Part shown: positions 1 to 64,000 of the stretch, in pieces
How positions within the stretch are numbered: position 1 is the stretch's first letter
How the letters are laid out: the number at the start of each line of letters is the position of its first letter
From: Lineus longissimus
Taxonomy: Eukaryota; Nemertea; Pilidiophora; Heteronemertea; Lineidae
Direction of reading: 5' to 3'
Assembly: GCF_910592395.1 (NCBI RefSeq)
Contig: NC_088324.1
Span: 1,302,001-1,366,000 of the forward strand
DNA: 64,000 nt
The notes under the pieces: model-generated
Databases searched by the model: none
What the model was told of the DNA's origin: nothing
The model's input: only the letters and a program-made list of their open reading frames with translations
Program-made: the position numbers and the translations under genes

Positions 1-2490
1 CTCTCACACATAAACCTATACATTTCTGAATAGCTTGTCGCTTCTAGAATACATCTGGCCAGCTTTCATTGTTATCAAGTAATTCAGTCATGAGAACATG
101 GGGGCAGCACAATACATGAGACACCCTGTACATCGATGAACATTTTGAAAATTTCGCCTTGCCGCCTTATAACTTGACAATTAACATGGATGGTGAAATA
201 ATATTTTTATAAACTTCTACTTATCACCTTGAGAAAGCCAAATAATAATAATTTTAAATTTTGATACCAAAATAGGGTGTCGTTGCGGCTTTTCTTTGAG
301 CATTTTGACCGCGAAGTCTCACCTTGAGAACATGTGCACTCTGACAGGAACCAGTTCACGTCAACATCCGATTGAGCTATACATAGCATGCGAGGCCTGG
401 TCACTGCGGACGTGCACAGAAGAAGCTGATATTTTCCTCAAATAATCGTCAGAGCTACCTCTTCACAAAATACCCAGGACACCGACATTTGAACATGCAG
501 CAATAGCGATATGATAGGCTCATCTGTATCCATGGTAATCGCCTGAGATTGAAGAACTTTTTTTTTAAGGGGGACCAATGTTGACCTGATCACCACTGGC
601 TAGTGAGACCATATTCAAGCTGACGGCGCCGCCTTATTCTTTCTACAATTGAATGTTAATAATTGTAAATCAGCAGGCGTGACCTATACATGTTGCAGAC
701 TCAATGTCACGTGGTTAGCCCGTCTGCTGTGTCCAATTTGCACGCAAAGAAATCACAACAAATTCAAATCTCAGGCTGCTTGTTGATTGGCTGTAGACTG
801 AGTGAACAGGCAATATCCAAATCGCCTGCCGCAAAGTGTGTAGCCTTTCGCAAAATAGTGACGACAAACATTATCAAAAAAGGGTATTAATTGACCGAAT
901 ATGACGGATCTTTTTAATGGAATCTCAATTTCTAAACATTTTGAAATTTTCTATCGAGAGAAAATGCGATATTTTTGCTGGATAAAGTATTGCAATTTTC
1001 TTGTAATAGTGATTAAACATTTGGGGCCAGGGTAATCATTGGAGCATAGTAAAATGTGGAATGATTAGCCTGGCACGGCGAGGGTGTGCTGTGTCCAGGA
1101 AATGGCGGTAAATGGGTTGTTCTCGGGCTGGGTTTCTCTAGCGGACTGATATCCGAGTTCGTCACAATAAGCGATGATATAGGTCTGTATATTCACTAGA
1201 AAAAGATGCGTGTCAAAGTGTCGAAATATGTAATGAATTATTTCGAGATGGTTTATGCGTTTTTAAGTGACATTCCGTGCATTGACACAGTCCAACATAA
1301 TTCACAGATCACAACACTACTGTTGTAAAAATGTTTGCGTCCACTACTCGCGCAGCGATCCGACATTCCTTCCCATGTTGTGGTATCTTAGAGTCCTAGC
1401 CAAGACGACGACCCATATTCGCCTAATGGCTTGTCATGGTTGGCACTGTATCGTACAAGAAGCATAAAGATAGCTTGAACAATTTAGCAATGTTTCGTTT
1501 CATATCGCGCTCTCTCAGTCATAAAATGGCATCGGCACTTCTGATTACCGTCCATCAAGGCATGCATATAAGCATGTGAGATACGAACGATGAGGCTGAG
1601 GTTGCTGAAGTAGACTGGAAAAGAAAAGTAATAATTGCCAAAGTGGTGAGCGACTGCAACAACCTGAGCATTTCTGTGTGCCTCCTCAGTCTAAAAACGC
1701 ACTCTTGTTGCTCGAATTTTACTACGGAGTTCCAGACCGTTTTTCTTTCCGACCTGCCCTCCTAGGCCCAGCTCCTACGTACCTGGTATACGGAAGCGAT
1801 AGCATTGGCATTGAGGCGTCTGGTACGCCCGTCACGTGACTGCATGATATGAAGTGGCTTCGGTATGTGTTTATTATTTTTTTCATTGTAAAAAACATCA
1901 TTCCTAAGGGACTTCATTCGATTGGTTGACACTAAAACAGTATGATATAACTGATTCAAACACATTCGACTGTAACGCGAAAGACGAAAGTTGTTCAAAC
2001 AAGCTATTGGTGAGGTAACACTCAGTTTTGAATATAGGGGGCTTTTGTAATTTGATTAGCCTTGACTCTTCCTAGGTTGGACTTATCTCACTGCTTCTGC
2101 GTGAAATAGTTCATTAAGACAAATGATTTTACACTGGGCCTCATTTTCGAGGCAGCGGTCTCAATTTCTTATCTTGAAGCATGCGACATTAAGATCTCGT
2201 GTTTCATTGCAGGCAAACTTGTAATCGCCTGGTAAAGCACTGGCCCAAACAAGTGATAACCGTCGCATGTGCTTTAAATCGCGGCTTTCACCAATCTAAA
2301 TCGCTCGTCTGTGGAGCTGTTACTATTTTTTGTCGCGTACGAGAGATTCTTTTAACTCACCATTTTTTGCACGATTATATTAAATTAATTGGACTTGTTG
2401 ATTGTACTGTCTTTAGCAGGTGGCAACATATTATATCATCGCAATTCTCTGCATATAAAGATGCTTCAACTCCGAGAATGCACTGCATTA
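1..2490. other. Non-coding stretch, no gene recognised
   Basis: Only short open frames with no recognisable protein motif are present on either strand. Base composition is moderately AT-rich with scattered homopolymer runs, such as a T run near 555. I see no RNA gene and no clear repeat. Confidence 0.5.
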
Positions 2491-2492
2491 TA

Positions 2493-3258
2493 CAGTGCGT
2501 ATCAACAAAAGGTAATCTAAAGTCAAGGGGTTAATATTCCAAGGCTATTTAGTTTCAGAAGCTACATGTGGTCTACTATTGAAGAGGATATCCTCAGATT
2601 TCCATTGATACCATTCTTGCGTTATTACGGTCTCGCATGACCGAGTAAATTGTAATAGAAAATGACGAGTTCAAATCGAAAATTTCCAAGTTTGTGCAAG
2701 TTGAATGAATACGTTCAAATTGTACGTTTACAAACTTAAAAAGATCAAAACGAACACGATTTTCTCAGGAATTATTTGGCTTTATTCAGAGATCTTCTTA
2801 TCTTGTATTTATGCACCCACACGTTCAACATGCCCTCCGCCTCTTGCAACACAAAGTTCACAGCGATAGAGCATGCCCTGAACTGCTTGTCTGATCACTG
2901 CTGGATTCCCGCGTAAAACATCCACTTCGTGTTGAATTCGGCCTCCAAGTCATTAAGATTACGGGAGGAGTCGCAAACACCTTGCTTTTCATGTATCCCC
3001 AAAGGAAAAAAGTGAGAGATAAGCCTGTAATCGTTTATTTCAATTCACCAAACTTGGACATTTTTTTGATTTGAGCTCGTCATTTTCAGTTACAATTTAC
3101 TCGGTCATGTGAAACCGCAATTAATGCAAGGATGGTATTATTGGAAAGCTGAGGATCTCCTCTTCATTAGTAAACCACATGTTAATCAGCTTGTTAAACT
3201 AAATAGTATTGTCATATTAACCCCATGAATTTGGATTACCTTTTTTTGATACGCACTG
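2493..3258. mobile_element. Tc1/mariner-like element with long inverted ends, non-autonomous
   Basis: The left end, CAGTGCGTATCA at 2493, is matched in reverse complement at 3247-3258. Both ends are bordered by TA (2491-2492 and 3259-3260), the target duplication expected for Tc1/mariner. The two arms stay alignable in inverted orientation for roughly 200 bp (about 2493-2705 against 3045-3258), so this is a long-TIR element. The middle carries a minus-strand transposase-like C-terminal remnant. At 766 bp it is too short to encode a whole transposase (usually about 340 residues), so it is a deletion derivative. It ends about 160 bp upstream of the ankyrin/Mab-21 ORF. Confidence 0.75.
2809..2970 (-). 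pseudogene. Transposase C-terminal fragment inside the Tc1/mariner-like element
   Basis: The reverse complement reads, in one frame ending at the TAA at 2811-2809, a peptide with segments EVDVLRGNPAVIRQAVQGML and YRCELCVARGGGHVE. A preceding DLEA segment lies in a neighbouring frame. The pattern of basic and aromatic residues ending in RGGGHVE resembles the C-terminal tail of Tc/mariner DDE transposases, which often end in a Gly-Gly-His-(F/V)-E motif. The frame change and short length mean it is a decayed fragment. The assignment comes from motif resemblance plus position inside a TIR element; no DDE residues are present. Confidence 0.5.
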
Positions 3259-3421
3259 TATTATGGAAATGTTTGATTTCCAGCTCCCAAGAACAGTCCA
3301 TGATGCCAGCCACACCGCCCCAACTTGCTCCGTTCGATGCAGCAGCATTCGGTTATTTTTGGCTTATCAGATTCCTCCTGTCATTCTGTGAACTGGAGTA
3401 CATATAAAGTACAAAAATTAC

Positions 3422-6400
3422 ATGGATCCCCTAATCATCATCGCCTCGATTATAGGAGACAAAAATCTTGTGGCTCAATTGATTACAGCCGGGGCGAATA
3501 TAGAATGGAAAGACAATGACGGGAATACTCCAATCATCATCGCCTCGACTAATGGACACCAAGAGGTGGTGGATCTATTGATTAAAGCGGGGGCGAATAT
3601 AGAATGTAAAGACAATGGCGGGGATACTCCAATCATCTTCGCCTCGATTAAAGGACACCAAGAGGTGGTGGATCTATTGATTAAAGCGGGGGCGAATATA
3701 GAACATACCAACAATGAGGGAAGAACTCCGTTTGGTTGTGTTTCGATTGAAGGACACAAAGAGGTGGTGGATCTATTGATTAAAGCGGGGGCGAATATAG
3801 AATGTATAGACAATGACGGATATACTCCAATCATCATCGCCTCGATTAATGGACACCAAGAGGTGGTGGATATGTTGATTAAAGCGGGGGCGAATATAGA
3901 ATGTAAAGACAATCGCGGGAATACTCCAATCATCATCTCCTCGATTGAAGGACACCAAGAGGTGGTGGATCTATTGATTAAAGCGGGGGCAAATATAGAA
4001 TGTAAAGACAATGACGGGAATACTCCAATCATCATCGCCTCGATTAATGGACACCAAGAGGTGGTGGATCTATTGATTAAAGCGGGGGCGAATATAGAAT
4101 GTAAAGACAATGGCGGGAATACTCCAATCATCATCGCCTCGACTAATGGACACCAAGAGGTGGTGGATCTATTGATTAAAGCGGGGGCGAATATAGAATG
4201 GAAAGACAATGGTGGGAATACTCCAATCATCATCGCCTCGACTATTGGACACAAAGAGGTGGTGGATCTATTGATTAAAGCGGGGGCGAATATAGAATGT
4301 AAAGACAATGACGGAGATACTCCAATCATCAACGCCTCGATTAATGGACACCAAGAGGTGGTGGATCTATTGATTAAAGCGGGGGCGAATATAGATCATG
4401 CCAACGATGAGGGAAGAACTCCTATAGGGTGTGTATCGATTGAAGGACATCAAGAGGTGGTGGATCTATTGATTAAAGCGGGGGCGAATATAGAATGTAA
4501 AGACAATGACGGAGATACTCCAATCATCATCGCCTCGATTAATGGACACCAAGAGGTGGTGGATCTATTGATTAAAACGGGGGCGAATATAGATCATGCC
4601 AACGATGAGGGAAGAACTCCTATAGGGTGTGTATCGATTGAAGGACATCAAGAGGTGGTGGATCTATTGATTAAAGCGGGGGCGAATATAGAATGTAAAG
4701 ACAAGGACGGGGATACTCCAATCATCATCGCCTCGATTGAAGGACACCAAGAGGTGGTGGATCTATTGATTAAAGCGGGGGCGAATATAGAACATACCAA
4801 CGATGAGGGAAGAACTCCTATAGGGTGTGTATCGATTGAAGGACACCAAGAGGTGGTGGATCTATTGATTAAAGCGGGGGCGAATATAGAATGTAAAGGC
4901 AATGGCGGGAATACTCCAATCATCATCGCCTCGACTAATAGACACCAAGAGGTGGTGGATATGTTGATTAAAGCGGGGGCGAATATAGAATGTAAAAGCA
5001 TTAGCGGGAATACTCCAATCATCATCGCCTCGATTAAAGGACACCAAGAGGTGGTGGATCTATTGATTAAAGCGGGGGCGAATATAGAATGTAAAGGCAA
5101 TGGCGGGAATACTCCAATCATCTTTGCCTCGGCTAATGGACACCAAGAGGTGGTGGATCTATTGATTAAAGCGGGGGCGAATATAGAATGTAAAGGCATT
5201 AGCGGGAATACACCAATCATCGTTGCCTCGATTAATGGACACCAAGATGTGGTGGATCTATTGATTAAAGCGGGGGCGAATATAGAATGTAAAGGCAATG
5301 GCGGGAATACTCCAATCATCATCGCCTTGATTAAAGGACACCAAGAGGTGGTGGATCTATTGATTAAAGCGGGGGCGAATATAGAATGTAAAGACAATGG
5401 CGGGAATACTCCAATCATCATCGCCTCGACTAATGGACACCAAGAGGTGGTGGATCTGTTGATTAAAGCGGGGGCGAATATAGAATGTAAAGACAATGGC
5501 GGGAATACTCCAATCATCAATGCCTCGATAAAAGGACACCAAGAGGTGGTGGATCTATTGATTAAAGCGGGGGCGAATAAAGAATGTAAAGACAATGGCG
5601 GGAATACTCCAATCATCATCGCCTCGATTAATGGACACCAAGAGGTGGTGGATCTATTGATTCAAGCCTGGGGCGAATATAGAATGTAAAGACAATAGCG
5701 GGAATACTCCAATCATCATCGCCTCGATTAAAGGACACCAAGAGGTGGTGGATCTATTGATTAAAGCGGGGGCGAATATAGAATGTAAAGGCAATGGCGG
5801 GAATACTCCAATCATCTTTGCCTCGGCTAATGGACACCAAGAGGTGGTGGATCTATTGATTAAAGCGGGGGCGAATATAGAATGTAAAGGCAATGGCGGG
5901 AATACTCCAATCATCATCGCCTCGATTGATGGATACAGAGAGGTGGTGGATCTATTGATTAAAGCGGGGGCGAATATAGAATGTAAAGACAAGGACGGGA
6001 ATACTCCAATCATCATCGCCTCGATTAATGGACACCAAGAGGTGGTGGATCTATTGATTAAAGCGGGGGCGAATATAGAATGTAAAAGCATTAGTGGGAA
6101 TACTCCAATCATCATCGCCTCGATTAATGGACACCAAGAGGTGGTGGATCTATTGATTAAAGTGGGGGCGGATATAGAATGTAAAGACAAGGACGGGGAT
6201 ACTCCAATCATCGTCGCCTCGACTGAAGGACATAAGGATATGGTGGATCTATTAGTTAAAGCGGGTGCATTTATTGAAATCAGTAACTATGAAAACGACA
6301 CTCCGATAGTTTGCGCAGCTAAATGGGGAAATGTTGAAATTGTAGACGTTTTGTTGAAAGAAGGTGCTTGTTCCAGAAGTTCTAGTCATGGATTGATATT

Positions 6401-8396
6401 AAATATCGGTGCAACGTTTGGTCGACGACGGGTCGTTGAATATATTTTGAGACGCGGAATGTCATTAGAAAGTCGTGACTTGAAAGGAAACACCCCACTT
6501 CAAAATGCAATCATAAAGGGTCATCTCTCAGTGGTCCAACTCCTAATAAGGAGTGGAGCAGATACATCCACATCAAACTTTTCGTCGGAGAGTATTATAT
6601 ATTCTGCTGCTTCGTGTGGCCATGCTGATATGGTGAAATACTTGGGAAGCAGAGGTGCACAGAAGTTATTGGATTTGCCCAATGCCAGTGGGTGGTCGCC
6701 TATTGCCAAGGCAGTTTCAGGTGGTCATTTTCGGACAGTTAGACAACTTCATCAGCTTGGAGCTGACATGAACTGCAGTGTAAATGGAAAAGGACTGCTT
6801 CATCTAGCAGCTGAGTCCGGTTGCCTAGATATCTATCAATATCTTATTATCGCTGGGCTTGACTGCAAACGACCTAACATCCATGGATTGAAGGCTTATG
6901 AATGCTTCCCCTTTCAATCAAAACTTAATTATCAAGCAAGCAACCGATTAGGACATTCCTCCGAACAAAGTCTCTCTTACGTCATGTCGCGATTAAATGA
7001 GCAATATGCTACACCCGCGTATAGATACAAACTTTCAGAACTATCTGGTGTACTTGGACTAGGCAGCGTGAATATTATCGAGGGTGGTGTTTCAGAAACT
7101 ATCATGGGGTTTGTAAGGGAGAAGGAGGTTGTTAAGGGTTCAGAGTTATGCGGAAGTTCGGCTGAGGGCACGAAGGTTCAGCTGCCTGATGAAATGGACT
7201 TCCTTAGATTGGTATCTGCAAATCATCTCTCTCGAAACGAAATGGTTGATACCTTACATGGATATAAGTATATACAAACTAGTACAATTAAGAACAGGTT
7301 TTTATCAAGTAAAGCACTCCATGAGAGTGCAAGCCAAAACCTAGAATCTAGCGCAAAAGCCCAAGAGTCTAAAAAAAGCGGAGAAATCCTTTTGCAGGCA
7401 GTTGCTGGAGGAGGCGGTGCCAGTGTTCCTGTGACTATCAGATGGCCCGATGATAAACCTTTAAAACGCATTGTCTCAGATCATATAGTAACAACCTTAC
7501 CAGTAGATGATTGGCCTGATGATTGGCAAGATGATTGGTCCAATTATGCACTACAGAAAGGAGAATCTGAAAGTGAGGTAACGGCGGACGTTTGTGTTTA
7601 TCAACGGACCGGATGCATCTTATCTCAAGTTGATGCTAGAAGAGGATTGGCCAGTGTTCCTGTGACTATCAAAAGGCTTGAAAATATATCATCCAGTCTC
7701 CTTATCTCTGTGGATATAGTACCGATATTTCATGTTGATGATTGGCCAGACGATGCTATCAAGAAGACCTGGCGAATGGACGAGGACACCTTGAGGAAGA
7801 GTGGGTATAGGCTGGTCCTGAAACCGCCACACAAGGACAGTGAGTACGGACGGTTGCTACCCGAGGAAGACAGAGAAAGAATGTTGCGGATCTCCTTCTC
7901 TCATCTAGAACCTGTCACAATCGCACCTTTGGATCCAAGAATCAAAGACGCATACATCACAGCAAAGTGTCTGAGGTCACCTATGGCATGTGGCGTTGTG
8001 ATTAAAGACACGAACGGCGTCATACATTTCGTCAGTCACTTCCTTACAAGCTACCTCCTGAAGACAGTCTTCCTTCATAACATAGACGACTTCCTTGAGA
8101 CAAACAGGAGCCTGCCAGAGATGGTCTACATCATCTACAGCAAACTTGAGGAGTATCTCGGCAAGGGCAACCTACCGTTCTACTGGCAGCCCAGCGTCAA
8201 TCTGCTGGAAGGCTTGAAACTCAACATAGCCAAGTCTCATCAAGTCGCCAAGCTGATGAAGGCAATCGTTGGTAGGATGTCCCGCCTGGAGCGTGTTGAT
8301 GAGAACCATGGTGACGACGCGAGGGAAGATGGGCCAGGCATTGAAGCCGCTGATGACGAGCCTGACATAGGTTGTTACATCGTCAAATTAGAATAG
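3422..8396 (+). CDS. Ankyrin-repeat / Mab-21 (cGAS-like) nucleotidyltransferase fusion, interrupted by one frameshift
   Basis: This is an essentially intronless ORF in two pieces (3422-5689 and about 5670-8396) joined by a 1-nt insertion near 5668; if corrected it gives about 1,657 residues. Residues 1 to about 1,160 form about 35 ankyrin repeats of the G-TP-x-GHQEVVDLLIKAGA type; the first 28 are near-identical and the last seven diverged. The C-terminal part matches the Mab-21/cGAS fold. It has a GSSAEGT motif (7152-7172), acidic pair E-x-D in PDEMDF (E 7191, D 7197), a third acid in SVDIVP (D 7713), then RISFSHLE, SYLLKTVFLHN and LPFYWQPSVNLLEG. In the family these motifs bind metal and nucleotide (cGAS E225/D227/D319 equivalents), and intact cGAS-like receptors make cyclic dinucleotides after sensing nucleic acid. 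Enzymatic activity and immune role here are inference. I chose the ATG at 3422 because an in-frame TGA lies at 3389; an upstream exon is possible, since repeat 1 starts mid-motif. The alternative is a catalytically inert Mab-21 protein or a recent pseudogene. Confidence 0.85.
3424..6240 (+). repeat. 99-bp coding tandem array (ankyrin units 1-28)
   Basis: About 28 direct repeats of exactly 99 bp (33 codons) lie end to end. Most units differ at only a few sites, mainly the variable loop residues (IECKDNGGN, IEHTNDEGR, IECKSISGN, IDHANDEGR types) and the first helix. Some neighbouring unit pairs recur as blocks, for example the IDHANDEGR/IGCVSIEG pair at about 4390-4490, 4588-4685 and, as IEH, 4788-4850. 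This points to unequal exchange of multi-unit blocks. Long open frames on the minus strand here are shadows caused by the multiple-of-3 period. Confidence 0.95.
7035..8320 (+). other. Mab-21/cGAS-like nucleotidyltransferase domain with internal duplication
   Basis: This is the catalytic domain segment of the fusion ORF. The order is: helical lead-in; GSSAEGT and PDEMDF (7152-7200); a helical stretch; a first ASVPVTI strand (from 7419) followed by SDHIV and VDDWPDDW; a second ASVPVTI strand (from 7650) followed by ISVDIVP and VDDWPDD; then the C-terminal helical lobe. The two ASVPVTI starts are 231 bp (77 codons) apart and share a 22-bp identical DNA segment, so a 77-codon piece containing the third catalytic strand was duplicated in tandem. 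The first copy sits at the usual spacing from the E-x-D pair; the second has the canonical SVD motif and continues into the C-lobe. Confidence 0.75.
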
Positions 8397-10246
8397 CGAG
8401 CAAGGTAACTCTCTTGGTCAATCCCAATGAAGACAATTAGCTTTAAAATTAATAATTCACTCATCTTCGCGTACATTGTATATTCCGAGATGTCGGATAA
8501 CCTAAATGTCCATGCTTGATATCATAGTTTCGTTTGAGAGTTCCATTGCGTAAATAACGCTAATTACTGCAAGTCCTTTTTAGGATGTAAATACCATACT
8601 AAATTACAGCACAGCCGGTAGAAATAATTCTTTCATTGTCTTTGATTACAGTGACCAATTCCCCTCTTGGTTCAAAAATGCATATATACACTTTGTTTCA
8701 ATGAACTATCTAACTACAATGTCTCTCGTATTGGCCTACAATCCACCGAATAGATTCTTGGAGGGCTGGACAATGATTTGTCGTGCCTGACTTAATTAAA
8801 TCAAATACTGTCATGGTCTTTTGGACTTGCTTTCTTTTGTCTATCCCTCCAGCATGCAAGGTGATGGCGTCACGTGAAACCACTTCATACACAATAAATA
8901 TACAACCTGCCTGTGTTGAGTAATCAGAAGTACAATGTGCCTGATATTAATATGTTTATTTCCAGTAATCTTCACCCCGATGAACACTTTGTATGCGAGA
9001 CGGATGCTCCGGTGTAACCACATCTATGGTTATTCCCTGGCCTCACCCGGCCCCGCCAGTTCAAACCACGAGAGTGCATGTGTGCGAGTTGGGCCGACGC
9101 GACAGGCGCAGCGGTCGGAGAGAGTCTCTGGCAGGGTATCTCGGACTTTGGTTCGAAATCGAAAGCCTCAAGTGCGTCAGGACCTTCAAAGCCAAGTGGT
9201 AGGGAATTTGTTCTTCAAATGACACCGGGCTCAAAATAGCTGCTATGTTGACTTCGAGAGAGAGAATGGTGAGGGATCGTGTGGTGTACAAAGGAAAACA
9301 AGCACAACCGTAACATTTTAGAAAAACTTCTGAAATTATTCAGACCCCCTCCACCTCTTACACCTCCCGTTATTCAGAGATGAAATTGCAAAACTGTAGA
9401 CTTTCCGAGGTTGGGGACACATCACGGAGATGATATACCAAATGTTCACCACTTCTGAAAAAAAGTATCAGAACTTTCAGATTTTGGTAAAAAATGCAAC
9501 CCTGTCTTATTTTAGATGATTTCTGAAGTTTTACAATCTATTTTCTACTTTTAACTATGAAATTGATACAAAGGCGACACATTGGCATTGTTCATCCCGA
9601 TTGAGTTGAATGTTGGATGGCATCCAACGACAATGCGCATAATATCTACAGGGGGCTTGGCTTACATATCCAGACACTCTCAGATCGGTATTATGACATA
9701 GGAAGTTGGATGTTGCACTCAATTCCTTTCATAGTACTTATGAGTTACTTACACCCTTTGATATGCTGACTGCATGGGTGAACAAAGGTATGGACTGGTA
9801 TATCTTGTATTGACATGTTAACTTGTATTGATATTGTAATTGCATGAGGTAGGGTAGCTACCTTATAACCTTAATATCCTTATGTATCGAATTGTATAAA
9901 TTGTATTGTCATGTATTTACATGTATAAACTTGTATCGACTTATATTGTATTATGTTCGGTGTAACTTTTTATAATTATATGTGTCACATTATTATATGG
10001 TAGAAGTCAGAAGGCCTAGAGATTGCAAGCTGTTTGAAGCCAGTCTATTACTATCATAACGTTGTATTGCAAGAGAGTCACATTCATTATTTCCTATATT
10101 TTGTGAGTAACATTTAAGAGTGTGAAGCCTGGTAGGCCCTGTCACAAGTTCTAAATGATCAAGTGATTACGGTTTTATATACGCTTGTAATGACTCTCAT
10201 TACAGAATGACTGCAAACTTGTGGATGGATATAGATTGAATACTCG
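8397..10246. other. 3' flank of the ankyrin gene and non-coding DNA
   Basis: No coding region is recognised. An AATAAA hexamer at 8893-8898, about 0.5 kb after the stop, is the best candidate polyadenylation signal for the ankyrin/Mab-21 gene. Around 9011 the sequence resembles the end of the small insertion at 47613 (both begin CCGGTGTAA). Between 9790 and 9960 there is AT-rich, internally repetitive DNA built from TTGTATTGA-like words. Confidence 0.4.
8893..8898 (+). terminator. Candidate polyadenylation signal AATAAA
   Basis: This is a canonical hexamer about 500 bp downstream of the TAG of the ankyrin/Mab-21 ORF and on the same strand. A hexamer alone is weak evidence, since one is expected by chance in AT-rich DNA. 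Confidence 0.3.
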
Positions 10247-10607
10247 TTAAGGTGAAACTATAGTGCCTCCATGTTGCCAGTCAACAAGAATTCATCCAAA
10301 ATATCCACAAACTGGTAAAAGTGTTACTCGGAGAACATAATAGTTTGCGTTGCGTCCGAACAACATGTTATATGACAAAGACAAGCAAGTGCTTTTACTT
10401 CAATTTTGTGCAGAAAGCTTTGTGTACATGTACAGTACATATAGCGTTTTAGATAAAATCACCCGCCAGTCTCTTTCATATGAGCCATTATCTTGTCCTA
10501 TTTGTTGGTGTTTGAATCCGGTGTTCCTAATACATTAACATAATAAAGGAATCCGGTGTTCCTAATACATTAACATAATAAAGAGTGACTATATAGTTTC
10601 ACCTTAA
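10247..10607. mobile_element. TTAA-flanked MITE (353 bp)
   Basis: The element begins GGTGAAACTATA at 10251 and ends with the reverse complement TATAGTTTCACC at 10603. It is bordered by TTAA at 10247-10250 and 10604-10607. TTAA target duplications are typical of piggyBac-type insertion. There is no transposase, so it is non-autonomous. It contains a 35-bp tandem duplication near its right end. Confidence 0.75.
10515..10583. repeat. 35-bp perfect tandem duplication inside the MITE
   Basis: Two adjacent copies of the same segment, starting AATCCGGTGTTCC at 10515 and again at 10550, are identical for 34 bp. The duplication lies just inside the right terminal repeat. Confidence 0.9.
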
Positions 10608-11511
10608 GGGTTGACAATAGGTACCGCCATTTTGTCGAGTCCTCCAAATCCTAAAGCCTTTAGAGCTCTTTCAAAACATAGTGAAAGCTCATTTCAAGGG
10701 CTGGAGTCTGTTTATTGCTTTCCAGAGAACAGCCTCCAGGGTTTTAAATGAGCATTCACTACATTTTGAAGGTGTTCTAATCGCTTTTCCAACAATTGTT
10801 TGGGTGTCTTTTTAGACTTCAAACTATTTTGAGTTTCTCTCTAACGTTGTTTAAGCCAACTCGCTGGTCTTAATGACTGATCATAAAATTCATTTCTATT
10901 TAAGCTACATGTGTGTATCTTTTCCCAATATATGTACCGTTTAGATATTCGCTGCAGTGGCGATTTTTACGTGACCATAATGAGACCGTAGAAGGTTATT
11001 CTAACGTGAATTATTTTGGCCGATACGCGAATTTGTTATGAAAGATAATTATTTAATGAAGGTTGAAAAGATTTTATGACGGTAAAGGCTGGGTAATGAC
11101 TGGTAATGTAGTGAGTGGGTTAACGTGACAAAACAACTGCGACTTGATCACTCATTGCAACCATTCCAGCGAAGTGTCCTTGCGAACCATATGCAAGTTA
11201 TTGTAAACATTTTCAGTGAGATTTTGATTTTTGAAGGCCCAGGTGTCCTCGGTCGAAGTTGCTCAATGCAAATCTCCTTTGATTCAGAGTTTCCTAATGA
11301 GAATTTCATCATGGCATGTGTAAAAAAGAGGTAGTCGCTGTGAATGGTTGATTTTGGGTTGTAAACAATGGTTTTTGTGCCAAACAGGAGGGTTTTGGGT
11401 GGAAAGATTTGTTAGGATACAAATCCGGTGTTTTAAAAACTTGAAAGTGGCAAGAGTGGTTTTATTAAAGTGGTTTGGTGTTATTAGATTTACCTTAGTA
11501 AAATTTCAGTT
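10608..11511. other. Non-coding stretch
   Basis: No coding motif, RNA gene or convincing repeat was recognised; the short ORFs here look random. Confidence 0.4.
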
Positions 11512-11762
11512 CGAGATAAGACCACCATTGAATATTCATAGGTTGCAGTATTCAGACCTATCAACGAGAAGCTTTTCCGATTATCTTTAAAAATCCGCGG
11601 TCAACGACCACTTTAATTTCCACAAGTTTGTCGCCAGACTGTCCGGAATATCATATCCACATCTAAGATTCAAAACTGCCCGCAGTAATTGGTGCGACGT
11701 GGGCAAACTTTGGCAAATGAACTGATGAAAGTCTTTAACAAATCAATGGTGGTTTTGCCTCG
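11512..11762. mobile_element. MITE, family with ends GAGAYAAGACCAC
   Basis: The left end GAGATAAGACCACCATTGA (from 11513) is mirrored at the right end (about 11745-11762: TCAATGGTGGTTTTGCCTC). The same terminal sequence and internal words (GAATATTCATAGGTTG, ACTGTCCGGAATA) recur at 23126-23957 inside the intron of the Rac-like gene, so this is a dispersed family. It has no coding capacity. Confidence 0.65.
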
Positions 11763-13560
11763 TTGGACGAACGAGTCCTTCAGTTCTCACCCCCTATTCT
11801 AGTAGGCGCTGTCTACCCGGCTCAACACTTGCGACAGGCGACACTTCAAAAAAGAAAGTCCTGGCTTTACTGTGTGTTTCTGAACCGAAGTCCGTTGCGA
11901 TTATATTTTATAGTTCGGCTAATTCAAGCCATTATATGTGTACATGTAATCATGTGCAATTTCGCAAATCATTTTGATTACAGTTCAGTAATGCACAGAT
12001 AGGGGGAGATATTGCTTGTAAATGGAATGTTCATAAAATTCGTGTCCGTCTTCAAGCAATAAGACTCGAAATATGGTTAGACGCTTTATGTCATTCGGTA
12101 CAGATTCATCCTAACCGGTGTAGAAGTAGAAAATGTCCGAGGGAGAAACCATCCACCCTATTGTATTTTGTCAGATTATGGTATTATGCTTCTTTCGGTG
12201 ACATTACCGTCAATAGGTCAGAGATTAAAGAGCATAATAGAATCCTTTGCTCCCCCGGAAATTCTATCCTGGGACATTTCAAACTTCTACACCGGACTCA
12301 TTGAAAACACTCACGTTTCCATATGAGGGCGGGGGGGGGGGTGTCTTAGATGTTCCTATCTCTTTGATACTCTCTGTAGTCAATGTGAGCCTTAGAGGCA
12401 GCACGTACTTGGATATCACTATGTATGTTTATTGTTGCTTTTGCGCTGTTTAGTTTAGTTATCATGCTGTTTGTATTCAATAACATGAGGGACAATACTA
12501 AGTATGTGACCATTATGACAGATGTATTTTATCGACGGCTGTCTTTGATGAGTTCGCTGAGTCCATGTACTACTAAGTGTGAAAGCCTATTTACGAGTGT
12601 CCCGTAAATGGAATCGCCCAGGACTTGATGATACTACGCACAGACATTCGTACCTCGTACTATGTTGCTTATAAAGATTGCGAAACCTCCCTATTATTTC
12701 AATAATTAGATTATAGCCTGAGGCAAGAAAATGACAAACATTGTTGTCCGAGTTCGATATATATGTATAGCTATTATAGTAATCAACAGAGACTGGAGGG
12801 CACCGTAACTGTGGACGAAGCCTTTAAATGAACATGGACGAGACGCTCTTCTCTCGAAGTAAGGACTGGACAAGTGAGGCAAGGATGCCCGTTTTGGAAA
12901 TTGCACCGAATCCCCCCCCCTGAAACGCCTCGATTTGAATATGCAGGCGGCGTAGCATACCACGGCGTAGCTAGACCGGCGTAGCTAAATCATCCCCCCC
13001 CCGAGAAACCCTTCGATTCGACTATGTCAGGAGATTCTAGCTTAGATCGGCGGGTTTGACGGAGATCGCTCGAGCGAGCTTCGCCAGTATGTGGCTGAAT
13101 ATCCTAAATGCACAGCCCTTGACATACTTGTACATAGAAAGCTGAAGTTGGTCGTCGATTTTCAAACATGGAAGATTTTATTGAATTGAACTGAATCCGC
13201 TTGTCCGTACTAACAATCAAATTTGTGTAATTTATGACTCAAACAGACAGCTTGTATGAAAACTACCTGTAAGAAAATTATTTGCGTCGTTAAAACACTA
13301 AAACTTATTCCTAGCCGAAGATTCGTATTTTCCAAAATTCTCGGCAAGGATTTACAAAAATCAAATTGTTAAGAATTAGGCCCCGGTCGGCCGCCGCTTC
13401 AGCGCCACCCCTGGGGCCTAATGGTATTAGGCTAACCACGCGACGGTAAACTAGAACTTGCCTTCGGCATTTACCTCGTATACAAACCCTGAGAAAATCC
13501 AGTACAATCCGCTTCGAAAAATTTGAAATAGAGATGAGTATATTGATAATCACTGATTAC
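11763..13560. other. Non-coding stretch with C/G runs and a GC-rich hairpin
   Basis: There is a G run at about 12331-12342 and C runs at about 12914 and 12994. The two C-run segments belong to an imperfect direct repeat (about 12908-12945 and 12990-13027). Near 13376-13421 the words TTAGGCCCC and GGGGCCTAA form a 9-bp stem around a GC-rich loop. No gene was recognised. Confidence 0.4.
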
Positions 13561-13734
13561 GTCAGGATGCCTACCAACTCGGCCTCCGTATATATCAACT
13601 TGGCCCAGGTTTCTGGTGGTGAAAGGCAGTTAGATAACCTACTTTTTTCAGTCATCTTATGGTGAAAGACATCTGACTATCAGTGCTAACTACTCTCGTC
13701 CGAAACGGTGGTGTAGGACAATTTGTGAAAGACC

Positions 13735-14475
13735 ATGTGAATTGGGCAACCTACCTACCAAACCCTTCTCACGGTGAAAGACAATTGGACAATCTGCTCA
13801 CCACACCCGTCTGGTGGTAAAGGACAATTGGTCAATCTGCTTACCACACCCGTCAGGTGGTAAAGGACAATTGGTCAATCTGCTTACCACACCCGTCTGG
13901 CGGTAAAGGACAATTGGTCAATCTGCTTACCACACCCGTCTGGCGGTAAAGGACAATTGGTCAATCTGCTTACCACACCCGTCTGGTGGTAAAGGACAAT
14001 TGGTCAATCTGCTCACCACACCCGTCTGGCGGTAAAGGACAATTGGTCAATCTGCTCACCACACCCGTCTGGCGGTAAAGGACAATTGGTCAATCTGCTT
14101 ACCACACCCGTCTGGTGGTAAAGGACAATTGGTCAATCTGCTTACCACACCCGTCTGGTGGTAAAGGACAATTGGTCAATCTGCTTACCACACCCGTCTG
14201 GCGGTAAAGGACAATTGGTCAATCTGCTTACCACACCCGTCTGGTGGTAAAGGACAATTGGTCAATCTGCCTACCACACCCGTTTGGTGGTAAAGGACAA
14301 TTGGTCAATCTGCTTACCACACCCGTCTGGCGGTAAAGGACAATTGGTCAATCTGCTTACCACACCCGTCTGGCGGTAAAGGACAATTGGTCAATTTGCT
14401 TACCACACCTGTTTGGTGGTAAAGGACAATTGGTCAATCTGCTTACCACACCCGTCTGTCGGTAAAGGACAATTA
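13735..14475. repeat. 43-bp minisatellite
   Basis: About 17 direct copies of a 43-bp unit (core GGTAAAGGACAATTGGTCAA, then TCTGCTTACCACACCCGTCT) lie end to end. Unit starts at 13861 and 13904 confirm the period. Units differ mainly at TGG[T/C]GG and CT[T/C]ACC. Degenerate versions extend left to about 13610, so the array has an old edge and a homogeneous core. The period is not a multiple of 3 and it carries no long ORF. Confidence 0.95.
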
Positions 14476-14550
14476 TATATATTATGTTGGGCAACATGTA
14501 TGGTGGCTTATTGTCCTTTGTAATAAGCAAGGCCTACAACTGTCTTTGCA

Positions 14551-17270
14551 TGGTCTCAACCGAGGCCGTATTGGGATGCAAAGCGCTTACCTGCCATCAA
14601 ACCGGTCTCAACCAGCACTTTCTTACAATGCAAAGCGCCTACCTCCCATCAAACTGGTCTCAACTGGCACTTACTTGCCATGCAAGGCGCTTACCTGCCA
14701 TCAAACTGGACACAACCGGCACTGTCTCGCAATGCAAGACGCGTACCTGCCATTAAACTTTGGTCTCAACCGGTACTGTCTTGCCACGCAAGGCGCTTAC
14801 CTGCAATCAAACTTTGGTCTCAATCGGTACTGTCTTACAATGCAAGGCGCTTACCAGCCATCAAACTTTGGTCTCAACCGGTACTGTCTTACAATGCAAG
14901 GCACTTAACTGCCATCAAACTTTGGTCTCAACCGGTACTGTCTTGCCATGCAAGGCGCATACCTGCCATCAAACTTTGGTCTCAACCGGTACTGTCTTAC
15001 AATGCAAGGCACTTAACTGCCATCAAACTTTGGTCTCAACCGGTACTGTCTTGCCATGCAAGGCACTTACCTGCCATCAAACTTTGGTCTCAGCCGGTAC
15101 TGTCTTACAATGCAAGGCACTTACCTGCCATCAAACTTTGGTCTCAACCGGTACTGTCTTGCCATGCAAGGCGCTTACCTGCCATCAAACTTTGGTCTCA
15201 ACCGGTATTGTCTTGCCATGCAAGGCACTTACCTGCCATCAAACTTTGGTGTCAACCGGTACTGTCTTGCCATGCAAGGCGCTTACCTGCCTTCAAACTT
15301 TCGTCTCAACCGGTACTGTCTTGCAATGCAAGACGCTTACCTGCCATCAAACTTTGGTCTCAACCGGTACTGTCTTACAATGCAAGGCGCTTACCTGCCA
15401 TCAAACTTTGGTCTCAACAGGTACTGTCTTGCCATGCAAGGCACTTACCTGCCATCAAACTTTGGTCTCAACCGGTACTGTCTTGCAATGCAAGGCACTT
15501 ACCTGCCATCAAACTTTGGTCTCAACCGGTACTGTCTTACAATGCAAGGCGCTTACATGCCATCAAACTTTGGTCTCAACCGGTACTGTCTTGCAATGCA
15601 AGACGCTTACCTGCCATCAAACTTTGGTCTCAACCGGTACTGTCTTGCCATGCAAGGCGCTTACCTGCCATCAAACTTTGGTCTCAACCGGTACTGTCTT
15701 ACAATGCAAGGCGCTTACCTGCCATCAAACTTTGGTCTCAACCGGTACTGTCTTACAATGCAAGGCGCTTACCTGCCATTAAACTTTGGTCTCAACCGGT
15801 ACTGTCTTACAATGCAAGGCGCTTACCTGCCATCAAACTTTGGTCTCAACCGGTACTGTCTTACAATGCAAGACACTTACCTGCCATCAAACTTTGGTCT
15901 CAACCGGTACTGTCTTACAATGCAAGGCGCTTACCTGCCATTAAACTTTGGTCTCAACCGGTACTGTCTTGCAATGCAAGGCGCTTACCTGCCATTAAAC
16001 TTTGGTCTCAACCGGTACTGTCATGCAATGCAAGGCACTTATCTGCCATCAAACTTTGGTCTCAACCAGCACTGTCTTGCCATGCAAGGCGCTTACCTGC
16101 CATTAAACTTTGGTCTCAGCCGGTACTGCCTTGCAATGCAAGGCACTTACCTGCCATCAAACTTTGGTCTCAGCCGGTACTGCCTTGCAATGCAAGGCAC
16201 TTACCTGCCATCAAACTTTGGTCTCAGGTACTGTCTTGCAATGCAAGGCACTTACCAGTCATCAAACTTTGGTCTCAGCCGGTACTGTCTTGCAACGCAA
16301 GGCACTTACCAGTCATCAAACTTCGGTCTCAACCGGTACTGTCTTGCAATGCAAGGCACTTACCTGCCATCAAACTTTGGTCTCAACCAGCACTGTCTTG
16401 CAATGCAAGGCGCTTACCTGCCATCAAACTTTGGTCTCAACCGGCACTGTCTTGCAATGCAAGGCACTTACCTGCCATCAAACTTTGGTCTCAACCAGCA
16501 CTGTCTTGCAATGCAAGGCACTTACCTGCCATCAAACTTTGGTCTCAACCAGCACTGTCTTGCAATGCAAGTCACTTACCTGTCATCAAACTTTGGTCTC
16601 AACCGGTACTGTCTTGCAATGCAAGGCACTTAACCAGCACTGTCTTACAATGCAAGGCGCTTACCTGCCATCAAACTGGTCTCAACCGGTACTGTCTTGC
16701 ATTGCAAGGCACTTACCTGTCATCAAACTTTGGTCTCAACCAGCACTGTCTTGCAATGCAAGGCACTTACCTGTCATCAAACTTTGGTCTCAACCAGCAC
16801 TGTCTTACAATGCAAGGCGCTTACCTGCCATCAAACTGGTCTCAACCGGTACTGTCTTGCATTGCAAGGCACTTACCAGTCATCAAACTTTGGTCTCAGC
16901 CGGTACTGTCTTGCAATGCAAGGCACTTACCAGTCATCAAACTTTGGTCTCAGCCGGTACTGTCTTGCAACGCAAGGCACTTACCTGCCATCAAACTTTG
17001 GTGTCAACCGAGACTGTCTCGCAATGCAAGACGCTTACCTGCCATCAAACTTTGGTCTCAACCGGTACTCTCTTGCAATGCAAGACGCTTACCTGCCATC
17101 AAACTTTGGTCTCAACCGAGACTGTCTTGGGTAGCAAGGCGATCACTTCAGCTCAAACTTTGGTCTTAACCTTGACTGTCTTGGGTAGCAAGGCGCTCAC
17201 TTCAGCTCAAACTTTGGTCTCAACCGAGACTGTCTTGAGTAGCAAGGCGCTCAAATCAGCTCAAACTGAA
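14551..17270. repeat. 54-bp minisatellite (about 50 units)
   Basis: Direct units of 54 bp (words AACTTTGGTCTCAACCGGTA, CTGTCTTGCAATGCAAGGCG, CTTACCTGCCATCA) fill the interval. Variation alternates between CTTGCC/CTTACA/CTTGCA and GGCGC/GGCAC/GACGC. A few units lack the ACTTT segment (about 16672, 16832), and the rightmost three units (17107-17260) are a diverged type with GGGTAGCAAGGCG. Because 54 is divisible by 3 and the unit lacks stops, all three + frames are open for long distances (one for 829 codons). That looks like coding but needs no coding function. It most likely lies in an intron of the minus-strand GTPase gene. Confidence 0.95.
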
Positions 17271-17319
17271 GGCGCTCACTTGTGCCATGGATTTTTAAAT
17301 GATGGAATATGATACTTAC

Positions 17320-17604
17320 GGTATTCGGGTAAGACAGCGGCCGCAGTCTGTCATAGTCGCCTTGCCCCGCCGTGTCCCATAGTCCAAGGTTAACTGGTAC
17401 GCCACTGAACATGACGTTTGTGCTATAGTTATCAAACACGGTGGGGATATGGTTTTCCTTAAAGGTATCTGTGGAATAGCTTATCAGCAGGCACGTCTTT
17501 CCCACCGTACCGTCGCCGACCACCACGCACTTTATCTGGACCTTGCCATCACCAGATTGGGCGACAGACGAGGTGTCATCATCGGCGATGTTCTCAGACG
17601 ACAT
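17320..17604 (-). CDS. First coding exon of a Rac/Rho-family small GTPase (partial gene)
   Basis: The minus-strand ATG is at 17604-17602 and the exon ends at 17320 before a GTAAGT donor, in phase 0. It encodes 95 residues: a 23-residue acidic/Ser-rich N-terminal extension (starts [10 protein letters not shown]), then [17 protein letters not shown] (P-loop), [11 protein letters not shown] (switch I, Thr kept), and [19 protein letters not shown] (switch II; the catalytic Gln is kept, the next Glu is Gly). The splice site after SYPNT is exactly where Rac/Cdc42-type genes have an intron and matches the + strand neighbour at 22703. The remaining exons (TKxD, CaaX) should lie to the left but none was recognised. 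The gene may be split by the arrays, have short exons, or be a relic. Confidence 0.8.
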
Positions 17605-18480
17605 CTCTAACACAAGAAGTGTTCTTTCCCTATAATGTTGTTGGAGTGGCTTGTTCCCTTTCGTTAGGTATTTCGAGAGTGTCCTTTCTTAGTCGTGCGA
17701 GTGTCCTTTATTTGGAGGTTGAGAAAGTGACTGTGCGTCATCGGCTTCGGAAGCTAATAGGGCACTTGACAATGCTTCATCTGATGTATCTTCTGAACTC
17801 TTGTAGGGTGGTTTCTGGGATTCCGCTCAAGTATTGTTTACATAGATCAGTCCATTTGGAGTGCAATAGAAAACCTAACCTTTAAAGATAAACAAGAGAA
17901 GCCATTTGAACGACACTATAAACTCGGCCGTTCTTTGTCCTTTACTCAGCCACCAGACTCGGCGAAATATCTACTGCTGTGCATGAAAAGGTCCACCCCT
18001 GTTCGACAACAATTATCCCATCCTTCACACTTTAGTACTTAACGGGCCCTGTTGGACAATTTGGGAATGATGACGTTGCCACAATTCGGCTGATATCCAC
18101 ACGGTCAACACTGGGTTTAGAGAAGGATAGGAGTTCAAACGAAGGTGAACTACATGTTTATCCTACCTCGATTTGCTAGTAATGTGGTCAGATTCCAAAG
18201 AGTGGCAGACGATGACTACCGTGGTTAAAGAAATGTCTGCGCAATCTTCCGTGTATGGTAAATCAACTTATCTGACCTCTCCGATCAAATATACAAACAT
18301 ATTTATAGCATACCAGGAGAAGCGTCATCACTGACAATAGTGGGTCAAGTATGAAATGATATCGATCGTAAACTTTCACCGAAGTCTGGTCTTTACGCTT
18401 CAGTCAGGAGAGAATCAATTATAGTGTGGTTTGAGACGCTCGTCAGTTGACAGAACTCCACATGGAAAATGGACATCCTT
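17605..18480. other. 5' flank between divergent GTPase genes
   Basis: This lies upstream of the minus-strand GTPase exon. No coding motif was recognised, and no promoter element is clear enough to call. Confidence 0.35.
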
Positions 18481-21449
18481 TTAGCATTGCTCGCTTCTTG
18501 GCCAATCGCTAGACCCTTTAGCATTTTCTCCTTGGCCTATCGCTAGACCCTTTAGCATTTTCTCCTTGGCCTATCGCTGGACCCTTTAGCATTGTTTTCC
18601 TTGGCCTATCGCTAGACCATTTAGCGTTGTTCTCCTTGGCCATTCGCTGGACCCTTTAGCATTTTCTCCTTGGCCTGTCGCTAGACCATTTAGCGTTGTT
18701 TTCCTTGGCCTATCGCTAGACCCTTTAGCGTTGTTTTCCTTGGCCTATCGCTAGACCATTTAGCGTTGTTCTCCTTGGCCATTCGCTAGACCCTTTAGCA
18801 TTTTCTCCTTTGCCTATCGCTAGACCATTTAGCATTGTTCTCCTTGGCCTATCGCTAGACCCTTTAGCGTTGTTTTCCTTGGCCTATCGCTAGACCATTT
18901 AGCATTGTTCTCCTTGGCCTATCGCTAGACCCTTTAGCGTTGTTTTCCTTGGCCTATCGCTAGACCCTTTAGCGTTGTTTTCCTTGGCCTATCGCTAGAC
19001 CCTTTAGCGTTGTTTTCCTTGGCCTATCGCTAGACCCTTTAGCGTTGTTTTCCTTGGTCTATCGCTAGACCATTTAGCGTTGTTTTCCTTGGCCTGTCGC
19101 TAGACCCTTTAGCGTTGTTTTCCTTGGCCTGTCGCTAGACCCTTTAGCGTTGTTTTCCTTGGCCTATCGCTAGACCCTTTAGCGTTGTTTTCCTTGGCCT
19201 ATCGCTGGACCCTTTAGCGTTGTTTTCCTTGGCCTATCGCTAGACCATTTAGCATTGTTCTCCTTGGCCTATCGCTAGACCCTTTAGCGTTGTTTTCCTT
19301 GGCCTATCGCTAGACCCTTTAGCGTTGTTTTCCTTGGCCTATCGCTAGACCCTTTAGCGTTGTTTTCCTTGGCCTATCGCTAGACCCTTTAGCGTTGTTT
19401 TCCTTGGTCTATCGCTAGACCATTTAGCGTTGTTTTCCTTGGCCTGTCGCTAGACCCTTTAGCGTTGTTTTCCTTGGCCTGTCGCTAGACCCTTTAGCGT
19501 TGTTTTCCTTGGCCTATCGCTAGACCCTTTAGCGTTGTTTTCCTTGGCCTATCACTGGACCCTTTAGCGTTGTTTTCCTTGGCCTATCGCTAGACCCTTT
19601 AGCGTTGTTTTCCTTGGCCTATCGCTAGACCATTTAGCGTTGTTTTCCTTGGCCTGTCGCTAGACCCTTTAGCGTTGTTTTCCTTGGCCTATCGCTAGAC
19701 CCTTTAGCGTTGTTTTCCTTGGCCTATCGCTAGACCCTTTAGCGTTGTTTTCCTTGGTCTATCGCTAGACCATTTAGCGTTGTTTTCCTTGGCCTGTCGC
19801 TAGACCCTTTAGTGTTGTTTTCCTTGGCCTGTCGCTAGACCCTTTAGCGTTGTTTTCCTTGGCCTATCGCTAGACCCTTTAGCGTTGTTTTCCTTGGCCT
19901 ATCGCTGGACCCTTTAGCGTTGTTTTCCTTGGCCTATCGCTAGACCATTTAGCATTGTTCTCCTTGGCCTATCGCTAGACCCTTTAGCGTTGTTTTCCTT
20001 GGCCTATCGCTAGACCCTTTAGCGTTGTTTTCCTTGGCCTATCGCTAGACCCTTTAGCGTTGTTTTCCTTGGCCTATCACTAGACCCTTTAGCGTTGTTT
20101 TCCTTGGTCTATCGCTAGACCATTTAGCGTTGTTTTCCTTGGCCTGTCGCTAGACCCTTTAGCGTTGTTTTCCTTGGCCTGTCGCTAGACCCTTTAGCGT
20201 TGTTTTCCTTGGCCTATCGCTAGACCCTTTAGCGTTGTTTTCCTTGGCCTATCGCTGGACCCTTTAGCGTTGTTTTCCTTGGCCTATCGCTAGACCCTTT
20301 AGCGTTGTTTTCCTTGGCCTATCGCTAGACCATTTAGCGTTGTTTTCCTTGGCCTGTCGCTAGACCCTTTAGCGTTGTTTTCCTTGGCCTGTCGCTAGAC
20401 CCTTTAGCATTGTTTTCCTTGGCCTATCGCTAGACCATTTAGCGTTGTTTTCCTTGGCCTATCGCTAGACCATTTAGCATTGTTCTCCTTGGCCTATCGC
20501 TAGACCCTTTAGCGTTGTTTTCCTTGGCCTATCGCTAGACCCTTTAGCGTTGTTTTCCTTGGCCTATCGCTAGACCCTTTAGCGTTGTTTTCCTTGGCCT
20601 ATCGCTAGACCCTTTAGCGTTGTTTTCCTTGGTCTATCGCTAGACCATTTAGCGTTGTTTTCCTTGGCCTGTCGCTAGACCCTTTAGCGTTGTTTTCCTT
20701 GGCCTGTCGCTAGACCCTTTAGCGTTGTTTTCCTTGGCCTATCGCTAGACCCTTTAGCGTTGTTTTCCTTGGCCTATCGCTGGACCCTTTAGCGTTGTTT
20801 TCCTTGGCCTATCGCTAGACCCTTTAGCGTTGTTTTCCTTGGCCTATCGCTAGACCATTTAGCGTTGTTTTCCTTGGCCTGTCGCTAGACCCTTTAGCGT
20901 TGTTTTCCTTGGCCTATCGCTAGACCCTTTAGCGTTGTTTTCCTTGGCCTATCGCTAGACCCTTTAGCGTTGTTTTCCTTGGTCTATCGCTGGACCCTTT
21001 AGCGTTGTTTTCCTTGGCCTATCGCTAGACCCTTTAGCGTTGTTTTCCTTGGCCTATCGCTGGACCCTTTAGCGTTGTTTTCCTTGGCCTATCGCTAGAC
21101 CCTTTAGCGTTGTTTTCCTTGGCCTATCGCTAGACCATTTAGCGTTGTTTTCCTTGGCCTATCGCTAGACCCTTTAGCGTTGTTTTCCTTGGCCTATCGC
21201 TAGACCCTTTAGCGTTGTTTTCCTTGGCCTATCGCTAGACCCTTTAGCGTTGTTTTCCTTGGCCTGTCGCTAGACCCTTTAGCGTTGTTTTCCTTGGCCT
21301 ATCGCTAGACCCTTTAGCGTTGTTTTCCTTGGCCTATCGCTAGACCCTTTAGCGTTGTTTTCCTTGGCCAATCGCTAGACCATTTAGCGTTGTTCTCCTT
21401 GGCCATTCGCTGGACCCTTTAGCATTTTTCTCCTTGGTCATTCGCTGGA
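18481..21449. repeat. 35-bp satellite with higher-order 350-bp organisation
   Basis: About 85 direct units of 35 bp (TCCTTGGCCTATCGCTAGAC, CCTTTAGCGTTGTTT); edge units at the left are shorter and more diverged. Units carry diagnostic variants: GGTCT for GGCCT, GTCGC for ATCGC, TGGAC for TAGAC, CATTT for CCTTT, AGCATTGTTC. The GGTCT variant recurs at about 19056, 19406, 19756 and 20106 (steps of exactly 350 bp), then 20631 (525) and 20981 (350). Ten-unit blocks are therefore repeated as wholes. The word CGCTA...TAGCG gives each unit a short potential stem. It is not a CRISPR: there are no unique spacers. Confidence 0.95.
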
Positions 21450-22205
21450 GGTGTCTAGATGTTGGTCTCTATCTATAGAGGGCGGGTTTTACCGTGCTGG
21501 GTCCAGTTGTTCAAAGCAAATTTTGTCACTAACTCTGGCGTTAACTTTTTGCCTGGTATTTCAAGTCTAACGGCTGAAGGAGATAATTCCAAGTTAAGGA
21601 AACCCCACGGGCAGTGACACTTTTTTTTCAAATAACCAGGCCCTGGACAGAGTTGATTTACTCCTTTTGACGTGAAGAAAGATTCTCCCTTTCAACCATG
21701 ATCAAAACGAGATTAGTTCTAAGAATGAAGTTGTGACAATGATATAGGAAATACCTTTTAAGGTATTTGCATTCTTCCTGGTGTGTTTAAGGCTTCACTG
21801 TGACTATTTCCTGGATAATACTCAGTCATCATAATAATCCATAATGATCGCTCGATAATCCGTGATTGGACTAAATGGTATGTATTGTAACACGAGAAGT
21901 AGGGCAAATATCCATGAACTTGTGACGTGAACTGGTAACCTCGAGGCATGACCTAATTCATATACAATTACACCTGCAAGCTGTACATGGTCTAAGTATT
22001 AGTGTGAGGTCCCCCTGTCAATAAACAAATGACGTCATTGTTTCCAATTTGATCCTGAGTATATAATGATCTCGTCTTTGTCCGATTGACGATGACGGCC
22101 AAATCACACGAGGCTAACAACCGGAATAGGATATCGTAGGCGGATCATGCTGTGTAAGCCCCATTGAATTTTCTAATAATTTTTCTTTTTTGAGACGCTA
22201 TCATT
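21450..22205. other. Upstream region of the Rac-like gene
   Basis: No coding region was recognised. A TATA-like word (GTATATAAT, about 22058-22066) lies some 415 bp before the start codon of the Rac-like gene; its role is uncertain. Confidence 0.3.
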
Positions 22206-22291
22206 CCAATTCAAATACTCTTCATAAGCAGACGTTGAAAACAAGGATCCAATTTAAATACTCTCCATAAGCAGACGTTGAAAACAAGGAT
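22206..22291. repeat. 43-bp tandem duplication upstream of the Rac-like gene
   Basis: Two adjacent 43-bp copies (22206-22248 and 22249-22291) share CATAAGCAGACGTTGAAAAC and differ at two positions. They lie 190-270 bp before the start codon, in the probable promoter or 5' UTR. Confidence 0.85.
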
Positions 22292-22478
22292 CGTTTTGGT
22301 AGGTCTTAACACGCGCGGTTGCAATATTTATGTGAGAGGCGCTGCCGATCTGACGGAGGCAACACAGGCCGTGACCGACTGAGAGTGACATTATCGACAA
22401 CTAAAGGAATTCGCGCCTTGTCATTTGAGAGGTCACCATCACCTTGGAGAGTCGTCCTGACGTCGAAGCAACACTTCC

Positions 22479-24637
22479 ATGGATCACATCAAGTGTGTGG
22501 TGGTGGGAGACGGCGCTGTGGGGAAGACCTGCATGCTGATGACCTACGCCAACAACACATTCAGCCATGACTACATCATGACCGTGTTTGATAACTACTC
22601 GGCCAATATCATGGTGGACAACTCGCCGTGTTCACTGAACCTGTGGGACACAGCCGGCCAAGAAGACTACGACAGGCTGAGACCATTATCTTATCCAATG
22701 ACGGTGAGTAAAGAAGATATAACCCCCCAACCTCCGCCCTATACCGTACTCAAAGCATGTAAGCGTTTCACCAGTGACAATGTCCAATGATGAAATAATC
22801 CCTTTCGGTGATTTCCTCTTTTTTCAACCTTTTCATTCAAAAGAGTTATGGAACATGTTGGTACCTGTACAAAAATATGATGGACATTATTTGTAAAATG
22901 GATTAAATGGCCCGGAAGTCCTTAAACGTCGCGGAGCCTGTGGTGGTCGAACACTAGTTTTGGCTTAATGTCAGAAGTGCTTATCTTGATAATTAGAACA
23001 CCATTACCTAACGATAATGATGGAATTCCTCGTGAACCCTGTAATGTGGGTTCATGACATTGTCTCCCAGCTGAATATCAGGCTTCCGGGGAATATCCGC
23101 GATCCCACTTGATGATATCATATCCGAGACAAGACCACTAATGAATATTCATAGGTTGGAGGGTCCAGGCATATCTATTAGACGAGTGCATGTTTTTTAC
23201 TCTCAAGTACATATTTGGAGAGGTATTGAAAAATATTTGTTGTGGCAAGTCTACAGATATAAAGAAATTATTTGATGAAAAAATTAATTTCGAATTTTGC
23301 TAATTGGGTAATAGGGGGCGTGTTTTGAGATTTTTCTGCCAGGTGGCTGAAAGGAGTGGAAATATCAAAGTCTGTCTAATTTGTCGATTATCAAAAAATG
23401 TCTTTGGTCAATCACCAGTTTATTTTTCACCATTTACTTGCCCGACTGTCCGGAATAACATAATCTAAATTTCAGATTCACAACACCACGCGTTGCGGTC
23501 AAACATTGACAATTTAACTGCTAAAAGGCTTAAAAATCAATGGTGGTCTTGTCTCATTCGCCTGGTCGCCATTAAGATGACGTCACGAGGTGGACCGTAC
23601 ATATTTGGAGAGGTATTGAAAAAATATTTGCTGTGGCAAGTCCACAGATATAAATAAATTGTTTGGTAAAAAAAATAATTTTGAATTTCGACAACCTGGC
23701 CATAGGGGGGTGGTTCAAATTTGGAGTGAAAATGGCCGCTATGGGTAAAAATGTCCACTTGTGTCAAACTAGTCAATTTAAAAAAAAATTTCCGTGGTCA
23801 ATCACCAATTTAAATCGCACCAGTTACTCGCAAGACTAGCCCGTATATCATATCCGAATTTCAGTTTCACTACTTGACGCGTTCTTTGATGCGTCGCGGT
23901 CAAACATTGACAATTTAACTGCTAAAAGGCTTAAAAAATCAATTGTGGTCTTGTCTCATCCTACATTATGCACCACTATCCAGGATGCTAATAGAGAGGT
24001 TTAGGTACAAGATCATGAAAGCTAACGTTCATTCAGTAGGCCTACACTGCGACTGGTGAACAGGAGGTATGGTTTCCTTGGAGGCAACACACGTCCATGC
24101 ACAGGCCATGGTTAACGGGTCATTCGGGTGAATACAATTCTTACTGGAGTGACCTTGTCAATCTCCTTATAGCGCTCCTTTTCAACTTTGCAGAAGACCG
24201 GTAGGAGATCACTTTAACACATATGATGATTCCCCTTGATAGATAATGTAGGTATTCTTATTCTTTGTTGTTTTCAGGATGTGTTTCTAGTGTGTTTTTC
24301 CCTGATCAGCCCCACCTCACTAGAAAACGTGCGCGTAAAGTGGTATCCAGAAATCCGTCACTACTCTCCGAACGTCCCAATAGTTCTAATCGGGACTAAA
24401 GAGGACCTGCGCGAGGAAAATGACCTCATCGATGTATTATGTCATCAGAATAAGAAACCAATCAGCAACGTGCAAGGGCTTGCTATGGCCAAGACGATAG
24501 GTGCTTACAGATACATTGAATGCTTCGCATTGACGCAGAAGAACTTGACCACTGTTTTCAACACGGCTGTGCAGGCTGCAATGAAACCAGTGAAATTGCA
24601 GACCAATAATGGAAATAAGAAGTGTAGACTGTTATGA
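22479..24637 (+). CDS. Rac-like Rho-family small GTPase, two coding exons
   Basis: The exons are 22479-22703 and 24278-24637 (GTGAGT donor, TTTTCAG acceptor, phase 0), giving 194 residues, close to Rac's 192. The protein begins [18 protein letters not shown] (P-loop), has [11 protein letters not shown] (switch I) and [17 protein letters not shown] (switch II with the catalytic Gln). It continues [36 protein letters not shown] (base recognition), [20 protein letters not shown], and ends with a CRLL CaaX box, predicted geranylgeranylated because it ends in Leu. As a GTP switch at membranes it would act on actin and signalling. Oddities are Met instead of Pro just before the switch I Thr (YIMT versus YIPT), Phe instead of Ser in the G5 motif (ECFAL versus ECSAL), and a weak polybasic tail. 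It is closest to Rac by eye; a divergent lineage-specific paralogue is likely. Confidence 0.9.
22704..24277 (+). other. Intron of the Rac-like gene, containing MITE copies
   Basis: The intron is bounded by GTGAGT and TTTTCAG. About half of it (23126-23957) is made of repeat-family copies; the rest shows nothing recognisable. Confidence 0.8.
23126..23957. mobile_element. Two tandem copies of the GAGACAAGACCAC MITE family
   Basis: Copy A (23126-23555) starts GAGACAAGACCACTAATGAA and ends with the mirror GTGGTCTTGTCTC. Copy B (about 23597-23957) repeats the interior (GTACATATTTGGAGAGGTAT onward) and the same right end but lacks the left terminal repeat. The family is shared with 11512-11762. 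Copy B looks like a partial tandem duplication or a nested, truncated insertion. Confidence 0.7.
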
Positions 24638-26417
24638 TCCGTGGCTAAACAAGTCAATGTTCCGGCTGTTAAATTCCGTATTCTTTAACCTCGGGTAAGG
24701 GGTGATACTGGAGAGTTTGAGATCCGCGAATTATAGCAAAATTTATACGTATACTTATAGACATTCGGGTACTTTTGTTAGCACGCCGTTAGGGGGACCT
24801 GGAATAAGTTTTTCCCTCACTATAAGGACATATTCCCGGTTGTGGGGATTAGGGCAGGTCCTCATAACTAAGTTGCTTTATAACGCGGAGGAAATGGGGA
24901 GATCGATGGAGATAATCTGATGTCGAGTATATATATGTCTTGCCAACATCTCTCAGGGCAGTTAGATTCAATCTGGCACATGTCCGAGTGTTGGAAATAC
25001 TACATAATTGTTCTCAATATTTCTCTCTCTGACTTTATGGTATCATTCATGCTAATACAATGCAGGGTCAAAGATAATTGACTTTGAAATAAGCTCAAAT
25101 GCGTAGAAATAAGTGTCGATGTCCGACTGTCACGTGACTAAACCGTCATCAATATCTTATGCAAATGACCTTGTGAGCTATAAATAGTAAGTTCGCGGAA
25201 TGCTATTGAAGCTGGTAGATAATGCGCTGTTCTCTCCGGTGGCTCCACACAGTAAAATATATTGGCTGACCAAAATGAAAGTCCTCAACTAAATGGTTAA
25301 GAGATTGGGACATATCCCATATCAAGTGCATTCTTTAATACTGAAGAAGTAATAATTCGGATTTGTCTCGAATTTAGCTTACTGTAGATATGATTAGGTC
25401 TTAGTGGTTATTTCCTGCACCTTGAGAGGCTCTTGTTCGAAAGTTACTGACCACAAATGGCCGACGGTCTGACTGCAGATATGGATGTTTGACCAATGAG
25501 TGAGGGAAAACTGATGTCCTATCAGCATGCGTTGTGTGCATGGTTCATTATTGTCAGTATTGCCCGAGTGAAAATCTTGGTTTTCCTCAAAACACGGATT
25601 GATTTCCCCAAATTTGTTATGTTCAGCTTCCAATTAGACCTCTGTTATGAGGAACCTGCACAAGAAAACCTGCCAATAGGGGACCCTGCAGGCAAGTGGA
25701 CGGTGGTTGTAATGAGAAAGCTATTTCCCTGGTCAATGATTATTGAATATTTCATCCCTTAATTACTCTACATGGGGAAATAGCATCAAAAATGTTCTTT
25801 TATTGGTCCCTAATTTTACTTTGATGAGTTTTAGGGAGAAAATCAACAAAATTTAATTTTATTGGAAAATGCACTGGAAGTGTACCGTTTAGTACTGGTG
25901 CTGCCATCTAGATTTTTAGTTCCGCAGGTTCCTCATTGGAACACCTCTCTATAAAGTTCGATCAAAAAGAACTTCTTCCCAGATCGGGCTTTTTCCACTG
26001 GTTCGTCACACTGTCACTCAATGTCAATATATTCTGTTCGCCAATGGCAGCAGAGCCATGTCATGCGGCGGAAGGTATGTCCGCTGAGCGTTGTTCCACT
26101 GAAGTGTGTATTGCAGATGTGTATTATGGCGTTTTTCGTGTGTGCTTCCGAATTTGAGTCGGCGATGATGGCCTAGGCCTACAGGATCAGTCACAGCAGG
26201 GATAGGGTATACTAAAACACTTAATGTATTCCCATGTCTGTGAATTAATTCCATCACAACATGAAGAGTATAGTTCCATCACAACGTTAAGTCTTTATAT
26301 GTAAGCATGTCTATTACACGGACCGAAAGTGAATGGTACTGTGCCTGCGTTCTTCGATAGAAATGGGACGACGCCGTTAGGTCAACGAACAATAGAAACG
26401 TAATACATTAATATGAT
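24638..26417. other. Non-coding stretch with one candidate promoter
   Basis: No protein is recognisable. An octamer plus TATA pair lies at 25159-25186 (separate entry). A 13-bp inverted pair (ATGAGGAACCTGC at 25647, mirrored at 25924-25936) could mark a small element, without clear target duplications. Confidence 0.35.
25159..25186 (+). promoter_or_regulatory. Octamer plus TATA box, possible orphan core promoter
   Basis: ATGCAAAT (25159-25166) is followed 12 bp later by TATAAATA (25179-25186). The arrangement is like POU-factor-driven core promoters, such as histone H2B-type. No ORF or recognised RNA follows within several hundred bases, so function is unsupported beyond the motif pair. Confidence 0.3.
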
Positions 26418-26421
26418 TCAC

Positions 26422-26644
26422 CTTTGCATGAATCCCTTCAGCCATGACTGTGATGCCCGAAAGTCCAGTCTATGGGGGCGGTCCCTCTCTAAGAGTTCCA
26501 TATCTCCATCTGGCAATTCCCCGATCCACTGACGAAATTCCCTCGTTGCTTGTCCTGTGATATCTTTCCCAGCTACGGGAAAACCCAGCATCCTTCTATT
26601 TCGATACCAGTCTGCTAGAGAATCTTCCACCTCGGGCCAGAAAC
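26422..26644 (-). CDS. CENP-B/Tc5-type DNA-binding HTH exon (pogo/Tigger-like transposase-derived)
   Basis: The minus-strand exon runs from an acceptor at about 26645 (TTAAAG before GTTTCTGG) to an AAG|GTGAAT donor at 26421. It encodes FWPEVEDSLADWYRNRRMLG, then FPVAGKDITGQATREF, and ends FRASQSWLKGFMQR. That order (VEDSLADWY..RR..G.PV.G..I...A.EF, then F.AS..WL.GF..R) is the second HTH of CENP-B/Tc5 domains found in pogo, Tigger and jerky proteins. It binds DNA in transposases and in domesticated descendants. The DDE catalytic exons would lie further left and were not recognised, so the gene is partial here. Confidence 0.7.
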
Positions 26645-27022
26645 CTTTAAGCACAAACAATGGCCTAATTATCAGCTGTATACAATCATATGACTTTTCT
26701 GTGAACAAGCAAATAGTTTATGCTTAAAGAGATCAAAATCTTTATTTAGACTGGCTGAACGTTGTAAAAATAACTAAATAGGTGATTACATCTTATGCAG
26801 TTAATTGACTGGAGTCAGTAATGTTATGCACGATATGCAATGTTACCTTGATGCCAGCTCACGACCCGGGGGAACTCGAAACTGCTAAATTTTAAGAATG
26901 GGAGCTTATTTCCACCTTAGGTTTTAACCGGGCCGTTCAAAACTCCCCATTTTTACAAGCGTTTCGCGATAGGTTTCCTTTAGCCTGTGGAAATCGATTG
27001 CTTACCAGTATCTTCTCATTCG

Positions 27023-27253
27023 TCATCGTCGTCGTTGACCCTCTACAAACTCAGTTCTAATGTCATCTTCGTTTCTTATCCAGTCCCGAAATGTCGGCGC
27101 CCGAATATTTCGGAATCTTGCAAAATGAGTTGGTGTCTGCCCATGTTCCAGCCCTTCTAAATGAGCTAACCAATATTCATCCAAATAATCGATTTTTTGC
27201 TGTAAGGAGTATGTCTGAAGCCGTCGCCTTCGCGGTCCCCCAGCCTCGTCCAT
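27023..27253 (-). CDS. N-terminal HTH (CENP-B/psq-like) exon of the same transposase-derived gene
   Basis: The minus-strand ATG at 27253 opens MDEAGGPRRRRLQTYSLQQK, followed by IDYLDEYWL, and ends with IRAPTFRDWIRNEDDIRTEF. A basic N-terminus followed by a Y-S-x-x-x-K-(x)n-TFRDW helix-turn-helix fits the first HTH of CENP-B/pogo proteins, and the second HTH lies 380 bp further on the same strand. The frame stops at 27023, before the best-looking donor (CTG|GTAAGC near 27004). A weak GG|GTCAAC donor at 27040 would join in frame to the 26644 exon. Either an unusual donor is used or the copy is decayed. Confidence 0.55.
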   Translation of the reverse strand: MDEAGGPRRRRLQTYSLQQKIDYLDEYWLAHLEGLEHGQTPTHFARFRNIRAPTFRDWIRNEDDIRTEFVEGQRRR

Positions 27254-27601
27254 CGCCGTATTTAAACAGCATGAGGAAAGAACCAAAATATCCAAAAGCA
27301 GATCATTCGTCTTCGTTTGGAAAACAAATTTTGCAGTGTGGGCCTTGATCAGGCGCGTGTCATGCCCTATAGACATTTCTAGGCCTTACATCATTCGATT
27401 GATTGAGGGGCTGATTGAAGGCCTACAAAATACCACCATTCGTACAGGTAATACAAGCTGTTCCATCTATTATTTTGCTACCCCTACTATATTACGGTAT
27501 TATCAGAACTTAGAAAATTTTATGACATGGACTCGCGTCGAGGTAAGTTGAATTCTCCCGCATGTAGGAAGATTAGAGTTCACAATGAACTTGTTTTGAG
27601 C

Positions 27602-28570
27602 TTAAAGGATAGCTCCTGGAATAAATCGCTATAGCGATAATCGGGAAAACTAACGCACCTGCATATTTCGTATATCATTATTATTCCAATATAGGACTGT
27701 ATATCGCTCAAAAATTTGCGTTTGTACCAATAAAGGTGTTTTAAATCCACTAAACACAGAGTTCATGGAGGGCGCCATTTTCTCACTTTTTTCGCGATCT
27801 CTCCTCCAAAACCGGAGAATCGTGACGTCACGTGTGCAATTCACATTGTCAGTATTGTCACAATAGCAGTCAGCCGATTGATATTTTGAGATCGTGTTAT
27901 TGTATTGTTATCAAGGGGGCTTCAGATGATGAAAGCTATGTTGACAGCAGTGACACTTCGATGAGCAGCGGGAGTTATGAAGATTTGGATGTAGGGGGAA
28001 ATGTTGGTGTACAGGGCTACCAGTTTGAGCCGGAATATGAAGAGGGGGAGCTTGAGTCATTGACGGCAATGACACTATGGCTCAAGCTATTGAAGATGCA
28101 GCTGGACCCGATGTTGATGGCCAAACTGGACTATGCACCGAGGCATTTTGCATTCAAGCAATCCATATATTACGCGAATGTCCAAATAAAACGAAATTAG
28201 AATGATTTAATTGCGTGAAATCTTGAGACATGCGAGAGAGATCGCGAAGAAACGGATATTGACATGGATTCACACACTGCGCACGCGCGAAAAGCGGTGA
28301 CAAGCCCACAATATGCACGATCGGTGCTTCGGAATTTCAGCCAATCACTGCCATTGCACACACCGCGTCATCACCGAGGGAAATTTGACTCAAAATGGCG
28401 CTGTCCATGTCAGTAAAATAGGGACTATTAATATCAATTTTTCTCCCTGAACTATTATATTTCTTCCACTTTCAAAAGGTTTGTGGTAAAGAGGAATACT
28501 CATTTAATATATTTCCATTGGTTTCGTTCAAAAAGGCTGCCAACGATTTATTCCAGGAGCTATCCTTTAA
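27602..28570. mobile_element. TTAA-flanked inverted-repeat element (961 bp)
   Basis: The left arm AGGATAGCTCCTGGAATAAA (from 27606) is perfectly mirrored at the right (ending 28566), giving a perfect terminal repeat of at least 23 bp. TTAA lies at both borders (27602-27605 and 28567-28570). This indicates piggyBac-type insertion, as for the smaller element at 10247, but with different terminal sequence. It is non-autonomous; an interior fragment resembles a host-gene-like exon (next entry). Confidence 0.8.
27934..28080 (+). pseudogene. Acidic exon-like fragment carried inside the TTAA element
   Basis: The open frame reads DDESYVDSSDTSMSSGSYED, then VQGYQFEPEYEEGELESL. The (V)QxYxFEPE-acidic pattern resembles the N-terminal part of invertebrate proteins annotated as P2X7-C-terminal-like, which are often repeated and transposon-associated. 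No downstream Cys-rich zinc-binding part is seen. It may be captured cargo or a shared exon; the match is by eye only. Confidence 0.3.
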
Positions 28571-28843
28571 GCAATGCTTGTTTTCTCTTGCTACTGTATA
28601 TAAAGTCACGCTGTACATTTGCCACTCAGTCATTTGTTAATTAAATGTTTGTGGTTATTGTAATGACTTGTTTCTTCATTTATCAACCGTGGTTATAATT
28701 AAAGCATGAGTGGCCCGACAGGAGGCGAAGATATGAGTTCACCTCTGCAAGAATGGTTCGGGTCGTCTACTAAAATGACGGTTACGTAACTGAAGACATG
28801 TCCCATCACAATCAGGTCGACTTTGTCGTGCTGGATCGGTACA

Positions 28844-29234
28844 CGTAAGGCAGACGTTACATAGAGCTTGACGCTTCACTCCTCACGCCTCATGCTTCAC
28901 GGTTCACTCGTGAACCGAAGAATTTCCAAGGCATTTCAACTTAGGCCCTCATTTTTTCCTATGTAACAGGGCTCATTGAAATACCTTGTGAACCGTGAAG
29001 CATGAGGCGTGAGGAGTGAAGCGTGAAGCTCTAGACGTTACATAGAGCTTCACGCTTCACTCCTCACGCCTCATGCTTCACGGTTCACTCGTGAACCGAA
29101 GAATTAACAAGGTATTTCAATGAGCCCTGTTGCCTAAGTTGAAATGCCTTGGAAATTCTTCGCGTCACGAGTGAACCGTGAAGCATGAGGCGTGAGGAGT
29201 GAAGCGTGAAGCTCTATGTAACGTCTGCCTTACG
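28844..29234. mobile_element. Foldback element, nested palindromes (391 bp)
   Basis: The outer ends CGTAAGGCAGACGTTACATA and its mirror (…TATGTAACGTCTGCCTTACG) border four alternating copies of a segment rich in TTCAC words (CTTCACTCCTCACGCCTCAT). Two are forward (about 28864-28915 and 29047-29096) and two reversed (about 28988-29030 and 29165-29212). The left and right halves are also mirror images around about 29038. No target duplication was recognised. It can form a large hairpin or cruciform. Confidence 0.85.
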
Positions 29235-29920
29235 GGTCACTGAGGTAAAAGACCCTCTGCATTAGTGGCAGCAAAGTGAAGCAACATTTTATATCTGGCT
29301 TACGACTCGGATTGAAAATCCCGAAAAGATCCTGATTTTATACGATTCCGGCCATTCATTAACGAGATATATATACATATTTGCTAACTAGCGGCCTGCC
29401 CAAGAATCAGATCAGACGGAAATGTTATCTACATGGTCAGCAGTTGTCAGGATAGACACTTCCCAAAGACAAGGTGACCTGCCAGTACCACGATGTCGCC
29501 ATCTATATGAAGAAACTGGAACGTCGACCTTCCCGAAAGAGCATCTGACCGTACAAGTTGAAATGTGTTATTTAGTTATTTCACTTTCCTTTATCACGAT
29601 ATTCTACTTATTTCTGACTATCGGTTGGAACAACTAGAGCCTGTATGCTGTTACTGAAGCAAATGAGATTGATTTGCTCTCACTAGTGTGAAAAAGTGTG
29701 GTGCAACTCGATTTGAAATGTAACATGTACTCTTTCTATGCCTAATCCATTGAAATATGTACTCTTATGATAGAAACCATTGCAATCAATTCGGGTAAAA
29801 CGGCGATTCCTTTAAATACAATGAAACAGATGTGCAGCATCTAAGGTTACACAGACTAAAACAGATTTGTTCGTACCGTGGAGTGATCATGTTACTCGAT
29901 GCCAACTCCAACATCGGGTG
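29235..29920. other. Non-coding stretch
   Basis: No recognisable gene. A 71-codon + ORF at 29422 ends in a hydrophobic stretch but has no family signature. Confidence 0.35.
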
Positions 29921-30325
29921 TCAATTTAAGCACCGAATTGAACCCCACTTGTTCTGTGTTTTGGGGTGAAATTCAATTGAGACCATATCCATATCAAGTT
30001 TGACCCAGGCTATTTGTACTACAACACCATGAAGTTCCCGCTCCCATCTAATTGCGCCAATACCCCGCTTGTCCAGTGATTCATCATTTCCGTCATCTAT
30101 CAAAGAGTTATAAAGTCCAGGACCAGTAACAGTGCTGGTACTTAAAACATTTTGTCGGAGTGAAGCGAATGGAAAGATCAAGTTCCCAGTGTCCACCTCA
30201 TCGAAGCATTGCAAGCCCTTGTAGAATTGTTCTTCTTGATTTTCACAAAACTGCCGGGCTACGATTTCCGAAGTTTCCTCTGGCTCGTTATGAGTTCTCA
30301 GGATCTCTCTGGTTCGAGTAGCCAA
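29921..30325 (-). CDS. Unrecognised minus-strand open frame, possible exon
   Basis: About 134 codons are open on the minus strand, preceded by a CAG that could be a splice acceptor; there is no ATG at the left boundary. The composition looks protein-like (THNEPEETSEIVARQF; GIGAIRWERELHGVVVQIAW; VSIEFHPKTQNKW). I do not recognise a family. It is either an exon of an unidentified gene or a chance ORF. Confidence 0.3.
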   Translation of the reverse strand: MATRTREILRTHNEPEETSEIVARQFCENQEEQFYKGLQCFDEVDTGNLIFPFASLRQNVLSTSTVTGPGLYNSLIDDGNDESLDKRGIGAIRWERELHGVVVQIAWVKLDMDMVSIEFHPKTQNKWGSIRCLN

Positions 30326-30651
30326 CTGGTGCAGTCATGTAGCTTTCATGTTGAATAGTTCACCTCTCACAACCACCACTAAGAAATTAGATAAAGTCTG
30401 TATGTACTATTAACGTGATTATCCAGCATCGAGTCTACATGTACTTCATCGACTTGGAAGGGGAGAGTAACGTATCATGTCAGCTGCAGAGAGCAGTAGT
30501 GGCGCCAATGAACAGAGCCAGACTTAAGACCGAATCAGCTTTCAACATCTGCTGTCAAACCGTCTGCTTGACATCAAAATCTTGCCTGGTTAAAATCTTA
30601 ACTCTGTCATAAACTCGTCATTCTGGCTGCGACCGCCTCACAGTCATCATC

Positions 30652-30718
30652 ATGTTTCTCCTGTGGATGCCTGTTTTAGCTGTTGCTCTTTCATTAGCTC
30701 CGGCTGTCGCACCCTCGG
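30652..30718 (+). CDS. Signal-peptide exon of the modular gene
   Basis: The ATG at 30652 opens MFLLWMPVLAVALSLAPAVA, a short N-region-less hydrophobic core ending in small residues (cleavage likely around AVA-PS). The exon ends at 30718 in phase 1 before GTAAGT. It is the only candidate start upstream of the LamG exons and has the matching phase, so the protein is predicted secreted. Confidence 0.75.
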
Positions 30719-30987
30719 GTAAGTCAACCATAATTATTCCTCACATTTCCCGGCAGCAGTTTCTGATAATTTCAGTTGCCTTTAGTGTCAAGCCATGTCA
30801 ATACCTGCTACATTTCGGTAGTTTCAAATGCGTTAATGGGCGAGTTTGTAAAGTGAATATAACGTCACACTGTTTTATTTAACACTTCAATGAATAACTG
30901 TGGAAAATCTAATCATGTGAAGTTTTTGAAAATTGTGTCAGTAGCAACAGAGGAGTATAATATTTAAGGCATTGGTACCGAACTGGA

Positions 30988-31112
30988 GGTATTGATTGTC
31001 TCACCCAAACTGCGAGGGTAGAGCTAAATTGTAGACCAAAACCCAGACGTAGCCGAGGTTTTGGCCAATATTTTAGCTCTACCCGAGCGGTTTGGGTGAG
31101 ATAATCAATACC
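30988..31112. mobile_element. Short palindromic repeat element (125 bp) in intron 1
   Basis: GGTATTGATTGTCTCACCCA at 30988 is mirrored, with a few mismatches, up to 31112. An inner pair CCAAAACC/GGTTTTGG is nested in the loop. The whole unit can fold into a near-complete hairpin, typical of small foldback MITEs. Confidence 0.7.
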
Positions 31113-31309
31113 GACAGTGAGGCATCAATTTCTATTCTAAAACATCCAAATTGAATATCGAATAATGTGGTTTTAAATGCTTTTGAAAAGCTTCCACATT
31201 TTGCACCAACCCAAGCGGTTATGGTTTTCTCATCCGAACCTCTGTGGTGAAAACGAGGCTATAATTATCCATTATGACAATGAAATAAAGGGACTTATCT
31301 TGTCACATA

Positions 31310-31565
31310 AGGTTAGTTGGGAATATAAGTTCATGGTGATGGATAGTTGGCGCCAGAATCTAACCGAGCATATATTTGTCTTTATGGTCATAGAGGGCGC
31401 TACCAGTGCAAATTATTGCATTTAAAGGGAGCTAGTGACATTAGGGTAGTTTGGAGTATCGATTTTGGTTGGTTCATGGGGATTGATAGGTGGCGCCAGC
31501 ATCTAACTGTGCAGATATTTGTTGCTATGGTCATGAATAGAGGGGCTACAAGTGGGGATGGAAAG
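31310..31565. repeat. Imperfect 143-bp direct repeat in intron 1
   Basis: GGCGCCAGAATCTAACCGAG (about 31349) recurs as GGCGCCAGCATCTAACTGTG (about 31492), with flanking words also shared (TATTTGT…ATGGTCATA…GGGGCTAC/GGCGCTAC). The open frames across it are incidental. Confidence 0.55.
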
Positions 31566-32119
31566 GTGGTGCCAGCGCGAGGAATGGAAGGTATGAGACC
31601 CGCACCACACCAGAGAGTGAATCTCAAAATCGAACCCATGACTGAAGCACTTCACCACCCCATCGAGGAGTAACAATCAAGAATTGTATCTATGACTAAC
31701 ACGCTACAACATCACGTTAATGAGGGGTAAATATATACATATTCAAACCCAAGGCTTACGTTCTTGAGGAGTTAATCCCAAGAATGGAACCCATGACCAA
31801 GCATTACACCATCCACAATATGGAGGTACGGCTATTCTGTGGCCGTTTTAGCCAAAGGTTAATTTTAGGAAGACAAAATGGCGGTGTCAAAAATAATGGT
31901 CGCTCTCCCATTGCGATCGTTGCTTTCTTTGCGCAAAGTCCAGTAAGCCCTCTTAAATAACTAGATTTGATGATAAAAATGTAAACTTTACGTCCTATTC
32001 ATCATTTTTGTAAAATGTGTCGCATGTCTTCCAAATTTGCATCTAAAAGCTTCGTAAAACAATGGCTACTTTTGTAAAACACCCTGCGTGCCTTAGTGTT
32101 TGTCGATTAAATGTTTCAG

Positions 32120-32761
32120 GTGGTATGTCGAGCTGTGGTTCGTGGCTTCTTCTCGGACCTAGGATCGAGTCCAAACCAAGCGGCCTTGGTGGCCTAACCC
32201 TATCTACCGTAGGAGCCACAACTCTCACCACCGGCCCTGAAGGTATCAACGCATGGGTTTTCACCGGGCATAACTACGTCAAGATAACCAGTGACGGAAA
32301 GCTGGATATTGAGCGTGATAGTTTCACAATCGCGACTTATCTTTACCAAGACGTACTTAGAGACGAAATAATCGTGGAGTGGAGAGGAAGAGGAGATTTC
32401 GGAACTCACATGTGCATTTATCAAGGCAAGCTTTTGATCAACATGGATGCCCATACTGGACGCAGCCTTGGTGAATTTCATATTGCTCCACCAACTAAGA
32501 AATGGTCGTTCGTAGGGATCAGCTACAGTCAACAAACTGGCAATTTGGTGATGTGGGTCGATGGTAATGTTGTCATCAAGAATGTCGGAGCCATAGGACT
32601 CCGAGACATGTTGGGTGATTTGTACGTTGGACTCAGGCCGGCAAATGGTGGGTCCAAATTCACGGGAAAGCTGGCCGGAACAACGCTGATGAGATGTGCA
32701 GTCAGTGGTAAGACCCAGATCGAGGAACTTAGGAAGCTGATCATAAGTAGAGCCAAACCTG
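32120..32761 (+). CDS. LamG/concanavalin-A-like lectin exon, copy 1
   Basis: This 642-nt, phase 1-1 exon has acceptor TTTCAG and donor GTAAGT. It encodes a whole domain: SSCGSWLLLGPRIESKPSG, NAWVFTGHNYVKI, then SFTIATYLYQD, WSFVGISYSQQTGNLVMWVD, and GKLAGTTLMRCAVSG. The pattern (F-x-G..Y..I; SFTI..W/Y; W..V..SY....G....VDG; LY.G) is that of the Laminin_G_3/jelly-roll fold, which binds glycans or proteins outside cells. Cysteines near both ends (SSC and MRC) could form the usual disulphide. One exon per domain with equal phases allows in-frame duplication. Confidence 0.85.
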
Positions 32762-33732
32762 GTAAGTTTAAACACGATGCTCTTTCTACCACGTGGGTAA
32801 ATCATTAGAATACGAAGGTTTACCTGACGATGAGTTTTCCCTCACAGCAGTCTTCTGATGTGATGAATTATCTTCTTATCTGAAATGTCGGTATTCGAAT
32901 TACATCGTGAATACATAACACTTTTTTTGTTCTCGATCTGGCGGCGTATGCCCAGTAACCACAGACATAGTCTCGTCATCTACCAGGCATACTTCGCCCG
33001 ATATGTCCGTTTAACCAAGCAATAACTAAGTTATTGTTCTGACGGTTTGGGTAAGAATAACCTAGCAAGGCCTATTTCGGCGAAAAACTCTGACCATCTG
33101 ACCCTAATGTCATGCGTATCGTAGGAACGTTTGCCATCGAAGCGCATGGGGTATGTGGGCCTCTCTGCAATTCGGCATCGGCTTCTTAACAGCTTCCAAA
33201 TGCATATGATGAGAAAGTTATCAATCACAATAGACTTTAAGCTGGGAGACAGTAGTTCGATCTATTCTGAACTGCTTTATTCTCATCACTCTTCAAAGTA
33301 TGCAAATTGGTTCTTTGTTTTAAGGAGACAGCACGAGGCTGTCTCCTCACTCGCAAAAAGTAGCTAAGCTAACGCAACGATCTACTCTACAACTTGGACG
33401 TTTGCAGTGAGTACTCTCTCTATGTAGCCGGTTTGGCAAATAAATATATATTTCTCAAATTTTGGCCAAATCGGTCCATAATCAATCTATATACAGTGTT
33501 GTGTTAGTCATTCTGAGTGTATCTAGGGGATAAAAGTGCAATTGGTCGCACTCGGCTGCGATATCGAGCTCCGAGTAGAACTTTTCATCTTGTGCAGCAT
33601 CCGAGCGGCGTATTTCGGCTCGAAATTACCCCACGGCCAACTCTCTCATATAACTAGATGCATCCGAACCATCTCTCTCATATAACCAGATGCGCCATCT
33701 CTGTCATATAACTGGATTTGATGTTAAAGATG

Positions 33733-33901
33733 TAATGCCAAATTCATAAAGGGCTTTTAGCTTAAAACAGCGTTTAACTACTAAATAGAGAGATTCAGGT
33801 CCTTCATGTAAATCTTCCCAGAATATGAATAGGCCCCGAAACTGATTAGGGAGAAGTTACAGACGACTAACCCTTAAACGCCCTTTATGAATTTGGCCCT
33901 A
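33733..33901. mobile_element. TA-flanked MITE, intron copy between LamG 1 and 2
   Basis: The element at 33735-33899 has terminal repeat GCCAAATTCATAAAGGGC at the left, mirrored at the right, and TA on both sides. It is 165 bp without coding capacity, of Tc1/mariner insertion type. Confidence 0.8.
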
Positions 33902-34045
33902 CTTTATGTTCCTATTCATTATTTGTTTCAAATGTGTCACATGTCTTCAAAATTTGCATCTAAAAGCTTGGTGCTCGCCAAATTTTGATGATAGCACCTT
34001 TCGTGCCTTAGTGTTTGTCGATTAAGTGTTCGATTTCTGTTTCAG

Positions 34046-34687
34046 GTGGTATGTCGAGCTGTGGCTCGTGGCTTCTTCTCGGACCTAGGATCGAGTCCAA
34101 ACCAAGCGGCCTTGGTGGCCTAACCCTATCTACCGTAGGAGCCACAACTCTCACCACCGGCCCTGAAGGTATCAACGCATGGGTTTTCACCGGGCATAAC
34201 TACGTCAAGATAACCAGTGACGGAAAGCTGGATATTGAGCGTGATAGTTTCACAATCGCGACTTATCTTTACCAAGACGTACTTAGAGACGAAGCAATCG
34301 TGGAGTGGAGAGGAAGAGGAGATTTCGGAACTCACATGTGGATTTATCAAGAAAAGCTTTTGATCAACATGGATGCCCATACTGGACGCAGCCTTGGTGA
34401 ATTTCATATTGCTCCACCAACTAAGAAATGGTCGTTCGTAGGGATCAGCTACAGTCAACAAACTGGCAATTTGGTGATGTGGGTCGATGGTAATGTTGTC
34501 ATCAAGAATGTTGGTGCCATAGGACTCCGAGACATGTTGGGTGATTTGTACGTTGGACTCAGACCGGCAAATGGTGGGTCCAAATTCACGGGAAAGCTGG
34601 CCGGAACAACGCTGATGAGATGTGCAGTCAGTGGTAAGGCCCAGATCGATGAACTTAGGAAGCTGATCATAAGTAGAGCCAAACCTG
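34046..34687 (+). CDS. LamG exon, copy 2
   Basis: Same length (642 nt), phase and borders as copy 1. It is the most different of the three: EAIVEW for EIIVEW, HMWIYQEK for HMCIYQGK, KAQIDELR for KTQIEELR. The mid-domain Cys of copies 1 and 3 is Trp here (codon about 34339), so only the terminal Cys pair is common to all copies and the mid-domain Cys is probably unpaired in copies 1 and 3. Confidence 0.85.
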
Positions 34688-35659
34688 GTAAGTTTAAACA
34701 CGATGCTCTTTCTACCACATGGGTAAATCATTAGAATACGAAGGTTTACCTGACAATGAGTTTTCCCTCACAGCAGTCTTCTCATGTGATGAATTATATA
34801 TTCTTATCTTGAATGTCGGTATTCGAATTACATCGTGAATACGTCCACTGTTTTTGTTCTTGATCTGGCGGCGTATGCCCAGTAACCACAGACATAGTCT
34901 CGTCATATACCAGGCATATTTCGCCCGATATGTCCGTTTAACCAAGCAATAACTAAGTTATTGTTCTGACGGTTTGGGTAAGAATAACCTAGCAAGGCCT
35001 ATTTCGGCGAAAAACTCTGACCATCTGACCCTAATGTCATGCGTATCGTAGGAACGTTTGCCATCGAAGCGCATGGGGTATGTGGGCCTCTCTGCAATTC
35101 GGCATCGGCTTCTTAACAGCTTCCAAATGCATATGATGAGAAAGTTATCAATCACAATAGACTTTATGCTGGGAGACAGTAGTTCGATCTCATCTGAACT
35201 GCTTTATTCTCATCACTCTTCAAAGTATGCAAATTGGTTCTTTGTTTTAAGGAGACAGCACGAGGCTGTCTCCTCACTCGCAAAAAGTAGCTAAGCTAAC
35301 GCAACGATCTACTCTACAACTTGGACTTTTGCAGTGAGTTCTCTCTCTATGTAGCCGGTTTGGCAAATAAATATATATTTCTCAAATTTTGGCCAAATCG
35401 GTCCATAATCAATCTATATACAGTGTTGTGTTAGTCATTCTGAGTGTATCTAGGGGATAAAAGTGCAATTGGTCGCACTCGGCTGCGATATCGAGCTCCG
35501 AGTAGAACTTTTCATCTTGTGCAGCATCCGAGCGGCGTATTTCGGCTCGAAATTACCCCACGGCCAACTCTCTCATATAACTAGATGCATCCGAACAATC
35601 TCTCTCATATAACCAGATGCGCCATCTCTGTCATATAACTGGATTTGATGTTAAAGATG

Positions 35660-35828
35660 TAATGCCAAATTCATAAAGGGCTTTTAGCTTAAAACAGCGT
35701 TTAACTACTAAATAGAGAGATTCAGGTCCTTCATGTAAATCTTCCCAGAATATGAATAGGCCCCGAAACTGATTAGGGAGAAGTTACAGACGACTAACCC
35801 TTAAACGCCCTTTATGAATTTGGCCCTA
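35660..35828. mobile_element. TA-flanked MITE, intron copy between LamG 2 and 3
   Basis: The element at 35662-35826 is a duplicate of the one at 33735-33899, exactly 1,927 bp away, with the same flanking TA. It was copied with the LamG unit rather than inserted independently. Confidence 0.8.
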
Positions 35829-35972
35829 CTTTATGTTCCTATTCATTATTTGTTTCAAATGTGTCCCATGTCTTCAAAATTTGCATCTAAAAGCTTGGTG
35901 CTCGCCAAATTTTGATGATGGCACCTTTCGTGCCTTAGTGTTTGTCGATTAAATGTTCGATTTCTGTTTCAG

Positions 35973-36614
35973 GTGGTATGTCGAGCTGTGGCTCGTGGCT
36001 TCTTCTCGGACCTAGGATCGAGTCCAAACCAAGCGGCCTTGGTGGCCTAACCCTATCTACCGTAGGAGCCACAACTCTCACCACCGGCCCTGAAGGTATC
36101 AACGCATGGGTTTTCACCGGGCATAACTACGTCAAGATAACCAGTGACGGAAAGCTGGATATTGAGCGTGATAGTTTCACAATCGCGACTTATCTTTACC
36201 AAGACGTGCTTAGAGACGAAATAATCGTGGAGTGGAGAGGAAGAGGAGATTTCGGAACTCACATGTGCATTTATCAAGGCAAGCTTTTGATCAACATGGA
36301 TGCCCATACTGGACGCAGCCTTGGTGAATTTCATATTGCTCCACCAACTAAGAAATGGTCGTTCGTAGGGATCAGCTACAGTCAACAAACTGGCAATTTG
36401 GTGATGTGGGTCGATGGTAATGTTGTCATCAAGAATGTCGGAGCCATAGGACTCCGAGACATGTTGGGTGATTTGTACGTTGGACTCAGGCCGGCAAATG
36501 GTGGGTCCAAATTCACGGGAAAGCTGGCCGGAACAACGCTGATGAGATGTGCAGTCAGTGGTAAGGCCCAGATCGAGGAACTTAGGAAGCTGATCATAAG
36601 TAGAGCCAAACCTG
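35973..36614 (+). CDS. LamG exon, copy 3
   Basis: A 642-nt phase 1-1 exon. The protein is almost identical to copy 1 (EIIVEW, HMCIYQGK), although the flanking introns are more like copy 2. The downstream splice partner is either the 12-nt candidate exon at 38447 or the first Cys-rich exon at 39632; both keep frame. Confidence 0.85.
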
Positions 36615-37308
36615 GTAAGTTTAAACACGATGCTCTTTCTACCACATGGGTAAATCATTAGAATACGAAGGTTTACCTGACGATGAGTTTTCCCTCACAG
36701 CAGTCTTCTCATGTGATGAATTATATATTCTTATCTTGAATGACGGTATTCGAATTACATCGTGAATACGTCCACTGTTTTTGTTCTTGATCTGGCGGCG
36801 TATGCCCAGTAACCACAGACACAGTCTCGTCATCTACCAGGCATATTTCGCCCGATATGTCCGTTTAACCAAGCAATAACTAAGTTATTGTTCTGACGGT
36901 TCGGGTAAGAATAACCTAGCAAGGCCTTGTCATTCCCAATAGGTGAAATAAAACTCCAATACCAAAGTTTTAGCCTTGTGGTAGCTTTCGGCACCTCACA
37001 CCTGTCAACATATTATGTATATGTCTCCGCTCTCAATAGAATTTGGAACAGAAAATGTTGGCCATTCAAGCATGAGCGGATTACAGTTAAGGGTACTCTT
37101 TCGTAATTTCAATAAAGAGGAAATCGAGCATCTTATTCCACGAGCAGCACGATCGTGTGGCAGGATCTGCGTTCAGAAAATTGAGATATAAGGGTAGAAG
37201 CTAATTGTAGAACTCGAGGAGCTAGATTTTGAGAGAGAACATTTTGTTACGGCCTTACTTGAATTATATATGCAGGCATATCTCTGCCTACGTAATGCCA
37301 TGATGTGG

Positions 37309-38220
37309 GTATAATAGGGTTACAGGAAAATTCGTCCCCGGATAATTCGTCCCCAGAAAACTCGTCCCCGCAAATTCGTCCCCGGATAAGTCGTCCCCAA
37401 GAAAATTCGTCCCCGGAAAATTCGTCCCCGAGGATAATTCGTCCCCGAGGATAGTTCGTCCCCGGAAAATTTGTCCCCGAGGATAATTCGTCCCTGGAAA
37501 GTTCGTCCCCGAGGATAATTCGTCCCCAGAAAATTTTACAAAGTTGAAAGTTTCTGACTTTACTTTCCAAGACTCTTAAGTCTTGTCAAATGGACTGTAG
37601 TAATAACTACCACTTTCGATTTTTCTCATTCAGTGTAACATCTCTCTTTACTACCCTACTAGCTAGTTACCTACCCCACTATTTTTATAGTAGGTAGAGG
37701 TAGGCAGGCGAAATATTTTATTGAAGAATTTAGAGTTTTTCTTTCATTCTGACCAGTAAAAATACTTATTTGTAAAGAAATAAACTATTTCGCCTGCCTA
37801 CCTCTACCTACTATGAAAAGAGTGGAGTAGGTAACTAGCTAGTAGGGTAGTAAATAGAGATATAACACTGAATGAGAAAAGTCGAAAGTAGTAAGTAGTA
37901 GTTATTACTAGAAAGTAATGTCAGAAACTTTCAACTTTTCTCTAATTTTCCGGGGACGAATTATCCTCGGGCACGAATTTCCCAGGGACGAATTATCCTA
38001 GGGGACATATTTTCCGGGGACAAATATTCTGGGGACGAAATTTTCCTCAGTGACGAATTTTCCAGGGACGAATTATCCTCGGGGACGAATTATCCGGGGA
38101 CGAATTTTCCTCGTGGACGAATTTTCCAGGGACGAATTTTCCTAGGGGACGAATTTTCCGGTGACGAGTTTTCCGGGGACGAATTTTCCGGGGACGAATT
38201 TTCCTAGAGCCGTATAATAG
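37309..38220. mobile_element. Foldback (FB/MULE-like) transposon, 894 bp, 9-bp target duplication
   Basis: GTATAATAG occurs at 37309-37317 and again at 38212-38220, a perfect 9-bp target duplication. Between them (37318-38211) two inverted arms of about 420 bp surround a loop of roughly 60 bp near 37720-37780. The outer part of each arm is a minisatellite of AAAATTCGTCCCCG-type words (mirror GGGGACGAATTTTCC). The inner part is unique and pairs well (CGCCTGCCTACCTCTACCTA). Long inverted arms made of short subrepeats plus a 9-bp duplication are the hallmark of foldback elements. It lies in the intron between LamG copy 3 and the VWD modules; no transposase is encoded. Confidence 0.9.
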
Positions 38221-38446
38221 TATGCATCTATGTAAAGAGAAGTACTGATGCAAGCGTTTCGTCGTTAGTCTTTCATATCTTTCCTGATTCGTTTTAAAGA
38301 TGAAAAAAACTTTATATTTTGAGAAAAACGATGACTTCAATAGAAGGTTTTTTTTCTGTTTCCAATCGTGCCGATGATACATAAGTTTATCAAATCTTTC
38401 GATGTGCTCACAAAAATTAATTATAATATGATAATTGTCTTTTCAG

Positions 38447-38458
38447 TGCCAACCCTAC
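38447..38458 (+). CDS. Candidate 12-nt micro-exon (VPTL)
   Basis: TTTTCAG is followed by TGCCAACCCTAC and then GTAAGT. Entering and leaving in phase 1 it would add four residues (V-P-T-L) between LamG 3 and the first Cys-rich exon. The splice sites are both strong and the phase fits, but the exon is so short that chance cannot be excluded, and the gene stays in frame without it. Confidence 0.35.
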
Positions 38459-39631
38459 GTAAGTCTGCCTGAAACACAATAAGCAACATCTGGCAAATTT
38501 AGAAGTGCTGAAAACGCCAAAGGGTTTTGCTGACAACACGTTTTATATAGAGAGAAACTTGCCCGAAAGGCGTTGAGTTACAGGAGCTTATATAGGTCTT
38601 TTGTTCTTTGGTTTCATGGGTGGCTTCATGTGGTAAGGATCTTGTTTCTTCTGACGTGGTCGACAGATGTACTGTTCATGAGTTAATTTCAAAAGGTTTG
38701 TTGGTGTACCAGGGACACATTCGTCATATTCATATACACGTCTTATGGCGAAATTGGTCACTGACCAGTATTTACAAAGTATTTACAACTTGTATTAATC
38801 GACACTCTTATAATAGAGATGAAAGCAGTCTGTGCTTGACACAATTTGATGAAAGTGACAGCTGTAGGTGAACATGTTTCTTTGACATACTCCTTCAAAA
38901 CTGGGTCTTAATTAACGTCCATATGGCATATTCCATTAAAATCCAAAATCAGTTTACTCTTCAAACATTTGAATTGATTTGACCTAAAGAGCTTTGAAAA
39001 AAACTGTCGACGACGAACATGAAAACAGACCCCTCGAGACATGTCTGATTCGTTTTTGCGCTTCAATTGACATAGCGAGTTTCCACAAATCTCACGAATT
39101 GCAAATTACGAATTACGAACTGATTTTACCCGAGAACATTGGTTTCCGAGCTGATCAACGTCCGTTACCCGTGGAAGGGTAATATTGATGGGACCATCAG
39201 AAAGCCCCCGTCATGTGCTTTCAATGGTTATGTCAACATATTTATAGTATCCGTAATATGATTTCCTTGCACCTACTGTATACATCCAGACCGAATGGAA
39301 CCATCGGTTCTCTTCACAAACTCTGTTTCCACGAAGTGCGACCCTTAGCATCTTTCATATGCTGCAGTTATCTATACAAGCATCGGAACGTCCTTTGGTT
39401 CATCCGAACAAAAGCCAATATTTTGGCCAAATTTGCCATCCCTTTGCGTGTCTTCTTAACCGGTTATCATTTTCCTTCATAAACGATATTGCAAACGGAT
39501 CTCCATCCACACGACCGAAAGGGTGCTCTAAAGTTTATAAGTTTCAAGTGTTTTTCTGTTGAAGGATTAAACATTAACTAGGGAGAGGAAGAGGTTTTCA
39601 CTGCCAGTAATTAACTTCCTTTTTCTTCAAG

Positions 39632-42600
39632 AATGCACAGATGATGTTGCAAAGAGATGGATAGGGGATAAATGTGTCAACCGCTGTGCTCCAGAGGAGA
39701 TCTGGGATAACACCAAGAAGATCTGCACACCGAGTGAGTATGAGACATCACAGGATTAGCCTATAACATAGCACTTATCCATTTAAATATATCTGTCTTT
39801 CTGTAGTTTATCCTCTTGATGCAGCTCGACTGTGGTAAAACAGTGTTGTATTTTAAATGCGTTGCAACTCGTTTTCATTATCTGCACTCGCTTTTTGGAT
39901 GCGACCTCACCAAAGGCTTTGCCAAAGCTACTTAACCATCGCGATCTCATTCATGATAGAGTGGCGCAAGTGCGGTGTGAATTCCTTAAGCCATGAGTTT
40001 ATACATTAATACGCAAACACCAGGTGGTTTCAAAATAGAATCCATTCCAAGCTGAATGAAGTTTCGTAACCATTAATTGTCGTTTAATGCTTTACCTTTT
40101 TCTCTAGGGTGCACCGAGTCTCAGTTATGGAACATCCCGACCAAACGATGTGTAGACAGTATGTATGTCTTATCTCAATAACTGTATAATAACAAACGCA
40201 CGATTACGATTACTGATGATGAAGCCTGGGAGATACTAGTGCCGTGGTCCTTGGCCTCGACATCCAAGGACCGTTGGTGGCAGTCATTAAAATTTTCGTG
40301 ATTGTGAATGTGATGATGGTTAGGTTTTAATGTTAGAATGTATACTCCGACCTGATAATTATATTAATGAAGTTCATATATCCTTTTGGAGATATATTTG
40401 GAAAAGCCAGAGTATAAAAGTTATTCCGTTCAAATTTTACCTTCAGGGTGTAAACCTTCTGACATGTTGAAGAAAGGAGACTGTGTTGCTCGTAAGTATA
40501 GTTCATTGTATTGGAGGATATTCAATGTAAAAAGATATAATACACCGAAGCCTTAATTCCGAATCCTTAAATTTCAAATTATGGATTCCAAGATGTTCAA
40601 TCTGAAAAAGTGCTCGTAGATCAAATGATTTGTTGATACATTAAATACTTTGTCAGATGTAGTGTAGCCTGTACGCTGTTCAGAGACGATGATAGAATAG
40701 ACAAAACACTGAAGGGAAAAGTCTGGTTCAAGGCAAGCAGTTGTTAACATTACCGAAGCCACGTAGTCACTACTGTCTATCTACATTCAGCTTTGCTTGG
40801 AGATGTTACATGACATTTTAATTTCGATCACTCATCAAGAGGTGTCCGTTCTTAACCTCGAGGCTAAATACACATTTTCTTGTTTTCCTTCACTTCAGGT
40901 TGTACTCCACCGAAATCATGGGATCTCAGATTGAAGAGTTGTACAGAAAGTAAGTCCGTCTTTGGAATTGAGTTTGAATAACCAATAACGAACTAATTGA
41001 TTAGTGATAAAAATGCCTCTGTAGAAATGATACAACGCGTTAAAACTTTGTCTTGGTTCTCAAAGTATTGCTCTTGAAAGTCGTTTATCCAAACGACATG
41101 TATTCAGTTATCGGTGCATCATAACGGTAAGTCAAATTGTATATCAGGCGTGTTTAGACTCATTTGATTCCAAACTATGTGGCGAAGTTGAGTGTCTCCT
41201 CAGCACAAATTGATGCAATGTAGATTATTGATGTTTGATGTATACTAAGTGTAGCTCTCCGTCTGTTTTATCCACTAGAAATCTGCACCTGCAAGGCTTG
41301 GGGAGATCCCCATTACCATCGTTACGACGATTTTACCAGAATGATCGACTTCATGGGTGTCTGTAAATACGTCTTCTCCAAGACGACCAACTCTGACGTC
41401 GCGTGTTCCTTCTCCATTGAGGTGAAGAACGAATATCGAGGCAACACAATTGTGTCTTTCGGTAGGATGATGGACCTGAAGATGGGAGGTTTCGTTGTCA
41501 GACTTCACAAGGACGGATGGACTAGGGTACGTTCTCATATACTAGTATATGCTCCACCCTTTTTTTGATGAATTTGAGCTGTTTGATCAATTGCTAGAAC
41601 TGTCATATTGTTGTGGTGGTTCATTTTTCTTTCATCACAACAGAATCTCGATCTGCACACTCTAATAAGATGTTTGGATCCAAGAGCGTTAACATCTCAC
41701 TTGTTTCTCATTGGGGTTTTTTCGCATTATTTGCATGTGATAGGCGAAATCAAAATACAAGCAATGTTCAGTCAATATACTGAAGTGTAATGGTATTTTT
41801 ACCGGCTAATTATAAACCGCGAGATGCGGAATGCGAAATCTTGAGATGCCAACCTCTGTGAGAGTAACATGCGCCAGAGGATGTATTGCAAATATGGAAC
41901 CTGAAAAGGCGAACATTTATGAGACCGAGGCTGTAGTCTGGAGTTATCCTTGTTTTGATTTGCCCGGCATTAAAATAGACTCCGCTCTGCGATGTGTGGA
42001 ATTTAACCTTACTTATAGCCTACTTTCGATGGTCAGACTATCCCGTGCTATTTTTAGCGATGACCAGACGTTCACCAGGTACATGCCCTGTGTTATCGGT
42101 CAATCATGTGTATGGTGACTTGTGCCGCCAGGCCTAACGGGAAAATAATCTTGACACATACTGCATACTGAACCTCGCTGTATTATACTCACAGCATATC
42201 TTGATAAGTTGCAAAAACCCTTGTGGTCAAGATGAACGTGCAGTTGCATGTAGGCTTTGTATCATATTCGGCCGTACTCTCATTAAATTGAGAAGTAAAT
42301 AGCAGCGTTGGAAATGGTGATTGTCATGATCGAGGGAAGTAGAAAATAATGATTACTTATCTCACGATTTCGATACACCCATCGACTAATCTAAAAACTT
42401 ATGTTATCCAGTTATACGGGACATTGCATTACTCTCTAACAAGTCACCACAACTTTGTTCTGCAGGTCAGTGGCCTCACACAAAGAATGCCTTTTAACCT
42501 CAAACTCAAAGGCGGACATACTCTCAGTGCCACAAAATCTGGTGCCAACGACTTTAAGATATCAGTGCCAACCTGTTCCTTCGCTTTGTCATTCGGTGGT

Positions 42601-44721
42601 CAATATGGAGGTATTGTGATATCTCTTGGCCACTGGCAGTATGGAGGTGCTGGAAAGCTTACTGGAATGTGTGGTGACTGCGATGGAATGGCAGATGCCT
42701 TGACTAGCTTCAATAATTATCAGGTTCCCGATGACTCGGATGTGCCATTAGTTAAGTAAGTGTATGTTTCAAACAAGCCGTTTGAAATATGATCAAATAA
42801 AACAAAAGAAATCGGTTGTTTACCGTGAAAATAATAAGTTCTATGCTTGATAACATCAAGTAGGGGTTTATACATACTTGATAACATATATAACAAACCA
42901 CACTATGTCTTATCTGAATCTGGATCCTGCAATATTCAACCGATGTCAGAATTACATCGAAAGGTTTATTCGCCTTTTGTTGAATACGAACAGATAGCCT
43001 TTACTTGCGGTCATGAGTACCGTCACATTCAAATAAGACAGGTGGGCGACAGCTTATTCGTGATATCGTTTAGAATAGTTCGTCTAGAGAGGTAGGATGA
43101 CTTTGGAAGTCTTACCATACAGCAGATTTTGTATTTATTCCAAATAGAAGTCGAATTTAATAGTGTTGATACTTTAGCTGTAAGAAGAGCGAGGATCCAG
43201 TCATCAAATGTTCGGATAAGAACAATGCCCTCATTGCATCAGACACGTACTGCGGTTACATCAAGTCAACCACTGGACCATTCGCAGAGTGCATCAAGAG
43301 CGGAAAGGTAGATTGGAAGTCAGCCTATGCTGCTTGCCAGATAGATGCTTGCGCTTTTGTGGACAAACCCGAGTCCATTAAAGAAGTGATATGCGCTGAT
43401 GTGGGAGAATTCGCCAGCGAATGTCAGTTGAATGGTTACCAACCTTCGAAGGTTTGGAGAACAACCACATTCTGTCGTAAGTTTGACTCATTCTGCTTTT
43501 CAAAAAGAGGCTTTGGCTGCAAATCTACAATAATGGCCTTCCGATTGCTTGTCGAATATCAAAATGGAACCAATGAAGTTCTAGCCTTGTAACCCTCAAT
43601 TTGATTGGGGAATATTCCTGAGGTCAGGCTATGCCTAAGGCAACTGGTCACAGAAGTTCGAAAATCAAGAACCATACGGCTTCGGTGTGGAGCCAGTGGA
43701 GCTGGCGTTGTTCCAGTGCATCTGGAGTGGGTCCATTGGCTCTAGGATCTGGTAAATGCCAAGAGCGTCTGACTTCAACCCGAGTAAATTGGCTCTTGGG
43801 GATCTTGTGTTTGGTCAGCGCCTGCGTCCATTGACTCGTGTTGTGTGATTCTGGTGTTGGGGCAGTGGCTCTGATGTGAGCGCATTGTAAATGATGAGAC
43901 CTTTCCGGACATCCTTAAAACAAGCATGTAGACGTTAAAACTATCATCACAGTTTTCACTTCATTATCGAATGGTCTCTACCTTGTTCTCTTTTTACTGT
44001 TAATATACGATTAATATCAATGTCATTTTCCAGCAATGAAGTGCCCTGCTAACAGCGTATATGAGTCCAAGATGCGTCCATGCCAACCGACGTGTATCAA
44101 GCCTGAACCAATCTTCTGTGAGGATGAGTTGATGGAAGGCTGCAAGTGTAATAAAGGCTTCATCCGAGATGGTGATTCGTGTGTCCCCGAGCAGTCATGT
44201 GGCTGTTGGGATGCAGACAAAAACTATTACACGGTGGGTAATGAGTAGAACCCCACTGAGTCAGATCGTGTCTAACTTCTAAGCCTCAGGTGCATAAACG
44301 AAGAAATCGCCCCCCTCGCCGTCGAAGACAATGTTACCTTCATCAACCATTTGATAAGTTCTTCTGCTTATATTGCTACTCTTATGAGGAAAAGACTATA
44401 CGGTCTTTTCTTCTTCTCTTTTTCGGTATGACGTAATCTCACCAGGATTGCAGAGACCAGAGCATGTAGTGGGGCTTTTCATTGTACTCCATCTGCTGAT
44501 ATTGTCAACAATTCTTTTTACCTATCAGATTGGTGATGAGCGCATAAGCTCCGACTGCACGACACTTTACAAGTGTATCAAAGTAGGATCAGTCGCCAAG
44601 CTAGGGTCCAGTGAGCTTAAACCTTGTGGCCAGGATGCTGAATGCAGACCTGGAGACAAAGGGGTATATACCTGTGGCTGCAAGAAAAGATACCAAGGAG
44701 ATGGATTCCAGTGCACGAAAC
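39632..44721 (+). CDS. Module 1: Cys-rich mini-exons, VWD, C8, TIL, EGF-like
   Basis: Exons: 39632-39733, 40108-40158, 40447-40491, 40899-40949 (four mini-exons); 41279-41526 and 42466-42755 (VWD); 43178-43476 (C8); 44034-44233 (TIL); 44529-44721 (EGF-like). Total 1,479 nt, 493 residues. Mini-exons carry C-x5-W-x6-C-type motifs (CTESQLWNIPTKRC; CTPPKSWDLRLKSC). VWD has CKAWGDPHYHRYDD at its start and GKLTGMCGDCDG (a CxxC motif) near its end. C8 has nine Cys including YCGYIKS and DACAF. TIL shows the spaced ten-Cys pattern ending SCGCW. The EGF-like exon ends CKKRYQGDGFQC. VWD-C8-TIL units assemble into disulphide-linked extracellular polymers in mucins and von Willebrand factor. This copy has one extra codon in the first mini-exon (CTDDVAKRW versus CTNVAKRW). 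Confidence 0.85.
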
Positions 44722-45280
44722 GTAAGTGCAGCAAGTATGGGTACCGTTATAAATGACACCTCACCTGTGGAAACGAACTTGATATATCCCCTCGTGACTA
44801 GTATAAACTCACCAGCAGACGCCACGAGGGTTGTCCATGGATGAAACGATTAGAAAGCTCCTGTCATGTGCTTTCCATGGTTATGTCAACATGTTTAGAG
44901 TATCCGTAATGGGTTTTCCTTGCCCCTATACATCCCAACCGAAGGATACCATTAGTTTTCTTTACAAAACTCTGTTTCTACGAAGTGCGTACCTTAGCAT
45001 CTTTCATATGCTGCAGTTATCTATACAAGCATCGGAACGTCCTTTGGTTTATCCGTACAAAGGCCAATATTTTTGCCAAATTTGCCATCCTTTTGCGTGT
45101 TTTCTAAACTGGTTATCATTTTCCTTCATAAACGATATTGCAAACGGATCTCCATCCACATGACCGAAAGGGTGCACTAAAGTTTACAAGTTTCAAGTGT
45201 TTTTCTGTTGAAGGATTAAACATTAAGCAGGGAGAAGAAGAAGTTTTCACTGCCAGTAATTAACTTCCTTTTTCTTCAAG

Positions 45281-48200
45281 AATGCACAAATGTTGCAAAG
45301 AGATGGACGGGGGATAAATGTGTCAACCGCTGCGCTCCAGAGGAGATCTGGGATAACACCAAGAAAATCTGCACACCGAGTTAGTATGAGACATCACAGG
45401 ATTAGCCTACAACATAGCACTTATCCTTTTAAATATATCTGTCTTTCTGTAGTTTATCCTCTTAAGGCAGCTCGACTGTGGTAAAACAGTGTTGTATTTT
45501 AAATGCGTTGCAACTCGTTTTCATTATTTGCACTCGCTTTTTGGATGCGACCTCACCAAAGGCTTTGCCAAAGCTACTTAACCATCGCGATCTCATTCAT
45601 GATAGAGTGACGCGCAAGTGCGGTGTGAATTCCTTAAGCCATGAGTTTGTACATTAATACGCAAACACCAGGTGGTTTCAAAATAGAATCCATTCCAAGC
45701 TGAATGAAGTTTCGTAACCATTAACTGTCGTTTAATGCTTTACCTTTTTCTCTAGGGTGCACCGAGTCTCAGTTATGGAACATCCCGACCAAACGATGTG
45801 TAGACAGTATGTATGTCTTATCTCAATAACTGTATAATAACAAACGCACGATAACGATTACTGATGATGAAGCCTGGGAGATACTAGTGCCGTGGTCCTT
45901 GGCCTCGACATCCAAGGACCGTTGGTGGCAGTCATTAAGATTTTCGTGATTGTGAATGTGATGATGGTTAGGTTTTAATGTTAGAATGTATACTCCGACC
46001 TGATAATTATATTAATGAAGTTCATATATCCTTTTGGAGATATATTTGGAAAAGCCAGAGTATAAAAGTTATTCCGTTCAAATTTTACCTTCAGGGTGTA
46101 AACCTTCTGACATGTTGAAGAAAGGAGACTGTGTTGCTCGTAAGTATAGTTCATTATATTAGAGGATATTCAATGTAAAAAGATATAATTCACCGAAGCC
46201 TTAATTCCGAATCCTTAAATTTCAAATTATGGATTCCAAGATGTTCAATCTGAAAAAGTGCTCGTACATCAAATGATTTGTTGATACATTAAATAGTTTG
46301 TCAGATGTAGTGTAGCCTGTACGCTGTTCAGAGACGATGATAGAATAGACAAAACACTGAAGGGAAAAGTCTGGTTCAAGGCAAGCAGTTGTTAACATTA
46401 CCGAAGCCACGTAGTCACTACTGTCTATCTACATTCAGCTTTGCTTGGAGATGTTACATGACATTTTAATTTCGATCACTCATCAAGAGGTGTTCGTTCT
46501 TAACCTCGAGGCTAAATACACATTTTCTTGTTTTCCTTCACTTCAGGTTGTACTCCACCGAAATCATGGGATCTCAGATTGAAGAGTTGTACAGAAAGTA
46601 AGTCCGTCTTTGGAATTGAGTTTGAATAACCAATAACGAACTAATTGATTAGTGATAAAAATGCCTCTGTAGAAATGATACAACGCGTTAAAACTTTGTC
46701 TTGGTTCTCAAAGTGTTGCTCTTGAAAGTCGTTTATCCAAACGACATGTATTCAATTATCGGTGCATCATAACGGTAAGTCAAATTGTATATCAGGCGTG
46801 TTTAGACTCATTTGATTCCAAACTATGTGGCGAAGTTGATTGTCTCCTCAGCACAAATTGATGCATGTAGATTATTGATGTTTGATGTATACTAAGTGTA
46901 GCTCTCCGTCTGTTTTATCCACTAGAAATCTGCACCTGCAAGGCTTGGGGAGATCCCCATTACCATCGTTACGACGATTTTACCAGAATGATCGACTTCA
47001 TGGGTGTCTGTAAATACGTCTTCTCCAAGACGACCAACTCTGACGTCGCGTGTTCCTTCTCCATTGAGGTGAAGAACGAATATCGAGGCAACACAATTGT
47101 GTCTTTCGGTAGGATGATGGACCTGAAGATGGGAGGTTTCGTTGTCAGACTTCACAAGGACGGATGGACTAGGGTACGTTCTCATATACTAGTATATGCT
47201 CCACCCTTTTTTTGATGAATTTGAGCTGTTTGATAAATTGCTAGAACTGTCATATTGTTGTGGTGGTTCATTTTTCTTTCATCAAGACAGAATCTCGATC
47301 TGCACACTCTAATAAGATGTTTGGATCCAAGAGCGTTAACATCTCACTTGTTTCTTATTGGGGTTTTTTCGCATTATTTGCATGTGATAGGCGAAATCAA
47401 AATACAAGCAATGTTCAGTCAGTATACTGAAGTGTAGTGGTATTTTTACCGGCTGATTATAAACCGCGAGATACGGAATGCAAAATCGCGAGATGCCAAC
47501 CTCTGTAATAGTAACATGCGCCAGAGGATGTATTGCAATTATGGAACCTGAAAAGGCGAACATTAATGAGACCGAGGCTGTAGTCTGGAGTTATCCTTGT
47601 TTTGATTTGCCCGGTGTAACATCTGTGGTTGTTCCCCATGTTTCAGTGTTTCCAAACAATAGGCAGCTAGAGAGACCATGACTTTTCAATAGGGGGGACA
47701 CACAGAAAAACTCGTCAATCTATTTTTGAGCGTTCCCAAACAATGAGGGGAAACACTCAAAAACAGAAACACTCAAAAACAGAAACACTTAAAAACATTA
47801 CACCGGCATTGAAATAGACTCCGCTCTGCGATGTGTGGAATTTAACCTAACTTATAGCCTACTTTCGATGGTCAGACTATCCCGCACTATTTTTAGGGAT
47901 GACCAGACGTTCACCAGGTACATGCCCTGTGTTATCGGTCAATCATGTGTATGGTGACTTGTGCCGCCAGGCCTAACGGGAAAATAATCTTGACACATAC
48001 TGCATACTGAACCTCGCGGTATTATACTAACAGCATATCTTGATAAGTTGCAAAAACCCTTGTGGTCAAGATGAACGTGCAGTTGCATGTAGCCTTTGTA
48101 TCATATTCGGCCGTACTCTCATTGAATTAAGAAGTAAACAGCAGCGTTGGAAATGGTGATTGTCATGATCGAGGGAAGTAGAAAATAATGATTACTTATC

Positions 48201-50569
48201 TCGCGATTTCGATACACCCATCGACTAATCTAAAAACTTATGTTATCCAGTTATACGGGACATTGCATTACTCTCTAACAAGTCACCACAACTTTGTTCT
48301 GCAGGTCAGTGGCCTCACACAAAGAATGCCCTTTAACCTCAAACTCAAAGGCGGACATACTCTCAGTGCCACAAAATCTGGAGCCAACGACTTTAAGATA
48401 TCAGTGCCAACCTGTTCCTTCGCTTTGTCATTCGGTGGTCAATATGGAGGTATTGTGACATCTCTTGGCCACTGGCAGTATGGAGGTGCTGGAAAGCTTA
48501 CTGGAATGTGTGGTGACTGCGATGGAATGGCAGATGCCTTGACTAGCTTCAATAATTATCAGGTTCCCGATGACTCGGATGTGCCATTAGTTAAGTAAGT
48601 GTATGTTTCAAACAAGCCGTTTGAAATATGATCAAATAAAACAAAAGAAATCGGTTGTATACCTTGAAAATAATAAGATCTATGCTTGATAACATCAAGT
48701 AGGTCTTTATATATACTTGATAACATATATAACAAACCACACTATGTCCTATCTGAATCCGGATCCTGCAATATTCAACCGATGCCAGAAATACATCGAA
48801 AGGTTAAGAAGAGTATTCGCCCTTTGTTGAATACGAACAGACAGCCTTTACTTGCAGTCATGAGTACCGTCACATTCAAATAAGACAGGTGGGCGACAGC
48901 TTATTCGTGATATCCTTTAGAATAGTTCGTCCAGAGAGGTAGGATGACTTTGGAAGTCTTACCATACAGCAGATTTTTGTATTCATTCCAAATAGAAGTC
49001 GAATTTAATAGTGTTGATACTTTAGCTGTAAGAAGAGCGAGGATCCAGTCATCAAATGTTCGGATAAGAACAATGCCCTCATTGCATCAGACACGTACTG
49101 CGGTTACATCAAGTCAACCACTGGACCATTCGCAGAGTGCATCAAGAGCGGAAAGGTAGATTGGAAGTCAGCCTATGCTGCTTGCCAGATAGATGCTTGC
49201 GCTTTTGTGGACAAACCCGAGTCCATTAAAGAAGTGATATGCGCTGATGTGGGAGAATTCGCCAGCGAATGTCAGCTGAATGGTTACCAACCTTCGAAGG
49301 TTTGGAGAACAACCACATTCTGTCGTAAGTTTGACTCATTCTGCTTTACAAAAAGATGCTTTGGCTTCAAATCTACAATAATGGCCTTCCGATTGCTTGT
49401 CGAATATCAAAATGGAACCAATGAAGTTCAAGCCTTGTAATACTCAATTTGATTGGGGAATATTCCTGAGGTCACGCTATGCCTAAGGCAACTGGTCACA
49501 GAAGTTCGAAAATCAAGAACCATTTGGCTTCGGTGTGGAGCAAGTGGTGCTAGCGTTGTTCCAGTGCATCTGGAGTGGGTCCATTGGCTCTAGGATCTGG
49601 AAAATGCCAAGAGCGTCTGGTTTCAACCCGAGTAAATTGGCTCTTGTGGATCTTGTGTTTGGTCAGCGCCAGCATCCATTGACTCGTGTTGTGTGATTCT
49701 GGTGTTGGGGCAGTGGCTCTGATGTGAGCGCATTGTAAATGATGAGACCTTTCCTGACATCCTTAAAACAAGCATGCAGACGTTAAAACCATCATCACAG
49801 TTTTCACTTCATTATCGAATGGTCTCTTCCTTGTTCTCTTTTTACTGTTAATATACGATTAATATCAATGTCATTTTCCAGCAATGAAGTGCCCTGCTAA
49901 CAGCGTATATGAGTCCAAGATGCGTCCATGCCAACCGACGTGTATCAAGCCCGAACCAATCTTCTGTGAGGATGAGTTGATGGAAGGCTGCAAGTGTAAT
50001 AAAGGCTTCATCCGAGATGGTGATTCGTGTGTCCCCGAGCAGTCATGTGGCTGTTGGGATGCAGACAAAAACTATTACACGGTGGGTAATGAGTAAAACC
50101 TTACTGAGTCAGATCGTGTCTAACTCTTCACTCTAAACTGCATGAACGAAGAAATCGCCCCCCTCGCCGTCTAAGACAATGTTACCTTCATCAACCATTT
50201 CATAAGTACTTATGCTTATATTGCTACTCTTATGAGGAAAAAACTATACGGTCTTTGCTTCGTCTCTTTTTCGGTATGACGTAATCTCATCAGGATTGCA
50301 GAGACCAGAGCATGTAGTGGGGCTTTTCATTGTTCTGCATATGCTGATATTGTCAACAATTCTTTTTACCTATCAGATTGGTGATGAGCGCATAAGCTCC
50401 GACTGCACGAAACTTTACAAGTGTATCAAAGTAGGATCAGTCGCCAAGCTAGGGTCCAGTGAGCTTAAACCTTGTGGCAAGGATGCTGAATGCAGACCTG
50501 GAGACAAAGGGGTCTATACCTGTGGCTGCAAGAAAAGATACCAAGGAGATGGATTCAAATGCACGAAAC
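45281..50569 (+). CDS. Module 2: Cys-rich mini-exons, VWD, C8, TIL, EGF-like
   Basis: Exons: 45281-45379, 45756-45806, 46095-46139, 46547-46597, 46926-47173, 48305-48594, 49026-49324, 49882-50081, 50377-50569; total 1,476 nt. Every exon has the same length as in module 1 except the first (99 instead of 102 nt), and all borders keep GT/AG. The donor of the first exon is GTTAGT rather than GTGAGT, a slightly weaker site. The intron between the two VWD exons carries the small insertion at 47613. The protein is nearly identical to the other modules (EGF end CKKRYQGDGFKC). Confidence 0.85.
47613..47804. mobile_element. Small insertion (about 190 bp), MITE-like, unique to module 2
   Basis: The other three modules lack this segment in the VWD intron. 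Its ends, CCGGTGTAACAT and ACATTACACCGG, form a short inverted repeat, and CGG lies at both junctions. The interior holds a run of (AAACACT)-like words (ACTCAAAAACAGAAAC repeated). The left end resembles sequence near 9011. Confidence 0.65.
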
Positions 50570-51117
50570 GTAAGTGCAGCAAGTTTGGGTACCGTTATGA
50601 ATGACACTTCACCTGTGGAAACGAACTTGATATATCCCCTCGTGACTAGTATAAACTCGCTAGAAGACGCCACGAAGGTCGTCTGGGACCATCGGTCATG
50701 TGCTTTCCATGGTTATGTCAACATGTTTAGAGTGTCCGTAATGGGTTTTCCTTGCCCCTAAACATCCCAACCAAATGATACCATTAGTTTTCTTTACAAA
50801 ACTCTGTTTCTACGAAGTGCGTACAATAGCATCTTTCATATGCTGCAGTTATCTATACAAGCATCGGAACGTCAATCCTTTGGTTTATCCGTACAAAAGC
50901 TAATATTTTTGCCTATTTTACCATCCCTTTGCGTGTCTTCGTAAACCGGTTATCATTTTCCTTCATAAACGATATTGCTAACGGATCTCCATCCACACGA
51001 CCGAAAGGGTGCACTAAAGTTTAAAAGTTTCAAGTGTTTTTCTGTTGAAGGATTAAACATTAACTAGGGAGAGGAAGAGGTTTTCACTGCCAGTAATTAA
51101 CTTCCTTTTTCTTCAAG

Positions 51118-54100
51118 AATGCACAAATGTTGCAAAGAGATGGACGGGGGATAAATGTGTCAACCGCTGTGCTCCAGAGGAGATATGGGATAACACCAAG
51201 AAGATCTGCACACCGAGTGAGTATGAGACATCACAGGATTAGCCTATAACATAGCATTTTATCCTTTTAAATATATCTGTCTTTCTGTAGTTTATCCTCT
51301 TGTGGCAGCTCGACTGTGGTAAAACAGTGTTGTATGCTAAATGCGTTGCAACTCGTTTTCATTATCTGCACTCGCTTTTTGGATGCGACCTCACCAAAGG
51401 CTTTGCCAAAGCTACTCAACCATCGGGATCTCATTCATGATAGAGTGACGCGCAAGTGCGGTGTGAATTCCTTAAGCCATGAGTTTGTACATTAATACGC
51501 AAACACTAGGTGGATTCAAAATAGAATCCATTCTAAGCTGAATGAAGTTTCGTAACCATTAATTGTCGTTTAATGCTTTACCTTTTTCTCTAGGGTGCAC
51601 CGAGTCTCAGTTATGGAACATCCCGACCAAACGATGTGTAGACAGTATGTATGTCTTATCTCAATAACTGTATAATAACAAACGCACGATAACGATTACT
51701 GATGATGAAGCCTGGGAGATACTAGTGCCGTGGTCCTTGGCCTCGACATCCAAGGACCGTTGGTGGCAGTCATTAAGATTTTCGTGATTGTGAATGTGAT
51801 GATGGTTAGGTTTTAATGTTAGAATGTATACTCCGACCTGATAATTATATTAATGAAGTTCATATATCCTTTTGGAGATATATTTGGAAAAGCCAGAGTA
51901 TAAAAGTTATTCCGTTCAAATTTTACCTTCAGGGTGTAAACCTTCTGACATGTTGAAGAAAGGAGACTGTGTTGCTCGTAAGTATAGTTCATTATATTCG
52001 AGGATATTCAATGTAAAAAGATATAATTCACCGAAGCCTTAATTCCGAATCCTTCAATTTCAAACTATGGAATCCAAGATGTTCAATCTGAAAAAGTGCT
52101 CGTAGATCAAATGATTTGTTGATACATTAAATACTTTGTCAGATGTAGTGTAGCCTGTACGCTGTCCAGAGACGATGATAGAATAGACAAAACACTGAAG
52201 GGAAAAGTCTGGTTCAAGGCAAGCAGTTGTTAACATTACCGAAGCCACGTAGTCACTACTGTCTATCTACATTAAGCTTTGCTTGGAGATGTTACATGAC
52301 ATTTTAATATCGATCACTCATCAAGAGGTGTTCGTTCTTAACCTGGAGGCTAAATACACATTTTCTTGTTTTCCTTCACTTCAGGTTGTACTCCACCGAA
52401 ATCATGGGATCTCAGATTGAAGAGTTGTACAGAAAGTAAGTCCGTCTTTGGAATTGAGTTTGAATAACCAATAACGAACTAATTGATTAGTGATAAGAGT
52501 TCCTCTGTAGAAATGATACAACGCGTTACAACTTTATCTTGTTCTCAAAGTGTTGCTCTTGAAAGTTGTTTATCCAAACGACATGTATTCAATTATCGGT
52601 GCATCATAACGGTAAGTCAAATTGTATATCTGGCGTGTTTAGACTCATTTGATTCCAAACTATGTGGCGAAGTTGATTGTCTCCTCAGCACAAATTGATG
52701 CATGTGGATTACTGATGTTTGATGTATACTAAATGTAGCTCTTCGTCTGTTTTATCCACTAGAAATCTGCACCTGCAAGGCTTGGGGAGATCCCCATTAC
52801 CATCGTTACGACGATTTTAACAGAATGATCGACTTCATGGGTGTCTGCAAATACGTCTTCTCCAAGACGACCAACTCTGACGTCGCGTGTTCCTTCTCCA
52901 TTGAGGTGAAGAACGAATATCGAGGCAACACAATTGTGTCTTTCGGTAGGATGATGGACCTGAAGATGGGAGGTTTCGTTGTCAGACTTCACAAGGACGG
53001 ATGGACTAGGGTACGTTCTCATATACTAGTATATGCTCCACCCTTTTTTTGATGAATTTGAGCTGTTTGATCAATTGCTAGAACTGTCATATTGTTGTGG
53101 TGGTTCATTTTTCTTTCATCACAACAGAATCTCGATCTGCACACTCTAATAAGATGTTTGGATCCAAGAGCGTTTACATCTCACTTGTTTCTCATTGGGG
53201 TTTTTTCGCGTTGTTTGCATGTGATAGGCGAAATCAAAATACAAGCAATGTTCAGTCAATATACTGAAGTGTAATGGTATTTTTACCGGCTTATCATAAA
53301 CCGCGAGATGCGGAATGCGAAATCGCGAGATGCCAACCTCTGTGAGAGTAACATGCGCCAGAGGATGTATTGCAATTATGGAACCTGAAAAGGCGAACAT
53401 TTATGAGACCGAGGCTGTAGTCTGGAGTTATCCTTGTTTTGATTTGCCCGGCATTGAAATCGACTCCGCTCTGCGATGTGTGGAATTTAACCTAACTTAT
53501 AGCCTACTTTCGATGGTCAGACTATCCCGTGCTATTTTTGGCGATGACCAGACGTTCACCAGGTACATGCCCTGTGTTATCGGTCAATCATGTGTATGGT
53601 GACTTGTGCCGCCAGGCCTAACGGGAAAATAATCTTGACACATACTGCATACTGAACCTCGCGGTATTATACTCACAGCATATCTTGATAAGTTGCAAAA
53701 ACCCTAGTGGTCAAGATGAACGTGCAGTTGCATGTAGCCTTTGTATCATATTCGGCCGTACTCTCATTGAATTGAGAAGTAAACAGCAGCGTTGGAAATG
53801 GTGATTGTCATGATCGAGGGAAGTAGAAAATAATGATTACTTATCTCGCGATTTCGATACACCCATCGACTAATCTAAAAACTTATGTTATCCAGTTATA
53901 CGGGACATTGCATTACTCTCTAACAAGTCACCACAACTTTGTTCTGCAGGTCAGTGGCCTCACACAAAGAATGCCCTTTAACCTCAAACTCAAAGGCGGA
54001 CATACTCTCAGTGCCACAAAATCTGGAGCCAACGACTTTAAGATATCAGTGCCAACCTGTTCCTTCGCTTTGTCATTCGGTGGTCAATATGGAGGTATTG

Positions 54101-56213
54101 TGACATCTCTTGGCCACTGGCAGTATGGAGGTGCTGGAAAGCTTACTGGAATGTGTGGTGACTGCGATGGAATGGCAGATGCCTTGACTAGCTTCAATAA
54201 TTATCAGGTTCCCGATGACTCGGATGTGCCATTAGTTAAGTAAGTGTATGTTATAAACAAGCCGTTTGAAATATGATCAAATAAAACAAAAGAAATCGGT
54301 TGTATACCTTGAAAATAATAAGTTCTATGCTTGATAACATCAAGTAGGTCTTTATACATACTTGATAACATATATAACAAACCACACTATGTCTTATCTG
54401 AATCTGGATCCTGCAATATTCAACCGATGTCAGAAATACATCGAAAGGTTTAGAATAGTATTCGCCCTTTGTTAAATACGAACAGATAGCCTTTACTTGC
54501 GGTCATGAGTACCGTCACATTCAAATAAGACAGGTGGGCGACAGCTAATTCGTGATATCCTTTCGAATAGTTCGTCCAGAGAGGTAGGATGACTTTGGAA
54601 GTCTTACCATACAGCAGATCTTTGTATTCATTCCAAATAGAAGTCGAATTTAATAGTGTTGATACTTTAGCTGTAAGAAGAGCGAGGATCCAGTCATCAA
54701 ATGTTCGGATAAGAACAATGCCCTCATTGCATCAGACACGTACTGCGGTTACATCAAGTCAACCACTGGACCATTCGCAGAGTGCATCAAGAACGGAAAG
54801 GTAGATTGGAAGTCAGCCTATGCTGCTTGCCAGATAGATGCTTGCGCTTTTGTGGACAAACCCGAGTCCATTAAAGAAGTGATATGCGCTGATGTGGGAG
54901 AATTCGCCAGCGAATGTCAGTTGAATGGTTACCAACCTTCTAAGGTTTGGAGAACAACCACATTCTGTCGTAAGTTTGACTGATTCTGCTTTTCAAAAAG
55001 AGGCTTTGGCTGCAAATCTACAATAATGGCCTTCCGATTGCTTGTCGAATATCAAAATGGAACCAATGAAGTTCTAGCCTTGTAACCCTCAATTTGATTG
55101 GGGAATATTCCTGAGGTCACGCTATGCCTAAGGCAACTGGTCGAAGAAGTTCGAAAATCAAGAACCATTTGGCTTCGGTGTGGAGCCAGTGGTGCTGGCG
55201 TTGTTCCAGTGCATCTGGAGTGGGTTCATTGGCTCTAGGATCTGGAAAATGCCAAGAGCGTCTGGTTTCAACCCGAGTAAATTGGCTCTTGTGGATCTTG
55301 TGTTTGGTCAGCGCCAGCATCCATTGACTCGTGTTGTGTGATTCTGGTGTTGGGGCAGTGGCTCTGATGTGAGCGCATTGTAAATGATGAGACCTTTCCT
55401 GACATCCTTAAAACAAGCATGTAGACGTTAAAACCATCATCACAGTTTTCACTTCATTATCGAATGGTCTCTACCTTGTTCTCTTTTTACTGTTAATATA
55501 CGATTAACATCAATGTCATTTTCCAGCAATGAAGTGCCCTGCTAACAGCGTATATGAGTCCAAGATGTGTCCATGCCAACCGACGTGTATCAAGCCCGAA
55601 CCAATCTTCTGTGAGGATGAGTTGATGGAAGGCTGCAAGTGTAATAAAGGCTTCATCCGAGATGGTGATTCGTGTGTCCCCGAGCAGTCATGTGGCTGTT
55701 GGGATGCAGACAAAAACTATTACACGGTGGGTAATGAGTAGAACCTTACTGAGTCAGATCGTGTCTAACTCTTCACCCTAAACTGCATAAACGAAGAAAT
55801 CGCCCCCTCGCCGTCTAAGACAATGTTACCTTCATCAACCATTTCATCAGCACTTCTGCTTATATTGCTACTCTTATGAGGAAAAGACTATATGGACTTT
55901 GCTTCTTCTTATTTTCGGTATTACGTAATCTCATCAGGATTGCAGAGACCAAAGCATGTAGTGGGGCTTTTCATTGTTCTGCATATGCTGATATTGTCAA
56001 CAATTCTTTTTACCTATCAGATTGGTGATGAGCGCATAAGCTCCGACTGCACGACACTTTATAAGTGTATCAAAGTAGGATCAGTCGCCAAGCTAGGGTC
56101 CAGTGAGCTTAAACTTTGTGGCAAGGATGCTGTATGCAGACCTGGAGACAAAGGGGTATATACCTGTGTCTGCAAGAAAAGATACCAAGGAGATGGATTC
56201 AAATGCACGAAAC
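51118..56213 (+). CDS. Module 3: Cys-rich mini-exons, VWD, C8, TIL, EGF-like
   Basis: Exons: 51118-51216, 51594-51644, 51933-51977, 52385-52435, 52763-53010, 53950-54239, 54671-54969, 55527-55726, 56021-56213; total 1,476 nt, all in frame. In the TIL exon the codon at 55568-55570 is TGT (Cys) where the other copies have CGT (Arg), giving MCPCQPTC and an odd number of cysteines, which could create an inter-chain disulphide. In the EGF exon this copy has ELKLCGKDAVC. Confidence 0.85.
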
Positions 56214-56757
56214 GTAAGTGCAGCAAGTATGGGTGCCGTTATAAATGACACCTCACCTGTGGAAACGAGCTTGAGATATCACCTCGTGACTAGTATAAAC
56301 TCGCTAGCACACGCCACGAAGGTCGTCTGGGACCATCAGTCATGTGCTTTCCATGGTTATGTCAACATGTTTAGAGTATCTGTAATATGTTTTCCTGGCC
56401 CCTATACATCCCATCCAAATGATACCATTAGTTTTCTTTACAAAACTCTGTTTCCACGAAGTGCGTACCTTAGCATCTTTCATATGCTGCAGTTATCTAT
56501 ACAAGCATCGGAACGTCCTTTGGTTCATCCCTACAAAGGCCAATATTTTTGCCAAATTTGCCATCCCTTTGCGTGTCTTCGTAAACTTGTTATCATTTTC
56601 CTTCATAAACGATATTGCAAACGGATCTCCATCCACACGACCGAAAGGGTGCACTAAAGTTTATAAGTTTCAAGTGTTTTTCTGTTGAAAGATTAAACAT
56701 TAACTAGGGAGAGGAAGAGGTTTTCACTGCCAGTAATTAACTTCCTTTTTCTTCAAG

Positions 56758-59700
56758 AATGCACAAATGTTGCAAAGAGATGGACGGGGGATAAATGTGT
56801 CAACCGCTGCGCTCCAGAGGAGATCTGGGATAACACCAAGAAAATCTGCACACCGAGTTAGTATGAGACATCACAGGATTAGCCTACAACATAGCACTTA
56901 TCCTTTTAAATATATCTGTCTTTCTGTAGTTTATCCTCTTGAGGCAGCTCGACTGTGGTAAAACAGTGTTGTATTTTAAATGCGTTGCAACTCGTTTTCA
57001 TTATCTGCACTCGCTTTTTGGATGCGACCTCACCAAAGGCTTTGCCAAAGCTACTTAACCATCGCGATCTCATTCATGATAGAGTGACGCGCAAGTGCGG
57101 TGTGAATTCCTTAAGCCATGAGTTTGTACATTAATACACAATCACTGGGTGGATTCTAAATTGAATCCATTCTAAGCTGAATGAAGTTTCGTAACCATTA
57201 ATTGTCGTTTAATGCTTTACCTTTTTCTCTAGGGTGCACCGAGTCTCAGTTATGGAACATCCCGACCAAACGATGTGTGGACAGTATGTATGTCTTATCT
57301 CAATAACTGTATAATAACAAACGCACGATTACGATTACTGATGATGAAGCCTGGGAGATACTAGTGCCGTGGTCCTTGGCCTCGACATCCAAGGACCGTT
57401 GGTGGCAGTCATTAAGATTTTCGTGGTTGTGAATGTGATGATGGTTAGGTTTTAATGTTAGAATGTATACTCCGACCTGATAATTATATTAATGAAGTTC
57501 ATATATCCTTTTGGAGATATATTTGGAAAAGCCAGAGTATAAAAGTTATTCCGTTCAAATTTTACCTTCAGGGTGTAAACCTTCTGACATGTTGAAGAAA
57601 GGAGACTGTGTTGCTCGTAAGTATAGTTCATTATATTGGAGGATATTCAATGTAAAAAGATATAATACACCAAAGCCTTAATTCCGAATCCTTAAATTTC
57701 AAATTATGGATTCCAAGATGTTCAATCTGAAAAAGTGCTCGTACATCAAATGATTTGTTGATACATTAAATAGTTTGTCAGATGTAGTGTAGCCTGTACG
57801 CTGTCCAGAGACGATGATAGAATAGACAAAACACTGAAGGGAAAAGTCTGGTTCAAGGCAAGCAGTTGTTAACATTACCGAAGCCACGTAGTCACTACTG
57901 TCTATCTACATTCAGCTTTGCTTGGAGATGTTACATGACATTCTAATTTCGATCACTCATCAAGAGGTGTTCGTTCTTAACCTCGAGGCTAAATACACAT
58001 GTTCTTGTTTTCCTTCACTTCAGGTTGTACTCCACCGAAATCATGGGATCTCAGATTGAAGAATTGTACAGAAAGTAAGTCCGTCTTTGGAATTGAGTTT
58101 GAATAACCAATAACGAACTAATTGATTAGTGATAAAAATGCCTCTGTAGATGATACAACGCATTAAAACTTTATCTTGGTTCTCAAAGTGTTGCTCTTGA
58201 AAGTTGTTCATCCAAACGACATGTATTCAATTATCGGTGCATCATAACGGTAAGTCAAATTGTATATCAGGCGTGTTTAGACTCATTTGATTCCAAACTA
58301 TGTAGCGAAGTTGAGTGTCTCCTCAGCACAAATTGATGCATGTAGATTATTGATGTTTGATGTATACTAAGTGTAGCTCTCCGTCTGTTTTATCCACTAG
58401 AAATCTGCACCTGCAAGGCTTGGGGAGATCCCCATTACCATCGTTACGACGATTTTACCAGAATGATCGACTTCATGGGTGTCTGCAAATATGTCTTCTC
58501 CAAGACGACCAACTCTGACGTCGCGTGTTCCTTCTCCATTGAGGTGAAGAACGAATATCGAGGCAACACAATTGTGTCTTTCGGTAGGATGATGGACCTG
58601 AAGATGGGAGGTTTCGTTGTCAGACTTCACAAGGATGGATGGACTAGGGTACGTTCTCATATACTAGTATATGCTCCACCCTTTTTTGATGAATTTGAGC
58701 TGTTTGATAAATTGCTAGAACTGTCATATTGTTGTGGTGGTTCATTGTTCTTTCATCAAGACAGAATCTCGATCTGCACACTCTAATAAGATGTTTGGAT
58801 CCAAGAGCGTTTACATCTCACTTGTTTCTCATTGGGGTTTTTTCGCGTTACTTGCATGTGATAGGCGAAATCAAAATGCAAGCAATGTTCAATCAATATT
58901 CTGAAGTGTAATGGTATTTTTACCGACTTATTATTAACCGCGAGATGCAGAATGCGAAATCGCTAGATGCCAACCTCTGTGAGAGTAACATGCGCCAGAG
59001 GATGTATTGCAAATATGGAACCTGAAAAGGCGAACATTTATGAGACCGAGGCTGTAGTCTGGAGTTATCCTTGTTTGATTTGCCCATTGAAACAGACTCC
59101 GCTCTGCGATGTGTGGAATTTAACCTAACTTATAGCCTACTTTCGATGGTCAGACTATCCCGTGCTATTTTTAGCGATGACCAGACGTTCACCAGGTACA
59201 TGCCCTGTGTTATCGGTCAATCATGTGTATGGTGACTTGTGCCGCCAGGCCTAACGGGAAAATAATCTTGACACATACTGCATACTGAACCTCGCGGTAT
59301 TATACTCACAGCATATCTTGATAAGTTGCAAAAACCCTTGTGGTCAAGATGAACATGCAGGTGCATGTAGCCTTTGTATTGTATTCGGCCGCACTCTCAT
59401 CGAATTGAGAAGTGGACAGCAGCGTTAGAAATGGTGATTGTCGTGATCGAGGGAAGTAGAAAATGATGATTACTTATCTCGCGATTTCGCGATTTCTCAT
59501 CTCGCGGTTTATAATAAGCCATTTTTCAACAAACAGAAGTTGCGATACAACCATCGACTAATCTGACAATTTATGTTAGCCAGTTATATGGGACATTGCA
59601 TCACTCTCTAACAAGTCACCACAACTTTGATCTGCAGGTCAGTGGCCTCACACAAAGAATGCCCTTTAACCTCAAACTCAAAGGCGGACATACTCTCAGT

Positions 59701-61868
59701 GCCACAAAATCTGGAGCCAACGACTTTAAGATATCAGTGCCAACCTGTTCCTTCGCTTTGTCATTCGGTGGTCAATATGGAGGTATTGTGACATCTCTTG
59801 GCCACTGGCAGTATGGAGGTGCTGGAAAGCTTACTGGAATGTGTGGTGACTGCGATGGAATGGCAGATGCCTTGACTAGCTTCAATAATTATCAGGTTCC
59901 CGATGACTCGGATGTGCCATTAGTTAAGTAAGTGTATGTTTCAAACAAGCCGTTTGAAATATGATCAAATAAAACAAAAGAAATCGGTTGTATACCTTGA
60001 AAATAATAAGTTCTATGCTTGATAACATATATAACAAACCACACTATGTCTTATCTGAATCCGGATCCTGCAATATTCAACTGATGTCAGAAATACATCG
60101 AAAGGTGTAGAATAGTATTCGCCCTTTGTTGAATACGAACAGACAGCCTTTACTTGCAGTCATGAGTACCGTCACATTCAAATAAGACAGGTGGGCGACA
60201 GCTTATTCGTGATATCCTTTCGAATAGTTCGTCCAGAGAGGTAGGATGACTTTGGAAGTCTTACCATACAGCAGATTTTTGTATTCATTCCAAATAGAAG
60301 TCGAATTTAATAGTGTTGATACTTTAGCTGTAAGAAGAGCGAGGATCCAGTCATCAAATGTTCGGATAAGAACAATGCCCTCATTGCATCAGACACGTAC
60401 TGCGGTTACATCAAGTCAACCACTGGACCATTCGCAGAGTGCATCAAGAGCGGAAAGGTAGATTGGAAGTCAGCCTATGCTGCTTGCCAGATAGATGCTT
60501 GCGCTTTTGTGGACAAACCCGAGTCCATTAAAGAAGTGATATGCGCTGATGTGGGAGAATTCGCCAGCGAATGTCAGCTGAATGGTTACCAACCTTCGAA
60601 GGTTTGGAGAACAACCACATTCTGTCGTAAGTTTGACTCATTCTGCTTTTCAAAAAGATGCTTTGGCTGCAAATCTACAATAATGGCCTTCCGATTGCTT
60701 GTCGAATATCAAAATGGATCCAATGAAGTTCTAGCCTTGTAACCCTCAATTTGATTGGGGAATATTCCTGAGGTCACGCTATGCCTAAGGCAACTGGTCA
60801 CAGAAGTTCGAAAATCAAGAACCATTTGGCTTCGGTGTGGAGCAAGTGGTGCTGGCGTTGTTCCAGTGCATCTGGAGTGGGTCCATTGGCTCTAGGATCT
60901 GGTAAATGCCAAGAGCGTCTGGTTTCAACCCGAGTAAATTGGCTCTTGGGGATCTTGTGTTTGGTCAGCGCCTGCATCCATTGACTCGTGTTGTGTGATT
61001 CTGGTGTTGGGGCAGTGGCTCTGATGTGAGCGCATTGTAAATGATGAGACCTTTCCTGACATCCTTAAAACAAGCATGTAGACGTTAAAACCATCATCAC
61101 AGTTTTCACTTTATTATCGAATGGTCTCTACCTTGTTCTCTTTTTACTGTTAATATACGATTAATATCAATGTCATTTTCCAGCAATGAAGTGCCCTGCT
61201 AACAGCGTATATGAGTCCAAGATGCGTCCATGCCAACCGACGTGTATCAAGCCCGAACCAATCTTCTGTGAGGATGAGTTGATGGAAGGCTGCAAGTGTA
61301 ATAAAGGCTTCATCCGAGATGGTGATTCGTGTGTCCCCGAGCAGTCATGTGGCTGTTGGGATGCAGACAAAAACTATTACACGGTGGGTAATGAGTAGAA
61401 CCTTACTGAGTCAGATCGTGTCTAACTCTTCACCCTTAACTGCATAACAGGAAATCGCCCCCTCGCCGTCTAAGACAATGTTACCTTCATCAACCATTTC
61501 ATAAGTAGTTCTGCTTATATTGCTACTCTTATGAGGAAAAAACTATACGGTCTTTGCTTCTTCTCTTTTCCGGTATGACGTAATCTCACCAGGATTGAAG
61601 AGACCAGAGCATGTAGTGGGGCTTTTTATTGTACTTCATCTGCTGATAGTGTCAACAATTCTTTTTACCTATCAGATTGGTGATGAGCGCATAAGCTCCG
61701 ACTGCACGACACTTTATAAGTGTATCAAAGTAGGATCAGTCGCCAAGCTAGGGTCCAGTGAGCTTAAACCTTGTGGCCAGGATGCTGTATGCAGACCTGG
61801 AGACAAAGGGGTCTATACCTGTGTCTGCAAGAAAGGATACCAAGGAGATGGATTCAAATGCACGAAAC
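56758..61868 (+). CDS. Module 4: Cys-rich mini-exons, VWD, C8, TIL, EGF-like
   Basis: Exons: 56758-56856, 57233-57283, 57572-57616, 58024-58074, 58401-58648, 59638-59927, 60328-60626, 61184-61383, 61676-61868; total 1,476 nt, in frame. The first exon uses GTTAGT as donor, as in module 2. The intron between the VWD exons has a local rearrangement near 59480-59560 (repeated CTCGCGATTTC/ATTTCGCG words). The EGF-like exon reads CVCKKGYQGDGFKC, the most canonical of the four (Gly before Tyr). It ends in phase 1 with no recognised following exon. Confidence 0.85.
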
Positions 61869-62449
61869 GTAAGTGCGGCAAGTATGGGTACCGTTATAAA
61901 TGACACCTCACCTGTTGAAACGAACTTGATTTATCCCCTCGTGACTAGTATAAACTCGCCAGCAGACGCCACGAAGGTCGTCCCGTTTCGTGAGATGTAC
62001 ACAGAAGACCTACTCCCTACTATGAAGTTGTATTCAGTCATTGTACTACAACATGCTTCTTTGCGTGTTTATTATGTCGCATGTAGAAAGTGCCATTTGC
62101 TCTTTTCATGTCAAAAGAGACTATTTTAGCCAATTTATACTTGTTTAGCCTATTTAAAGTTTTTAATATGTTTTCCTTGCCCCTATACATGCCAACCAAA
62201 TGATACTATCAGTTTTCTTTACAAAACTCTGTTTCCACGAAATGCGTCATGCTATATATGCTGTAGTTATCTATACAAGCATCAGAACGTCCTTTGGTTT
62301 ATCCGTACAGAGGCCAATAAGTTTGCCAAATTTGACATCTCTTTGCGTGTCTTCGTAAACTGGTTATCATTTTCCTTCATAAACGATATTGCTAACGGAT
62401 CTCCATCCACACGACCGAAAGGGGCACTTAAGTTTACCAGCTTCAAGGG

Positions 62450-64000
62450 TCATTCGGATCAAAGGAAAAATTTGGCCCCTCACATAATATTGATATTGAT
62501 AACATTGATAGGAATAAAAACTGTTGAGAACACTTTTGTTTCAATTTCTTTGGGGTAAGGTGGTATTTTTTCACATATTCACCCGACTATAAGTCGCTTA
62601 CATACACAGCGGTGAAAAATATTTTCCACCGCAGTGACAATTATTTCCGACGGCGGTTGTTAATGAGGAGAGAAAAATATAATTCAAAAGAAAATATAGC
62701 GTTGTATTAAGAATTTTTTTCAAATACATGTACATAAAATAAACGCATGTCCTATATGGGCCACCGTACAATGCACTAGATCATTGCAAACACAAATCTT
62801 GACACGAGAGGCGCTGATTTCGTTCCTTACAACTCCTCTAGAACTGGTAACTTGCCACCATCTTGAAAAGCAGTACCGCGTGTATAGAAAAGGAAAGAAT
62901 CTTTCTGAATTAACACGCATCACCACTAAGCCCGCGAAAATGATTGCTGCACTGCGCTGCGTTTATAGTTCTCCATACAATCATCTTAAAACCCACTAGT
63001 AAGTGTCAGATTTTATTTATAAAGATCATATTTTCTTAGTTATTAATAAAAGAAAACGTTTTATGAGAGAAAGTGGCAATAATTCGGCCTGAATATGATT
63101 TACAGTCCGAACTGGCGATGCGGCGGATGACTTAGGATTATCAAAACCCTGAATCTAAGGATGCCGAGATCCAAGATGGCGGCAATCGATCAATTCTGAA
63201 GTTTTTTTAATTTCGGCACTGGGGTGAGTCTGTGCCAACCCTAATAACTCACCGATACTTTATGCTCTTCCGATCCATGATTCAGCATTTGTACGACAAA
63301 ATAAGGACGATGACGATAAGACGGCAGAAATCGACACTCAACAAACATGCAGTTCCGGGTGTGGCAAAAGGCGTATTCTTATTTGAAGCGCCGACCCAAC
63401 CCAAGTGACGTCAATTTGTGCGGGAACGCATGAACATAGGCAGATTGATTTAAGATCATTTCGCAACTTTGACGCACATGAATCTCTCACATCTTTGATG
63501 CGCTCAAATCCTTATTTTACTTCCTTGAACTCACGAGGGAGACCATCATACCATTGCACTGTTAAAGCGCCTGTGATGAGACCCGATGAACCTGTTCTAA
63601 TGTTTGCTCTAGTCTAGCCCTCGAATTTCGGCTTTCGAAGCGCTGATCTCTGATCGGAGCTTTCTACACTTCCCCTCTAGATGCGTATTCGCGCTTCGCA
63701 TCAGGCCATGAACGTTTCAACGTCGGACCGAAAATCGTCCAAACCGTTTTTAGGAGTAGGCCTACTTAAACTAACAATCAAATTTCTTATGAATTCTTGG
63801 AGTTTCCTCAAGTCAGCGTTTGAGATCCGCTCTGATTTGCATGCTCCTTGGTCACGATCGTTGACTTGTTTTAAATCCATTTTGATCCTGAACGGCTTTG
63901 AAAAGCATGGCTACCTTCAGTTCAACCTGGTCGGGTGATTGGGTATTGTTGGAATCAACCGTAAGGACTGTTTGCTATGCGGTGCCGTGTGGCTGGTTGA
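62450..64000. other. Unique sequence after the tandem array, no gene recognised
   Basis: Module-like similarity ends near 62450. The rest has only short open frames without motifs. The 3' end of the modular gene should lie here or beyond the window, but I could not identify a phase-1-compatible terminal exon. Confidence 0.4.

Follow-up and report, generated by a model that had tools for sequence, protein, structure and literature searches.

Fusions of ankyrin repeats to a cGAS-like domain have been described in animals, for example in Stylophora pistillata, in the part of Li et al. 2023 (PMC9980059) used here. The same text gives an active-site motif for cGAS-like receptors (cGLRs), h[QT]GS X8-20 [DE]h[DE]h X50-90 h[DE]h, asks besides for homology over the nucleotidyltransferase core as well as the C-terminal helix bundle and for a predicted structure homologous to cGLR/CD-NTase enzymes, and reports DNA and RNA as ligands of animal cGLRs, with some ligands unknown. 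The PF03281 domain serves as a marker of the cGLR superfamily in the section cited from PMC10732462, and other multi-domain Mab-21 fusions, with HEPN, DED-TRADD-N and TPR, appear in the portion of PMC8195603 drawn on. Shrimp Mab21 proteins, according to the excerpt used from PMC12928593, bind IKK-epsilon and made no cGAMP in the reported tests. Among fungal NLRs, highly conserved ankyrin repeats are found in the Podospora PNP_UDP/NACHT/ANK proteins (Dyrka et al. 2014, PMC4986451), a study that recognises sensor repeats by more than 85% identity over at least 100 aa, diversifying selection on the concave face and repeat-number polymorphism.

The locus analysed here lies in a window of 64,000 nt (the whole stretch of DNA examined) and joins a long ankyrin array to a Mab-21-type domain. 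This domain order, which the original prediction noted as not found in vertebrate cGAS, is already known from 2023, as ankyrin-cGLR fusions are present in the cited part of PMC9980059.

Gene layout and reading frames

2486..3265, no strand assigned: transposon-like element whose inverted terminal repeats have arms about 200 nt long, before the first ATG
3422..5689, + strand: ORF 1 from its first ATG, encoding an ankyrin cap and 22 ankyrin units (Pfam Ank_2, 717.5 bits)
3512..6284, + strand: 28 near-identical 99-nt ankyrin units, 27 of them in frame
5661..5689, + strand: overlap of ORF 1 and ORF 2 with the frame change (spacing from unit 22 to unit 23 of 100 nt rather than 99)
5661..8396, + strand: ORF 2, 911 open codons, encoding the end of the homogeneous array, degenerate ankyrins and the Mab-21-type domain
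6285..6905, + strand: about 6-7 degenerate ankyrin repeats, counted by eye on the translation, with an approximate end

Array and enzyme part had been placed in one ORF; as assembled, they are split between the ORFs 3392-5689 and 5661-8396, both on the + strand, which lie in different frames. The open stretch 3392-5689 leaves the frame of the array inside ankyrin unit 22 and ends at a stop at 5689. This is the single frame change in 4.97 kb that are otherwise free of stops, and from 6285 on 703 codons remain open, which has a chance of about 2e-19 in random sequence of the same composition. An assembly error or one bad allele is more likely than an old pseudogene.

The arms of the upstream element (2486..3265) are 86-88% complementary in three outer blocks. 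Exons encoding VWD/C8/TIL/EGF and LamG domains lie nearby and, together with the Mab-21 domain, point to an animal as the source of the DNA. Rfam and ARAGORN scans of all 64,000 nt gave no matches. Pfam matches to EPSP synthase, Response_reg and others on the repeats, like those on minisatellite ORFs at 14-17 kb, were rejected as repeat artefacts, no stretch passing alone.

The ankyrin array

The count of about 35 ankyrin repeats held up: a cap is followed by 28 units of 99 nt from 3512 and by some 6-7 degenerate ones to about 6900, the latter separating the catalytic-type domain from the homogeneous array. Pfam ankyrin models score above their cut-off (Ank_2, 717.5 and 242.9 bits), and a PDB search with this part gave 386 sequences with E values of at most 1e-10, designed ankyrin proteins and ankyrins leading the best 60 of them. 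AF2, run on the single sequence of the cap with eight units, gave a poor model (mean pLDDT 38.9). The 27 in-frame units have a mean amino-acid identity of 86.2% to their consensus and of 78% pairwise, values computed otherwise than with the program of PMC4986451.

Variation among these 27 units, a point absent from the original prediction, is skewed towards the predicted binding face: seven of the 33 positions, those of the DARPin paratope, hold 66 of the 123 non-synonymous differences (permutation p 0.00015). As a counterpoint to a reading in terms of selection, paratope positions vary more freely in any ankyrin protein. By simple counting on one allele, with units that are not independent and synonymous changes that are few (26 unit differences), and where PMC4986451 used HyPhy tests, the ratio of pN at the seven predefined surface positions to pooled pS is 2.04 (codon bootstrap 1.26-3.41), and pN/pS outside the paratope is 0.58 (0.27-1.09). 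Removal of the GRTP class, leaving 23 of the 27 units, gives a surface ratio of 2.83 (1.67-5.13); over the whole unit dN/dS is 0.80. The concentration of variation on the predicted paratope favours the binding module proposed originally, and the array appears to resemble the diversifying ankyrin sensors of fungal NLRs.

The Mab-21-type domain and its internal duplication

7152..7202, + strand: GSSAEGT...DEMDF, the G-S loop and E-x-D (E at 7191, D at 7197)
7380..7523, + strand: duplication copy 1, 48 aa, with His where copy 2 has the catalytic-type Asp
7524..7610, + strand: linker of 29 residues between the copies, starting inside a degenerate 12-nt repeat (7505-7538, DDW)
7611..7754, + strand: duplication copy 2, 48 aa, holding ISVDIV and, at 7713-7715, the third acidic residue, and overlapping the PF03281 match
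7689..7910, + strand: PF03281 (Mab-21 nucleotidyltransferase), profile positions 121-191 of 197, 24.1 bits
8037..8219, + strand: PF20266 (Mab-21_C helical lobe), 33.0, 34.5 and 35.5 bits, cut-off 24.1

The predicted Mab-21 C-lobe is present, PF20266 being well above its curated cut-off in three scans. The best PDB match is 8gjw, 'cGAS-like receptor 1' (E 1.9e-4 and 9.5e-5), and the two together bear out a relationship to the Mab-21/cGAS-like superfamily. The PF03281 match by which the original prediction was to be checked fared less evenly: it reaches 24.1 bits, exactly the cut-off, in the last third of the profile with 7611-8393 scanned alone, and is absent from the other five of the six stretches, namely ORF 2 (E up to 0.1) and the 470-aa domain as well as three N-side pieces (E up to 10).

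The half carrying GSS and E-x-D has no Mab-21 profile match and no cGLR structure match, PDB searches with it returning nothing in one case and two unrelated entries in the other (E 0.15 and 1.1). Its weak alignment to the N part of human cGAS is scored as high by 80 of 2000 shuffles, and that to the whole of human cGAS by 178 of 2000; for the whole C-side piece the figure is 88 of 2000, and the two copies alone do no better than shuffles (1527 and 959 of 2000). AF2 modelling of the 470-aa domain without an alignment gave a mean pLDDT of 31.5, and an NCBIfam scan had no matches. A PADLOC match on the N-half to a type I specificity subunit (E 0.024) is weak and was taken as chance. Pattern searches for relatives returned three matches in viral and 30 in prokaryote contigs, collections that are a poor search space for an animal gene, and none of them was confirmed by tblastn; within the window, tblastn with the domain found only itself.

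The motif letters are where they had been read, with GSSAEGT at 7152, E at 7191, D at 7197 and SVD with its D at 7713, and the G-S loop is separated from E-x-D by 11 residues, as in human cGAS. Shuffling the 470-aa domain reproduced this exact spacing (GS-X11-E-h-D-h) in 11 of 5000 cases, the looser GS-X8-20-[DE]h[DE]h in 511, and the looser pattern followed by h[DE]h 50-200 residues later in 426; as the looser motif is so common in shuffles, the motif alone is weak evidence. With h taken as A, V, I, L, M, F, Y, W or C, the cGLR motif, as stated in the part of PMC9980059 used, fails in two places: LCGS stands in place of h[QT]GS, and h[DE]h occurs 127, 142, 169 and 379 residues past E-x-D, never within 50-90.

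The triad described as intact is so in its letters, but an internal duplication, unmentioned in the original prediction, has set the two acidic motifs 171 residues apart, compared with 91 in human cGAS. A 48-residue segment within the nucleotidyltransferase-type domain is present twice (7380-7523 and 7611-7754), and 77 extra residues, the duplicated strand pair plus the linker, break up the catalytic region. Copy 1 looks coding, in the frame of copy 2, and between the two dN is 0.37 and dS 0.65. The duplication makes enzymatic activity doubtful, and may have destroyed the nucleotidyltransferase core.

Readings of the locus and comparison with known systems

Observed directly are the domains, the motif letters, a duplication inside the enzyme part, a change of frame, and repeat variation that leans towards the predicted binding face. 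With about even confidence, we read the locus as a Mab-21-family (cGAS-related) gene with a diversifying ankyrin binding array, in which catalysis is possible. PF20266, PF03281 at its cut-off, 8gjw and the exact GS-X11-E-h-D-h spacing speak for this reading, as do the open downstream frame, the paratope-skewed variation and the precedents in ankyrin-cGLR fusions and fungal NLRs; the two frames, the unmatched first half, the failed cGLR motif and the poor AF2 models speak against it. That the domain is catalytic seems slightly more probable than the opposite: nothing in the N-half is recognisable except the active-site motif, whose spacing is exactly that of cGAS, and SVD is retained in the downstream of the two duplicate strands.

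The duplication may instead have broken the core, leaving a catalytically dead ankyrin-Mab-21 protein that now acts as a scaffold or kinase enhancer, as shrimp Mab21 does. The 171 residues between the acidic motifs, the unrecognisable first half and the lack of an Asp in register in copy 1 would fit such a protein, and Mab21 proteins without cGAMP synthesis have a precedent in the cited part of PMC12928593. However, all three acidic residues and the GS loop have been kept while the rest of the N-half drifted beyond recognition, which would not be expected if catalysis were no longer selected, and we hold a dead enzyme to be doubtful, if appreciably probable. The frame change at 5661-5689 raises the further alternative of a decaying or recently killed gene copy, in which the shift is genuine and translation of the array does not run on into the downstream part; the duplication and the slippage repeat inside the enzyme part point the same way. 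Its weight depends in part on the reads: in the passages used from PMC12222747, long reads are reliable for the WD40 repeat arrays of Podospora NLRs, and a window built from them would probably have the array right, whereas short-read assemblies of such arrays are unreliable. Against decay stand the single disruption in 4.97 kb, the 703 downstream codons that remain open and the dN of 0.37 against a dS of 0.65 between the duplicate copies, so that we consider it unlikely.

Splicing could also remove the duplicated segment and yield a nucleotidyltransferase of normal size. Taking out 77 codons would leave a spacing of 94 residues, near the 91 of cGAS, and the pairs 7212-7556 and 7309-7629, which rank in the top 12 of 111 in-frame GT-AG pairs by simple consensus scores of our own, would give 56 and 64, inside the published 50-90. 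Both nevertheless score below the best pair (7309-7401, donor 4.6, acceptor 5.7), which removes merely the start of copy 1 and is itself ordinary (90th-95th percentile of the window's GT/AG sites from 5000 on), and copy 1 is coding-like in the same frame. We therefore regard splicing-out as very unlikely.

Returning to the reading as a Mab-21-family gene with a diversifying array, the ankyrins would be the binding module, whether as sensor or for a partner, and recombination would homogenise the units while their contact residues diversify. A foreign or modified protein, once bound to the array, could bring the C-terminal domains together or open them, upon which the Mab-21-type domain would make a nucleotide second messenger or relay the signal by protein contact; if it is catalytic, the 77 extra residues would loop out. 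A more ambitious version, which we think rather improbable, is an animal immune receptor in which an ankyrin array, homogenised and diversifying, is coupled to a cGAS-like nucleotidyltransferase, and in which proteins, not nucleic acid, trigger second-messenger synthesis. The array of such a receptor would by analogy be a natural DARPin-like repertoire whose changes come from shuffling of repeats, as in the NLR incompatibility genes of fungi. Variation on the contact face of an ankyrin array would speak for proteins as ligands and suggest how receptor specificity could be renewed in an animal that lacks antibodies, and a duplication across the active site offers a concrete test case of whether such fusions are enzymes or scaffolds.

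With the ankyrin-cGLR fusions, as far as they are covered in the part of PMC9980059 used, the locus shares ankyrins and a cGAS-like domain in one gene and the retention of GS, E-x-D and SVD; unlike them, its active-site motif fails, partly through the duplication, and it is in two frames as assembled. The SVD/VD-WP strand, the RISF(S/T)H motif and the helical lobe align with 8gjw, and the order of GS, E-x-D and ISVDI is that of human cGAS, whereas the locus differs from them in the long ankyrin array in front, in an N-half that profile and PDB searches left unmatched, and in its spacing of 171 residues where human cGAS has 91. Shrimp Mab21 proteins are likewise of the Mab-21 family and have an immune role in an invertebrate; in the cited excerpt of PMC12928593, they act through IKK-epsilon contact without cGAMP synthesis. 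The fusions in the portion of PMC8195603 drawn on likewise join a Mab-21-like cGAS domain to repeat or adaptor domains, the fusion described there having no ankyrin array. Finally, the locus has in common with the Podospora ankyrin NLRs (PMC4986451) near-identical units whose amino-acid changes cluster on the binding face, and differs from them in being an animal gene with a Mab-21-type output domain, in which no NACHT domain was seen.

Gene layout and the ankyrin array

The region at 3422-8396 is a real gene-scale feature with an already known architecture. The original prediction described about 35 ankyrin repeats and a cGAS-like nucleotidyltransferase in one ORF; two plus-strand frames are seen instead, the residue numbering of that prediction being already frame-corrected.

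Features of the gene and its upstream flank
2486-3265, no strand assigned: inverted-repeat element with ~200-nt terminal arms, ending 156 bases upstream of the first ATG
3392-5689, plus strand: ORF 1, an open frame, first ATG at 3422
3512-6284, plus strand: 28 ankyrin units of 33 residues, preceded by an ankyrin cap (unit count)
to about 6900, plus strand: about 6-7 degenerate ankyrin units, counted by eye
5661-8396, plus strand: ORF 2, an open frame differing in frame from ORF 1

The minus-strand reading between the arms of the upstream element resembles what we take to be the end of a transposase. The cap, the 28 units and the degenerate units make the predicted repeat number a fair one. With Tandem Repeats Finder the array spans 3433-6265, as 28.6 copies of a 99-nt unit. 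Pfam ankyrin models give scores of up to 717.5 bits, and PDB matches are topped by designed ankyrin proteins and ankyrins (best 60 of 386).

The frame shifts within ankyrin unit 22, where successive units are spaced by 100 rather than 99 nt, and ORF 1 as assembled stops after 22 units, without the catalytic domain. As this is the only disruption in the gene, and 703 codons remain open downstream of 6285 (chance ~2e-19), an assembly or single-allele fault is more likely than an old pseudogene. For the WD40 repeat arrays of Podospora NLRs, long-read assemblies are described as reliable and short-read ones as unreliable (PMC12222747). The frames were left unjoined, protein analyses of the C-terminal part taking ORF 2 or its pieces as query.

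The Mab-21 domain and its active-site letters

The C-terminal Mab-21 profile PF20266 (Mab-21_C) exceeds its cut-off of 24.1 bits in three scans (33.0, 34.5 and 35.5 bits), in agreement with the expected family. The nucleotidyltransferase profile PF03281 was not found in scans of ORF 2, of its 470-aa Mab-21-type domain or of three N-side pieces; it scored 24.1 bits, exactly its cut-off (E 4.2e-5), only for the C-side piece 7611-8393 alone, at profile positions 121-191 of 197. The PDB search, run with the 470-aa domain and with 7611-8393, returned 8gjw, "cGAS-like receptor 1" (E 1.9e-4 and 9.5e-5, respectively), and 7lt2, "Mab-21 domain-containing protein" (E 0.0048 and 0.0013); for the half carrying GSS and E-x-D it gave nothing relevant (zero matches for 7020-7300; two unrelated ones, E 0.15 and 1.1, for 7020-7523). 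Against human cGAS, this N-half aligned at the GS/E-x-D motif with a score equalled in 80/2000 shuffles (178/2000 against all of human cGAS), and the C-side piece at ISVDI, WP and FSH (88/2000). Since these alignments are weak, the family assignment is based on the profiles and 8gjw, not on cGAS itself.

The motif letters GSSAEGT (7152), E (7191), D (7197) and D (7713) are all where they had been predicted. The predicted intact triad is thus present as letters, but as an active site it was overstated: E-x-D and SVD are 171 residues apart, versus 91 in cGAS. GS-X11-E-h-D-h (h, hydrophobic-type residue), with the exact cGAS spacing, arose in 11/5000 shuffles, a more permissive N-side pattern that omits the published [QT] in 511/5000, and that pattern plus a distant h[DE]h in 426/5000.

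The long gap is explained by an internal duplication, whose copies (7380-7523 and 7611-7754) lie 231 nt apart and are 67% identical, without gaps over 48 residues. Local alignment of their DNA scores 104 (shuffled sequence: 19.6 +/- 3.2, maximum 43, n=300), their protein score of 90 was reached by 0/1000 shuffles, and self-blastn of the window also recovers them; a 12-nt repeat runs from the end of copy 1 into the linker between the copies. Aligned singly to human cGAS, the copies did no better than shuffles (1527/2000 for copy 1, 959/2000 for copy 2). Differences between them fall 12/14/21 at codon positions 1/2/3, with dN (0.37) below dS (0.65), so both seem to have been mildly constrained coding sequence during their evolution. 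In register, the D of SVD in copy 2 corresponds to an H in copy 1; copy 2, which overlaps the PF03281 match, is on that ground taken as the working copy. It is unlikely that splicing shortens the duplicated segment: two of 12 listed GT-AG pairs could give the published spacing, though from weaker sites, and the best of 111 in-frame pairs, whose sites are unremarkable, would retain the greater part of the duplication.

Li et al. 2023 define cGLRs by the motif h[QT]GS X8-20 [DE]h[DE]h X50-90 h[DE]h, by homology that extends over the two lobes and by a predicted structure of cGLR type (PMC9980059). Here C replaces Q/T, the h[DE]h distances are 127, 142, 169 and 379, none within 50-90, homology is evident in the helical lobe and borderline in the core, and structure prediction of the 470-aa domain gave a mean pLDDT of 31.5, hence no usable model. 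For these reasons the gene is assigned to the Mab-21 family rather than classed as a cGLR, although it may still function like one. No second Mab-21 copy was found within the window.

Other repeats and genes in the window

Three big consecutive minisatellites occupy 13740-21437 (43-nt x 17; 54-nt x about 50, in rows of 38.7 and 11.6; 35-nt x 84). A Ras-family GTPase is represented by its second half in an ORF at 24230-24634 (63.6 bits), and a ~400-nt palindromic stretch, 79% self-complementary, lies at 28841-29237. At 31985-36927 an ORF is triplicated in tandem (copies 95-97% alike), the one copy scanned, copy 1, matching LamG_3 (PF13385; 28.7 bits, cut-off 27.6); two facing inverted arrays of a 15/32-nt repeat of GGGGACGAATTTTCC type follow at 37319-38205. 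A block of ~5.6-5.8 kb occurs four times in tandem across 39184-61983 (copies 94-97% alike); of the two copies scanned, copy 1 has ORFs matching VWD, C8, TIL and EGF, and copy 4 an ORF matching VWD. This looks like a VWD-rich gene, presumably of mucin/zonadhesin type, expanding via internal duplication. Taken with the Mab-21 domain, these neighbouring features point to an animal as the source of the DNA.

Variation on the predicted binding face and comparison with known systems

Among 27 in-frame units of one allele, 66 of the 123 non-synonymous differences fall on seven of the 33 positions (permutation p 0.00015), which were fixed before the test as those randomised in DARPins; they broadly match the varying positions in DARPin rows of the PDB listing (best 60 of 386). 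By simple counts in one allele with non-independent units, pN over pooled pS is 2.04 at this surface (codon bootstrap 1.26-3.41) and 0.58 at other positions (0.27-1.09). The ratio is 2.12 with the 25 distinct units alone, and 2.83 at the surface (1.67-5.13) and 0.73 elsewhere without four GRTP-class units; over the whole unit dN/dS is 0.80, with 26 synonymous differences. Paratope positions vary more freely in any ankyrin protein. This pattern, absent from the original prediction, is interesting and testable.

The domains, motif letters, duplication, frame change and variation pattern are read directly from the gene. The ankyrin array would bind a protein, and the Mab-21 domain would respond with a nucleotide signal or by protein contact, the latter as reported for shrimp Mab21 (PMC12928593). 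We lean slightly towards catalysis, because the active-site letters have outlasted the remaining N-half.

Ankyrin-cGLR fusions are known, also from Stylophora pistillata (PMC9980059), and the architecture is therefore not new; the gene shares it with those fusions, but its active-site pattern departs from the published cGLR motif. Among the papers listed by literature searches, homogenised ankyrin arrays in cGLRs did not feature in any title or abstract opening. Highly internally conserved repeats make up 0.8% of metazoan repeats, and the ankyrin arrays of fungal NLRs are described as carrying the same signature of variation on the binding face as the array of this gene (PMC4986451).
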